Under the pieces are notes generated by a model, which was not told the DNA's origin, searched no databases, and saw only the letters and a program-made list of their open reading frames with translations. Shown piece after piece: positions 1-64,000 of a stretch of 64,000 nt of DNA. This DNA comes from Neopestalotiopsis rosae (Eukaryota; Ascomycota; Sordariomycetes; Amphisphaeriales; Sporocadaceae), in assembly GCA_023078685.1 (NCBI GenBank), contig JALGAS010000004.1, positions 2,356,001-2,420,000 of the forward strand. The letters are read 5' to 3'. Each line of letters starts with the position of its first letter. Positions within the stretch are counted from its first letter, which is position 1. A program made the translations under genes and the position numbers.

Positions 1-275
1 CGAGACGTGCAAATCTTATCATTGACATGGTTTGCACTTCGTTGTAGGTAGTAGAATAGCGATAAAATGAAAACCAGCATTGAGAACCCTAGAAGCAGCA
101 GTGAAGCCATGTTTCGGCCTGACCGCTTCTCACTGTACTCCTCTCCATCTTGTACCTGAGTCAAAATTGATGGAGACGAGGGAAAATCGCCACCTGAGTC
201 TCCGTCATCAGACGACGTAGTTACAGGCTGGTAGTGGAAAAGGCCCTTGAGACGGAATTGCTTGGCATCCCACAT
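1..275 (-). CDS. Partial UstYa/DUF3328-like membrane protein, N-terminus only
   Basis: An open frame starts at the ATG read from 275 and stays open for 91 codons to the window edge. It begins MWDAKQFRLKGLFHYQPV, continues with an acidic, Ser-rich cytosolic stretch, then a basic KRSGRN segment and one hydrophobic helix (about residues 58-77, LLLLGFSMLVFILSLFYYL), and ends just after a DKICTSR segment. This layout (short acidic tail, basic residues, single helix, then a Cys) matches the N-terminus of UstYa/DUF3328 oxidases, two complete members of which lie nearby. The catalytic HxxHC motifs would be beyond the window, so the family call is inference. It is divergent from the acyltransferase at 686 and shares about 0.4-0.6 kb of promoter DNA with it. 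Confidence 0.55.
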   Translation of the reverse strand, partial: MWDAKQFRLKGLFHYQPVTTSSDDGDSGGDFPSSPSILTQVQDGEEYSEKRSGRNMASLLLLGFSMLVFILSLFYYLQRSANHVNDKICTS

Positions 276-685
276 ATCGATTGAATATCGTTCAGGTCAA
301 CAGGTCGTCTTGATGTGCCAGGGCAATATTGATTAGCAGCCTCTAGGCTTGAAACTCAGCACCTTCGCACCTCAAGATCCAGCGCAAAGTATCAAGTTCT
401 GGAGAAGAAAGCAGCATGAAAGTATCAGAAGAATGGCGGATGGCGTAGAGCAAGGAGCCACATGTCGAGTTACAATAAGCACCCGACCCCTGTTGACGGC
501 ATTCGGTGGCTCAGGAAGCTTTTAGCGGTGGATAGGCGTAGTGAGTTAGCGAGTCCCCCGATGCCCCCGCCCCCAGTACGAAGCCTATTGGCACCAATGC
601 CGGCGGAACACTACGGCGCCGGGAATTCCTGAAAGGAACTGCTAAGCGAAAAGGATTCGCATGCCAGTTAGGCGGCAGGCAGGAA
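276..685. promoter_or_regulatory. Divergent intergenic promoter region
   Basis: This spacer lies between the leftward partial UstYa-like gene and the rightward acyltransferase. No open frame worth calling is seen and I cannot pick out a convincing TATA box. It is called a promoter only because the two genes diverge from it. Confidence 0.3.
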
Positions 686-2449
686 ATGCCAAATCATAAT
701 TGCATGAGGGAGGTAGATATTCTACTGCTTGCAATTAATGAGGTTCGCCTATATCGGTGCATACATTGGCTGGTTGCATGTACAGGACTTGTCGATCCAG
801 TACAGGAGCTTCACTCTCTGGTTAGCTCCCAAGAACAGAGTGTGCAGCCCTCAATCTTTGCGATTACTTCTGAACTGTCTAAGATGCCGTGGATTTTACC
901 CTCAGTCTTTCGCGGACGCCGCAGGGCGCTTGACAGCCTTGACGATGCGGAAGAACAAGGCATGCTGAATTACAGCGAAACCGAACTCTCGGGCCTTCCC
1001 CAGCTTCCTGGAAAAGAAAAGCAAACAAAAGCGATCCATGCCTTTCTCGCCACCATATATCGCATCGCATTGATTTGCCTACCAAGCTTTGCCCACCGAC
1101 GGAATGAATCTGGGACAGAAAACCGCCGAGATCAATCAAGGATGTCTTCACTAGATGGTCTGCGTGGCTATGCAGCGTTGGCAGTGATGAATTATCATAT
1201 ATTCTATGCGTATCAACCCTTCGTCTTCTATGGGTATGGTCTCTCACCAACTGCCGCTGCCCAATGTGCCAGGCCTGGGGAAAGGAACGAGGATAACCTC
1301 TGGTTTCATCAACTGCCGTTTCTGCGGCTTATATACACGGGCACATGGTCAATATCCGTCTTTTTCGTCATTTCTGGATTCGCTCTATCTTACAAAGCTT
1401 TGCGCGAGTCTCGGAATTCTGATGGCGGATTTACAAAGGCATGCGCTGCCGTTGCTTCTTCGCTCATTCGTCGACCGTTCCGCCTGCTCTTGCCACCAAT
1501 TACTGCTACCTTGATCACTATGGTGGCCATTCAACTCGGAGCATACGAACATGGCCGCCAAATCTCGAGAAACTCTGGGTGGGTTCCAATCATCAATGAA
1601 GTACACCAAAAGCGCTTTGATACCTTCGCGCCCCAGCTGCTGAATTGGTGCCACGAGACGTCCAAGTTGTTTGACATCTTTTGGTGGGGTGATCGACACA
1701 ACCAGTACGATGTCCATCTGTGGACCATTCCTACGGAGCTTAGATGTTCACTGGCTATCTTTTTGATACTGCCAATGTATATCACCCTCCGGCAGTCTGT
1801 GCGAAGGCCTCTCATGTTCGGATTGATCCTTTTTGTATACGCCTTAGATCGATGGGATGTGGCCCTGTTCTACGCTGGCCTCTTGATTGCAGATACGTCT
1901 CTTTCCAGAGAACCTGGTAAAACGTCATCAATTTCAAGCCATGGGTATCGCCGACTATTTTTCCAATCTATACATGTCGGCTTATTCATTCTAAGCTTTA
2001 TGTTGTTATCGGCACCAGATTTCTGTATTGGGGATACACCTGGGTTCTCACTCGTCTCCAAATTGATCCCTAGCTCAGACCCAGCCCCATTTCGCTTCAT
2101 ACCTAATATCGGGGGCATATTGCTGGTCACACTCATTAGCCATACGGATCCTGCAAACGCTTTCGTCTCGGCAAGTTTTGATTCGTCATTTTCACAGTAC
2201 TTGGGACGTATTAGCTACGGCCTATACATCGTACATGGTCCGTTAATACACGCCGCTGGATATGCTGTATTTCAATTTTTCTGGAGACTCACAGGCAGAG
2301 AAGAGAGATGGAGATACGTGACAGGCTTTGTGGCAGCTTACGTGGTGCTAGTCACAGTGATAGTTTTGGTAGCGGATATGTTCTGGAGGGTAGTGGACAA
2401 ATATTGTATCAAGGTTGCGAAGGCTTTCGAGGACCGAGTAACTAGTTAG
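686..2449 (+). CDS. Membrane acyltransferase 3 family protein
   Basis: The 587-residue product has a soluble N-terminal part and then a polytopic membrane region. The family hallmark is RMSSLDGLRGYAALAVMNYH at about residues 151-170, the fungal acyltransferase-3 (Pfam Acyl_transf_3) start motif with the conserved DGLRG and the catalytic-type His in the following helix. Next come VFFVISGFALSYKAL (about 225-240), IRRPFRLLLPP, and late helices including the segment ISYGLYIVHGPLIHAAGY. These enzymes move acyl groups from CoA to small acceptors or sugars in membranes. The frame is open from 686, but the next in-frame ATG at 884 (MPWILPSVF) gives a more typical N-terminus and may be the true start. 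It sits inside the presumed RiPP locus, where it could acylate a peptide or simply be a neighbour; the sequence does not decide this. No intron is needed. Confidence 0.75.
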   Translation: MPNHNCMREVDILLLAINEVRLYRCIHWLVACTGLVDPVQELHSLVSSQEQSVQPSIFAITSELSKMPWILPSVFRGRRRALDSLDDAEEQGMLNYSETELSGLPQLPGKEKQTKAIHAFLATIYRIALICLPSFAHRRNESGTENRRDQSRMSSLDGLRGYAALAVMNYHIFYAYQPFVFYGYGLSPTAAAQCARPGERNEDNLWFHQLPFLRLIYTGTWSISVFFVISGFALSYKALRESRNSDGGFTKACAAVASSLIRRPFRLLLPPITATLITMVAIQLGAYEHGRQISRNSGWVPIINEVHQKRFDTFAPQLLNWCHETSKLFDIFWWGDRHNQYDVHLWTIPTELRCSLAIFLILPMYITLRQSVRRPLMFGLILFVYALDRWDVALFYAGLLIADTSLSREPGKTSSISSHGYRRLFFQSIHVGLFILSFMLLSAPDFCIGDTPGFSLVSKLIPSSDPAPFRFIPNIGGILLVTLISHTDPANAFVSASFDSSFSQYLGRISYGLYIVHGPLIHAAGYAVFQFFWRLTGREERWRYVTGFVAAYVVLVTVIVLVADMFWRVVDKYCIKVAKAFEDRVTS

Positions 2450-2743
2450 AACTATTAGCAACCTTGATTCGCTCAAGGTTTTAATTTGAAACATATTACA
2501 TCGCTGGCTGGCCGCAATCACAAGCTCATATCTGGGTCTGTCACCCTCAAAGTGGGAGAAAGCCGATATCTCACGTGATTACCAGCATGGAGCGAGACTT
2601 ACGCTGCAAAACATGAATTTAACGATAGTTGTAATACGCTATTAGTTTGCATTATCATCCTCATCACATTCCATCATGATATTCTTTCGCGTTCCAAAAA
2701 GTTTATTGTATCTATTATCACTCTATTCAACTATAAATATAAC

Positions 2744-3734
2744 TTAGGAATACCTTCGCACGTCGAGCTCATGCTTCTTTGCCCAAGCGTGTATCTTCTC
2801 AAAATTTACACACTGATGCCGGGTATTGAAATCTGGATGCATGCCGGATCGGACATTTGGGTCAAGAACGTTCATATAAACAACAGTGTCCACTTTACAT
2901 TGTAAGAGTACCCTTAAACTGTTGATACAATGGTCGACATGCTGCTCAATATTTAGCCAACGGGTATGGAGAGAATGGCTGAAGTGAAACGCACTGCCCG
3001 GATCTGTTTTGGAGTTCCGTCAAAAGCGGGTGTCTTGCTATAGTCCCATTCGTCACGGTATGTGTATTGACGAATCAGGTCGAGGCAATGTATATGATGA
3101 AAAACTTCCGCCAGTCAGCTGAGACAAGTCAACACCCACGAGTCGCTGCCCTCACCTTCAAGAGATTCAACAATACCACCCCCATCTTCTGGGACTGTAC
3201 GTTGCCAGGTGACATCGGCTGACTTGTTCAATACATCAAGCTTGTCGTATGGAATATTGATGGGCCCAACTGTGTTGGAGTCAGCTTTGTGTAGATGGAG
3301 AGAGGCTTGCAGTGTCTTTACAATTCCATAAATCGAGCCAAGCCTTTTCACGCTCAGCGTTGGGCTTCCCGCGGTAAATAGAATGTTCGTCGAACTTGTT
3401 CTGAAACTGAACGTCGACATATTCAATAGCCTCGGCAGCCGGGGCTGCGATCATGTCAATTTCAGACCTCCTCTGTGACTTGAGATAACTTACACCATTC
3501 CAGTCTCTGTGCGGAGCATTCCTCCCGGGTTGGCCTTTTAGTGTATGCAGCCACGAGTAGTATCAGCACAGCGGCCAACAGAAATGTTGTGAATAGCCAC
3601 GCAACAGGGCCTAGTAAATCCCATTTGACATAGGAGCGAAGCCGAGACCTTCGCTCCTTTTCCAAGATATCGATATCACGCTCATCCGGGTCCTCGACGG
3701 ATGCGACGGCACTGTAACGAGTGGAGGGAGCCAT
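2744..3734 (-). CDS. UstYa/DUF3328-type oxidase (UstYa-like 1)
   Basis: Five exons read leftward: 3734-3494, 3444-3322, 3269-3156, 3104-2995 and 2944-2744. Every junction is GT-AG and in phase, giving 262 residues. The start at MAPSTRYSAV is chosen because an acidic/basic tail and one membrane helix (WLFTTFLLAAVLILLVAAY) follow directly. The large lumenal part carries both UstYa hallmarks: FHHIHCLDLIRQYTYR, opening exon 4, and HVDHCINSLR, opening exon 5, each an HxxHC motif. The C-terminus contains HQCVNFEKIHAWAKKH, matching the usual family ending. UstYa proteins catalyse oxidative cyclisation of RiPP precursors (ustiloxin, asperipin, phomopsin and cyclochlorotine pathways). The gene diverges from the repeat precursor at 4420, which strongly suggests that the precursor is its substrate. 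The exon model is hand-made but every junction is consistent. Confidence 0.88.
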
Positions 3735-4419
3735 CTCGAGTGCCAGGACAAGTTGAAGGTTAGTCCGCACGTTACACGGGGTTGTTTGGAGTAATGAGAA
3801 TCGATGGAGTGTAAACCAGGGATTCGGAGGTAAGTGAGACTGCATAGAAACCCAATGTACGGAATGAGCAAATATACAAGCATTGGTATTGCGATTAGCG
3901 GGGTGGCAGAAGGCGTCCGGATTGGCAATGATCGGGATGGCTAGTACGGAGTACTACAGCTGGAAGCAAGGATCTTTCACTCGCTCGGTCCGCCAAAAAC
4001 TCGGCCGGCGAATGTCAGGACCGAAATCCTTCGGGGGCCACCGGAGTTTACCTCGTCAGCCCAAATTCCTCCAACGCAGACCAGGGTATGAACCAAGGCT
4101 CACGAGGGTCATGTTCGTTGTCGATGTCGAAGTTTTGGCCTATGCCCATTCCGTCACCAGAATAGGAAAGCAGCACCACCCGCCGAACCCAGCGCGCGGG
4201 ATCACTTCTACTGAGAGAAAGAAGTAACCGTACATGCAAAGCACATTGGTGTAATATGCACCTCTGTTGTGGTCGGAAAGAGTTTTTGGTGTATATGTCA
4301 CTTCGAATCTGTATATAAGCAGCAGTTGTCACAGCAAGATCTGTTCTGTATTCATCTGAGATTCCAATCAAACTTCATCTATCAACCATTTGCGCATTCT
4401 CCATCTTGCCTATATCAAT
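3735..4419. promoter_or_regulatory. Bidirectional promoter of UstYa-like 1 and the RiPP precursor
   Basis: About 685 bases separate the starts of two divergent genes, the presumed cyclase and its presumed peptide substrate. A clear TATA box for the precursor lies at 4312-4319. The direct repeat AGTACGGAGTACT at 3943-3955 could be a regulator site. No protein-coding signal is credible here. Confidence 0.5.
4312..4319 (+). promoter_or_regulatory. TATA box of the RiPP precursor
   Basis: TATATAAG lies 101 bases upstream of the precursor ATG. This spacing fits a fungal gene with a short 5' leader of about 60-75 bases and suggests strong, inducible expression. The call rests on sequence match and position only. 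Confidence 0.55.
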
Positions 4420-4800
4420 ATGCAGCTCAACCTCATTCTGATTCTTTCGGCTGTCGCCACAGCTTTGGCTGCGCCTGTTGAGGTCGACGCCCGTGCCTGC
4501 GTTTCCAGCACTGAGGATGATGGTACTGTTGTCAAGCGCTGTGCCATTCCTTGGACCAAGAACTACGGCGATTATGACGAGAAGCGATCTATTGATGCAC
4601 GTGCTTGCGTTTCGAGCACCGAGGAAGATGGCACCGTCGTCAAGCGCTGTGCCATTCCTTGGACCAAGAACTACGGCGATTATGACGAGAAGCGCTCTAT
4701 TGATGCACGTGCTTGCGTTTCGAGCACCGAGGAAGATGGCACCGTCGTCAAGCGTTGTGCTATCCCCTGGACCAAGAACTACGGCGACTACGACGAGTAA
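4420..4800 (+). CDS. Kex2-processed repeat RiPP precursor (dikaritin-like)
   Basis: This 126-residue protein starts with a signal peptide (MQLNLILILSAVATALAA) and then consists of three repeats of 36, 36 and 32 residues. Each repeat has a 14-residue segment CAIPWTKNYGDYDE bounded by Lys-Arg before it and Lys-Arg (or the stop codon) after it, plus a linker containing RACVSSTEEDGTVV. Kex2-type cleavage would release three identical 14-mers and the linker peptides. The acidic tail GDYDE after a hydrophobic/aromatic core and the UstYa neighbours fit fungal dikaritin-type precursors, whose cores are oxidatively crosslinked. The core holds Cys, Ile, Pro, Trp and Tyr, all possible crosslink partners. 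The start is the ATG at 4420, downstream of a TATA box. A mating-pheromone precursor has the same architecture, but the core does not look like a known alpha-pheromone. The final product is unknown. Confidence 0.85.
   Translation: MQLNLILILSAVATALAAPVEVDARACVSSTEDDGTVVKRCAIPWTKNYGDYDEKRSIDARACVSSTEEDGTVVKRCAIPWTKNYGDYDEKRSIDARACVSSTEEDGTVVKRCAIPWTKNYGDYDE
4486..4797 (+). repeat. Three tandem 108-base coding repeats of the precursor
   Basis: Copies lie at 4486-4593, 4594-4701 and 4702-4797 (the last lacks the terminal Lys-Arg-Ser-Ile). The protein is identical in the core of all copies. The DNA is a mosaic: the core of copies 1 and 2 is identical, whereas the linker of copies 2 and 3 is identical. 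Copy 3's core differs from copy 2 only at third positions, and the one protein change is Asp/Glu in the first linker. Confidence 0.95.
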
Positions 4801-6295
4801 AATTGTTGCACAAAGGGTTGAAGTTCGATCAATTTGACATCGTAAGTATGCATAGACAAATGATCACCCGAGTGGAACTAAGTCTATAACAGGTTACGCT
4901 TCCATTGTGCAAGAGAGACGTGGTTGAGCTGGCGGCAGTTTTTCCCTCGGAGCTTGCTCGTGAGGTTTTTCCCGTGCAGTAATGGAGGACTTCAAGGGAT
5001 CCTGGTGTACACGTAGCACACTAAGACAGATAAAAACATAAATGCCGTGAAACAAATCCATTCTTCCGCCGAAATTGGTGAACATGTGTGACTCCATTGT
5101 ATTGTGCCAATAGAATGGGCATTTGCCAAATATGACACCACGATCGTTAGACCATTTCTTATATTGCCAATTCACAATGGACTGAGACATATAGATTACA
5201 CCCGCAAACTGTCTGGTCACTTGATCTTGATGTATGTTTCATTACTGACTTCTGTATTTATTCTTTTCTGTTTTACTTCTCTTCTTGGGGAATTGCTATT
5301 TGCTTAATTACGCGGCCTCTGGTTGGAAGATATAGATTAAGAAATGAAAGCTTTCATAACGTGTTATCGTACAAGAATACTAGCACCAAGTACCTTCTTG
5401 GCGCTCAACTCAACATTGTGTGAGACGAGAAACTTTAATGAAATCATTAAGTATCCAGATTTCAGGCATTAACGTCGAGTCGCGTTCGGAAGTCAGGCCC
5501 CAAGGTGCTGAAGTACAAATGCATGCATTTTGTGAGTAGGCCCGCTATATTGTGCCATATACGATGAATGGTGCATACAAAATCTGCTACTTGAATGGAA
5601 ACATGGTTGATGCAAATAACAACAAAAGGTACCTAGCATACCTAGGTTAGGTAGGGAGGTACCTAGCTATCCCTGTAGCTATCCGTCGGGCTAGTAGGCG
5701 ACGCGAGAAAGTAGAAAAGTTCAGTCATTGCTACCCTCGATCAGCTGAGAAGTTTCCCAAATATATGAAAATCATATAATGGGTTCACTGTCAAGAATTG
5801 GCATCTGATCCGTCAATACCTCCGTTTGGTGCGCAATTGATTGTCGGTGTTCTGTATTTGGAAAAGCCGGCCTCCGGGTCTAGCTTGTGGGAGGGCACGA
5901 CGGTAAATCGGAATGGGGAAGCATCCCACGTATCGGTACGGCACCTTTACCGCCAAGAAACGTGGGGACAAAAGCACCCATGTTTCTGCTCTCCGACGGG
6001 AAAAGAGCCTTGGCGGTTGCAATATAGGCGATTTCTCCGTCCTATATTTGTGGACGGCCAGTTCTGTTGCGCGGGTTCCTCATTTCTCAAAGTCTCGCAT
6101 CAGTCACAAAAGCATGCTACAAGCTTGCTAGCTTTGAAGCGCAATTGGCTGCAGATTTGAAGATTGCCTTGTTTGTTCTTCAGCGCCACATTTCTGCCAA
6201 TCTCTGCCCTATGTGAAATGAGCTTCCTGGGTTTCAACAGGCGAATGCCTTCAATAAGTACGTCGAAACTATCCTGACTCTTGCCAGAATAAGAG
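4801..6295. other. Intergenic, no gene supported
   Basis: Short frames in this stretch show no family motif, codon structure or plausible splice pattern. It contains an intergenic low-complexity patch at about 5630-5700 built from CCTAGG/GGTAGG words that recur at other spacers in the window. Confidence 0.5.
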
Positions 6296-6987
6296 AAGCT
6301 CATATCATTACAAAAGGATTTACAATAGAGGATGAAGATGCTGAGGAGAAGCTTCCTCTCGATGCGGATAGTTCAGTACCCGTGAGACCTGCCGGACGGC
6401 GCAATTCCTTACTGAGCCTCAAGTCTCTTGGCGTTTTCAAGGATGTAGCGTTGCTTATCATCTCACTTATTACCATCATCGTTGTTTCACGGGGAGTGCA
6501 GCCACCCGTAAAAGAGCCAGCTCCATGCGACTGCGGTGACTCCACAGCTGAGGCACGGAGAATGGGTTGCGAGTACGATACTATGTCCGCCGCTTGGCTA
6601 CCACAGCACTGCATCGATAAGGAGCTCATGATCGAGTTCGACCGAGCTGGTGATGGGCCTGGTGGCCGATGGCAGTATTGGGCGGATGGCAATCATACGC
6701 GTGAATACAGCATCGACGAGGTTGCCGCGTTGGCAGATACTCCAGGCAAACTCTTCTACACGACGCCACAGTGGCATTTTGGCCACTGCTTTTTCTATAT
6801 GAGGAAAATTCAGCGTGCTAGATACACCGGTGTCACGCTCGAGCGGAGGTATGATAATGAGCGGCACACCAAGCACTGCGGTGAAATGTTTGCCAACCCT
6901 GGTATGAAGGCGTACTCTTACGTGGAGCTGAAAAGCAGTAACCCCGAACCTCCAGATTTCATCAAAGACCTCATGCCGGATGTGTAG
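6296..6987 (+). CDS. Single-helix membrane protein with HxxHC motif, family of unknown function
   Basis: The open frame encodes an acidic N-terminal tail (TIEDEDAEEKLPLDADSS), a basic patch, one membrane helix (VALLIISLITIIVV) and a lumenal domain. That domain starts with CDCGDSTAEARRMGCEYD, continues with AAWLPQHCIDKELMIEFD and contains WHFGHCFFYMRK, an HxxHC motif like that of UstYa proteins, followed by a second Cys-His rich segment (RHTKHCGEMF). I recognise this as a widespread fungal one-helix family without assigned function; similarity to UstYa is in topology and motif only. No in-frame ATG precedes the helix, so a short upstream exon is likely and the 5' end is uncertain. One possibility is an ATG at 6245 spliced to 6296, but that intron would be only 38 bases. 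It lies between the precursor and the amidase, so a role in peptide maturation is possible. Confidence 0.7.
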
Positions 6988-7966
6988 ATATTTAGCCCCG
7001 ATAACATTAAAAATCCACTTGACTTCCTGAAGTTTCATTCAGATAGTTGTGTGTATCAAGCGACCATCAAAACACACTGTCACTCGAGATCTCTAAATAA
7101 TAGGACCACATGGTGGACCACGAAGAGTTTGTTATGATGGATCTACATACGTAATAAACCCTTTCTCTTTCCCCACTTAGGCATCTTTTCCGGGCATAGC
7201 AAGTGTTTCATTTGGGGGTGGTCCTGGTGGACATATCTTAATGGTTCCTGAATAGCCTCACTTTTGTAAATATCGGGGAGGACTAATGCGCAGAGTTAGC
7301 GCGACACTTTGAGGGGGCCAAATGCATTTGTATGATCCGTGTGTAGAGGCTACTTACTAACACACCCGGTATCTTTTGGTCGGTGACATTGTAGATCGTC
7401 GCCGGACGGCATGCACCCTTCGTCTGCTATTGGATTGCCACGGCCCGGATAGATTCTCTAGGCCCGGAAGACTTGCATCCTTGGCCCTTGTAGTACCGAA
7501 TCATTTGCTATTCGGCACGTACTCGACTAGAATATGTCCGGAGCAAAACTAGTTGCTTCGGCGTGCCGCATACGAATTGAACTAGGTCACTTTCCTCCGA
7601 ACGAATCCACTGTAGATACTGTTATCAAGCCTACCCTCGATTGGCTGTCCTGAACATGCACTGAACTTTGTTACTGACGCCAATTGCGCTGTTGTGAGCA
7701 GGTGCATATGAATGCTACCCACCCAAGTCACCCCTGCAGGCATTGTGTCCAGCCGAGGAACTAATGTATGAATCTTCCAGGGATCACCTTCTAAGCCAAT
7801 GAGACCACTGTCCACATTGCCTCGATCTTGCTGTTTGCTGCGCCTTTCTCGTGCGTCTTCAAAAGTGCTTCGACCATCCCTCTAACATCATTCCAGGTGG
7901 TTTACTCTTTTCAAATCGCTCTTCCAGCCTCAGTCATTATCACAATCCACTCACAACGAGGCAAAA
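6988..7966. other. Intergenic, upstream of amidase
   Basis: No gene supported. The spacer presumably holds the 3' end of the preceding gene and the amidase promoter. I see no convincing repeat or element. Confidence 0.4.
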
Positions 7967-9949
7967 ATGGCATCCTCTCACTTCAATCCACTCACAACCA
8001 CTACCGCCGATCTGCGGCGCATGCTAGATTCAAAGGATATTACTAGTGTACAAATTGTTGAGCAGTACCTCGAGCAGATTGACCGTCATGAAGAAGCACT
8101 CAATGCTTTGGCTTCTATTGCCCCTCGCGATGATTTGCGCCGCATTGCCTCATTGCTGGATGATGAGCGACGCGACGGAAGGGTGCGAAGCGCATTGCAC
8201 GGAATTCCAATCGTGCTGAAGGACGCCTTTATAACCTCTTCAGAGCTCGGTATGCCAACTTGCGCTGGGTCCATTGTGTTTTCTACCGCGAAAGCATCAA
8301 AGAATAGCGCGATTGCCCAGAAGCTGATTGATGCTGGAATGATCATTGTGGCAAAGGCTAACATGACCGTTGGTACCCTTTTGACGCTCAAAGGTGATGA
8401 GAATATGTCTGACAGATTCTGTAGGAGTTTGCCGGCCTGAAGACGAACCAAATGCTGCCCGGGTGGTCTGCCTATGGCGGCCAAACGATCTCGCCTTTCG
8501 TTGGAGCCATCAACCCGAATGATAGGATTCTCGGCCACTCGGTGTGTACTTTTTAGATGTTGTTCCTTGCAACGGCTTTAATTGACATGTACGGGAATAG
8601 ACGCCTGGTGGATCTTCTTCTGGCTCTGCGGTCGCAGTCGCAGCTGGATTCAGTCCACTATCCATGGGAACAGAGACGATCGGATCAATCGTGACTCCCG
8701 CTATCCGCGGAGGACTTTATGCCCTGAAGCCGACTGTCGGTGTTCAAGACACAGCTGGCATGTATAAAATGTCGAGCTTTTATGACAGTGCGGGACCCAT
8801 GGGGTAAGTTTCTGAAGTTTTCCTCGTGTTTTGCTGTTTTTTCCTTCCCCAGTTCCTTTCAGATGAGCAGGCACGGCGGAGGAAGAGTCTCCCCATACAT
8901 CTGCGCTAGGAACCCTGAGCATGTGTCTAATGAAATGGCCTAGGAAATGCGCCGACGACATAATCTCCATATCTGAGATATTGTTAGGCCAAAAATTTGG
9001 ATCTGATAACAAAATGGGCTGGCAAGATCTCGGCATAGCTTTTCTTGATCCGGAAGTATGGAACATGGACTCATCACAGTGCGAACAATTCCCCGGAACC
9101 GCAGAACAAATGGTATTGTATCACTCCATAAGTTCCAGGACTTGCGTTGTAACTGACCCTTCACAGGTGAGTGAGTACAAGGCCATTGTTACTCAAATAG
9201 AGCAACAGGGTTGTCTCGTAAAATTTCCAGCGGACCTTGCAGATGTTTCCAAGTTGGAGGACGATGGAAAGCACATTACTTCCGAAATTGCGTGTAGGTA
9301 CCACGAATCATAAATTCTCCACCAGAATGCTAACTTTCAGGAACCTGTAGTCTGGGAATTCAAACGTATCGGCATCCCAAGCTTCATTGCTGGGTTCAGT
9401 GAATGCCCTGTTGCCAATGTTGAAGAAATTATCCAGTTTAATGAGCAACACAAGAGTGTGGCCATGCCAGAGCGTACGAGCAATGATACTCCCGTGTTCT
9501 GGGTCACCATCTTATGAAGAGACCCTGTCAGCTAATTTTTTACTAGCATATACGGGGCAAGATCAATTGATAAGATCACGGGACACCTCGCAGAGCAATG
9601 AGTTCATGGAAGACGCGAGGACAAGAGTCCGACAAAGGGGAAAATCGATCATCAATCAAGTTTTTGAGAAGGAGAATGTCAACCTCATCGGTGCCCCAGG
9701 CGACTCTCCATTGTGTGTTCATGCTGCTGCTGCTGGTAATTACTTTCTCATCATTTAATCTTACCTCGTTCACCTAACTAAATTTCGGCAGGATACCCAC
9801 ATGCCGTACTTCCACTCGGAAAGCTCAGTTACAACGGCCGACCCTTTGGCTTGATTGTTGTAGCAAGAGAACACGATGAGCTTAGCCTACTTCGGTTCAT
9901 GGCAGCATATGAGCGTGTTTGTGGACCGCGACCCGTGCCCTCAATCTAA
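7967..9949 (+). CDS. Amidase-signature family enzyme
   Basis: Seven exons (7967-8368, 8425-8541, 8601-8803, 8944-9293, 9351-9473, 9547-9735, 9792-9949) join in phase at GT-AG sites to give 513 residues, a usual length for fungal amidases. The Ser-cisSer-Lys triad is visible: Lys85 in IVLKDAF, the cis-Ser in GGSSSGSAVAVAAGF and the nucleophile in MGTETIGSI. The C-terminal part (PYTGQDQLI, then LIGAPGDSPLCVHAAAAGYP and PLGKLSYNGRPFGL) is typical of fungal GatA-like amidases. These hydrolyse amide bonds of small molecules or peptides in the cytosol. Exon-internal stop codons in the raw frames vanish with these introns, so it looks intact rather than decayed. It lies between two UstYa-type genes and could trim or hydrolyse a peptide product, but a general catabolic role is equally possible. 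Confidence 0.85.
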
Positions 9950-11181
9950 AAGCAGTTCAAGTATTACCGGATCACCAGCATTATCTGGATCAACTGAAGA
10001 GCTGATATATTCGGCACGATATACGACATGGTGTCCGGCGGCACCTGCATCATGCATGGGTAGACTTCTATGGTACGGCAAGCCAACACTTTCTTTTCGA
10101 TATAACTTGCAATAGACATACTTTTGCGCCGTAGCATCCCGTTAGAAAAGCGAGTTAGATAGCCTTTCATTCTTCAAGGAACAAGTCAGACATGTGACCT
10201 CCCTGTAAGGCAGGTAAAGTGTCATGAAAGGCTAGCACATATCCGCGGTGAGACTAGCCCCCAAAGATACGTACATATTATTTATAGGTGCAGCTTCACA
10301 CCCACTGGTCGGCTTACAAGATGGGGGCCAAGGATCTTTAGCAAGTTACTATGTACGCACCTGATTTCATAATGCCATGCGCTAGGCGAACAATGTGAGG
10401 CGGTGGCGGTCGGCTTCCCAGTTGGGTGAACTCCGGCAGACAGATGCGGTGCCTCAACGGCTTTTCCTATCAAGGCTTGCGGTCGCGCGACAATCTGGCA
10501 AGGGAGGCACGGCACGGCCCTTCCGGCGGTTTGGGTCAACGGGATTCGGCTTGTTGCGGGGATGGACCGTCCATTGCCATTCGGCTGCGACTATCCACGC
10601 GAATCCCATTCGCTTGAAGCTGGGAATGTCGGCCCTCGTCTCTTCGAATGTAGACTTGCCTTAGAAGTAATGATGTTGTTGCTTAGAATAATGCATTGGC
10701 GTGTACGTAAGGTGCCGAACTCCATCCGTAGATAGTGACTACAGTCAGCAGCAGGACATAGTCAACGAGGTCTCTGGACCTCGTTGTTGGACTAGAAAGC
10801 GCGGCCTTTATCACCTCAACATCTTGGTAGCCTCTTCTCATTATATTTCTGGCAAGCTTTGTTACCCGAGTAGGTCCACAGCAAATTCAACCTTGAATAC
10901 CAGGAAAAGTTTCTTGGCCACACATACGTAGCCCACCCAGTCTTAAGTGTCAAGACAAGATACTCGGAGAAATTCATTGTGTTATTTCGTGTGTACTTTG
11001 TCTTCTCTTTTTTTTTTTTTTAATGAATATGAAGTGATTAATATTTGTCTACACATACAATGCTTGATTGATTTACTCTGCATATGCTTCACGGGTCTGA
11101 TAAACTTATTGACTCTACGAACGAAGACTTCCATTCACCAAACTTTGGTATTCTCAACCACACCTTTGTAAAGCCCCACGG
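9950..11181. other. Intergenic between amidase and UstYa-like 2
   Basis: The two genes converge here. Only shadow frames are present and none carries a family motif. A T-rich homopolymer run near 11009-11022 is the only notable element. Confidence 0.4.
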
Positions 11182-12247
11182 CTAGATACCATCGCATTCT
11201 CCTTCACCTTCCAACGCGTAATTCCTTCCCTGCTCTATGTTGAACTTGCCGTCTGGGCCTTCGAGGACACGTTTGCTCGGATCCCAAACATTTCTCCCAG
11301 GTCTTCTCTCCCTGGCCCATTCCTGAAGTTTATCGAAGTTCCTGCAGGTATGCGAATTATCGGTGTGAGGCCTCAAACCTTGAACAATATCGCTCCACGT
11401 AAAGCGAACCACATTGAGGTCAGCATTACACATCAGAATTTGCCGGATTTGGTCTAAACAGTGATCTTTCCACGAGTTAGTTAAAACTCGTACCTTTCCA
11501 TAAGTCCAACAACGTCAAGTCCGACCTACCGATATGCACCCATTTACAGTGATCTATCGTACCGTTGGGTAAATAAAAGCTTTCATCGTAGTAGTCAGGA
11601 TATAGAGCCATTCGAATGCTATCGAGACAATGTAGATGGTGAAAGACACCCAGTGCCAGTGCAAATTCGTTCTCTCTGCCTTCGAATGGAAGACGCGCCG
11701 TGGCATCGGGAAGATGACTGGCTGTATTGGCATCAATGACGGAGAGCATACTGCCTGTCTCTTTTTAGTGTCATCCATGGTGGGTAAGGATGCTACTGAC
11801 CTGAGTACAATGAGCTCCATAGACGATCAACTTCTTTGCTAGGCCAGCCCTGATATGGAGTTTTGTCCGCTCCTCGGCTTCTATTGAATCGCACGGGTAT
11901 ATATTCCACGGCGTCTTTGGCGGGAGCTAACGGTAAGTCAACTTGGATTAGCAAGGAGTTCGAACCAGCATAGATGAATATCGCAAATGGGACGCACAAA
12001 AAACTTGTAACGATGGGTCAAAGGGATCCCCAAAAAGCGGACGTGATACCACTGCGCCAAGAAAGAACGCGAAGATCAACGAGAGGCAGCTCAAGACACC
12101 CAAGAGAAGCCTTGAACGTTTCTTGCTTTGTTTATGGTTGGAAAAGACGTGATCTTGAGTCGGCTGGTAGTGATCTGGGTGATCGGGGCCGACATGCTTC
12201 TCAGAAAGCAAGCTCACGCCTTCTGCATCGTGAGTGTCATGTATCAT
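11182..12247 (-). CDS. UstYa/DUF3328-type oxidase (UstYa-like 2)
   Basis: Four exons read leftward: 12247-11998, 11926-11801, 11754-11530 and 11465-11182, joining in phase to 294 residues. After an N-terminal tail (SLLSEKHVGPDHPDH) and the basic patch KQSKKRSR comes one helix (LLLGVLSCLSLIFAFFLGAVV). The lumenal domain follows the classic order: SPAKDAVEYIPVRF, then DKTPYQGWPSKEVDRLWSSL, the first motif VFHHLHCLDSIRMALYPDYY, the second motif HIDHCLDQIRQILMCNADL, and the ending HTCRNFDKLQEWARER. Both HxxHC motifs are intact. This is the canonical cyclochlorotine/ustiloxin Ya-Yb type, more typical than UstYa-like 1. Two UstYa-type proteins acting together are usual in dikaritin pathways. It lies about 6.4 kb from the precursor and is read away from the amidase-side genes. 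Confidence 0.9.
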
Positions 12248-15200
12248 GATCTATCAAGAGGTGGAAATGAGAAATCTGCCACACAAAGAATGTAGAACTA
12301 GCTGTCGCGAGGTAAATCGCCGACGCCTTGCGCCCATTTACCACAATATGACAGGTAGGTGTGCGTCTTCCTCGAAGTCAGTAAAATAGTGACAGCCAAC
12401 AAGCGACGGAGATGCAATCCAGCATCACAATTGAACCAACTATGATGCAGCTACGTGTTACCGTTAAGCTCGAAAGCATCGGTCATCTCGATTTGACATA
12501 TAGTCGCTTTCGACTTTCGGCCGTCTGAGCACAAAGATCCCATCTGGACAATCTGTGCCGCATTCAAATCCAATACCGCGTTTCGCTTATCCCTGGCCTG
12601 ATTATATGCGAAGATGGTGGTACCTCGGTCACCAATAGCATGTAAGCCTCCGATTGGTTCGGAGGGCGGCAGTATTTCTGTGCATTGGCCAACTCGCCCA
12701 CTAATGCCACACTCGAGACCTGACTTATACTCGGTCTGGCCCTCAAGATAAATACCCCAACAGAGCACACGAAATGTGATACAAACGCAGAATCTCCGTC
12801 TACATCGACGTTCGTTGCTGCTTTTCCTCTCCTTGACGCGACTCGGTCTCCCTCACACTCGTCTTCTTCAATCCATTCCCCCCTCCCCCCCAATAATAAG
12901 ATACGCTGGTAGTATCTGGCCCTGCTTCATTTGATTAGATTATCTGAATGCGTTCTCGCGCTGCTATTAGTCCTCAAGACTAGAAGATTGAAGCATAAGC
13001 TATGTAGGTATGATATTGTGTTGAGGCTTAGCTATGCTTTCTGACTTGATCCACCGCCGAGCGCCTTCGAGCTGCAGAAAGGGAGCATAAACGCGCTAAG
13101 GAGGTGGCTAAGCAGATGACCGTTAGGCTTGTAGGTGGAATTTCATAAGCCAATGGTTACAGGCATCAAGGATGAGCTATTTTCAAAGTATACACGCTTT
13201 CCGTATCGCTTTCAAATGATAAAATTGTATACTTCGAATCTCTTAGGTACCCAAAAGGCGTAAAAGCTATTTTGATCTAAATGTAACGATATTTTCCCGA
13301 CGAAAGTAGTCGAAGAGTGTAGCGTACAGCGAAAAGCCTAAGCCTGCCCGTAATATACACTCGCCCGTACCTAAGCGACTAGCATAGTGAAATACCTCTC
13401 TTACCACAAGGCGAAAACGTACCAAACTTTGCTAATATAGCTACAAGTGGAAAAACACTGCATGTCGAATTTGGTACAGAAACGAGCAAATGCAGGTAAG
13501 TAATGGTTATAAATACCTTATTAGAATTACTCAATTTCATCGTAAACAATAAGCTCAAGGCTACGTTCTCCGTAAGAAAACAGTCGTTAAGACAAAACAG
13601 ATCAAGCTTGGTGTCAGTGGAGTGTACCTAGGTAGGTAGGTATGTAGTGAACTGGCTTTGCACTACTAATCTGAGCGCGCTGAAGGGTCCTGAAAGCTGG
13701 TGCCGTAGCAGGAAATCATGGGGGGCGGATCACTTGGGGCAACCCTAATAGCAGATGGGGAGGAGTAGCTCGAATACCCAATGTCCCTGACTTGGTAGTT
13801 TTGAGGCTCTAAAAAACTTATTTTTAGCAGCCCTGGGGTCCCCCTCTTTTTAGCCTTCATTAATCCAATCTCTTCTGTTGCATTAATCCATCAGTCCGGA
13901 CTCCGTATTTTTCCATCTTGCCAGGTGTTCTGGCCTCGAGCTCTCCTCGATCTCGGTACAATGTCCTGTACTGGTGACGACCCGGATGTGTCCCTGCTGG
14001 CAACATGGGGTGGTTGGTGGCCTGGCAAACCTGGGTGGGGACTGTGTGCAACCTCACAGACAGCCCATGAACCCGCACATACCGAGATAAGGAAACATTT
14101 TTGGAATCAATCGTTGCTCCATTGCAGCTCAACACGAGATCGCTACACTAGCCAGACGCTCATGCAAGGATTGGTTTGTACAAAGCATTCAAATGGTCTA
14201 ATGCTGACCATGTATGGTACCATTTGTTGTGCGGAATTCCCGGTAAAATCAGTCGCATCAGGTCCCAAATCACACATCAACCAACCTGCAGCATGCCGCC
14301 TGCAGCCTGCCCACTCCGCGGAAGGTCGCCGGTCTTTCTGACGAGGCTCCGCGTCGAAGGATTCACAAGGGGTGTGCTGAATAAGGCAATACTATGTACA
14401 GAGTACGGACGTATTGATTCGGCAACCATGATTATGTACAAGGTTGTCCCCAGAAATCTGATTGTTTAGTGGAGGCGTTTTGAAACGTTTCCCATCGCTG
14501 CAAGTTAGCACTATGACACTGATAAGCTTTTGCCATGACAGAGCGCTACCAATACTCTGACACCGTGAGGTGATCCTTCCAGTGTATGCCAATTCTGTTG
14601 GTCCAATTCTACCAGCAGCCACAAAGAGTGCAGCTCATTGGAGGGAAAACATCACAGTAAACATTGGAACGACACGTCACTAGCTACGCAAGATGGTAAA
14701 TTCGATGTTGTTCACAAACTCTATGCTCTTGATGAGCTTGGTGTCAACCAAGCGCCGCCAGATATCGTCTACTTTTCTTTGCATTTGACTGAGACGCCCT
14801 CAAAAAAGAAGAATGTCATCCAAATCCACCGATTGGAAGATATACTGGTGCTATAATGCTTGAAGTAATGCATCGAATATCTCCTTGACCTCAGTCAGAT
14901 CAGTCTCAAAGACCCGTGCATGTGAATGTCGTCTTCCAGATTCATTGGATGGGAATCCTATAATAAAGAGACTAAATGCATTGGGTCAGCATCATGCAGA
15001 GGACTAGTCGTGCGGCTGCCAGCCAGATCCAAATCGGGGCTACCAGAAGGTGGCACGGCCGCGGCTCGGGAAGGGCGGACACAACTACATGTTAGCTTGA
15101 CAACAGTGAGCTGCCAAAAACGGACAAGATCTATAAGGCAAGAACCCAATCCATTCAAGCCCAGTAGAATGATACACCTCCGCTACGACAGACTTGAAGC

Positions 15201-16831
15201 GGATCTGGATTTAAATGATTCCTTCTTCTTATGCCGGACCCAATTTTTCTCACCAGGCGAATGTGAAAGTCGAAGGATGAAGGATCACCGAGATAGGTGG
15301 CCCTCATTTCATGTTAGTGCTGGGCCACAACTGCACATACCTGGGGGAACACTGTCTCCTCCTTTCAAAGAAAGCAGATAAGCCGAGGCTGTCTCGTACT
15401 AGATGCTGCTAATCCAATAGGGATTGTCGCCGCTGTTCGTGCATTTCTCTTACCAGGTTCGAACGTGTCCAATTGGCTTGAATAAGAGCCAGGTAGCCTG
15501 GTAGTTTAAGGATGTGATCCTACTTATGGTCAGCAATATTCCTATAGTGCTGACTATGACGACCGAGCACAATACGAAAATCATTCACAAGGTCGCCACC
15601 GTGCACTACAGTATTGTGGACGCTGCGGACTTTGCGCATTACCCGTTCCCCCAGATAGCCATTCAGTAGGGTCACCCTGAATGTGGGCTGGCTTTTAACG
15701 CGCCTACACCGCCATCGCCGCGTGGTTGGCGCTAAATGCCCCCTTGACTACTGTAGTATGGGCCTGATTCCTTACAGATTACAACCAATACTACTGTGTA
15801 CGTACGTGCGAACATATACCATCCTTGTACGATGCAATTGGGAGCCATGGCGGACCAGAATTCTGGGACTGGTCCATTGATGTGATTGTTCAATCAACCA
15901 GGCCGACATCCGACCGGTCATAGCCAAAATCCCTACCATAACTCAAATCCTACGAGTCTTTCTTCCCCAGCTTGCAATCCATGAAGATGCATGCCCTACG
16001 AACGTAGTAACAACCAGCCGGCACATTGGATTGTGACATTCGGTAAGAAACTAGTGCAGAATCCTAGCCGGCTTAAGCTATATTATGGTATCCAGTAGGG
16101 TCTTACCAACCAGACAGTGAAGGCCGAATCCGCTGCGGTTGGTGAACCCTACATGAATGGGTGGACTGAACCCCGGATATCAGATAGCCGGCAATGACTG
16201 CACAACTGTGCCGTTGAATTTCTCAACAACGGGTGTATTCAGCCTGCGATCTTACTAGCATTTGCTTGCTTAGCGTTCAGTTCTTTGGAAAGTGGTAAGG
16301 ACTGAACAGCTGAGGCTTGGTTAACATACAAGCTTTGTATACTTCTTTCTACTTAGTGCCTTTGGGCCTGGACGCTTAGCCCACTGGGGGCGGCTTGGTC
16401 CGCCCCTCGCAAGATGACTTCGCAACCACAAGTACCAACAGATAGGACTATAGCTATGCTGGAGCTGAGCTTACAAAACCCAAAAAGAGCGGGGTTGGCA
16501 TGGGTGGACTATCTGACTTACCCGGCTCTAATCCTAGTACTAAGCATGCCTACTTTCTGTGTTTCAGTGGTGTGATGTAAGAGAGATTGAACGAGAAAAC
16601 CCGGGGAATTCACACGTCAATTCGTTATGCGCTTGAGAACATTCGATACCAAGCTTTTCCTACTTTGGTTTAATCCCATCTTTATCCCCGCTGCTAAAAA
16701 TTGGTGATTTTAGGATGGAATATAGCATTCCCAAACGTGATTCATTTGTATTAGACAGGACATTACGTTTTTCAATCTACTGCACCAATTTCGCTCTTCA
16801 TACTCTACTTTGGTGTCAGTACTTCCTAAAC
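12248..16831. other. Long gene-poor stretch
   Basis: About 4.6 kb without a supportable gene. Frames here are short, overlap on both strands and lack motifs. A short lysine/alanine-rich segment at about 13060-13150 (AERLRAAEREHKRAKEVAKQ, then a stop soon after) resembles the C-terminal tail of fungal DDE transposases and may be a relic. The word TACCTAGGTAGGTAGGTA occurs at 13625-13643. The stretch separates the RiPP genes from the regulator at 16832. Confidence 0.45.
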
Positions 16832-18238
16832 ATGTTCGCAACTCTCTCGTACAATAGAGGTGATCAACAGCACCCAATCAAGGTGGTGCCGGGTAGTGCA
16901 CAAAGTTTTGGAGTACGCCGACCTACGAGACTTGCTTGCACTGAATGTCGTGCTAAAAAGGTTGTTCATTCTACAATCCTATTAACATTATGATGAGTTT
17001 TCTATTAACACTCTTGGCTATCTACTAGGTGAAATGCTCTGGAGATCGCAACGGTTGCACCAAGTGCCAAACTTCTGGCGCTCAATGTGTGTATCCTTTT
17101 GCAAATGAACGTGGTCTCCAGGGGAAAAGGCGGGCAACAATAGCGTCTGGTAGGAGAGACCCTGATAATACCGCCAATGGTGCCGCTAGCTTTGGCGCGA
17201 AGGATACGAATGGAGTCGACACCGTTGCTGCCACTAGTATGAGAGGCCATGACAACACAAGCACCCACAACGATCCTAAAAGCAGCAATTCCACAGAGAA
17301 TGGCCCAAATCAGATCTCAACAGAGGTGACAAACCTCTGCTTCCATGGGAATGAGAACCCAGGTGTTCATTCAACAACGTCGACGGCTACTACTTTGAAT
17401 GGTGGGGATACTTCTGATGTTGTGTCTCCGTTATTATATCCCGATACTGGCTTCGCAGTGGACGATTTTCAAGATTGTGAGTGTTAACAATGACAACGAA
17501 ACGCACGAGCTATGGGTAGAGGAATAATTCGACTCATGATCAGATCTCGATACGTCGGGCTGGGTATCCCCTGGGGCCACGCCAAGTATTGAATATGATC
17601 CGTTCGCCAGCATGGACTCTGCCGATGACCAGATGCTCACCTGTAACGGTGCACCTCGAGGCTCGGGAATGTCGCATCCAGATGATATGATCATGGGAAA
17701 TATGAAACACGTCAAAACCGTGGACGATGGCTCCTCCAACGTCGGCAACAAGACATCATGCTCATGCATGACATTGGCTACGCGGATGCGGGAGGATCAA
17801 TTAGAGGGAAACGATCAAGGGAACGTGTCCATGGATACACTTTTAAAAATTCAAAGCGAATCTCTGGCGCATCTGAATTCCTGGATGAACTGCAAGGAAT
17901 GTCCTACACCAAAGGCCACATTCCTGGTCCTGGCCCTCATCATCGAGCGGCTGTCAATTCAGCTAGAGAATGGCGCGGCATGTTATGCTCGGAGCTTGCA
18001 TCAAAGTCACCAGGTATCTGGAGGGGCCATCCTACGCGAGGGATCTGGAATGCTTGGAGAGTATCGCATTGGCTCTCAGTATGAGTGGACGCGGGTTTTA
18101 GGTGTTCTTCTTATGGTGAAGTGTGAACACTTACATAGAGCCAAGCGAGATCTCAGCAGGAAGCACAATGCGGTACATGCTCTATTGGTAGAAGCCGACA
18201 AGAGGTTGCACCAGACCATGAAAGACTTGAATAGCTGA
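16832..18238 (+). CDS. Zn2Cys6 transcription factor, AflR-like
   Basis: Three exons (16832-16960, 17029-17476, 17544-18238) give 423 residues. The Zn2Cys6 cluster is split by the first intron between CTECRAKK and VKCSGDRNGCTKCQTSGAQC, with spacing C-x2-C-x6-C-x6-C-x2-C-x6-C. A long Ser/Thr/Asn-rich middle follows. The C-terminal third is helical (MDTLLKIQSESLAHLNSW, then KATFLVLALIIERLSIQL and WTRVLGVLLMVKCEHLHRAK), the layout of AflR-type pathway regulators rather than of the fungal_trans group. The start at MFATLSYNRG is preferred to the upstream ATG at 16715 because the latter adds an unusual hydrophobic leader. It lies between the peptide and polyketide halves, so which genes it controls cannot be read from position. 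Confidence 0.85.
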
Positions 18239-18774
18239 ACACGAGCAACATAACGTGGGCCGCCAATGATTATAGCAAAGTAAGGCATTCCTTACACAAA
18301 ATACGATTTTGTAACATACGCCATTACAAAAGAGAAGGCCATAAAGTAGGAAATAAATAGAGAGCCTGCCCATCCACAACTACACAAAAGAAGAAAGGGT
18401 AAGCGCACGTCCTGGGTCGATGATTGTGCAGATAACACTTTTTGTTCGTCAAATTACCTGGCACAAATAATAGTAGTTTTCGAAGTCCAATACCTGTCGG
18501 CTGAAACGTTCATTGTAGCATATTAATCAGATGGGCGCTCCCGAACATTATCTGAGGCAGATCATAGGAGGCGGAATTCTGGCAATCCATCGTATATATG
18601 CTGGCTCCTTGTCTATTTCTGGTCGGCCACGTTTATCTCATGGCTATATGATCATGACTTCCACATCTCAATTATGGTCGTATTACATGACTTGTACCAG
18701 CATCACGCAGCCATCGAACTTTGTTGAAGTAAAATGCAATTCTCCTCAGAATATTTCGTTATAATCTTCTCGTC

Positions 18775-20515
18775 CTAGTCGGCCCTGTCGAGCTTCCCAA
18801 CCAGACTTGCATCATCTAGCAGACTGCCAAACATTGCAGCCTCCATGAGGTAGTTGACCTGCCAGGCATGTTGAGAAGCATGAGCAATCAGCCACTGCTG
18901 CTCCAACACAAGACCAAAATGATAACATTTGGCCATGCTCAGCGACAGTGCTTGGATAATCCGCTCCTCCCGAGCCGGGTCGACTATACCCTCGCGCGCA
19001 TAGCAGAGGGGTTCCTCTGCGAGGTTGAACCAGAGTTCCGACAAGAGCTGACGTGTGTGTATATGCTCGCCGGCAGCCTTATTGATGAGGTCCTTCACTG
19101 CAGAGCATGTGTCGTGCCCGTCGCAAGCATTAGCCAGTGGCCGGCTAAAGCCGGTGGTGTGGTAGTCCTCGTCAAAGGCCTCTTCAAAATCGACCTCTCG
19201 CTGACCTATCCTCTCCTCGGGCCTGCGAATCTTGGCGTACCCGAGGACGATTCTCCTCAGGTAGTGGTGCCGGTCGTTGAGGATTTCCCAGGTGTAGAGC
19301 AGAGACGTCATATTGATCGTGGGCTCCATCCAGCGCTCCGTGAATAGGCGCGCCATGAAGGCCGCGTACGCATCGTAGACGCGGCGCAGGGCGTCCTCGG
19401 TCACGACGCCCGTGTCCGTGAAGTCGGCCGTGTTGAGGAACGAGTTCATGACCTCGCAGTTTTTGGAGGTCCGAGCCCACGTCCACAACGTCGGTGCCCG
19501 GGCTGCCCGCCACCAGGTCGTCAAAGACGGCGGCAGGGTCATAGCCCCGGCCGATGGCTTCCGCTGCCAACCCGGCTAGACTGCCCTCGCAAAAGCAGAT
19601 TAGATGGGCAGCTCTGCGGTTCAGCTTTGCCACCTTGAGACCCAGCTTGGTCGCGTGGCTCTTTTCTAGGCGAGCCTTGCCGCGGATGTACTGTAGTCCA
19701 TACTCTACACTATTCCGCCGCAACGCGCCGGATGGCGTGAGGCGGGAATCCGCATCTTTGACGGATTGGCGAATGGCTTCCTCAAACTCGGGAAAGACCT
19801 TGTCGTAGCCGTGTTCGTAGTAGAAACCCATGTCGTTGCAACAGTTGGAATAGAGTGTCTCTTGATTGTACGCGCCGACCAGCATATTCGTCCAGTTGGT
19901 ACCGAGCATGACGTTGCTGGTCAGCATGGGCGCCGGCCAGCTCTCCAGGCCTAGCAGCTTGATGATTTCCACCGAGACTCGTCGGAGTCCTTTGCCCTTT
20001 CCCGGAAGGATGCGCCCTCGGCTGTGCTGGTCTCTCTTCCAGGCAAGAAGCCCTTCCGACAATCGCAATTCAACCAAGCCGAGACCCCTATAGAGTGGCG
20101 ACGAGGAGGACGGTGGCACGAGTTCCTTCTCTCCGTCACTGGTGTCTACTTCTACTCCAGAGTCATGGTCTGTATCCAGCGTGGCAAGTATCCGCTTCAA
20201 TATTTCCAGACCTTCATGCTGCATGTATGCCAAGTCTTTATCGGTGGCTTGCCCGATCAAAGACCGTGCTTCTGCATACCCGGGCCAAATTGGGTGCTTC
20301 GAGGTCTCTTGATCAGACTCGTTGCCCCAGAAGTGGGCAGGCAGGACTCGCCCATCTGTGGTGAAGTCTCTGAGCACCTCAGAGGCCGCACAATGTGTCC
20401 GAATCAGCATGGCTTTGACTTGGTTGAAGTGTGAATCTGACTTATTTGACGTTGTTCCGAACGATGATAGATTTCCTGAAAACATCATCAACCAGAGCAA
20501 GATTGGCTCTTCCAT
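18775..20515 (-). CDS. Unrecognised fungal protein, interrupted by a one-base frameshift
   Basis: Two long frames read leftward, 20515 to about 19465 and about 19459 to 18775, and continue one another. The first runs to GSPGTDVVDVGSDLQ, the second resumes with NCEVMNSFLNTADFTDTG. The join falls in an A5 run (T5 at 19460-19464 on the plus strand) where one base fewer would restore a single frame; there are no splice signals for an intron. The combined product would be about 575 residues, mostly helical, with a dense conserved-looking block (VTEDALRRVYDAYAAFMAR, then ILNDRHHYLRRIVLGYAKIR). I do not recognise the family and do not assign a function. A start at 20410 (MLIRTHCAASEV) is an alternative. 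The break may be a sequencing error or a recent pseudogene. Codon use stays protein-like on both sides, which argues for recent origin. Confidence 0.6.
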
Positions 20516-22454
20516 TTATGCATCATACTAGAGGACAATGGAACGGTCTGGCACTGACAGAAAAGGAAAATGCTTGCGAAAGCTTATCGATGTGATCATG
20601 ATCACATATCATCACACGGTCATATCATCTCGAGAACGCTACAGAGCAAGATCCTGACACGCAATTGCTTTCTCTGTGGAGGTCAGCGTTATAGGATCCT
20701 CAGGATCAACAAATATGCATGCAACTCTTCAGCACTATTGCATAGTCCACTTTCTTTCCTCGTCAGACAATGTAGTGAGACGGTACTCCCATGATTTATG
20801 ACAAGTCAGAACATATTTGTCCACTAGGCTCTCTGGGGGCCATCTCTTGATGAGATGCTTTAAGGCTGTGACGTGACGTAGTAGTACCCACCGCAGATCA
20901 CCTACTTGGGTATATTAGATATCTCTTCAGCACCTCTCTTTTGTATTTCTATACTCAATCTTCTTTCTTTGTGTTTACGATCACTTAGTCCCCTGCGCAT
21001 TGGCTCAGATGAGAAAGGCGGTGGTAATCATCTTGGCCACTCTAGACCGGATGAACATGGATGGAATATTCTTAGTCATTTGTGTGGGCCTAACTATTGC
21101 AAATATTTTCTTGACATTGTGCATTATCATAAAAAGTCCATTGCATTAGTCATGTGGATCTTTTGTAAGCTGACCTGCATGTCTTCTTCATGATATGTTT
21201 CTTTTGTTGCCCGGCAATGCCTTGAAAAGTGGGACTTGAGATCAGATCATCATTACACTACCTCTTTGAGGCGGGCTATGTATACGACATTGCGAGTAAC
21301 AGAAAACTCGCAGATATTATGGATTCATATCGATGGGGGTAGTGGGCATGCCAACAAGTCACAAACGGCTCGGCTCGGTGCATATGATCACGCGACTTAT
21401 TATATATCGAAGGAGAGCATGGACCAAGATCAACCCCGGCGATTGCTATGGTCACCTAAAGAGATTTCTTTTATTTCTTTTTATTTTCTTGAAAAAGATG
21501 TATATTTGAATATATAAATTCAATCTCATGCACAAGATACTGGCAAAGAATAGCGTGGAGGTGCGGTCTCCTGATAGGGACTTTATGAAGATGAAATCTA
21601 CCGTCTCAGATGAGCCCGGACGGCCGATTGATAACGATCTGACATCCCTTATACCAGATGTATCTCAAGAGGCACCTCATGTTGACGTAAAGTTTCTCAC
21701 ATCTGAAGAGCCCCATACGCTGTATAATAACGATATGGAGTCCCTCATAGCGGATGACATCGACGTAACTTCACAGGCATCTTCGAGACGTGCGCATACA
21801 CTATAGGCTGGCTGTATGGGGCAACTAGGTGATTAAAGATGTAATTCACCCTGAAACGCTGAGAATTTGATTATCATCCATCCCCAATAAGAAAAGCAAG
21901 GCCGATTGGAAGGAGTCTCTTTCGCATCCCTGGCGTTGAAATGATTGGTAAAAATACTTTCCTGACTGAACAATTTTGTGCAGAAGTAAACAGCGGTCTG
22001 CCATTTTCCCCAAGAGCACTGCTTAACCTCAAAATTCACTTGATGATTGGCGCTTCATGACCCACCCGCATTACTACATGCAGTACTTTATACTATCATC
22101 GTTACAACTCAGATCGTGAGCTTGCACTTTCGCTCTCCTCGTCTCAAGCCGTCTGGGATTGCGTAAGTAGAAGAATTGACAACTGTGACCTATTGCCCAG
22201 CATCTTGTCTTGCATGACATTTCAATGATTTACAATCATTGCATGGCCGGATACCATGAACCTCCCGTTGCAGTGGAACATTTCCCACAAAGAAGCTGTA
22301 CCAAAGCCCGAAAATGGTTGGCGAAATTGATGCGGGGAGTTTGGCCAATCGCAGAAGCTCGCGTAGCACACGCGGATCTTCTGACGCCCCTCACCTAGGT
22401 ATTCTGTCGCATAATCTGACAGCGTCCTCTTGAGTACTTCTTGCGTGGAGAAAA
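20516..22454. other. Intergenic, no gene supported
   Basis: About 1.9 kb between the leftward unrecognised gene and the rightward peptidase, so promoters of both should lie at its ends. A 92-codon frame at 21528-21806 is acidic and has an imprecise internal duplication, but no recognisable family; it is not called as a gene. Confidence 0.4.
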
Positions 22455-24935
22455 GTGCTGCAGTCACTGCTCACTCAACTCGAACCTGACAGCACATGTC
22501 CAGACGTTGTCATTATGACTTTAGACATGAAAGACTTGGAAAGCTCGCTTATCCGACAAGCCACCGTGACGCCCCAATGGCTGTCGGGGAACCAGGCATT
22601 CTGGTACCTCCGCGAAGATGGACTAGGGGGGTCCCAGTTCATCTTGGTCGATTGCGCGACAGGACTCCGTCAAGCAGCATTCGATCATGACGGACTCGCA
22701 CGCGAGCTAAGCAAGCAGACAGAGCAGATCATCGAACCGCACCGCCTGCCATTCTGGTGGATCAACGTGGCGCAAGACGGTTCGTGGATGCGCTTCCAAT
22801 TTGATGGGCGTACCTGGCAGTATGGAAGGAACGGTCAACTTGAGCTACGGGATGGCGAACTTGATATGGGCGACTTTGATGACGCCAGCGATGAAGGGCC
22901 GTCACCGTGGTCGCGCCAGAAGTCCTCCATCACCTTCGCAAACCACACGACTCATTCAATCACCTACTCCTGGATGGACAACGAAGGTGGTGCCCAATAC
23001 TATGGCACAGTGGTAGCTGGTCAATCGAGGACCCAAGAGTCTTATGCTGGTCATGTCTGGCGGCTTACCGTCGAAGACTCTGAGAAGAATATCGCTTGCA
23101 CCGTGAAGGACAGACATGCCACTGCTGTTATTGGAGAACCGCCCGACCGTCTCACCCTGAAGTGGCAGTCAGACATATGGGATGGTGGAAATCGTTCTGC
23201 CAAACTTGATGGTTCAGTGCCTACAAAGGCAGGACCTGAGATCTTTGTGCGCGATTACAACGCGTGGGTAAGACACGTCGACGGAACCGAGGAACCGCTC
23301 TCTCATGATGCCTCTGTGGATGGATCATTCAAAGAAGATTACATATACCCATCATCCGCTCAGCAATACGCAGTCATGTGGCAGTGTGAGCCTGAGTCCG
23401 AGCATATTGTCCACATGGTAGACTCCTCCCCAGAAGACCAACTTCAGCCAAAGCTGAAAAGCATCCAGTACTTGAAGCCTGGAGACAATGTGGAGGTCTG
23501 TAGGCCCCGACTGTTTGATCTAGGGGTTCGTAAGGAGATTTGCGTCGACAACAGATTATTCAATAACCCGTACGTTCTTATCAACATCGGCTGGTCTGAA
23601 GATGATACAAAGTACCGCTTCATTTACAACGAACGCGGGCATAAGCGTGTACGACTTCTTGAGATCAACTTGAGCGGAAATGTTAGGATTCTAGCTGAGA
23701 ATCGCAGCGAGACGTTCGTCGACTACCACCATAAGCTATATTACAAGATCATAGAATCGCGAGGTGAACTTCTGTGGGCGAGTGAAAGAGATGGTTGGAA
23801 CCATCTTTACTTGTACGATCTGACCGATGGATCTGTAAAGAATCAAATCACACAGGGAGAGTGGGTGATGCGCTCTGTAGAGGCTATCGACCTGGAGAGG
23901 GGCCTGATTTGGTTTACATGCCTTGGATTGGTACCAGGTCAAGACCCATATTACGCTCACCTAGCGTGTGTCGGTTTCGATGGGTCAGGCTTACGTATTG
24001 TGACGGATGGGGATGGCACACATACGTGGAAATGGTCGCCGGATAGGCGCTTCCTCATCGATAGCTGGTCGCGAGTCGACCTTCCACCCCACACGGTACT
24101 TCGAAAAGCGCAGACTGGGGAGATGATTGCCTCTTTGGAGCAGAACCCGCTCGACATTCTTGTTGAAGCCGGTTGGAGCTGTCCAGAGATATTCATGGCG
24201 CCTGGACGTGATGGACAAACTATGATTCACGGCGTGATCATACGTCCTGCTTCCTTCGACGCTTCAAAGAGCTATCCTATCTTGGAACGCATTTATGCTG
24301 GTCCTCAGGGCTATTATACCCCAAAGGCCTTTCAGCCTCTGGCTAAACTCCGTCAACGTGCGAACCAGGGGTATATTATAGTTCTCATGGATGGCATGGG
24401 TACGAACTGGAGGTCGAAAGCATTCCACGACGTGTGTTACAAGAACTTGAAAGATGCCGGTCTGCCTGATCGCATCGCATGGATACGGAAGGCGGCTGAA
24501 ACGCGTCCTTGGATGGACATCTCTCGAGTCGGATGTTATGGCAGCTCGGCAGGCGGTCAAAATGCTGCAGCTGCTGTTCTCCACCATGGTGATTTCTACA
24601 AGGCTGCGTGCGCCTCTGCGGGCTCCCATGACAACCGTATGGATAAGCTGTGGTGGAATGAGCTATGGATGGGTTACCCGGTAGATGATAGCTATCGGGA
24701 ATCTTCCAATGTCACCCACGCGCACAAGTTACGCTCCGCCTTGATGCTTGTGGTCGGCGAGCTGGACACCAACGTGGACCCTTCATCAACGATACAACTA
24801 GCAAACAGCTTGATCAAAGCTGATAGAGACTTCGAGCTGGTGTTTGTTCCAGGAGGTGATCACCACGTAAGCACATTGCCGTATGTGGAGAAAAAGCAGG
24901 ATTGCTTTCTCAAAAGATGTTTGAAACCCGTTTGA
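22455..24935 (+). CDS. S9-family prolyl-oligopeptidase/dipeptidyl-peptidase-like serine peptidase
   Basis: A single exon of 826 residues. The N-terminal two thirds are beta-propeller-like (DPP IV N-terminal type), with repeated Trp/Asp/Gly-rich segments such as HTWKWSPDRRFLIDSWS. The C-terminal alpha/beta-hydrolase domain carries the nucleophile in GCYGSSAGGQNAAAAVLHHG (GxSxGG), the acid in VGELDTNVDPSS and the histidine in VPGGDHHVST, an intact S9 triad in the right order. No signal peptide is evident, so it is probably cytosolic. The true start may be the Met at 22515 (MTLDMKDLESS). S9 enzymes remove dipeptides or cleave after Pro in short peptides. Its place between the peptide-precursor genes and the polyketide genes allows a role in trimming a RiPP core, but it may be an unrelated housekeeping enzyme. 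Confidence 0.85.
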   Translation: MLQSLLTQLEPDSTCPDVVIMTLDMKDLESSLIRQATVTPQWLSGNQAFWYLREDGLGGSQFILVDCATGLRQAAFDHDGLARELSKQTEQIIEPHRLPFWWINVAQDGSWMRFQFDGRTWQYGRNGQLELRDGELDMGDFDDASDEGPSPWSRQKSSITFANHTTHSITYSWMDNEGGAQYYGTVVAGQSRTQESYAGHVWRLTVEDSEKNIACTVKDRHATAVIGEPPDRLTLKWQSDIWDGGNRSAKLDGSVPTKAGPEIFVRDYNAWVRHVDGTEEPLSHDASVDGSFKEDYIYPSSAQQYAVMWQCEPESEHIVHMVDSSPEDQLQPKLKSIQYLKPGDNVEVCRPRLFDLGVRKEICVDNRLFNNPYVLINIGWSEDDTKYRFIYNERGHKRVRLLEINLSGNVRILAENRSETFVDYHHKLYYKIIESRGELLWASERDGWNHLYLYDLTDGSVKNQITQGEWVMRSVEAIDLERGLIWFTCLGLVPGQDPYYAHLACVGFDGSGLRIVTDGDGTHTWKWSPDRRFLIDSWSRVDLPPHTVLRKAQTGEMIASLEQNPLDILVEAGWSCPEIFMAPGRDGQTMIHGVIIRPASFDASKSYPILERIYAGPQGYYTPKAFQPLAKLRQRANQGYIIVLMDGMGTNWRSKAFHDVCYKNLKDAGLPDRIAWIRKAAETRPWMDISRVGCYGSSAGGQNAAAAVLHHGDFYKAACASAGSHDNRMDKLWWNELWMGYPVDDSYRESSNVTHAHKLRSALMLVVGELDTNVDPSSTIQLANSLIKADRDFELVFVPGGDHHVSTLPYVEKKQDCFLKRCLKPV

Positions 24936-25713
24936 GTGTGGCGGTTCTTACTTGAATATATTTTGTTGAATTGCGCATCTTTTCATACCGTCTTAGTAAC
25001 CATTGGTTGAGGTATTTCTTTCTAAGATAAAGTTATAAGTTGCCACTTTGAAATTCTTGCCTGGGCCAATATGAAGGGCAGTCACGATTAATAAAGGATG
25101 ACGAGGGTATCTAAGTCGATTCTAGCAAACTGAAGAAAATAAAAGTACTGTAGAACTATCTATGATACCTGATTACGCAATCTGCAATGAGTATTATCTT
25201 AGTCAGTGGATTAAAAACGAATTGTAGGTATGAAGTGTGAGCCTAACCACTTCTCCTTATTACTAGTCGCCCACAGCCTCCGTAGCTAGTTTACGTGAGA
25301 TGGTCGGGGCAGTCTTCACTGAATGATTCTAAATTAATCCGCATGCGATACTTTTTTGATCCATTTCCCATTGACAATTTCGCCGGCTCAGGCGCCCCCA
25401 CTCAAATTCCTCGACTTTGTCTCCGACAAGACGTCTGCTCTATCGTAGCAGTGGCTGCAGCACCAATAGGCCCACCTAGTTTGCGCACGATCGTTACGCC
25501 GCAGCCGTTCATTTAGCGCTCTGTACTTATGTTCTCAGCTAGCCCTGACGACAATTTCGAGGTAGTAGGTGAACTCAGAAGGCGAATTTTGTATAGAAGG
25601 CTTCTAGCACTTCCAGCATCCGGAACCAGCCGTCTAAGCCCCACGACAAACCCTCCCACTCCACTACGGTACCCAGGCACTGTAGTCAGCCTACAATAAT
25701 TTATCTAGGTTAC

Positions 25714-27242
<1,529 letters not shown>

Positions 27243-27491
27243 TCAGTAAGTCTGCAAGGTCTGGAGATGGAGATGAAAATGTTGACTTGGCTACACGACT
27301 TGGTCTAGATATCACCGGTCCTTCGCTTTTGGAGGCGACGAAGCCTTTGAACGAGAACAAATGAAGAAGAGATCTAATGTCGCACTTTTGAAGAAGCGCC
27401 CAGGACTTCATTGATTTCATCCCCGGCTGTTCGTTGTTCCACTGCGCGAATCTGGGCACCAGCTCCGGAGTTTCTGTATGTCCAACCATGT

Positions 27492-27500
27492 TCGGAGTAT
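27492..27500 (+). promoter_or_regulatory. TCGGAGTAT, candidate cluster regulator site
   Basis: This nonamer matches the TCGGA(G/C)TWW consensus seen before the P450, both PKSs and other genes of the cluster. It carries the CGG half-site expected of a Zn2Cys6 regulator. Inference from recurrence only. Confidence 0.4.
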
Positions 27501-27578
27501 TGGTCCGCCCGATCCAACTCCGGGCTTTTGCCACCTCTAGCTACTACAATATGTTTTATGAAGACGGCGCATTTCTCC

Positions 27579-27596
27579 AAAAAAAAAAAAAAAAAA
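27579..27596 (+). repeat. A18 homopolymer run
   Basis: Eighteen consecutive A lie about 125 bases upstream of the acyltransferase start, inside the shared promoter. Poly(dA:dT) tracts in fungal promoters favour open chromatin. Confidence 0.9.
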
Positions 27597-27720
27597 CAAT
27601 TCTAGGAGTCTTTAGATCTGTCACGATCAAAAGCCACTCATTTGAGAATTTCGTTCGAAGAGGTCCCTAAACAGTCTAATTCTGAGACGAGGTGTATCTG
27701 TTCAATCATATCAATCGACA

Positions 27721-29103
27721 ATGGAGGATTACTCAGACTTTTCTCGTTATCAAGATGTTTTCGGGCAGTTGCGGCTGTTGAAAAGCTATACGCACTTTCT
27801 TCTATGCTTCCCAATACCGGAGGGAGTGTCCCAGGAGTCAATCGCCGAGGAATTGAATTCAGCGACCCTCAAGATTACAGCCGCATTCCCGTGGCTTACG
27901 GGCAAGGTAGTCAATGAAGGCAGCGGCCCTGGTGACTCGGGACTCTTCAAGGTTAAGCATTGCGCCCGTTGGGAGCCGCCAAATAGCATCCTTCGCATCA
28001 AAGACTGCTCGGATCTATGCCCGTCTTTCGCCGAGGTTGTAGCCGCAAAAGGTCCGATCGATATGTTCGACGCTGCAGTATTGGCCCCGTATCCATCCTT
28101 CCCACAGAGCTACCAAGAGTCTGACGACGAGCCGGCAGCCGTGTTCGCTCTTCAGGCAAACTTTGTTGGCGGTGGTCTGCTATTGGATGTAGCAGCGCAA
28201 CACAACATCGTGCCTGGGAGTGGCATAATTCAGTTCCTGTCGTTATTGTCGAAGGCACTGACCGGTGAACCATTCACACAAGTGGACATTGAGCAAGGGA
28301 ACCGCGACCGCCGTAACATGGTTCGTCTGCTTGGCCCAGATGAGCCTTCGGTCGACCTCAGCCGCTATGATAGGCCCTCCCTTCTAGATATTGCTATACC
28401 AGCGGTGCCAGCTCCTTACGGGCAGTGGTGCACATTTCGATTCTCCGCAGAGAATATGTCAGCGCTGAAGCAGAGAGCCAGCAATGCTTCTGAATTCGTC
28501 TCGCCCATAAAATTTGTCTCATCAAATGACACTTTAACCGCCTTTTTCTGGCAGCGACTGACGGCTCTACGATTAGCACGCACGCCAGAGTCTGGCAACG
28601 TCACGTCCAAATTTGTGCGTGCCGTAGACGCGCGACCTGCCCTGGGCGTGCCTAACGAGTACATGGGTCATATGGTCTATAACACCTTCTCCATCCTGAC
28701 ATTTGCCGAAGTTGTCGAGCAGCCACTCGCGACTCTGGCAAGTCGGATGCGCAAGAACCTCATGGAGGATGTCAACGAGCACGCCGTGCGTAGCTTCGTT
28801 ACGCGACTGGCCAACACGCCCGACAAGACAACCATTATGTACGGCGGAGACATGACTCCAAATGACGTGGCGTTTACCTCAATAGTGAATGTAGATATCT
28901 ACAACACTTCATTCGGAAATCTGGGCAAGATTGCTTTGCTTCGCAGGCCCAAGTTCATCCCACGAGCCACGACAGGAATTATGCTGCCAAAGACGTTGGA
29001 TGGCTTCACAGATTTCTTAGTTTGTTTAACCGATCAGGACCTCGGCGATCTGAAAGCAGATCCAGAGTGGTGCAAGTACGCCGAGGTTGTGGAAAAGGAC
29101 TAG
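27721..29103 (+). CDS. BAHD/Tri101-like O-acyltransferase with altered HxxxD motif
   Basis: A single exon of 460 residues with the two-lobed layout of trichothecene 3-O-acetyltransferase-like (Pfam Transferase) enzymes. FPWLTGKVVNEG lies in the first lobe, DTLTAFFWQRLTALRLAR and GHMVYNTFSILTF in the second, and DIYNTSFGNLGKIALLRRP is in the place of the usual DFGWG structural motif. The catalytic segment reads AAQHNIVPGSGIIQFLS. The His is present, but the residue four after it, normally Asp of HxxxD, is Pro. Homologues in azaphilone clusters attach a polyketide acyl chain to the pyranoquinone hydroxyl, so esterification with the HR-PKS product is the obvious hypothesis. The Asp in this motif is structural more than chemical, so activity is not excluded. 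It diverges from the monooxygenase and faces the hydrolase at 29227. Confidence 0.85.
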   Translation: MEDYSDFSRYQDVFGQLRLLKSYTHFLLCFPIPEGVSQESIAEELNSATLKITAAFPWLTGKVVNEGSGPGDSGLFKVKHCARWEPPNSILRIKDCSDLCPSFAEVVAAKGPIDMFDAAVLAPYPSFPQSYQESDDEPAAVFALQANFVGGGLLLDVAAQHNIVPGSGIIQFLSLLSKALTGEPFTQVDIEQGNRDRRNMVRLLGPDEPSVDLSRYDRPSLLDIAIPAVPAPYGQWCTFRFSAENMSALKQRASNASEFVSPIKFVSSNDTLTAFFWQRLTALRLARTPESGNVTSKFVRAVDARPALGVPNEYMGHMVYNTFSILTFAEVVEQPLATLASRMRKNLMEDVNEHAVRSFVTRLANTPDKTTIMYGGDMTPNDVAFTSIVNVDIYNTSFGNLGKIALLRRPKFIPRATTGIMLPKTLDGFTDFLVCLTDQDLGDLKADPEWCKYAEVVEKD

Positions 29104-29226
29104 CTTAGGGTGTGAGAGCTTCAATATCTGGTCAATTTCAAGTATCTGTCAGCTAATGAAGCACGCATTGATTCCGCCATCCACTGCCATTATCAGACGT
29201 GGATCCCACTTATCCAGTTATGAACA

Positions 29227-30048
29227 CTATTCTGCGCTTATGATTCCTGTTTTCTGCGCCACACTCATGACCTGCTCTGTAACAATTGCTACGTCGCGAG
29301 TCTTGAGAGGGACCCGGTGATCACCATCCCATTCTACTAGTACTGCGCTGCTTGGATCGCAATGTCTTTTGAGCAGCTTTCTGTGTTCTTCCAATCCAGG
29401 GTCGTTTAGTCCATGCACGTGAATTGTTGGCGTGTACAAGATGTGCCCCCCTTGCTCGTGGGTATCGATGCATCTGCCCTGAGCACTGCTCAAATCATCC
29501 GTGTTGGGAAGGCTTGAGCTCATCACCGACTCCCGATCCATTGCTAATAATGGCCCTCTACCTGCCAGAAGGATCCCAAAACTCCAGGACTGGCCCGTGC
29601 TTTTTTCTATCGTCCGCGAAAAAAAGCTTCTTGCTGCCCTTGATTCGCACACTTGTTGCTTGTAAAGTAGCGATGCAGCCACTTTGGCACCTTGGCTAAA
29701 CCCCATAAGTGCCACCCACTCGCCCGAGGCTCCAAGGGCGTCATCTTGATCCATCGCCCGCTTGAGGGAATTCTCAATGGCGGCGGTGGCAACATCGGCA
29801 CCGACAGCAGGATGGTCAGAAGTCCATCGCAGCCAGCGGCGAAAGGGGCCCCACTCATTGTATACGCTCATGACATCAGGTCCTGCCTGGGAGAGGAATG
29901 GCCCGTCTGCAAAGACAAGGCGGAAATGCTGACCGAGCTTATCTCGTAGGGATCTACACTGTGCTCGAAAGATGCGAGCATTTGAGCCACCCCCATGGAG
30001 GCAGAGAATGCGCGGGAGTGTGAGATTCTCAAAATTGCCGGCTGTCAT
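29227..30048 (-). CDS. FSH-type serine hydrolase
   Basis: Single exon; start chosen at MTAGNFENLTLPRILCLHGG, since the frame upstream to 30138 looks like leader sequence. The product has LPRILCLHGGGSNARIF, the nucleophile elbow VALMGFSQGAKVAASLL (GFSQG), an acidic residue in IHVHGLNDPGLEEH and the histidine in WDGDHRVPLKTRD, so the Ser-Asp-His triad is complete. This is the FSH1 alpha/beta-hydrolase family (about 270 residues). Members next to R-terminated NR-PKSs, such as those of the citrinin and Monascus azaphilone clusters, assist release or editing of ACP-bound intermediates. It diverges from the NR-PKS across about 0.9 kb, which supports co-regulation. Confidence 0.87.
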   Translation of the reverse strand: MTAGNFENLTLPRILCLHGGGSNARIFRAQCRSLRDKLGQHFRLVFADGPFLSQAGPDVMSVYNEWGPFRRWLRWTSDHPAVGADVATAAIENSLKRAMDQDDALGASGEWVALMGFSQGAKVAASLLYKQQVCESRAARSFFSRTIEKSTGQSWSFGILLAGRGPLLAMDRESVMSSSLPNTDDLSSAQGRCIDTHEQGGHILYTPTIHVHGLNDPGLEEHRKLLKRHCDPSSAVLVEWDGDHRVPLKTRDVAIVTEQVMSVAQKTGIISAE

Positions 30049-30955
30049 GTTGGAACGTCGAACCGAGTGCAACAATCCTGCCTGAGCACAACACAAGACC
30101 CGAATAGAGTGAATGCAATAATATACCGACAGTCGCAAAACAGTGCTACCGACTATTAGCTTTATCCGGCATTACCTGCGCCCGGCTGTAGTATATGATT
30201 GACCAATTATCTCAAAGTCGGACTATCCTTGTTAATTTCGGACTTTCTATCAGAACCCTGGAGGTAAGCAGGCACAAGCTGACATCAATCTTTGATAATT
30301 ATCACACACTTGCTGACAATTGCCCCTGCGATCCAAAACAGACTAAGTTGTTGCCTGATCGATGCGTTCGATCATGTAATCCGGCTTTTACGTACGATAC
30401 GAGATGTAGGACTTCAAGGTTGAGCCGCCACTTTGCGACACCATCTATGATGAACTATGATTGTAAGCGACTTGACTCAGATGACAAGTCCTGTTCCCAA
30501 AGCTATCCCGACAAGGCCCCGCCAAAAAGAGTTGATATCCATAGAGACCAATGCTTGATTACCCACTGGTTATGTTTAGTATGGAAAGTCCGACATTGTC
30601 CCCGCCGAGTAGTGTTCATGAGACTAGGCACTTGGCTTGGCTTGCTCGGCATAACCTAAAACACCACGATCAAAGAAATATTATCACGATTACTATTTGC
30701 GTCTTGGTAACAGGGATGACGAATGGACCAATGCTGCTCGTAGAAATACAGTTACACAATCTTGAGCCTTTTAATTATATGATTTAGCGCACATGTCAAA
30801 GGCTTGACAGGAGCGTCTTTCAATGCAGTATTGCGTGTTTCTTCTTGATCCCACAAATTGTAGAGTTTGTTCACCGCTGGGCTTTAGGATTGACGCATTG
30901 GATGACTGGAATGCCAATCTAAACTAGCATATCATTTGAACACAGCTCAGAAACC
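30049..30955. promoter_or_regulatory. Bidirectional promoter of the hydrolase and NR-PKS
   Basis: This 907-base spacer contains TCGGACTAT (30218-30226) and two exact copies of TCGGACTTTC, one forward (30238-30247) and one inverted (30584-30593). All are close to the TCGGAGTWW motif found elsewhere in the cluster. No coding frame is credible. Confidence 0.5.
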
Positions 30956-33900
30956 ATGGAGTCTATGTCGCCTAGATGCGAGAAAGGGGGGAGCGTCGTC
31001 TTGATCTTTGGGTCACAAGCATTAGATTTCAACCATGAAACAGCATCTCCGCTCCGGACAGCCATTCTCGGAAATCCAGACTTGGCTTGGGTTGAGAACG
31101 TAATCACAGAACTGAGAGACGTGTGGGATGTTGTGGCCGATAAGCTGCCTGAGCTTACCACAATCCCTGGCAGCCAGCAACTTGACAGTCTCATTGAGTG
31201 GCTTCGGAGAGGCAGTTTCCCGGGTGGTGCATCCGCGTTCCCTCTCCCAAACATCGTACTTACACCACTCGTCGTCATCACGCACCTCGTTCAGTACACA
31301 CATTTTCGTCAACTTGATCCCAAGTGTTCGGATACCACGAAGACACTGGGTCTATGCACTGGGCTTCTGAGTGCCGCGGCTGTTTCCCATTCAGCGAATA
31401 ATGCACAACTTCGCAGATACGGCGCGATTGCGGTGCGAATCGCCATGCTGATCGGTGCTCTTGTCGATGCACAAGATATCGAAGATGACGGAGGGTCAAA
31501 ATGGGCATCCCACTCAGTGATGTGGGCTTCGGGCAAGCTCGATGCTTCAATAAGTCAAGTGTTGACGGAATTTTCAGAGGTATGCTCCAATATACGTTTC
31601 ATACGACCTTGGCTGGGTGATTTAAAATCGCTGACTGACCGGAACATGGTGTTCGTCGTGTTGCAGGCATACCTCTCTGTAATTCCAGATGAGAACAGGG
31701 CCACAGCTACCAGCCGCAGAGCGGACGTTGCAACACTACAGCAGCGACTCAAAGCGTTGGGCTTTATAACAGCGGATATTGGTCTACATGGGAGCTTTCA
31801 TAGCTCGAAGAATGAGACCATGGCCGAAGCTCTGATCCGGTTCTGTGCCGCACATACCGCGTTCCAGTTCCCAGATGTCGCAGAAGCCGTCATCCCAACT
31901 TGCCTCGTGTCAAACGGCAAGACCGTCAAATCTGGGCTACATCACGAGCACGTGATACGTTCAATCCTGACGGAGCTGGCTGACTGGCAGTCAGCGTTTG
32001 CCGAGTTGAAGACAATCAGCGTTGGTATTTCCTTTGGTCTTGAGCGCTGTGTACCAGGCTGGTTCTCACGGAAGCTGGGGACACGCTTAGTACATTTAAA
32101 TAGCCTCAACTTGCCCTCCCAGAAGGAGCGGCTAAAAGGCATGCTTGCTTCAGCTGGCTTGGCCATAGGTCCGCAGCAGCATCTCGCCATGGACAACGAT
32201 TCTGTTGCGATTATTGGCATGTCGTGCCTTCTACCTGGCGCTGCGGACCTTGAGGAGTTTTGGGATTTGCTTTGCCGGGGTGAATCGCAACACACTGAGG
32301 CGCCGGCTGACCGATTCAATTTTGAGACGGCATGGCGTGAAGTGGACCCTTCCCGAAAATGGTATGGCAACTTCATCGATGGCCACGATGCCTTTGACCA
32401 TAAGTTCTTCAAAAAGAGCCCACGCGAGATGTCGTCCACCGATCCCCAGCACCGCCTCATGCTACAGGCAGCTTACCAAGCTGTTGAACAGTCTGGATAC
32501 TTCAACAATCAGAGCCGGGACAAACATATCGGCTGTTATATAGGTGTGGGCCTGGTCGACTATGAGAATAATATCGCTTGTTATCCTGCCAATGCCTACG
32601 CAGCCACAGGGAACCTCAAGTCGTTCGCGGCAGGCAAGATCAGTCACTACTTTGGATGGACGGGCCCAGGGCTCACAATTGATACGGCTTGTTCTTCTTC
32701 AGCCGTAGCAGTCCATACAGCCTGTCGAGCAATACTGACGGGCGAATGCTCGGGTGCGCTCGTGGGTGGTGTGAACATCATGACAAGCCCAGAATGGTTC
32801 CAGAACCTGGCTGGGGCATCGTTCTTGAGCCCAACAGGGCAGTGCAAACCATTCGATGCCAACGCCGACGGCTATTGCCGCGCAGAGGCTGTTGGGGCTG
32901 TTTTCATCAAGAAGCTCTCCGCAGCGATTGCGGACGGCGACCAAGTCCTTGGGGTGATAGCGGCCTCAGGTGTATATCAAAATGAGAACTGTACCGCCAT
33001 TACTGTTCCAAACGCCCCCTCATTGTCCGGGCTTTTCCAGGATGTAGTCCAGAAGGCCGGACTAGAGCCCAAAGACGTCTCAGTGGTCGAGGCACATGGC
33101 ACCGGGACGCCAGTTGGTGATCCAGCGGAGTACGACAGCGTGCGCCGTGTATTCGGGGGCTCGAGCCGTCCTGGCGGCGACTCCCTTGCCCTCAGCTCTG
33201 TCAAAGGGCTGCTTGGCCATTCAGAGTCCGCTTCCGGTATTGTCGCCTTACTCAAGGTGCTGCTCATGATCATCAAGGGTTTTGTCCCTCCCCAAGCAAG
33301 CTTCAAGACCATTAACCCTTCCATTGCCGCCACGCCAGCCGACCGCATCGAGATTCCAACAAAATTGAGGCCTTGGGATGTTGAATTCCGAGCTGCACTG
33401 ATCAACAATTATGGAGCATCGGGCTCGAACGCTTCACTGGTCATTACGCAGGATCCTCGTATCGAGGCGCAGTCCACAAATTCAGTGCTACTGAACAACC
33501 CCTCCGGCGCCAGGTACCCGATTTGGCTCTGTGGCTTTGATGAACGCAGCCTCCGTGCGTATGCCGCGAAGTTGGCAACTTTCCTAGCTTCTCAGAAGCA
33601 CAATAACGCTGTTACCCTTTCGAATATTTCCTTCCAGATCTCTCGCCAATCGAATAGAAACCTAGCCCAGTCCTTGATCTTAAGCTGTAACTCTATGACG
33701 GATCTAGAGGAAAAGCTGACATCTTTTGCAAGTGGCAAAGATGAGCAGAAAGATCTCCACCCGACCATCCGGCGCGATGATGCTAGGCCTGTAGTCCTCT
33801 GCTTTGGTGGTCAGATATCAACCTTCGTTGGTCTGAACAAGGAGATCCATGATTCTTTTGCAGTTTTTCGCAATCGCCTTAATGAGGTAAACAATACCTG

Positions 33901-36900
33901 TATGTCCCTGGGACTGAAAGGTATCTACCCGACAATTTTCCAAAAATCCCCGGTTGAGGACATTGTTGCTCTCCAGACGTCGCTCTTCGCAATGCAATAT
34001 TCTTGTGCCATGTCCTGGATCGACTGTGGCGTGAAGGTGGCCACGCTGGTGGGACACAGCTTCGGTGAGCTTACGGCCATGTGCGTCTCCGGGATGCTGT
34101 CTCTACATGACGCCTTGAAAATGGTCTCCGGGCGAGCGTCAATCATCCAAGACGACTGGACGTGGGACCGCGGCGACATGGTAGCTGTAGAAGCCGATCT
34201 CCACGAAATTGAAGACCTCCTAGAAGATGCGAGCCAAAAGACACCCAAAGAGGCAATCCCTGCCACCATTGCATGCTTCAACGGGCCTAGGAGCTTTACG
34301 TTGGCTGGATCGGTTGCAGCGATTGATGCAGTCATGAAGACCGCTAAGGGCAAGGGTAGATACTCGAACATTAAGATGAAAGAATTGGACGTGTCGCATG
34401 CGTTTCACTCAGCGCAAGTCGACGGCATCGTCCCGAAGCTTCGGGACTTGGGACGCCAAGTCATCCTTCGAGATCCTCAAATACCTCTAGAGAGGGCAGT
34501 GGCAGATGGCCACGTGCCATCTCGATATACTTCCGACTTCGTCGCCGAGCACCTGAGGAACCCCGTATACTTCAACCATGCGGTTCGGAGGGTTGCTAAG
34601 AAGTACTTAGATGGCTGCATCTGGCTTGAGGCTGGTTCCAATTCGACTATCACGACCATGGCAGCCCGGGCTCTAGGATCCCTGAAGACTTCACATTTCC
34701 AGCCAGTCAATATAAATGCCAACAACGCGTTCAATCTGTTGACAGATACCACGGTCAACCTTTGGCAAGAGGGTTTACCTGTATCGTTTTGGGCGCATGA
34801 CGCGGTCCAATCACTCGAATACCCCACTTTACTTCTGCCTCCATACCAGTTTGAAAAAGTCAAGCACTGGATGCAATTGAAGAAACCACAGAAGCAGTTA
34901 GCGATGCCTGCGATGCCTGCTGCCGCCCAGCCAACTGAGTTCAATGTCCCTCAGGGGGTCTGGACATTTGTGGGATACCAAGATAGCAATGGACAGAAGG
35001 CGCGGTTCCAGATCAATGCCAAGACGCAAGAGTACCAGAAATACGTTTCAGGTCATGTTATTGCTGAAGCCGCTCCCATCTGTCCCAGCACCTATCAGCT
35101 CGTTATTGCCATTGACGCACTAGCGAGCCTCATGGATGACCCCAAATGCGAAAAGCTCAAGCCTGAACTGCAGGGCATGGTCAGTCACTCGCCCATGGTG
35201 ATGGACGCGTCAAAGCTGTACTGGCTTGATGCCGAGCAGTTGACAGATTCAACAGCTTGGGATTGGCGAATAATTGGTGCCCCTTCTGAGGCTGCACCAT
35301 TGTCTTCCAACACGACACTCTTCGTTACGGGTCGTATTGTGTTCAAGAACACAGAGGCATCTCAAGAAGAATTTGCGAGATACCGACGGCTGATCCAGCA
35401 CAAGAGATGCCTCTCGTTACTCAACGGGAATGCGGCTGAAGGTGCCATTATAGGCAGCCGAAACATCTATAAAGCTTTTTCTGACATAGTGCAGTATAAG
35501 CACAGGATTTACCATGGTCTGAACAAGTTGGTGTTTCGCGGCAGCGAGTCGGCGGGGTGCGTCTCGCAAATGCAAGCAAGCGAGACTTGGCTCAATCTCG
35601 GTCTCGCAGACAGCTTTTGCCAAGTTGCTGGCATTTGCCTCAACAGCGTCATGGAGAAGCCGGAAGAGGACATGTTTATCTCCGATCGCATCGACCAGTG
35701 GATCCGCTCGCCGACAACAAAGGAAGAAGGAGATCCCGCCGCATGGGATGTTCTTGCCTGCCACTCGAGATCATCAGATCAAGAGTGCATTAGTGACGTT
35801 TTCATCTTTGACCAACGGAACGGAGAGTTGGTTGAGGTCATCCTAGGGATACACTATGTCCGTGTATCTCGTCCTGGTATGGCGAAGCTGTTGACGAGGC
35901 TTTCGGGCGGAAAGACTACTCCCCCGCGTTCAGCAAACTTGACTTCTACCGAAACAGCAACAGTCATGATCGAGAATGGACATCCTAAGTCAGCTCAGAA
36001 GGCCCCGGAGCCTGTGGTCCAAACGCAGCAGAGTTCAAGACAGCGCACTTTGACACAACCGGACGTAGCGGGAAGCCTCCGCGATCTAGTATGTAATCTC
36101 TCGGGCCTAGAGCCTGCAGAGGTACAACTCGACGCTAAGCTGGTGGACCTTGGAATCGACTCTCTCATGGGCATGGAGCTTGCTAGCGAAATCCAGAACC
36201 TGCTCAACTGCAAATTGGACATGGCCGACTTACTAGACTTAACCGACTTTCAAAGTCTCGTCACTTGCATCAAAGGAGTCCTCGGCCTGAATGGTGCCCT
36301 AAACGGCCATTCGCATACAAACGAGGAGCCAGTTGAGCCTGCCCACACCAATGGCGTCAATGGCGCGCACTTGAAAGGCTACACCAATGGTGTCAATGGC
36401 CACCAGTCACGCAAGAATGGCAGTCCTGGCGTCGAAAACATCTCTATTCCCGCTTCGGTAATGCTTGAAGCTTTCAAAGATACCAAAGGAGCAACTGACC
36501 GCTTCATTGAGGAGAACGGGTTTGCGGACTATGTGAAGCACATCCTTCCAAAGTCCAATGAGCTATGTGTGGTGCATATCCTTGATGCTTTTGATCAATT
36601 GGGCTGTTCAATTCGGGGGGCGAAGCAAGGGCAACCATTGCAGCGCATTGAGTACCTGCCTAGACACGAGCAATTTGTAAAGTTCATCTATGATCTCCTT
36701 CGGGATCATGGCCTCGTGGAGGTACAAGGATCCAGCATTATGCGGACTGCCAAACCAGTTCCCGCCAAGTCTGCTGCTGCGTTGTTGCAGGAAATGATTG
36801 ATGACAACCCAGCCCATGCTTTTGATCATAAGCTGACGAGCCTGACTGGATGTAAACTTGCAGACTGCTTGACTGGGAAGGCTGATGGGTTGCAGCTCGT

Positions 36901-39068
36901 GTTTGCGTCCGCCGAGGGGCGGGAGACTGTATCTGGCATGTACGGCAAGTCCCCAATCAACGTAGCCTGGATAAGGCAAATGGAACACCTGCTACGAGAA
37001 TTCTTCCTTCGGCTGCCCAAGCAGGATGGCCCCATTAAGATTCTCGAGATGGGATCTGGAACTGGGGGAACTACAGCCAACCTCATCCCAGTATTGGCCA
37101 GCCTCGGGATCCCTTTCCGATACAGTGTTACGGACCTATCGCCATCACTTGTAGCTGCAGCGCGCAAGCGCTTCAAGGCCTACCCTTTTATGGATTTCCA
37201 GGTATTAGACATTGAGAACCCGCCGGCTGATCTGATTGGTAGCCAGCATCTTATTCTTGCTACTAATTGCGTTCATGCCACACACAGCTTGGTGGAGTCG
37301 ACCCGTAACATACATAGGCTGCTGCGCCCCGACGGGTTCCTGATGATGCTGGAGATGACCCAGACGATTCCATGGATTGACCTCGTCTTCGGTCTTATTG
37401 AAGGCTGGTGGCTGTTCAATGACGGTCGGCGCCACGCTCTACAACCACCCGAGGTTTGGGACCGTACAATGAGATCTGTAGGCTATGGCCACGTTGATTG
37501 GACGGACGGCGAGCGGCCAGAAGCGGCGATCCAGCGCATCATCATTGCCTCAGCCTCGAGCCCGGATCTGGGCAGCGAAAGGGTACAACACGATAAGCCC
37601 CCCTTTCCTCTTGCGAGTCTCTCGACTGACCAACTTGCACGCCAAGGCGCAGTAGATGCCTTCGTAGAAAAGTACACACGCGATCTCGCTCTTGGTCCTG
37701 AACAGTCGGTCGGTATCGGAACCGACAGCGATATTCGCAAAAATAGCAACAACAAGGGCCATTGTGTGTTAGTCACAGGTGGCACTGGCAGCCTTGGCTC
37801 TCAACTGGTCGCACACTTTTCAGCACTACCCGACGTCTGGCGCGTCATCTGTCTCAACCGGCGCAGTGTCAGTACGGAGGACTTCGCGCGGCAGATGACG
37901 GCGCTGACCTCCCGGGGGCTACATATGTCGCCCGAGCAGCTGGGCAAGCTCACCGTCCTCGCGAGCGACACCAGCAAGCCAGAACTAGGCCTTTCACATG
38001 CTGAATACACGGAGCTTGCTAGTACCGTCACGAATATTGTGCATAATGCGTGGCCGATGAGTCTCACCCGCCCGGTCGACGCGTTCGAGCCGCAGTTTCG
38101 AACCATGCGCGGCCTCCTGCAGTTGGCAGGAGCGTGTGTAACTCGACGCACAGCAGGGATGGCTAATTCTGGGCCTAGCAGAATTGGCTTCCTATTTGTG
38201 TCGTCCAGTACGTTCTGTCCTTTACTCTTCCCAAATTTAGTAAGACTATTGAAGGAATAGAAGACTGATGACACCTGCGCAGTCGCAACCGTGGGCTACT
38301 ACCCGCTGTGGAGCGGCCGCCCTCTAGCACCCGAGAACGCCGTAGGAGTGGAATCAGTTCTTCCAAACGGCTACGGTGATGCAAAGCTCGTGTGCGAGAG
38401 GATGGTTGATGCGGCCCGCGCCAAGTATACCGCATCCGACTTTCATGCGACTGTGGTACGCATCGGCCAGATATCAGGGTCCACTACCAGCGGGTACTGG
38501 AACCCGGTCGAGCACCTTGCTTTCTTGATCAAGTCTGCCCAAACTGTAGGGGCTCTGCCCGATTTCGACGGTGTAAGTCTGCCGTGACAACTCCCCTTAT
38601 CATCAACAAGCCAAGACGCCTAAGTTTTATTTGCTGACGCGGTCCTTGTAGACACTATCCTGGTGCCCAGTCGATGTTGTAGCAGCTACGCTGGGCGACC
38701 TGCTACTGGGAACCGATGAGTCTTACCCAGTGTACCACGTCGAGAATCCACAGCGGCAACCATGGCATGAGATGGTGCACATGCTAGCTGCTGAGCTTGG
38801 TGTTTCCAAGAATAAGATCTTACCATTTGCCGAGTGGCTCATCCAGGTCCGGGAGTTCTCTGGCTCATCCAAAGATAATCCCGCCTCTGCCCTGGTGGAT
38901 TTTCTAGCCCAACACTTTATCCGCATGTCATGTGGGGGGCTCATCTTGGACACGGCTAGAAGCCAAGAGCACTCTGATACATTGAGGCAAGCGAAACCTG
39001 TGTCTACTGAATTGGTAAAGAAATACGTCGAGTCGTGGAAGACCATGGGTTTCTTGAATCGTAGTTGA
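30956..39068 (+). CDS. Non-reducing polyketide synthase, SAT-KS-AT-PT-ACP-CMeT-R
   Basis: Three exons (30956-38207, 38283-38572, 38652-39068) give 2652 residues. SAT: Cys134 in LGLCTGLL. KS: starts near residue 412 (SVAIIGMSCLLPG), Cys579 in IDTACSSS, His714 in [11 protein letters not shown], His755 in LLGHSES. AT: Ser1035 in VGHSFGE. PT: His1367 in YVSGHVIAEA and Asp1552 in LADSFCQVAGI. One ACP: Ser1736 in LGIDSLMGME. An Asn/Gly-rich linker follows, then CMeT with LEMGSGTGGTTAN near 2030. A reductive release domain starts at VLVTGGTGSLGS near 2271, with the YxxxK-type NGYGDAK. All catalytic residues checked are present. This architecture makes C-methylated aromatic aldehydes for azaphilones, asperfuranone, sorbicillinoids, citrinin and tropolones. 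The SAT could accept a starter from the HR-PKS at 56805. It converges with the regulator at 39574. Confidence 0.96.
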
Positions 39069-39573
39069 CATCTGGTATGAGCATAGGGACGACTTGGCAT
39101 GTTCTCCTAGAACCATGATATATTTACCTACCTATCTAGGTACCTTAGTATCTTTCCTACCTTTGATTACAAGAAACTTTTCCTTCATAGCATATGTATT
39201 TATCCATACTGCCACAAATGGTTTTTGATAGTTAAAGTTTGATCTTAGGTCTCATTGATTGCTTCATTTTTGGTAAACGTTGACTAATGCTTTAGTAAAC
39301 TAAGTCGCTATAGAAACTAGCTTTGTCTCCGTGACTTGGTTCTAAGAAGGATCTACATCAAATTAAAAGACCTTAGATGAATGCCATAGCCATCCAAGCC
39401 GAGCATCTTGAGAAAGATCTAGCCTGTCATGCGATCCAGAAACGTACAAGGGCCAAAATGCCCCTAGGGTGTATGCATAATTACAAGGGCTTGACTGTTA
39501 AACTACTTCATCCAGTGCTATCTTGGGCATTCCACTCGAGTGAACCCTAAATTCTTGTCTAATAGTCTGTAAT

Positions 39574-41783
39574 CTACAGTGAGGCTGTCAGATTCTCTAG
39601 CTGTGACCCTTGGCTCGGGTCTAGCAGACTCGAATAATGTGCTGCCAAAAGATTGACGCTGGAGACTCTCCGCAATGCCTCATCGCAGTTCTTTAATAAG
39701 AACTTCATCATCTCGGGGCTCTGATCCTGCTCTTGATTTTGCCCACCATATTCAATCATGTCAGACGATGACGTCAAGGCGCCAGAATTAAGTTGGGTGA
39801 TTAGATACTCGGCACCCAGGTAGATGGGCAGTGGAATAAAGATGTGAGACTGTTGGCTCATGTTTCAGTATGCTATTCCTCACAACCAAGACGAGAACTG
39901 AGGGGCGAAAAAACAAACTTTGAAAAATCCGAGCTGAGCGCAATCATTTGCTACCCGAGAAATCTCACGGGCAGCCAATGACGCCCGCTTCTGATATTCG
40001 ACTACTCGACCGGCTGACTGCTCCTGAGAGATCAACGGCTGCATCGCCTTATAAAGACATAGAGTCGTGGCGTGCAAGATGACATATGTTTGCAATAGCA
40101 GCGGGTCCGCATAAATGGATGATGTGGAGTAGTTCTGCGTGAAGCTGGTGATGCGAGTGACGAGAAGTCCATCGATCCAATCATGCCTTACCCAGAAGTC
40201 CTTGGTGTTGCCGCATAGCTGCTCGAATCCGGAAGCATTGGCATGGGAGAAGGCACGTCCACAAAGCGTTGACACCAAGGCGCTTTCTTCACGCGAAATA
40301 TATTAGTTTGTTCTCAGTGAGGGGCAAAAATGGAGACAACTTCTTACCAGATAGCGGTGGGAAGGCGCTGAATTTACCGCATACAAGAGCCTCAGATAGG
40401 AAAGAGCCTTTGACCGAGGTTCCATTCTGAAAGTCTAGCTCTGGAGCAGGAAGACGGGTGCAGATCTGCGAGGCTCGACTCGTTAGTATCACATACACGG
40501 TTCATTGACCACAGTTGGCATAATCACATCTTCTTCATTCAACGTGAGTGGTAGTCGTTTGTGGGGGCTGATGAAGCGATCCAGGCAGCTGACTTGGTTA
40601 TTAGCGACCTATTCATGTAAAAGTTCCTGAGGAGGGGCAATACTCACTAGCTGGACCAGAAAGCCCGCCGTTTCTCTTCTGCCGTGATGTAGTCGTCCTC
40701 AGCTGGCTGCAAAACGCTCATAATGTTGCTCACTTGCAAGCTATCAACCTCGTGCAGTCTGAGAAGCTGTGCGAGCCTGAACACTCTACCAGCGCTCGTC
40801 CAGGCTCGACGATAGCTGCAGCGGAGAAACTCGTAGTGAGTAACCAGGATCCACGCCTGCAGCTGTTCCAAATGCACATTAGACATATCGTCCTCACTCG
40901 CATCCTGCTCCTCGAGCATTTGCCTTGTTTCTCTGTACATCTGCTCTCTGCTGCTCTCAAACTGAGAGGACATGGCCATTGCCAAGGTCCACATTGCATG
41001 CTGTAAGCAAAGGCGCCAATGTGTGCAGTCTATCTCATAGGCTGCCGCCGCGGACCACGAGTAATATCGATGTTTATTCACGACTGGGAGGACAGGATGG
41101 GCTGCAGTTGCGTGTTAGTATGAACATGTCTCGTGCCAGAGCCCACCTACCCCTATCAAAATATAACTGATCTCTGGTTCGCCAGAGCTGAATTAGCCAA
41201 ATGTCTCGTCTAATGTACTGCAAAATGACTTACAATTCTGCCCGCATCCACTCGTTCAGAAACGTCGGTCCCGAGCTGGGTAGGGCTTCAAGCGAGGTTG
41301 ATGAAGAAAGAATCGTGCCATTGAGATTGTTGATATCTTGCGGTTGTGTGTGGCATGAAGCTTTCCTGGTAGGTGTAATCTGCATATTTTCGCCAGAGTC
41401 TGAGTTTTCTTCGTTCTCTTCCTGGTCATCATAAGTGATTGATGCGCCTTCACCGTCGCTGCTCTTGGATTGCTCATGTAGTTTTTCCTCGAGCGACTCT
41501 GATCTGAAATCAGTCTCGGAATCAAAAAGGAAAAAAAAAACAGCTAGTTTGTATCCTCGACTTTCTCCGGAGGCTGCCCGAGAGACTTACGTATGTGTGC
41601 ACGCAGCTCCTTGAGGAAACCCTTTCGTGGCCCTCTCGCCAGTCGTTTCGTGGTTCTCTCGCACTTGACGCCAGAATTCAGGCAAGTACTGCACTCTGGC
41701 TCTCCTCGATCGCAGCGTAGCTTTCTCTTTCGGCATTCATCACATGCGATGCCGGGGAGCTGCCTTGTGGGTTGTTCTATCAT
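39574..41783 (-). CDS. Zn2Cys6 transcription factor with fungal_trans domain
   Basis: The first exon, from 41783, encodes the cluster CDECRKRKLRCDRGEPECSTC and then LNSGVKC (C-x2-C-x6-C-x5-C-x2-C-x6-C), followed by a basic linker (KRLARGPRKGFLKELRAHI). Downstream exons carry the fungal_trans middle homology region, recognised from RLAQLLRLHEVDSLQ and AEEKRRAFWSS leading into CLDRFISPHKRLPL, and end with MSQQSHIFIPLPIYLGAEYL and LLDPSQGSQLENLTASL. At least five small introns are needed between these frames; I did not fix every junction. Position between the NR-PKS and the exporter makes it the best candidate for the regulator of the polyketide cluster and for binding the TCGGA(G/C)TWW sites, one degenerate copy of which lies upstream of its own start at 42295-42302. 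Confidence 0.87.
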
Positions 41784-43742
41784 CGCTTGGCTCTACTAGA
41801 AGTGGCTACCAGATGGTTGGATCAAACACTTATTGATAGCCACGCATTAATAGCCAAAGCCGAATGGTGTCACGGGGTCACACTGTGTACGAGGCTTGGC
41901 TGCGCTATGGGGTGTATTTTGTGTATTGAGTATTCTGCAGCATCCAAACTTCGGAGCGGTCATATTTCCTTAAATATCTAAACTGCATAATACCTGAGTA
42001 TTAGGCGGGGGATGGCCATCCCAGCCTCTGCAGCGCGGGGCGATTCAAGTGGCTGTTCTGGCGCAGCGCCAGCACAAAATATCACTCCTATCACATCTGT
42101 ACAGATCTTATCATCCCACAGCACGGCATGTAATGTCTATCGAATAGGTATCTATCCTGAAGGATTACTTCCAGGCAAATCAAAATAGCCTGCATGCAGT
42201 ATCCAAAGTGCTAATAGGTCTGGGTCGTCGAGCCAGCTAGCTCGCTAGTTGCTTTGAATCATGCAAGCCTGCTCTTCTCAGCTTACCCATTGTGAACTCC
42301 GATTCAGGACTTCTATTCTACCCATGATACAATTCCTTGCAAATGAATAGTCCTTCTTATATGCAAACCCCGATCTATCAGGTGAAATCTTATTCATAAA
42401 AGGTACCGAGACCTGAGAATTGTGTAGTATTCACGCAGTGCAAAGAGTCTTAAGCGTATAAATCCCAGACAGGACTTAGAAGTCGTTATGCCTTTGTGAT
42501 CTGTTCTATGCCCTTATATTCCACGGGGATTGACTCAGGGGAATCGAAGCTTGGTCCTTTCACAGGAACAGCACGTGTCTTTCATGTAATAGAATATAAG
42601 GTAAGGTTTATAAATTGCTTTTAACTACATAAGAGTCATTTACATGGGTCCCTGATGCATGTGTTTGTACTCTCCTGCGTGTATGTGGTTATGGTTAAGC
42701 ATTATCTTGCAGAATTAGATTGTGTACTTAAGGCTAAAGTACTTCGCCGCGGCAGACAGGCAAGTGGAAATACTTGTAAGCGACGTTGCACAGCAGAGGT
42801 TGTAGACAAATTTGTCCTAGACGCGTGGCTAACAAGGCCCAAACTATGTAAGAAGGCCTGCAGCAGGAATGAGGCTTGAGGCTTCAACTCCAATCAGGAA
42901 AGTGTCACAGCATAGTGTGGCGATTTGGGCCCTTTGATAAAGAAGTTATGGAACAGTGGAGACAGTGAGATGCAGGTAAGATTCAATCGTATGAGGGAAT
43001 AAGCATTTCCGGGCCCCTCTCTCCCTTCCCCTCCCGCCTTATCCCCACGTAGATGGCAGCCGTAAGCCAGGTACGTAGCCCGGTCCTCTAGTAGCTATTA
43101 GCGATTACTTTTGGGATCCTCTCCGGTGATGATATCCATGAGTTCCCCGTGGTTTGAAACATGGCTGCCTGCCTCACGCGTTATGATGATGCTTACATCC
43201 CAACTCTGTCAGCAGGAACCATGGTCGTGTCGTACCATCAATCACAGTCGCTTATGTGACATCACCACTTATCCAAAATATAAAGAGCAAATAAATGATC
43301 GGAGCAATATAACACCATAATTCCACGCGAGGTACAATGATCAAAAATACCGCCCCCCCCCCCCCCACAAAACAACAACAACAACACCAACAATCCACCA
43401 CAAAAAAAGAAAAAAAAACGTCTGTTTAAGAAATGCGATAGAATTGTCCGGCAAGAGCGCGCTGGTCTTTTCATTCCCCTCGCACTTTGAACACTGAGCG
43501 CGCTTTGACTAATTTAAATCGAACAATTCTGTACCGCGGGTGGTTTAGCCTTAATTTGTGATTGAAGGCCGACTGGTAGCTTTTGTGGTACTCCTTTTAC
43601 GTGGGAAGTAGACTCAAGATGATTAGCTCCGATGTGAAAACGGAGTCACACCGCGAATCTTTATGTCAAGTATAGCAAGCAGAATCTTGCCATTAAATCA
43701 TCCCACTATTAATCGACAGTGTGGATACCAATATGATCAATT
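41784..43742. other. Intergenic between regulator and MFS gene
   Basis: About 2 kb without a supported gene. It should contain the regulator's promoter (right of 41783) and the 3' end of the exporter gene. AACTCCGA at 42295-42302 is a possible regulator site. A C14 run followed by CAA/CCA-rich low-complexity DNA lies at 43353-43420. Confidence 0.45.
43353..43366 (+). repeat. C14 homopolymer run
   Basis: Fourteen C in a row, followed by A-rich CAA-repeat DNA, about 375 bases past the exporter stop codon. Length is prone to sequencing error. Confidence 0.85.
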
Positions 43743-45550
43743 TCACCCAATCGGCACAGAATCGCTTGGTGGCTTGGCAGGAAGCCTGTCCCAAGGACAT
43801 AGAAAGCTCAGAACGAACGACATACCAGCCATGCCGACTGCAACCGTGAAAGAGATTTTGATCCCTTCCATATACGCGGTCAATATACCAGGCAACTGAT
43901 TCGCGGGAAATACAGCACGTAGCTCTGTAGCGCCCGTGGCAACGACTAGCAGAGGATCTACATCCGGGGCGTGCCGAGCCAGACTAGATATTAGTCTGTT
44001 GACAAACGCCGACTGCGCCGCGGAGACGCTAAAGGCGCCACCAAGTACTTGGAAGACTATTTGCAGACGTCAGTAATCGTGCGCTCTTGTAAAGCGTCAG
44101 TCACACGTACAGGACAGGGTTGCTGTGACCGTGGAGAGATCCTTGGAGTCCGCATCGGCCTGCGCAATATTGAGAGCATTCTGGAAAGGGAATGCTATTG
44201 CAGCTCCGATCAGAATCTGATAACCGACCCACTTTGCTGTGGACGTGTCGACGTCGAGAGTGTAGAGTAGCCCAATCCCTATTGTTGCGACGGCGGCGCC
44301 CAAAGCCATAAATGGAGTAGTGAGTCGGGTTCTGGTGACAATGATACCGCCCGCGACAATGAACAAACAGCCGACGATGACGAGGGGCAGATTGTCCACT
44401 CCAGACTCAACTGCGCTGGCCCCTTGGATGCTCTGGAAGTAGATAGGTAGGTAATACAGGAGTAAAAAGTAAGAGCCTGCGAAGAAGAACTGATAGGCGC
44501 TGGTTGCCCAGAGCGAGCGCCGCTTGAGTAGCCTCTTTGGTAGCATGGCGTAGTCTCCCTGGAAGTAGTCCCAGATCCCTAGGGTGATGAGTATTGCCGC
44601 AAAACCGACCAACAGACCAATCACCATGCTGCTGTTCCATGCGTAGGACTGGCCTCCGTATTGTAGCGCGAGCACAAAGCTTATAATAGCAGCCATGGCC
44701 AGAAGGACTCCAATCAAGTCCATTTGCAAGAGTCTCTCCCTCCAGCTCTCCCGGACGACCTCGGCTATCTTTGGAGTACGAAAGAAGATGAATACCAAGG
44801 CAAGGGAAAACCCCCCCAGCGGCAGATTAATGTAGAAGCACCATCTCCAAGTTACGCGTTCAGCAAACGCACCACCGAGAAGCGGACCCAAGATGGCGGC
44901 TATCGTGTAAGCAAAGCCCATATAGCCCATCAAAGTGGGTCGCTTCTTGGGTTCTGCGCAGAAGGCGAAGATGATATAACCACCAGTGGAGACCCCGGCG
45001 CCACCAGCGCCGGCCAGGGCTCGACCTACAATAAAAGTAGTGGGGTTAGGCGCTACCCCACAAAGGAGGCTCCCGGCTTCGAAGATGAGCACCGTCGCGA
45101 TAAATGTCGGCTTCAGGGGGAAGTACTTGAATGCCTTGCCCCAAGAGGACTGGAATCCCCCGTACGTCATGAAATAGGCGGAACCGTACCAGGATACTTG
45201 GCTGAGTCCGTGGAACTCGTCTGTGATCTTGGGTATAGCCGTTCCGACGATGGTCTGACTTGCGCTGTAAGACCAAGCTCTCCACTCCACCCGCCGGTAG
45301 GATCACTGACCTGGTCCAGGGACGTTAGGAAAACAGTCAGCATGACAGCCCCTAGAAGCACCACCAGCCGAAAACCGTGTGGATATCCATCTAGGGCTGG
45401 GTCATCATGTAAACTGTGGTCTGCTAATCCCTCGTTTTTGGTAACCTTCTCTCGGCTTTCGTGAAACTCTCGAGGGGAGTTTGCGTCGGACTGCCTTGCC
45501 AAGCTATGTTGTCTTTGCATCTCCATCGCAGAACTGTCGTCTGCTGCCAT
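43743..45550 (-). CDS. MFS exporter, DHA2/14-helix drug-efflux type
   Basis: A charged cytosolic tail leads into LDQ|TIVGTAIPKITDEF, the family motif split by an intron (acceptor at 45268). Next come VSWYGSAYFMTYGGFQSSWG, the antiporter-like motif GRALAGAGGAGVSTGG, WRWCFYINLPLGG, which is typical of 14-helix efflux pumps, and YYLPIYFQSIQGASAVESGV. A second intron with donor near 44107 leads to FQVLGGAFSVSAAQSAFVNR. The last helix ends with SFVLSFLCPWDRLP. Start at MAADDSSAMEMQ is preferred, although the frame opens at 45628. Such pumps in biosynthetic clusters export the product or give self-protection at the plasma membrane. A C30 tract lies about 250 bases upstream of the start. Confidence 0.93.
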
Positions 45551-45800
45551 CTTGCGCAGAGGGCCACTGTAAAGGTCGGTCGTTATCGATTTAGCTTCTA
45601 GCAGCGGTGCACTTCGATAGACCACCAAGAGCCAAGGGACAAGAAGCGTGATTGAATGCGTGCGGTGCGCTGGTGGATCCGAACGTATTTTTCACGATAG
45701 CAGACCTGGTAAACAACGGGAAAATCCCCAAAAGTTACGGTGACGCAGAAGGTGGATTATGATTTGAAAAGGGCAGCTAAATGCTATCTATGGCTGACCG

Positions 45801-45830
45801 CCCCCCCCCCCCCCCCCCCCCCCCCCCCCC
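45801..45830 (+). repeat. C30 homopolymer run in the exporter promoter
   Basis: Thirty C on the plus strand (G30 on the exporter's coding strand), about 250 bases upstream of the exporter start. Such a tract can form a G-quadruplex or i-motif and is likely to vary in length between isolates. Confidence 0.9.
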
Positions 45831-46796
45831 TTTCCTAATTATTTCAAGTATGTCTGGGTCACCAACCCCAATATTTCCTTCTCTATCATACCCCAACGAA
45901 ATGCAATGTGGTATCAGAAACGGGAAGCAGGAGAAATGGTGCGGGTGCATAGATTTAGGTGATGAATCACTGTTTGCCGTCACTACCAGCCCGATCCAAA
46001 TCCAAGCTGCAAATGTGTACGGGTTCGTAGGTTGGTTGGTGAAGCCGCAGGTGAGGAGGACCTAGAGACCAAGTACCTAACTTGATGAATGTACATGTAC
46101 AGTACGGTACATACCCGGCTGTGGTGTCAGGGCAATGGCAATCATCGAGTTATTACCGAGTTGAGACACGTTAAGAGATTGCGAAGCCCCTGCCTGGATG
46201 ACGACCCCGATCAGCTCTCTCACCCGTCAGTCCCTCGCAAATTTGAGGCGTGGCGGGATGGCCTCGAACGCGCCGATAGAATGTGTGCGACACACCATGC
46301 AGGTCTCGGAAATAACTGCTAGTCGGAGCATTGTCAGACCCGACACCCCGATTGGCTGATGTTTGTCTCCGTCGGAGCGGAGTTAAAAGATTTCCATTCA
46401 CAGCAACAGCGGGGTTGCAAAGTCCACCAGCCACGCCCTGTGAGATGGGGAGGACGGGCACCAACCGAATCAAGCTGTTAGTGCATGTAGGGGACTCTGG
46501 AGATTGATCCTACCAAGCAAAACCCATTCTAGCTACGAAGTATTCGGTACAGAGCTACGCATATACGGCAACCTGAAGTGGCACCCATAGTTATTGACAG
46601 CACTACCTATGTAGTTCAGAGTTCATAGCGCACAGCGTCAAATGGTGTATGGAGATGTCGCAGATCTTTTAGGCGGCAAGAAGCTACGCAAATTCATTGT
46701 ACGACTAAGATCATATTCGTGTTTAAAGATACAAGAAACCTTAAGGATTGACAGCCTTTGAACCAGGTAAGAAATTATAGTAGCTCCCAGTAGAAG
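45831..46796. other. Intergenic, no gene supported
   Basis: The region separates the exporter promoter from the 3' end of the leftward SDR. Only short shadow frames are present. TCGGAGC words at about 46322-46380 resemble, but do not match, the cluster motif. Confidence 0.4.
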
Positions 46797-47866
46797 CTAG
46801 CGAGCTTTGCCCGTGATCTGTTCAATCTCTGCAAGGATGTGTGACCACATTTTGTCTTCTGCTCCGCTTGTTCTGGCCTTGGCCAAATGTTGCTCAACCT
46901 CAGCAGAAACATGCTCGCAATTGGCGTCGATAGCATAGCTACCACTGGCTGGCTTTCCGTCAGTGCCCTTGGCTACAGTCTGGTTAGGCATGGACACCCC
47001 CGCGGCATCCCCTGCAGCTGGTGGAAATCGCGCACTGGTTGCTCCGTACAATTGCAAATTCCCACAGTCTTTCGGGGGAAGGTATTTTATCAAAACATGA
47101 CCAAGCAAGTTGAATACTGTCCTCACCACAGCCATGGTGCCTTTGGCGTCCTTGCCAAACGGGGTTTTAACTGCTCCGGGGTAGTTGTGAACAAAGCTGA
47201 CGTCTGGCGCCTGTCGTGCTAGAACATTGTTGGCCATGGTGACCATGCTTGCAACGTGAGGTCGGCCCTTCATGGGCTTCTTGCTTGCAAAACCGGACCA
47301 ATCAGAATCGTCAAATTCCCCTTCATAACCGGCCGCAAACACAGACACGACGCGCTTTAGATTGTTCGCTTTTTGGATCGCGGGCAGGAGGTTCAGGGCG
47401 AAGAGGATGCGAGAGGTGACTGGGAGCACGTAGACATGGGAAAGCCCCTCTGATGTTTCTATTGCGACAGAGAGTTAGCTGTCGGACCAAGCGAGAGCAG
47501 TGGAAAGAATAGCTTACTGTCTAGTAGCATTGTACCCTGGGTCTGGAATAGAAGGTTGATTGAATCCTCCTTCGCCAGAATCTTTTGGCAGACGTCGTCC
47601 ACATTCTTCAACAGAGCGACATCGGATTTTATGAACGTATACTCTCCATGAGGATTGATCTCTTTGCTCTCAGCGATAATGCGGGTTGCAGCATCCTGCG
47701 ATCGACCAACAAAGTATATTCGTGGACTAACGGTTTGCTGCGCAAAGGCCTTCAGTGCATATTCGCCTATGCCACTAGTGGCACCAACGAAAACAGCTAC
47801 CAACCCAGCCGGGAGACTTGTAGAAAGTCTCGCGTTGGAAGCTTCGACATCAGACAGAGCAACCAT
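46797..47866 (-). CDS. Atypical short-chain dehydrogenase/reductase
   Basis: Two exons joined by one intron (donor in the codon after MLLD near 47518, acceptor near 47461) give about 337 residues. The N-terminus has the nucleotide-binding turn VFVGATSGIGEYALKAFAQQ (GxxxGIG) and FVGRSQDAA. NLLFQTQGTMLLD replaces the usual NNAG region. KRVVSVFAAGYEGEF holds the Ser strand. At the place of the catalytic YxxxK the sequence is KGRPHVASMVTMANNVLARQ, with no Tyr/Lys pair. This matches a fungal secondary-metabolism SDR subgroup that lacks the pair. It is probably NAD(P)-dependent and acts on a late polyketide intermediate, or is a non-redox SDR. TCGGAGTTA at 48033-48041 lies 167 bases upstream of the start. 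Confidence 0.85.
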
Positions 47867-48764
47867 GATTGCTTTAGAAGAGAGGTGTCAAAGAAACAAC
47901 GTAGAATCTTCAAGTGTCGAGGAGACGCAAATGTTTTGTTTTTGGCATGGAAAGATTTAATAGCTAGACACAAAGAGGCTTGTATCAACAAGAGCGTTGG
48001 CCAGTCTGTTCAGGGTATGAAGGCACTCGAGTTCGGAGTTAGATGAGTCCAAAGAGAGACTAGCGTTCAACGACGGAGATTGACAAAATGAAAGTGAGCC
48101 ATATGATGTCAAGACTCCAATCCGCAGCACACCTTCAGTAAATCATTGGTTGACAATCAATCGACGTGGCCTGATCCTAGCCTGCTGAGATCTTGTTTAG
48201 ATTAAACAGCGAAGCCATTCCACGGGCAGCAGAAATTCGAGTACTCGAGGTCACTTCAGTCAATCCTTGTACTGGGTACTTTGCTTGCACATGAACAAGC
48301 AATAAGATGGGCAGAAGACGGCGCCGGCCGCGCCATAGCGTTCGGGGATAGTTATTAGACATTGCACTAACCTAACCTACATCACTGCGCTAGCAGTATA
48401 GAACGTATGGGTCGGCACGAGCAGTTACGCTAGCAAGAGTGTGAATACAATTATGGATACTGCACCCAACGTGTCAGATGAGCTTATCTCTAACCTAGCT
48501 AGTCTAGGCGCATAAAGGCCGAGAGTCACGCTTGGTCGCCAGTAGGATTGGTAGCGACCTGGAACCCAGAGGGATATTTTCGGATTTAAGCATTCAGTCT
48601 GGCTTGTAGCAACTACTTGGTCTTGGGAATAAGTTTTAGCTGTGCATGAGGTAGTCCTCCACTGCAGTTGGCTTGTGCGAGTGCAAGTTGTGCAATTTTT
48701 TGCTGGAAAGGAGACTTGCCCCACGACCATAATATATGCCCTTCTAACAACCCCCAGGAACTCT

Positions 48765-50156
48765 TTATAAACCTGCAATTATGACCGGTAATAAGGAGGC
48801 TGTGTAGTTCCACAATTGACTAGACCCAGGGAGGAACTGGGCACCCGTGTACCAAGTGTTGCGATAGCCCTGCAACTTGTACATTTCATCCCAGTAACCT
48901 GCCTTGATAGCCTCAGCTGTGAGCCGCGGGTGAAAGGGAGAATGGGTACTGAAATCAACGAGCTCGATATCAACTGCGGCAGAACTGGTGAGTTTGTCCA
49001 CAAAGCTCTGGATAGCAGCCAAGGATTCGGCCCTGGCTTGGTCTACTGAAAGTAGGTCGGCGGTGTAGTATTGAAATTTATACAAGCTCGCAACTGTGCT
49101 TGGTTGCAGAAAGGTGACCGCAGGCGGTGGTGGTATATGGTAGGGCTGATCCGGTGCTGCATTCGAATATTGTATCCCGGTGGGAAGAACAGCGCTGGAA
49201 AAACGTACCACGCCTGTATAGTAGCCGGTACCGTAAAATCCTGAGAATATCTCGCCTTCTCGTTCATCGGGTGAGAATGGCGCCATGTTATTCTCAGTGG
49301 TTGGAATAGTTAGGAGGAGGCGTGCCGCTTCGATCAGTTTCTGGCCTGTAGGCGTATCAACCACAAGGTATGTGTATTCCGTCAGGCTGTCGCTACGTTG
49401 TGCCGCTGTGACAGTCGAGTTGAAAAGCACATTTGACCCCAGAACTGAAAGAGCCGCTTCATATATCTCGCCGTTACCGCCAACCACACGGTTCGTGGAT
49501 ATAGAAGTGAACTCCGCCAGGCCCGTGTCCACTAGCACACCAAACGAAGGCGAATCCGAAAAGGTCGATCCATAGCCTTCGAAAATTTGGTATGCGATAT
49601 CCCCGATGTTGTATTTTGCGATAAAATCGTCCATCGTAATGTACAGATCCTCTGGGATCGGGCCTTGCACGTCGCTTGTGTACACCATCCAGGGGTACTT
49701 TTCGAGCTGCTCGATGTACGAGGTGAAGTTGGTACCTGGACTCCAGTCCAAGATCTCTGCAGTCTCAAAATCGGCATAAACGGTCTCGTTCGAACCGCCT
49801 GGGAAATCGTTTGCCGTGCTTAAGCCGAGCCGCTTGAAGAAGTTGAGAGTGACGTCGTCATTCTGGTATCTCTGCACGCCAAAGTCAAAGGCGGTATTCG
49901 TAGCCGGGTCAAAGTATGTATCCGTTTGACCTCCAAGCCTAGCTTGCTTCTCTATCACTACGACTTTTTTCCCCAAGTCGGAGAGGCTCACACCTGCGTA
50001 GCTTCCTGTCGCTCCACCGCCTATAATGGCCACGTCAACCGTCAATACGTCGCCCTCGGCGTATGTGGAAGGATCAAAGCTAAGAGAATGGCAGGAAAAC
50101 ACCAAGAGCGAATGCACAAGCGCAAACGCGCTAGCCGACAAAAATTTGTTGTTCAT
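48765..50156 (-). CDS. Secreted FAD-dependent amine-oxidase-like oxidoreductase
   Basis: Single exon; the start at MNNKFLSASAFALVHSLLVF gives a clear signal peptide (the frame opens nine codons earlier). The mature protein of about 440 residues begins with VDVAIIGGGATGSYAGVSLS, the FAD dinucleotide-binding motif, VVVIEKQARLGGQTDTY and FDFGVQRYQND. It ends with GYRNTWYTGAQFLPGSSQLW near the FAD-binding C-terminus. It has the flavin amine oxidase/beta-cyclopiazonate-dehydrogenase-like layout, and several NxT/NxS sites fit entry into the secretory path. A comparable flavoprotein oxidase acts in azaphilone-type pathways, where secretion or vesicle location would place the oxidation at or after export. 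Substrate is unknown. It is divergent from the P450 at 51266. Confidence 0.82.
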   Translation of the reverse strand: MNNKFLSASAFALVHSLLVFSCHSLSFDPSTYAEGDVLTVDVAIIGGGATGSYAGVSLSDLGKKVVVIEKQARLGGQTDTYFDPATNTAFDFGVQRYQNDDVTLNFFKRLGLSTANDFPGGSNETVYADFETAEILDWSPGTNFTSYIEQLEKYPWMVYTSDVQGPIPEDLYITMDDFIAKYNIGDIAYQIFEGYGSTFSDSPSFGVLVDTGLAEFTSISTNRVVGGNGEIYEAALSVLGSNVLFNSTVTAAQRSDSLTEYTYLVVDTPTGQKLIEAARLLLTIPTTENNMAPFSPDEREGEIFSGFYGTGYYTGVVRFSSAVLPTGIQYSNAAPDQPYHIPPPPAVTFLQPSTVASLYKFQYYTADLLSVDQARAESLAAIQSFVDKLTSSAAVDIELVDFSTHSPFHPRLTAEAIKAGYWDEMYKLQGYRNTWYTGAQFLPGSSQLWNYTASLLPVIIAGL

Positions 50157-51265
50157 GGTGGCAGTCTGGTCTCGATTAAGCAATGTTTACTGGTGCAAAT
50201 TCACGATGAGGACCAAAACGCTGGGAGTCATGGACGTTTAAAGCGTCCATTCTAACATCCATATCATCCAAGCTGACGAGATCTTGCAACCTAGGATTTT
50301 TCAGCTCCTTGCCACCCTCGCTGTCGTAACAGGCTTTGGCAAGCTGATCAGGTGGCCTAGCTCAGCCTCAAGAATTGAACCCCCTCAAAAAAGCCTTCTA
50401 GCTATAGGGGCGGCAGGGTCTCCTGACAATTTGGGGGCGCAGAATCCTCCTCCTAGATAATGAATCATCCGGTGCTTACCATTTTGCAAGTTCACCTTCA
50501 AACCATAACGCTGAGCAAGCCACAGAATATTGGTACGGCCGGGACGCAACACTCGAAGCGAATCCTTCTCAGAAATAAAGGGTCAATGTCTGCTCCTGAG
50601 CAAGGGACGTACACGGCATGGGACTCGATCCCTCTCGTTTGCTAGCGCTTACCTTAGTATAGTACTTGCCTACCTAGATACACATGTATTGAGTACCGAG
50701 AGTTGAGAAACCTCGTCAGTTGCATACATATCGTTAATGACCTACTATGCCAACATGGCATAAGTCGAAATAAGAGGATGTCGCATTATTGATCAACCAG
50801 ATACTCCGACCCTCGGCCCCTGCCTGCGGAGTATCTTTGAATCGGCGAACAGTGCCTGTGCATTCGGGCGCACACTGTCTTCACCATACTCCGCGTTGGG
50901 TTACTCCGAGATTGTCAGCCTTATTGGAAACCATTGACCTGAGCAGACTTGCGGCAGAATCCGGCATTATAGTATTCCTCCACCTATCTGTGGACATTGG
51001 TGTGGGCACCGGTAGCAACAATATGTTGCAAACCGTTGAGATTGGTCATCATTTGGTCTAGGTAATCATTCCACGTAACTCGTTATACTAAGCTTCAAAA
51101 ACGCTTTGAATTACCTTAGTGAGGCTGACTGCGTCCGCTCATTATTTTTAATGTATGTTGTTGACGTTCAAACTTGAAAATACTGCATAACGCCTGGTTC
51201 GAACAAGCTACCTGCGCCCATTATCGATGGTAACACTTTGCAAGTGATCTGATCTTGCCTTGAGA
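50157..51265. promoter_or_regulatory. Bidirectional promoter of FAD oxidase and P450
   Basis: About 1.1 kb between two divergent genes. The right half holds four copies of TACTCCG/CGGAGTA within 108 bases (50801-50909). Small frames in this span overlap the motif block and show no family signature. Confidence 0.55.
50801..50909. promoter_or_regulatory. Array of four CGGAGTA regulator-type sites
   Basis: ATACTCCGA at 50801-50809, GCGGAGTAT at 50826-50834, ATACTCCGC at 50886-50894 and TTACTCCGA at 50901-50909, so three on one strand and one on the other. The density far exceeds chance for a 7-base word. Each contains the CGG triplet used by Zn2Cys6 regulators. Binding is inference. Confidence 0.55.
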
Positions 51266-53056
51266 ATGACTCTTCTCAATGATGTTCTTGGGCGTTTATC
51301 CGCACTTACTGCCCTCATGGGTGGTATGATCATCACTTACGTGGTTGTATATCTGTTTACCACGTATTGGCAGTTACGAGATGTCCCAGGTCCGTTCTGG
51401 GCAAGATTCACCGACGCCCAGAGGATGTTGTGGGTTCGAACCAAGAAGGCCCAAATTCTTCACCTTCAAGCCCATGAGAAATACGGCGAATTCGTACGGC
51501 TGGGCCCAAACATGATCTCCCTAGGCGATCCTGCCGCGATCCCAGAGCTTTATCCTATGCGTCCAGGATTCGTGAAGGTGAGTTCAGAGTTGATCCCAAC
51601 GCATGCTGTGCTGTTACTGACAGTTGGGATCAGAGTCTGTTCTACCGAGGAATAATGCCCTACGTCAAGGGCGGTGCCTTTCCGGCTGTGTTTACTACAC
51701 AGGATGAAGTCATGCACAAAACTCTTCGCACACCGATCTCGACTTTGTATTCGCTTTCTTACGTGATGACTTTTGAGCCATTTGTGGACGAAGTGACGGG
51801 CCTACTATTCGAACAGCTTGATCGACGTTTCTCGGAGACAGGTGCTACAATCGATCTTGGGCGTTGGCTCCAATTCTGGGCTTTCGACGTGATGGGCACT
51901 ATGACATTCTCAAAGCGATACGGCTTCCTCAAAGAAGGCAGAGATGTCAATGGTCTTCTAGCAGGCACTTGGGATTTTAATCTACACATAGGACCCGTGA
52001 GTCTACACCAGGGTCGAGGACGATGTGAAAGGAGCTGATTTGCAGTACCAGATGACACAATGGCCGCTATTGGACAGAATATTATACAAGAGCTTCGTCG
52101 CAGATATTCTCAAAAATCAGGTGGCTGTTCCAATTTTGAGAATTGTGGCCAAAAATGTGGATGAAAGGACCAAGAATGGACTTGATGCTGACAAGCAAGC
52201 TGGAAAAGGGGACTTCCTGTCCTTCTTCATGCGTATTCAGGCAGAGAACAAAAATCTACCGGATTGGTAAGTTGAGCCTTTAATACTTCACGATGAGTCC
52301 TTATCTTACAGATATCTCCGCAGGGCTTGCCGAACTTGGACCTATTCCAATGTTATTGCTGGGTCCGATTCCGTCACGGCTGTCATGCGCGAGCTAGTCT
52401 ACAATCTGCTGGCCCATCCCCAGAGCCTATCCACGTTGTTGGAGGAGCTTCGCACCGCTGACGCAACAACGGGTTTGTCCCGACCCTACCCTAAATGGAA
52501 CGAGGTCAAGGATCTCCCTTATCTAGACGCATGCTTCAATGAGGCGTCACGCTTACACCCACCATTCGTACTGCCGTTTGAACGTGTAGTACCCAAGGGC
52601 GGCATCAATATACACGGACGTTTTTTTCCGGAAGGGACCTGTGTGGGGATGAATCCCTATGTTGTTAATCGCCATAAGCCAACATTTGGTGAAGATGCTG
52701 AGGAGTGGCGGCCAGAGCGCTTCATGGTGGAGAGCGAAGTGGAACGCCGTAGACTGATTGACTGTATCATGACGGTATGTGCTCGTCTATATTTGAAAAA
52801 CTCAAATAAACTGACGGCGTTAGTTTGGCGCGGGACGGCGTGTGTGTGCCGGGAAGAACACCGCCGTTATGGAAATTAAGAAGCTTGTCCCAGCGCTCTT
52901 TCTAAACTATAAGGTTTGTTACACATGTCTTATGATTCCACTCCTCTAATCGCGATTTAGATCGAACTTCTGGATCCTGCCAACTATTGGGTCGAGAGCT
53001 CATATTTCTTCAGGCAACACGGCATCCTTGCCAAGTTGCATAGACAAGAGTACTAA
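51266..53056 (+). CDS. Cytochrome P450 monooxygenase
   Basis: Six exons (51266-51577, 51634-51996, 52046-52266, 52324-52774, 52824-52913, 52961-53056) join in phase to 510 residues. An N-terminal membrane anchor ([19 protein letters not shown]) is followed by the Pro-rich hinge [11 protein letters not shown]. The I-helix reads [15 protein letters not shown] (AGxDS instead of AGxDT). The ExxR pair is in [12 protein letters not shown], the PERF-type segment is EEWRPERF, and the heme loop [12 protein letters not shown] carries the Cys ligand, formed across the fourth intron. It resembles the pisatin-demethylase/benzoate-hydroxylase-like class of fungal ER P450s common in polyketide clusters. The start at 51266 is the first ATG ahead of the anchor. 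It would hydroxylate or oxidise the polyketide scaffold or side chain. Confidence 0.93.
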
Positions 53057-53624
53057 GTCATGGCAAGAGAATCTTCAGATTCAGATACAAATCACGTCGG
53101 TGTGCATGCATACTATGTCGCATACGATTCGAAGGTTATGAAGTCTGTTGAAGTAAAGCAATGTCCAGAGACAGGTGAGATAACGACACTCTCGCGGTGC
53201 TTTATCCATCTTTGTACTGTTAGAATACTGCTGTGAATATGGAACGCGTCAACGACTCCTGCATGAAAACAATACTTTTCTCATAACTAAGCTCTTCGCG
53301 TTAAATTCACCATTGCTCGAGTTTCGTGTATGAAAACATGTCGTACTTTCAATCGCTATCTTATTTACGGGGGCCCTGATTTAAGCGTCAAGAAAGAATA
53401 GTTTCAAAAATTGATTAATTTCAAGACACAAGACCAACAATACTTGGATGTTGCCTTGTGCACAATTTTCAACTTTACTCGGTCAAGTTTTATAAAGGAA
53501 TTCTGTGACTATTTGTCTTCTTCCCCCCTAGGAGAAGTGTCTTTACACCAATAGAGGCTTATGGTTCATGTTTTCCTGAGTCCTACGACGAATCGAGACT
53601 GGACAAGTGCATTGATTCTGCAGA
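53057..53624. other. Intergenic between convergent P450 and SDR
   Basis: Converging 3' ends meet here. No gene, repeat or notable element is seen. Confidence 0.4.
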
Positions 53625-54647
53625 CTAATTACCAGTGATACCACCGTTTACACCAATTGTCTGCCCTGTAATCCACCGGCTTCTCTCCTGGACAAGCAGG
53701 AGAACTGCGTCCGCAATATCTTCTACCGTGCCAAATCTTTCTTCAGCTCTCGTCATAGGCACCAGCATAGCTCCTGTAGCCTTCGCTGCTGCGCTCCCAG
53801 GTAACAACGTGTCCGTTGCCACAGGACCTGGCATCACGGTATTGATTGTAATACCATGCTGTCTCCCAAGCTGTGAAGGATTTCAGTACATGTCTCATAC
53901 AAAGCTTTACATCTAAGATTATTGAAGGTGTCAAAGATTACAAAAATGGGCCGTACCTGCATTGCAGCTGCGTAGGACATTGCATCCGTTGCAGCTTTGG
54001 TACTCGAATAAAATTGAGCTTGCGGATTGCCCAGTTCTGTCCGTCATCTGTATTAGAATCCTTCATACAAGACGGTGGGCTCAAGCTGAATGGATCTGAA
54101 GACGTACTGGATGCCCCCGAGCCTACATTGATGATTCGACCGCCTCGTGGCATGACAGGAACCACGGCTTGCGTCATGAACACTGGACCGTAAACATTGA
54201 TGCCAAATTGTTTATCCAGTGATTCTTTTGTTATGTTAAGCACCGAAGAGAGCTGATAGATTCCAGCGTTGTTGACTGTCGGTCAACACAGAATCAGGTT
54301 AGCATTGGCGCTGGTTGGACCATTCGACAGTGCTGCTTCCAAAGGTACTGACCCAGTATATCAATTTTAGCCGTCTGGAACGCCTTGAGAGACTCGTCTA
54401 CTAGCTTTCTTGCCTCGTCTTGGGAGGAGACATCGGCTTGTATAGCAACTGCATGACCTCCAGCAGCTTCGAGTCTTTTCACGACCTCTGCCGCACGAGG
54501 CGCTGTCGATGCAGAGACATAGTTGATAACGACTTTTGCTCCATTTCGGGCCAACGCAATAGCTATACCGGCACCGATGCCATTCTCACGACCAGAGCCT
54601 GTGACGATGGCAACTTTGCCCTCGAGCGAGAGGGTGTCCGGAGCCAT
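53625..54647 (-). CDS. Classical short-chain dehydrogenase/reductase
   Basis: Read leftward from MAPDTLSLEGKVAIVTGSGR, with the cofactor turn GSGRENGIGAGIAIALARNG (TGxxxGIG type) and the Asp of ADVSSQDEARKLV. After an intron comes VNNAGIYQLSSVLNITKES with the NNAG motif. The Ser strand is GGRIINVGSGASSTS, and after a further intron the catalytic pair is in AQFYSSTKAATDAMSYAAA (YxxxK). The C-terminus is NTVMPGPVATDTLLPG and then RWITGQTIGVNGGITGN. All SDR catalytic elements are therefore present, unlike the SDR at 46797. At least three introns are needed. The family reduces keto groups or oxidises alcohols with NADP(H); the PGPVATD segment resembles versicolorin/tetrahydroxynaphthalene-reductase-like enzymes. 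It is divergent from the EthD-like gene. Confidence 0.88.
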
Positions 54648-55199
54648 GATTGATAGGCAGAGATACTGAAAGTTCACGTGTTTCTTCACTGTAGATTTCT
54701 TACAGGACTTTTGCAGGCATAGATTAATTATCATATAAGCGCACTGCTGGTGTGGGCAACTGTCATAAATGTTCTTTATATGTTGTCTAATTGCTGCGTC
54801 CTGCAAGAACCACTTTTGTTAGCCATAATAAAACGGATTTGTCGGCATTATGCGGCTATGGGTACTGATATCGTGTTGAATATCCAATAAAGTGAACTGG
54901 AGATGCAAGCATCGACCTGTTCATGCGTTCGATCGCAACACCTGTGCACTGAGATGAGGGCTGCACTATAGCCGGTGGCGACGGAAAATCTATCGGAGTT
55001 ATAAATGACCGACGCAACTAGTCACTCAGGCTACATGGTTGAATGCGAACTGATATAAACTATACATCTACTGATGGCAGGAAACATGTCCTATATCCAT
55101 TACTGTTCTGCGAATTTACCTAAAAACCACCATAAACATCAATACAGAGTATGTCACAATGTGTTGTGGGGTGTGACCCAGTCTAACTATGGTTTATAG
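54648..55199. promoter_or_regulatory. Bidirectional promoter of SDR and EthD-like gene
   Basis: 552 bases between divergent starts, containing TCGGAGTTA at 54993-55001, a match to the cluster motif, about 200 bases before the EthD-like start. Confidence 0.5.
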
Positions 55200-55577
55200 A
55201 TGTCATACATTGGACTTGTGCACTTGTACCGCAAGCCAGGGGCCAGCCCCAAGGCATTTCAGGAATATTTCGAGAAGAATGAAATGCCCATTTTGAAGGA
55301 ACTCGGCGGCGGTGTTTTCCCCATCTCGCACAAACGCTTGTATTTGAAGAGATCCGAAGAGGGAAATAACGAGGCTGTTCTACACGGTGGAAAGCAGGAG
55401 GACTTTCCTTACGATGCTGTTGTGTTGATGGAGTTTGAAAGTCAGGAGCATGCAACCAAGTTCCTGACCTTGTCTCACGATCCGGAGCACCTCAAGAATT
55501 TTGACCACCCACTCATGCCCGATCGCTCCAAATCGGTCTCCGTCATTCTCGATAGGATTTACGAAACAAGACGCTGA
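55200..55577 (+). CDS. Small EthD-like ferredoxin-fold protein
   Basis: A single exon of 125 residues starting MSYIGLVHLYRKPGASPKAF. The pattern YRKPG, then FQEYFEKNEMPILKEL, GVFPISHKRLY, and later YDAVVLMEFESQEHATKFL with a terminal VSVILDRIYETRR, fits the dimeric alpha/beta-barrel EthD fold, in which small proteins of about 100-130 residues bind hydrophobic ligands. Fungal EthD-like proteins in polyketide clusters act as cyclases, dehydratases or decarboxylases, or have no known role. The ligand pocket cannot be judged here. It is read toward the HR-PKS and away from the SDR. Confidence 0.8.
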   Translation: MSYIGLVHLYRKPGASPKAFQEYFEKNEMPILKELGGGVFPISHKRLYLKRSEEGNNEAVLHGGKQEDFPYDAVVLMEFESQEHATKFLTLSHDPEHLKNFDHPLMPDRSKSVSVILDRIYETRR

Positions 55578-56804
55578 TGAGATATTGTGGTGGCTTGATG
55601 GGAACTCAGAAGGTCACGATACAGAGCATCCATAATTACTACATACAGCCAAGTTCACTGTAGCATTCAGGTGTTTGAGGAATGTTCAGAGCCGATCGTA
55701 CACATTCTGTTCAAACCTACCAAGATAAAGAATTACAATCACAATTGCATCACAAACATGAGCATCATTTGTAAATGGTGTATGATGTGGCACGAGCTTG
55801 CATGAGCACGAGAAGCCCGACATGTCTTCTAGTCAATCCGATCGTCATGACAACGACTCTTAGAGCGCAGAATATGGGAGAAAGTAGAGCACAGTCCATA
55901 CTGATAATGTCATAACTTTACTAGAAATAATGATACAGATGAGTAACATTGTTGATGGGAGTATTTGGCCATGTATCTCGACTGTCGCCGATTCAACTTA
56001 ATGCAACTCATCAGCGCGCGGGTAATTTTGGAAGTTAATGGTACATCTAGTCCAGAAAGAACATGTAACTAGTCTCAAATTTTTTTTTTCGATACAGGAG
56101 ATGAGATAAGCATGGCGTCATGCCCATGATGACCCCGCCAATGCCGTAAGTTCCGTTCGGATAAGTTGTTGCGCTGAGATGGTCAAAGTTCTGCTGTGTA
56201 CCGGGGTATATCGGTACAATTGTGTAGGTGCAGATAGAACTAATAGTTCCACCGAGATAAATTAGCTCGCGGAAATGGAAGTGGCATGTCGCTATAGATA
56301 GTCCGGTTCTTTCAGGATTCTCCGAGTTACAGTCTAGCGTGCCCAGCAATGGGATCTCGGATCAGTACATGCCCAATAAGTCGGAGTAAGATCGGACTAA
56401 TCCGGTTGGGGACATCTTACACAAGAAACTCCAGTCCAAGTTACACTTTCCACAAGATATCGCCAAACTCCGGGAAAGGCCGTGATCGATCCCTCGAAAC
56501 CCTGGTATCATGATCGCTCCATGTCGGACTTGGCTTGAACAACATAGCGGGCAACGACGGGGTATATGACGAGCAAAAGGGCAATTATATGACGAGAGCG
56601 TAGATTAAAGACTCTTGACGAGCAATACACATAGACAAACACGAAAAAAGGGCGATACAGGTTATAGAGCTTATCACATACCAACAATCTAGCTTTGTTG
56701 TGATTGACTTCAATTTACGCCGGGCAGAACTGCAGACTCGTGGAGCACGCTGTTTGCATGATATCTGCTCCCACATTGATGTTTGAGTCATCGTATTGCC
56801 GGTC
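55578..56804. promoter_or_regulatory. HR-PKS promoter region
   Basis: 1.2 kb upstream of the HR-PKS with TCGGAGTAA (56381-56389) directly followed by TCGGACTAA (56392-56400), and TCGGACTTG at 56524-56532. Frames on the minus strand here are short and without motif. Confidence 0.55.
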
Positions 56805-59800
56805 ATGGACTACAATGTGCCCATTGCCATTATTGGCATGAGCTGTCGGTTTTCGGGAGGCGTCAAGAACCCTGAGGACTTATGGAATCTCTGTGCTGAA
56901 GGCCGTACTGGTTGGAGCAGGATACCGACCTCGAGATTCAACGTTGATGGCGTGTATCATCCGAACAGGGAGAAGATAAACACAGTAAGTGATTGAGGAA
57001 GCTACCACCATTGAGAGAATCTGACCAATATAGACAAATGTTATTGGAGGCCATTTTCTTGATGAAGATGTCGCTGCGTTCGATGCAGGTTTTTTCAACC
57101 TCACAGCCGAGGCGGCCAAGGTAAGTGATGTCGTGTTGACTGCTCAAGACTTGAGGCCTGACGAAGAGATGAACAGAGCATGGACCCGCAGTTTAGACTG
57201 CAGCTGGAGTCAACATACGAGGCACTAGAAAGCGGTAAGCAAGCGCATTCATTATAAGCTAATTAGTGAGACTAAAAGAATACATCCCATGTTAGCTGGC
57301 ATCACAATGCAAGAAGTAGCCGGTTCTAACACATCCGTGTTCGCCGGAGCATTCTTCAGAGATTACGCTGATGCGCATGCGAGGGATCCAGAGGCTCTCC
57401 CACGTTTCCTTTTGCTAGGGGTCGGCACAGCGATGGCCTCAAACCGCTTATCACACTTTTATGACCTGCGCGGTGCTAGCTCAACGGTAGACACAGGATG
57501 TTCAACAACGCTTACAGCACTGCATCAGGCATGCGTCTCTTTGTGGACACGGGAATCCGAAATGTCAGTGGTCGGAGGGGCAAACGTCATGCTCAACCCC
57601 GACAATTTCCAAATCATGTCGAGCCTAGGGCTTTTAGGTCCAACGGGACGTAGTTACGCCTTTGACAGCCGCGCAGAGGGCTACGGTCGTGGCGAAGGCA
57701 GCGCGACCGTGGTACTCAAGCGGCTGGACGACGCGCTGCGCGACGGGGATCCTATACGTGCCCTTATCCGCGCCACTGGCACAAATCAGGATGGCAAGAC
57801 GGAGACGGTCACGACCCCAAGCGCGGCTGCGCAGGAGGAGCTGATGCGCGCAACCTACGCCAAGGCCGGGCTTGATCCAGCCCACACCGACTTCTTCGAG
57901 GCTCATGGCACAGGTACGCCGACGGGCGATCCAATTGAAGCTCGTGCCATATCGTCTGTATTCAAAGCAAATAGGCCACCCGGACGGCCACTTCGGCTAG
58001 GGTCAGTCAAGACGAATATAGGTCACACCGAGACAGTCAGCGGGCTAGCCAGTATCATCAAAGCTGCGTTGGTCTTGGAAAAAGGCCAGATACTTCCGAA
58101 TGCCAACTTCGAGAAACCTAATGAAAACATTGATCTCGAAGACTTGCATTTGAAGGTACCTCTTGAGGTGGAGGACTGGCCAGAGGAGGCCAGATTCCAA
58201 CGGGTCTCGATCAACAACTTCGGGTATGGTGGCGCCAACGTACATATTGTCATGGAGAGCTACGAATCATTCCGAAAGTCGAAATCTTCCCAAAATCAGG
58301 AGATATCGACAAACGGTGCCAGTGGTCCTACAGAAAGCAAAGGCAATGCGAACGGCGTCGCCCATGGCCATACTACCAATGGGCACACCAGCGGGCACAC
58401 CAATGGTCACCTCAACGGGACCAGCAACGGAACCAGCAACGGAACCAGCAACGGAACCAGCAACGGAACCAGCAACGGAACCAGCAACGGAACCAGCAAC
58501 GGAACCAGCAACGGAACGAATGGCGCCAACGATAATATTACGCACGTACATACGGAAGACCCTACTCGGATCATTACTCTCAGCGCCAAAGATGAACAAG
58601 CTTGTGAAGCCATGGCTTCAAACTTGTTGAGATACATCGATTCCCGGGCCTCCGGTGACACGAATAAAGATGCCGTCCTCTTCGCCAGCCTAGCCCATAC
58701 GTTGAGTCAACGTAGATCACTATTCCCATGGGTCTCCGCCGTCTCGGCCAAGAACTTAGGCGACCTGTCCAAGGCTTTGGCTAGTCCGAAGATGAAGCCA
58801 GTGCGTCGTGCAGAGCGCGCTCCACGACTCGGCTTTGTCTTTACAGGACAAGGGGCGCAATGGTTTGCAATGGGACGTGAACTCATTGACGCATACCCAG
58901 TCTTTCAAGATACATTACTCGAGGCCGAGGGCTACCTGAGGGATTTGGGTGCAAAGTGGTCCCTCATAGAAGAGTTGACCCGCGATGAAAAGACTAGCCG
59001 TGTCAATGATACTGAACTGAGCACGCCGCTGTGCGTTGCGCTTCAGATCGCGTTGGTTCGTTTGCTGCATAGTTGGGGGATCGAGCCGTCCGCCGTAACG
59101 AGCCATTCCAGCGGCGAGATCGCGGCAGCGTGTGCCGTCGGCGCCATCAGCCTTCATTCTACCATGGCCATTGTGTTATCCCGCGGCGAGCTCGCTGGCG
59201 CAATGACGCGTTTCGTAGATGGTCCGGCCAAAGGCGGTATGATGGCCGTAGAACTGAGCGCTGAAGATTCAGAAAAGTATCTAGCACGCGTGAGCAGCGG
59301 CCGTGTCGTGGCGGCTTGCTTCAACAGCCCAGTAAGCACCACCATCTCAGGCGACGTTTCTGGCCTAGTCGAGCTAGAAGGGCTCTTGAAGGCAGATAAC
59401 ATCTTTGCACGGTGGTTGAAAGTTGAGGCCGCCTGGCACTCCCATCATGTGCAAGCCATCGCCAAGCCATACCGACAGTTCTTGGAAAAGTACATGTCAC
59501 CTCTCAGTGGCGAGCTAGGGGACATTGTATTCTCGTCCCCGACAACGGGCAGTCGAATGAGCTCTCGGGTGGCCATCGGGCAGCCGCAACACTGGGTTGA
59601 CAGCTTGGTCAGCCCAGTGCAGTTCATCGATGCATTTCGCAACATGTGTTTTGAAGCAGACGGCACGTCCATTGTGGATGCTGCCATTGAGGTCGGTCCA
59701 CATGGAGCACTTTCGAGCCCCATAAACAGCATTATATCGACACTGCCAGAGTTCACCGGTGGCGACGCCAAGACGAGTTTGTCATACCATACTTGTCTGG

Positions 59801-62800
59801 TACGAAAGAACAATGCCATTGCTACCATGCACGCGCTGGTGGCTGATCTGGTAATGAAGGGCTATCCGGTAAATATGGAAGCTGTCAACTTCCCATTGGG
59901 CCGAGGCAAGGTGCCTATACTCGTCGACTTGCCCGCTTATCCGTGGAGCCACACAGTCAAGCACTGGTCCGAATCGCGAATAAACAAGGCTATGCGCGAG
60001 CGCCGTAGTAAGCCGCACGACCTACTGGGTGCTCCGACGTTAGGCTGCAACACCTTGACCCCTTCCTGGCGCAATATCATCCGGGTATCCGATCTTCCAT
60101 GGGTTCGGGATCACATCATACAGTCCAATATTGTATACCCAGGGGCAGGATATCTCTGTATGGCCATTGAAGGTGCTCGTTTGCACTATCAGGAGCAGCA
60201 TGAGGGTATACGGGGACTTCGGGGGTATGATCTGCGTAATGTCGAATTCCAGCAAGCTCTAATCGTGCCTGAGATAGCCGAGGGCGTGGAACTCCAACTT
60301 GCGCTACGTCCTGTTAACCCCAAGGATATTTCTGCGATTGGCTGGCAAGAATTTCAAATATGCTCCGTCTCTGGCGACAATATCTGGACTGAGCATTGCA
60401 AAGGTCAGATCAGAATTGTCGACCAGTCCAGCCAGACCGACAGGTCTACATTGGACAACGGAATACTGCCACAGCCCGATTATCGTTTTCGCATTGCTCC
60501 CAGAGATATTTATGCAGGTCTACGTACCGCCGGCATCAACCACGGACCCATTTTCCAAAACCTAAAGACGATCGTCGCCCGGGAGAAGGAATCCCTCTCT
60601 ACATTCACCGTGGCGAATACGGCCGCTTGTATGCCACACATGCAGCAGCACGACCACGCAATCCATCCTACGACCCTTGATACGGTATTTCAGGCAGCCT
60701 ACACGGCCTTGGACGGAGCCGGCTCGCGTACGCAGAGGACAGCTCAGATTCCACGATCAATTAAAAATATCCGGCTGGTGCATGGCATGAGCAGTGAAGT
60801 AGGTCACGAGTTCAGTGCTCTGACAGTGCTCAATCATGCCAGCGACCAAAGCTTTGAGACCGAAATCACCGTTACAGACGCTGGTCGGACAACTTCCAAG
60901 CCCGTACTCAGCGTTGAGGGTTTCCTGTGCCAGTCCATTGGTAATGTGCCATTGGCAAGTGACGGCTCGGAAAGCGAAAAGTTTATCACGCCCATCTGGG
61001 GCCCGGACCTGGCTTTCCTCAGCTCGGAAGACCTGCACCTGGAGCTTCAATGTCCGGCCGATCCAGCCGAGGTCAACACACTCACGGATTTACGACACCT
61101 CATTATCTTTTACATCATCACGGCCTTCGGCCAGCTCACCACACCCATTGACCGATTGGCGCCGCACTTTGGCCAGTATCACGCCTGGATGAAGCGGACG
61201 TTCTTGGCAGCTGCTCATAACCAGCTTGCGCCTGATAGCCTCAGCTGGGTTTCGTCCCGCTATGCCGAGGGCATCGAAGAGCTGGAAGTTAAGGTGCGCT
61301 CAACGAGTATCAATGGCGAGATGGTTGCACTTCTTGGGCCGCAGCTGGCAAATATCCTCAGGGGAGAGGTGTCGCCGCTGGAGATGATGCGCACCAATGG
61401 ATTATTGGACAGATATTATGAGAATGGGCTCAAGATAGGCCGATCGATGCAGCAAATGGCAGCTTTGGTCTCGCATATCGTGCACAAGAATCCTCGGGCG
61501 CGGATCCTCGAAATCGGCGCTGGCACCGGCGCCGCTACCGCAAAGGTTTTGGATGTTCTTGGCTCACGCGACCCAAAAGCTGTGTCGTATGATTACACAG
61601 ATGTTTCACTGGATTCCTTCGAGTCTGCCCAGGAAAGATTCAAAATGTGGGAGGGCCTGATACAATACAGAAAGTTGGACATTGAGCAGGATCCGGCGAG
61701 GCAGGGTTTCGAGGAGGGCACATACGACTTGATCATTGCGAGCCGGGGGCTTTCTGGTACCAAGTCTGTAGGAAAGACACTGGCAAACGTGCACAAACTG
61801 CTCAGACCTAATGGTCGTGGTAGATTGATCTTCATCGACAGAACACACGATCAGACCGATGTCCAATTTGCTTTTGGACTTTTACCTATTTGGTGGTCCA
61901 GCGAAGACCAGGAGCGCAATGAAAGCCCATCCCTTTCCCTGGGCGTGTGGGACGGGAAGCTCAGCAGCGTGGGCTTCAATGGAGTGGATGTCGAGGTCCA
62001 CGACTGTGAAGATGAAGAGATGTACAGCCTCAGTACCATCATGGCTACTACAGCCCCAGTGAAGCCCAAGGCCACGTCCAAGGTGGTGATCGTTGTGGCG
62101 CCACTGGAAAACGACTTATTCGGCGAGTGGCTCGAGTCTCTTAAACTCGCTATTGCCAAAGTCACCGGCCTTGAGCCAGGTGTGGAACCCCTCACATCCG
62201 TGGTAGGTGAAAGTGAAAAAACATACGTATTCGTCGGCGAGATTGGCGGCGCTGTGCTGCCTACCCTCGATGAAGTCCAATTCGAGGCTATCCGGACCAT
62301 CTGCACCCAGTCTAAGGGCGTGTTGTGGGTGACGCGTGGAGGGGCCATGGACAGTACAGACCCGCACCTCAGCCTAAGTCTCGGCTTTCTCCGGTCCATT
62401 AGGAATGAATACAGCGGCAAGCGTCTGATATCGCTAGATCTGGATCCTGAATCAACACTGTGGGATACCGCATCAGCGGACCTCATTGCCAAGGTGTTCG
62501 AGAAAGGTTTTGACGAGTCAATAGACGCGGGAGTCAATTGCACTATTGATTTCGAATTCGTTGAGCGTGGGCGTGTCGTGTGCGTTCCACGCTACCGCAA
62601 AAATACGGCCCTGAACGAGGAGCTTTTTCCTCCAGCAGACGATGTGTCTTCTTCTCCCGAGTTGAAGTCGTTTGAGCAGCCCGGCCGGCCACTAAGGCTA
62701 TCTGTCGGCACGCCAGGCTTTTTGGATACACTGGCATGGGACGACGACCCAGACGCAGGTCTTGAGCTGGATCCGGAGACGGTCGAGGTCGCACCGCGTG

Positions 62801-64000
62801 CTTTCGGACTCAACTTCCGCGACGTCATGGTGGCCATGGGCCAGCTACAAAGCTCTCTGATGGGCTTCGAATGTGCTGGCCACGTTGTGCGCGTCGGGTC
62901 CGCGGTCAAGGGTTTCAAACCCGGCGACCGTGTGGCGATGCTGCTGCGCGGCTACTACGGCAATCTCTCCCGCGTTCACTGGACGAGCGTCGTACATATA
63001 CCCGAAGATATGACCTTTGAGATAGCTGCTAGTTTGCCCGTGTCGTACTGCACAGCTTACGTGTCCGTATACTCACACGCGCGGTTGCAAAAGAACGAAA
63101 CCATTTTGATTCACGCCGCAAGTGGTGCATTTGGACAGGCTGCGCTCATGCTGGCCAAACATATCGGCGCTGAAATCTACGTAACTGTCGGCACACCGTC
63201 TAAGCGCAAGTTTATTATTGAACACTACAACATCGAGCCTGAGCGCATATTTAGTAGCAGGGACACCTCATTCGCGGCCGACCTCCTTGCAGCAACCAAC
63301 GGCCGTGGAGTGGACGTTGTCCTCAACTCACTTGCTGGCTCACTTCTGCAGGAGAGTTTCAACTGTCTAGCCCCGTTCGGACGCTTCATCGAGATTGGTA
63401 AGCGTGATCTGGAACTCAACTCTCAGCTAGCTATGGGTGCCTTTACGCGGGCTGTCAGCTTCACATCTGTCGATCTGCTGGCTTTTGGCAGAGAAAAAGG
63501 CCCCGAGACACAGATCGTGTTTCAAGAGGTCATGCGCCTCTTCCGTGAGAAGGCCATCAAGCCGGTGCAACCAATCACTGTGTACTCTGTGTCTGAGATC
63601 GACCGCAGCTACCGCTTGATGCAAGCAGGCAAGCATATGGGCAAAATTGTCACCGAAATGAGGCCCGACGCACTGGTCCCTGTTCTTCCACAGAAACGAA
63701 CAACAAGACTTCGCGAAGATGGCTCATACTTGATTGTTGGCGGCCTCGGAGGCATCGGAAGCTCTGTCTGCCACTGGTTGGTGGCACAAGGAGCACGAAA
63801 CCTCATCATCGTGTCGCGGAGAAAGAACGCCGAATCCAGCAACAAGAATCTAATCGACGAGCTTCAGAACAAAGGCTGTAGGGTAGAAGTGCTCACATGC
63901 GATGTGACAGATGAGTCTCAGGTATTCAGTGCCGTAAAACTTTGTACAGAAGAGCTAAAATTGCCTCCCATCAGAGGCATAATCCAGGCAGCCATGGTAC
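56805..64000 (+). CDS. Highly reducing polyketide synthase, KS-AT-DH-CMeT-ER-KR, cut by the window edge
   Basis: Four exons (56805-56984, 57034-57120, 57177-57234, 57296 to the edge), about 2344 residues so far. The start at [19 protein letters not shown] is preferred. KS: Cys177 in VDTGCSTTL, His312 in [11 protein letters not shown], His352 in NIGHTE. An (Asn-Gly-Thr-Ser)n linker precedes AT, whose nucleophile is Ser713 in [13 protein letters not shown]: His1048 in [18 protein letters not shown] and Asp1237 in [10 protein letters not shown]. CMe[15 protein letters not shown] near 1512, intact. [16 protein letters not shown] near 1946 and [16 protein letters not shown] near 2049, so a trans-ER is not needed. 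[17 protein letters not shown] near 2252; the rest and the ACP are beyond the window. It would make a reduced, possibly methyl-branched chain for the NR-PKS starter site or the acyltransferase. Confidence 0.96.
58414..58509 (+). repeat. 12-base coding minisatellite in the HR-PKS linker
   Basis: Eight copies of a unit read as AACGGAACCAGC (one copy has GGG for GGA), coding Asn-Gly-Thr-Ser repeats between KS and AT. The length is a multiple of three, so unit gain or loss keeps the frame. Confidence 0.95.

Follow-up and report, generated by a model that had tools for sequence, protein, structure and literature searches.

The open reading frame at positions 4420–4800 (+) of the window, by which we mean the whole 64,000-nucleotide stretch analysed (contig C12, bases 2,356,001–2,420,000), is probably the precursor gene of a dikaritin-type RiPP. 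Its product would be cut by Kex2, and a UstYa cross-link is predicted within the octapeptide WTKNYGDY. We infer this processing and chemistry from the anatomy of the precursor, its conservation among the relatives found, the pattern of its cysteines and its UstYa neighbourhood, all of which were observed.

The precursor of 126 amino acids is encoded by a single open frame without introns, and consists of a signal peptide followed by three units, each with a C-x13-C segment, a KR site and WTKNYGDYDE. Its N-terminus reads MQLNLILILSAVATALAAPVEVDAR, after which the units begin; the hydrophobic start of this segment, judged by eye, is a predicted signal peptide (MQLNLILILSAVATALAA, 4420–4473, +). 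Each unit has the sequence ACVSSTE(D/E)DGTVVKR-CAIPWTKNYGDYDE, and the linker between units is KRSIDAR. In unit 1, the C-x13-C segment (Cys27–Cys41; 4498–4542, +), a predicted hairpin, holds the KR Kex2 site at 4534–4539. The core CAIPWTKNYGDYDE occupies 4540–4581, with the octapeptide at 4552–4575, and recurs at 4648–4689 and 4756–4797 (all +), the stop codon coming directly after the third copy. The sequence-only reading had described a Kex2-type repeat precursor with a signal peptide and three repeats carrying an identical core bounded by Lys-Arg. This is what the frame holds, the signal peptide again by eye: three copies of 108 nucleotides begin at 4486, 4594 and 4702, giving a period of 36 residues in the protein, and Tandem Repeats Finder returns a period of 108 with 2.8 copies and 92% matches.

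With 29 codons compared per unit, 13 vary from copy to copy, 12 of them synonymously; within the 14-residue core there are 5 synonymous changes and no amino-acid change among the three copies. A naive neutral binomial puts the P of this synonymous excess at about 1.5e-7; gene conversion between copies may contribute to the excess. On the basis of this bias, the repeat is more than chance. The sole match to the precursor gene in the 53.8-Mb genome is the gene itself. Furthermore, we scanned the window and the 18 kb preceding it upstream for KR sites together with repeated words. Three frames emerged, namely the precursor and two long frames of polyketide-synthase type, which leaves the precursor as the only short Kex2-repeat frame found; no second short precursor turned up in that same span of the cluster.

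The precursor is not an orphan. Two protein searches yielded 25 homologues, which represent at least five orders of ascomycetes. The first gave 11, all recovered among the 25 of the second, whose scoring covered the 7,991 candidates with most shared words. Species names are attached to 11 of the 25, representing ten species: Gnomoniopsis sp. (Diaporthales), Penicillium rolfsii (Eurotiales), Xylaria arbuscula (Xylariales), Trichoderma harzianum (Hypocreales), Podospora aff. communis (Sordariales), Fusarium nematophilum (two homologues), Aspergillus melleus, A. affinis, A. steynii and A. fijiensis. The precursors have one, two or three units. The pattern WT[KQ]NY[GAS][ED], defined after the sequences were read, matches at least once in all 26 precursors (the 25 homologues and that of the window), with 39 matches in total. 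These matches are the 39 units counted below; degenerate units fall outside the count, namely unit 2 of P0010 and of P0011, which lacks the core, and a cut-off copy with which P0009 opens.

In the first matched unit, Lys is found in 22 of 26 precursors (Gln in the other 4), Gly in 24 and Glu in 24; Trp and both Tyr occur in 26 of 26. The final Tyr is likewise found in every one (26/26), at a position outside the pattern's demands; in unit 2 of P0046 it is replaced by Ile. The residues preceding the octapeptide are Cys (24/26), Ile (23/26) and Pro (23/26), with substitutions of all three in P0036, of Ile and Pro in P0034, and of Cys and Pro in P0046. Among the 11 precursors with an exact C-x13-C, the octapeptide has a mean pairwise identity of 95%, as against 32% in the spacer and 24% over the first 18 residues. 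Hence, the conserved element is WTKNYG(E/D)Y. Given that both searches seed on exact shared 5-residue words and that the units were listed by a core pattern, relatives with a changed core would be missed, and the invariance of the core is partly ascertained. The 14-residue core proposed in the sequence-only reading thus holds as the repeated sequence in all three copies, with only WTKNYG(E/D)Y conserved. Cross-links at Ile and Pro, which had also been proposed, are unlikely, since both residues are replaced in P0036 and P0034, and Pro in P0046. That the core had not been recognised from any characterised product agrees with our search of the open-access literature, in which the core strings have no occurrence (figures and supplements lay outside that search).

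Next to the precursor gene lies UstYA (2744–3734, −), which encodes a UstYa/DUF3328 oxidase of 261 amino acids in a 4-intron model, with a transmembrane helix by eye and intact HHIHC and HVDHC motifs. UstYA and the precursor gene are divergently transcribed, with their start codons 685 bp apart. A second UstYa/DUF3328 protein, UstYC (11182–12247, −; 294 amino acids, 3-intron model), carries HHLHC and HIDHC. With splice sites picked by eye, the spliced proteins match Pfam UstYa at E = 2.7e-53 for UstYA and 2.2e-49 for UstYC. The HxxHC(x)nHxxHC copper motif is therefore intact in the adjacent UstYA, and also in UstYC. DUF3328 proteins with this motif are copper- and oxygen-dependent enzymes; one of them, CctR, is an oxygen-dependent dicopper enzyme in which the HxxHC residues are essential, and AprY, the asperipin cyclase, is likewise cited there as depending on copper and oxygen (PMC12435403).

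The two UstYa genes named in the sequence-only reading are real, and they belong to a larger group. The cluster has seven Pfam-UstYa places in about 23 kb (C12:2,344,974–2,368,023), of which two are within the window and five upstream of it, so the cluster extends past the window. The five upstream places lie at C12:2344974–2355646, and the nearest seems to extend a few hundred bases into the window; one upstream place has lost the histidines of its motifs (FQDLAC, VDAC). Across the whole genome, 78 UstYa exon matches merge into about 55 places, which together with their 5-kb flanks make up 0.74% of the genome, or 1.26% with 10-kb flanks. Two further genes are candidate members of the cluster: an Acyltransferase-3 family membrane protein (686–2449, +), a possible tailoring enzyme, and an amidase-family gene of several exons (7967–9949, +), whose first exon matches Pfam Amidase and whose end was set by eye. 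Neither a tyrosinase (UstQ/PhomQ) nor an S41 peptidase has a match near C12:2.345–2.368 Mb, the closest S41 match being about 108 kb off. A second group of UstYa genes is found about 90 kb further along the contig (C12:2458121–2465294), with an S41 peptidase match at 2468706.

The UstYa profile has no relatives in the PDB, NCBIfam gave no informative name, and the UstYa structure predicted from 18 sequences is of low quality (mean pLDDT 52.1). A PDB match of the precursor to a ribosomal protein (E = 0.77) was treated as chance.

The window also holds a separate polyketide-type cluster at 25714–50183. Its polyketide synthase (30956–38260) has SAT, KS, AT, ACP and methyltransferase domains and NAD-binding reductase-like C-terminal domains, and the cluster also includes a FAD enzyme, a trichothecene-acetyltransferase-like protein, an FSH1 hydrolase, an MFS pump and an amine-oxidase-like protein. 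A large open frame, ketosynthase-like by eye, runs from 57229 to the window end at 63999 (+) and contains a 12-bp tandem repeat at 58413–58517. In addition, a Zn2Cys6-type sequence (CTECRAKK... CSGDRNGCTKCQ; 16715–17487, +) was recognised by eye; it is apparently split by an intron, and its first piece alone has no Pfam match. Judged by eye, it is possibly a regulator of either the UstYa or the polyketide-type cluster.

UstYA itself has 21 homologues at 44–72% identity. Among the matches to UstYA in its own genome, the three best-scoring paralogues are 37, 31 and 40% identical and the remainder 23–41%, which suggests that the 21 are mostly orthologues. Judged from identical contig sizes, a UstYA homologue is apparently on the precursor's contig for 3 of the 25 homologues, in line with the expectation that orthologues of the precursor keep a UstYa neighbour. 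In Podospora aff. communis, P0011 and P0017 are both on contigs of 1,648,996 bases and have locus tags three apart (374230 and 374227); in Aspergillus steynii, P0045 and P0030 are on contigs of 4,506,587 bases; in the third pair, P0035 and P0031 are on contigs of 6,381 bases. For the other 22 precursors, linkage is not visible either way. Among the 21 matches, none has a contig matching that of Gnomoniopsis (233 kb), Penicillium rolfsii (5.1 Mb), Xylaria arbuscula (865 kb) or Fusarium nematophilum (6.9 Mb). The cause may lie in clustering at 90% identity, in genes left unannotated or in a true lack of the homologue. The UstYA tree agrees in part with taxonomy, with 5 label changes where the minimum is 3 and the shuffled mean 8.0. 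As the tree follows taxonomy only partly, the gene may have descended vertically or may have been transferred horizontally.

A further gene between the precursor and UstYC deserves mention here. UstYB (6382–6987, +) has a transmembrane helix and the motifs HFGHC and HTKHC, again in the HxxHC(x)nHxxHC arrangement; its N-terminus is uncertain, the frame being open upstream, and it has no Pfam match above cut-off. Elsewhere in the genome there are 19 UstYB-like places, of which 13 are within 10 kb of a UstYa place and 10 within 5 kb, compared with the 1.26% of the genome taken up by UstYa places with their 10-kb flanks, and with neighbouring members not independent. As a control, 63 tyrosinase rows merged to 36 places, of which 2 are within 10 kb of a UstYa place and none within 5 kb. 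Ten loci were fetched for an alignment of the family, and two whose segments missed one or both motifs were left out (one seemingly in the wrong frame, one ending early). Across the nine aligned sequences neither HxxHC motif varies, which is partly due to this selection. Of three family members scanned, one has a weak match to Pfam UstYa, below the cut-off (E 0.028). Against the UstYa profile, the single UstYB sequence matched in the transmembrane region alone, while a profile of the nine sequences aligned at both HxxHC motifs (E 0.0015, probability 16.7). From these alignments, the UstYB family is likely a divergent DUF3328-like branch of the same kind of copper enzyme, and it enlarges the pool of candidate copper oxidases of UstYa clusters.

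We now turn to how the core might be released. The genome has one P_proprotein match, that is, a Kex2-type gene. A dibasic site is present within 12 residues upstream of the Trp in 30 of the 39 units and absent there from 9, so Kex2 cutting at that place is not universal. In 20 of the 30 units that have the site, the residues before the Trp form a perfect ladder of X-Ala or X-Pro dipeptides ending at the Trp (e.g. CA-IP, CP-IP, EP-CP-IP). Dipeptide trimming of the Ste13 type is known for alpha-pheromones; given these ladders, it could leave Trp as the first residue. An enzyme of the DPP-IV family (Peptidase_S9 and DPPIV_N), the Ste13-like kind, is encoded at 22455–24935 (+), 18 kb from the precursor, and nothing ties it to the cluster.

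These ladders raise the question of whether the product is simply a linear signal peptide, processed by Kex2 and Ste13 like a pheromone, left unmodified by UstYa, and maturing as WTKNYGDYDE. The perfect ladders that would serve such processing include EP-CP-VP and EP-CP-IP in P0010 and P0011, and the strong conservation of the core is what one would expect of a receptor ligand. Nevertheless, we consider this unlikely: the start of a UstYa gene is only 685 bp away, with apparent linkage in three other sources; the ladder is broken in 10 of the 30 units (CN-IP in six, other forms in four); and the core is unlike the Cys-containing alpha-pheromone motif, which is of the W..G(Q/E)..CW type. In addition, the survey of Umemura 2020 indicates that pheromone precursors almost never have DUF3328 neighbours, the KEPs annotated there as mating factors or pheromones being without a nearby DUF3328 gene save for three exceptions (in the portions of PMC7329392 drawn on here). 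A match to a known alpha-pheromone would have spoken against the sequence-only reading, and WTKNYGDY lacks the motif; we reject an alpha-pheromone identity of the precursor because of the core sequence and the UstYa neighbours. A strict DNA pattern of the alpha-pheromone motif gave 0 matches in the whole genome, in a search that had no internal positive control.

The cysteines provide a second line of evidence on processing. A unit was scored for one Cys at most 5 residues before the Trp and for another within 28 residues before it. Of the 39 units, 31 have both, 6 have neither (unit 2 of P0007, all three of P0036 and both of P0046) and 2 were scored with one; in P0009, the upstream Cys is hidden by the mask on the first 18 residues, and in P0041, the gene model begins just past the position. 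Counted by precursor, 21 have both, 2 neither, 1 is mixed and 2 were scored with one. The co-retention has a Fisher P of 8.6e-6, for the uncorrected table and with units of one protein not independent. The spacing between the two Cys ranges from 8 to 23 and is 13 in 18 of the 31 units. In the precursor, the Cys residues are 27, 41, 63, 77, 99 and 113, and AlphaFold (16 sequences), read for secondary structure and confidence rather than distances, places strands at 27–31/37–41, 63–67/73–77 and 99–103/109–113. Since the strand ends coincide with the Cys positions, each pair of strands spans Cys to Cys, with E(D/E)DGT in between. The model is weak overall (mean pLDDT 58.1, pTM 0.20), its best block, 101–110, averaging 87. 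Thus, each C-x13-C stretch is predicted, at low confidence, to form a beta-hairpin, and that the two Cys of each unit pair as a disulfide is a supported prediction. Cys had been listed in the sequence-only reading as a possible cross-link site; it more likely pairs with the second conserved Cys, in the spacer, of which that reading made no mention.

If the two Cys are joined across the KR site, a Kex2 cut at the KR would leave spacer and core as two chains still linked by the disulfide, and the final product could in principle be such a two-chain peptide, as in insulin-type hormones. The Cys are indeed kept or lost together, their spacing is held at 13 in most pairs despite a spacer identity of 32%, unit 2 of P0010 and of P0011 retains the Cys pair after losing the core, and P0039, which has lost its dibasic site, keeps both Cys. 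However, P0036, P0046 and unit 2 of P0007 carry the core without either Cys, and the spacer is poorly conserved, unlike a ligand chain, so that we regard a two-chain product as quite improbable. That the frame encodes an uncleaved repetitive secreted protein, of the cell wall or an effector, in which the KR sites are fortuitous, is very improbable, for although 9 of the 39 units lack a dibasic site ahead of the core and some homologues are single-unit, the site precedes the core in the other 30, a UstYa gene adjoins, and no part is conserved more strongly than the core.

Taken together, a WTKNYGDY nearly unchanged in the relatives found in five orders and an adjoining gene for a copper oxidase make excision of the core likely, predict a cross-link that closes a ring, and allow an old shared role. 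For the dikaritin-type precursor that we favour, the signal peptide would bring the protein into the secretory pathway, where the two Cys of each unit probably pair and clasp a beta-hairpin that displays the KR site and the core. Cleavage by Kex2 after KR would then free CAIPWTKNYGDYDE, and UstYA, with the HxxHC motifs of a dicopper site, would cross-link the conserved Trp and two Tyr through a Tyr-ether or Trp-Tyr bond, perhaps assisted by other UstY proteins of the cluster. A Ste13-like peptidase could take off the X-Ala/X-Pro dipeptides before the Trp (CA-IP), and the acidic tail of the core could be trimmed as well.

More tentatively, WTKNYG(E/D)Y might be an old, UstYa-cross-linked, hormone-like signal peptide of fixed structure, common to Sordariomycetes and Eurotiomycetes with hardly any change. 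It would come from a precursor of novel design, whose disulfide clasp across the Kex2 site keeps each core in a hairpin, ready for the copper oxidase, until it is released. The near-fixed core between orders and the conserved UstYa homologue point to a fixed molecular target or receptor. The conservation of the core also makes the role of UstYa peptides for the fungus itself testable in ordinary laboratory species.

The paired Cys suggest a step of folding or presentation that goes unmentioned in the portions of the literature on Kex2-repeat precursors drawn on here. The words "cysteine" and "disulfide" are absent from the main text of PMC7329392 and PMC9769878, and PMC6339444 mentions paired cysteines for alpha-pheromones and a pheromone-like peptide only, as far as these portions extend.

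With its secretion signal (by inspection) and repeats separated by KR, the precursor fits the definition of KEPs, secreted proteins with repeats parted by Kex2 sites (Le Marquer 2019, Umemura 2020). The latter survey counted 7,878 Kex2-repeat proteins in 838 types and a further 2,560 stand-alone ones, and the type described here is possibly among the 838. DUF3328 genes were near 22% of the Kex2-repeat proteins. Most KEP types were unique at least at the genus level, while some were common to up to 49 genera, and several were found in 11 to 20 genera, mostly with DUF3328 neighbours (PMC7329392); a broad distribution by itself therefore has precedents. Unlike most of these types, the precursor is common to at least five orders, with a core nearly fixed in the members found, whereas Kex2-repeat and dikaritin cores are described in that paper as highly diverse. 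With ascomycete alpha-pheromone precursors, it has in common the Kex2 repeats and also the X-Ala/X-Pro dipeptides, which 20 of 30 units carry; it differs from them in a core without the alpha-pheromone motif and in its UstYa neighbours, against the rule reported in PMC7329392.

The closest likeness is to the dikaritins ustiloxin, phomopsin and asperipin-2a, with which the precursor has in common a signal peptide (by inspection), repeated cores flanked by dibasic Kex2 sites (KR) and containing Tyr (two in the first matched unit of 26/26 precursors), and adjoining UstYa/DUF3328 genes within a cluster; a cross-linked product is predicted here. Their cores, YAIG, YVIP and FYYTGY, are unlike WTKNYG(E/D)Y, and the precursor differs further in the Cys pair around the Kex2 site and in an octapeptide that, in the homologues found, hardly varies from order to order. 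The ustiloxin and phomopsin clusters carry a tyrosinase and an S41 peptidase, for which the present cluster has no nearby match. In this it resembles the four-gene asperipin-2a cluster, and tyrosinase and S41 peptidase are accordingly not universal in dikaritins (PMC6514808). Finally, the tentative hormone-like reading with a fixed core departs from what is known of dikaritins: their cores vary, and most of them are regarded as toxins. A precedent for an endogenous, non-toxin role of a dikaritin-like KEP is provided by POI2 of Neurospora, a KEP of the ustiloxin type with a different core (YxIx); according to a report cited in PMC7329392, it is essential for female and perithecial development.
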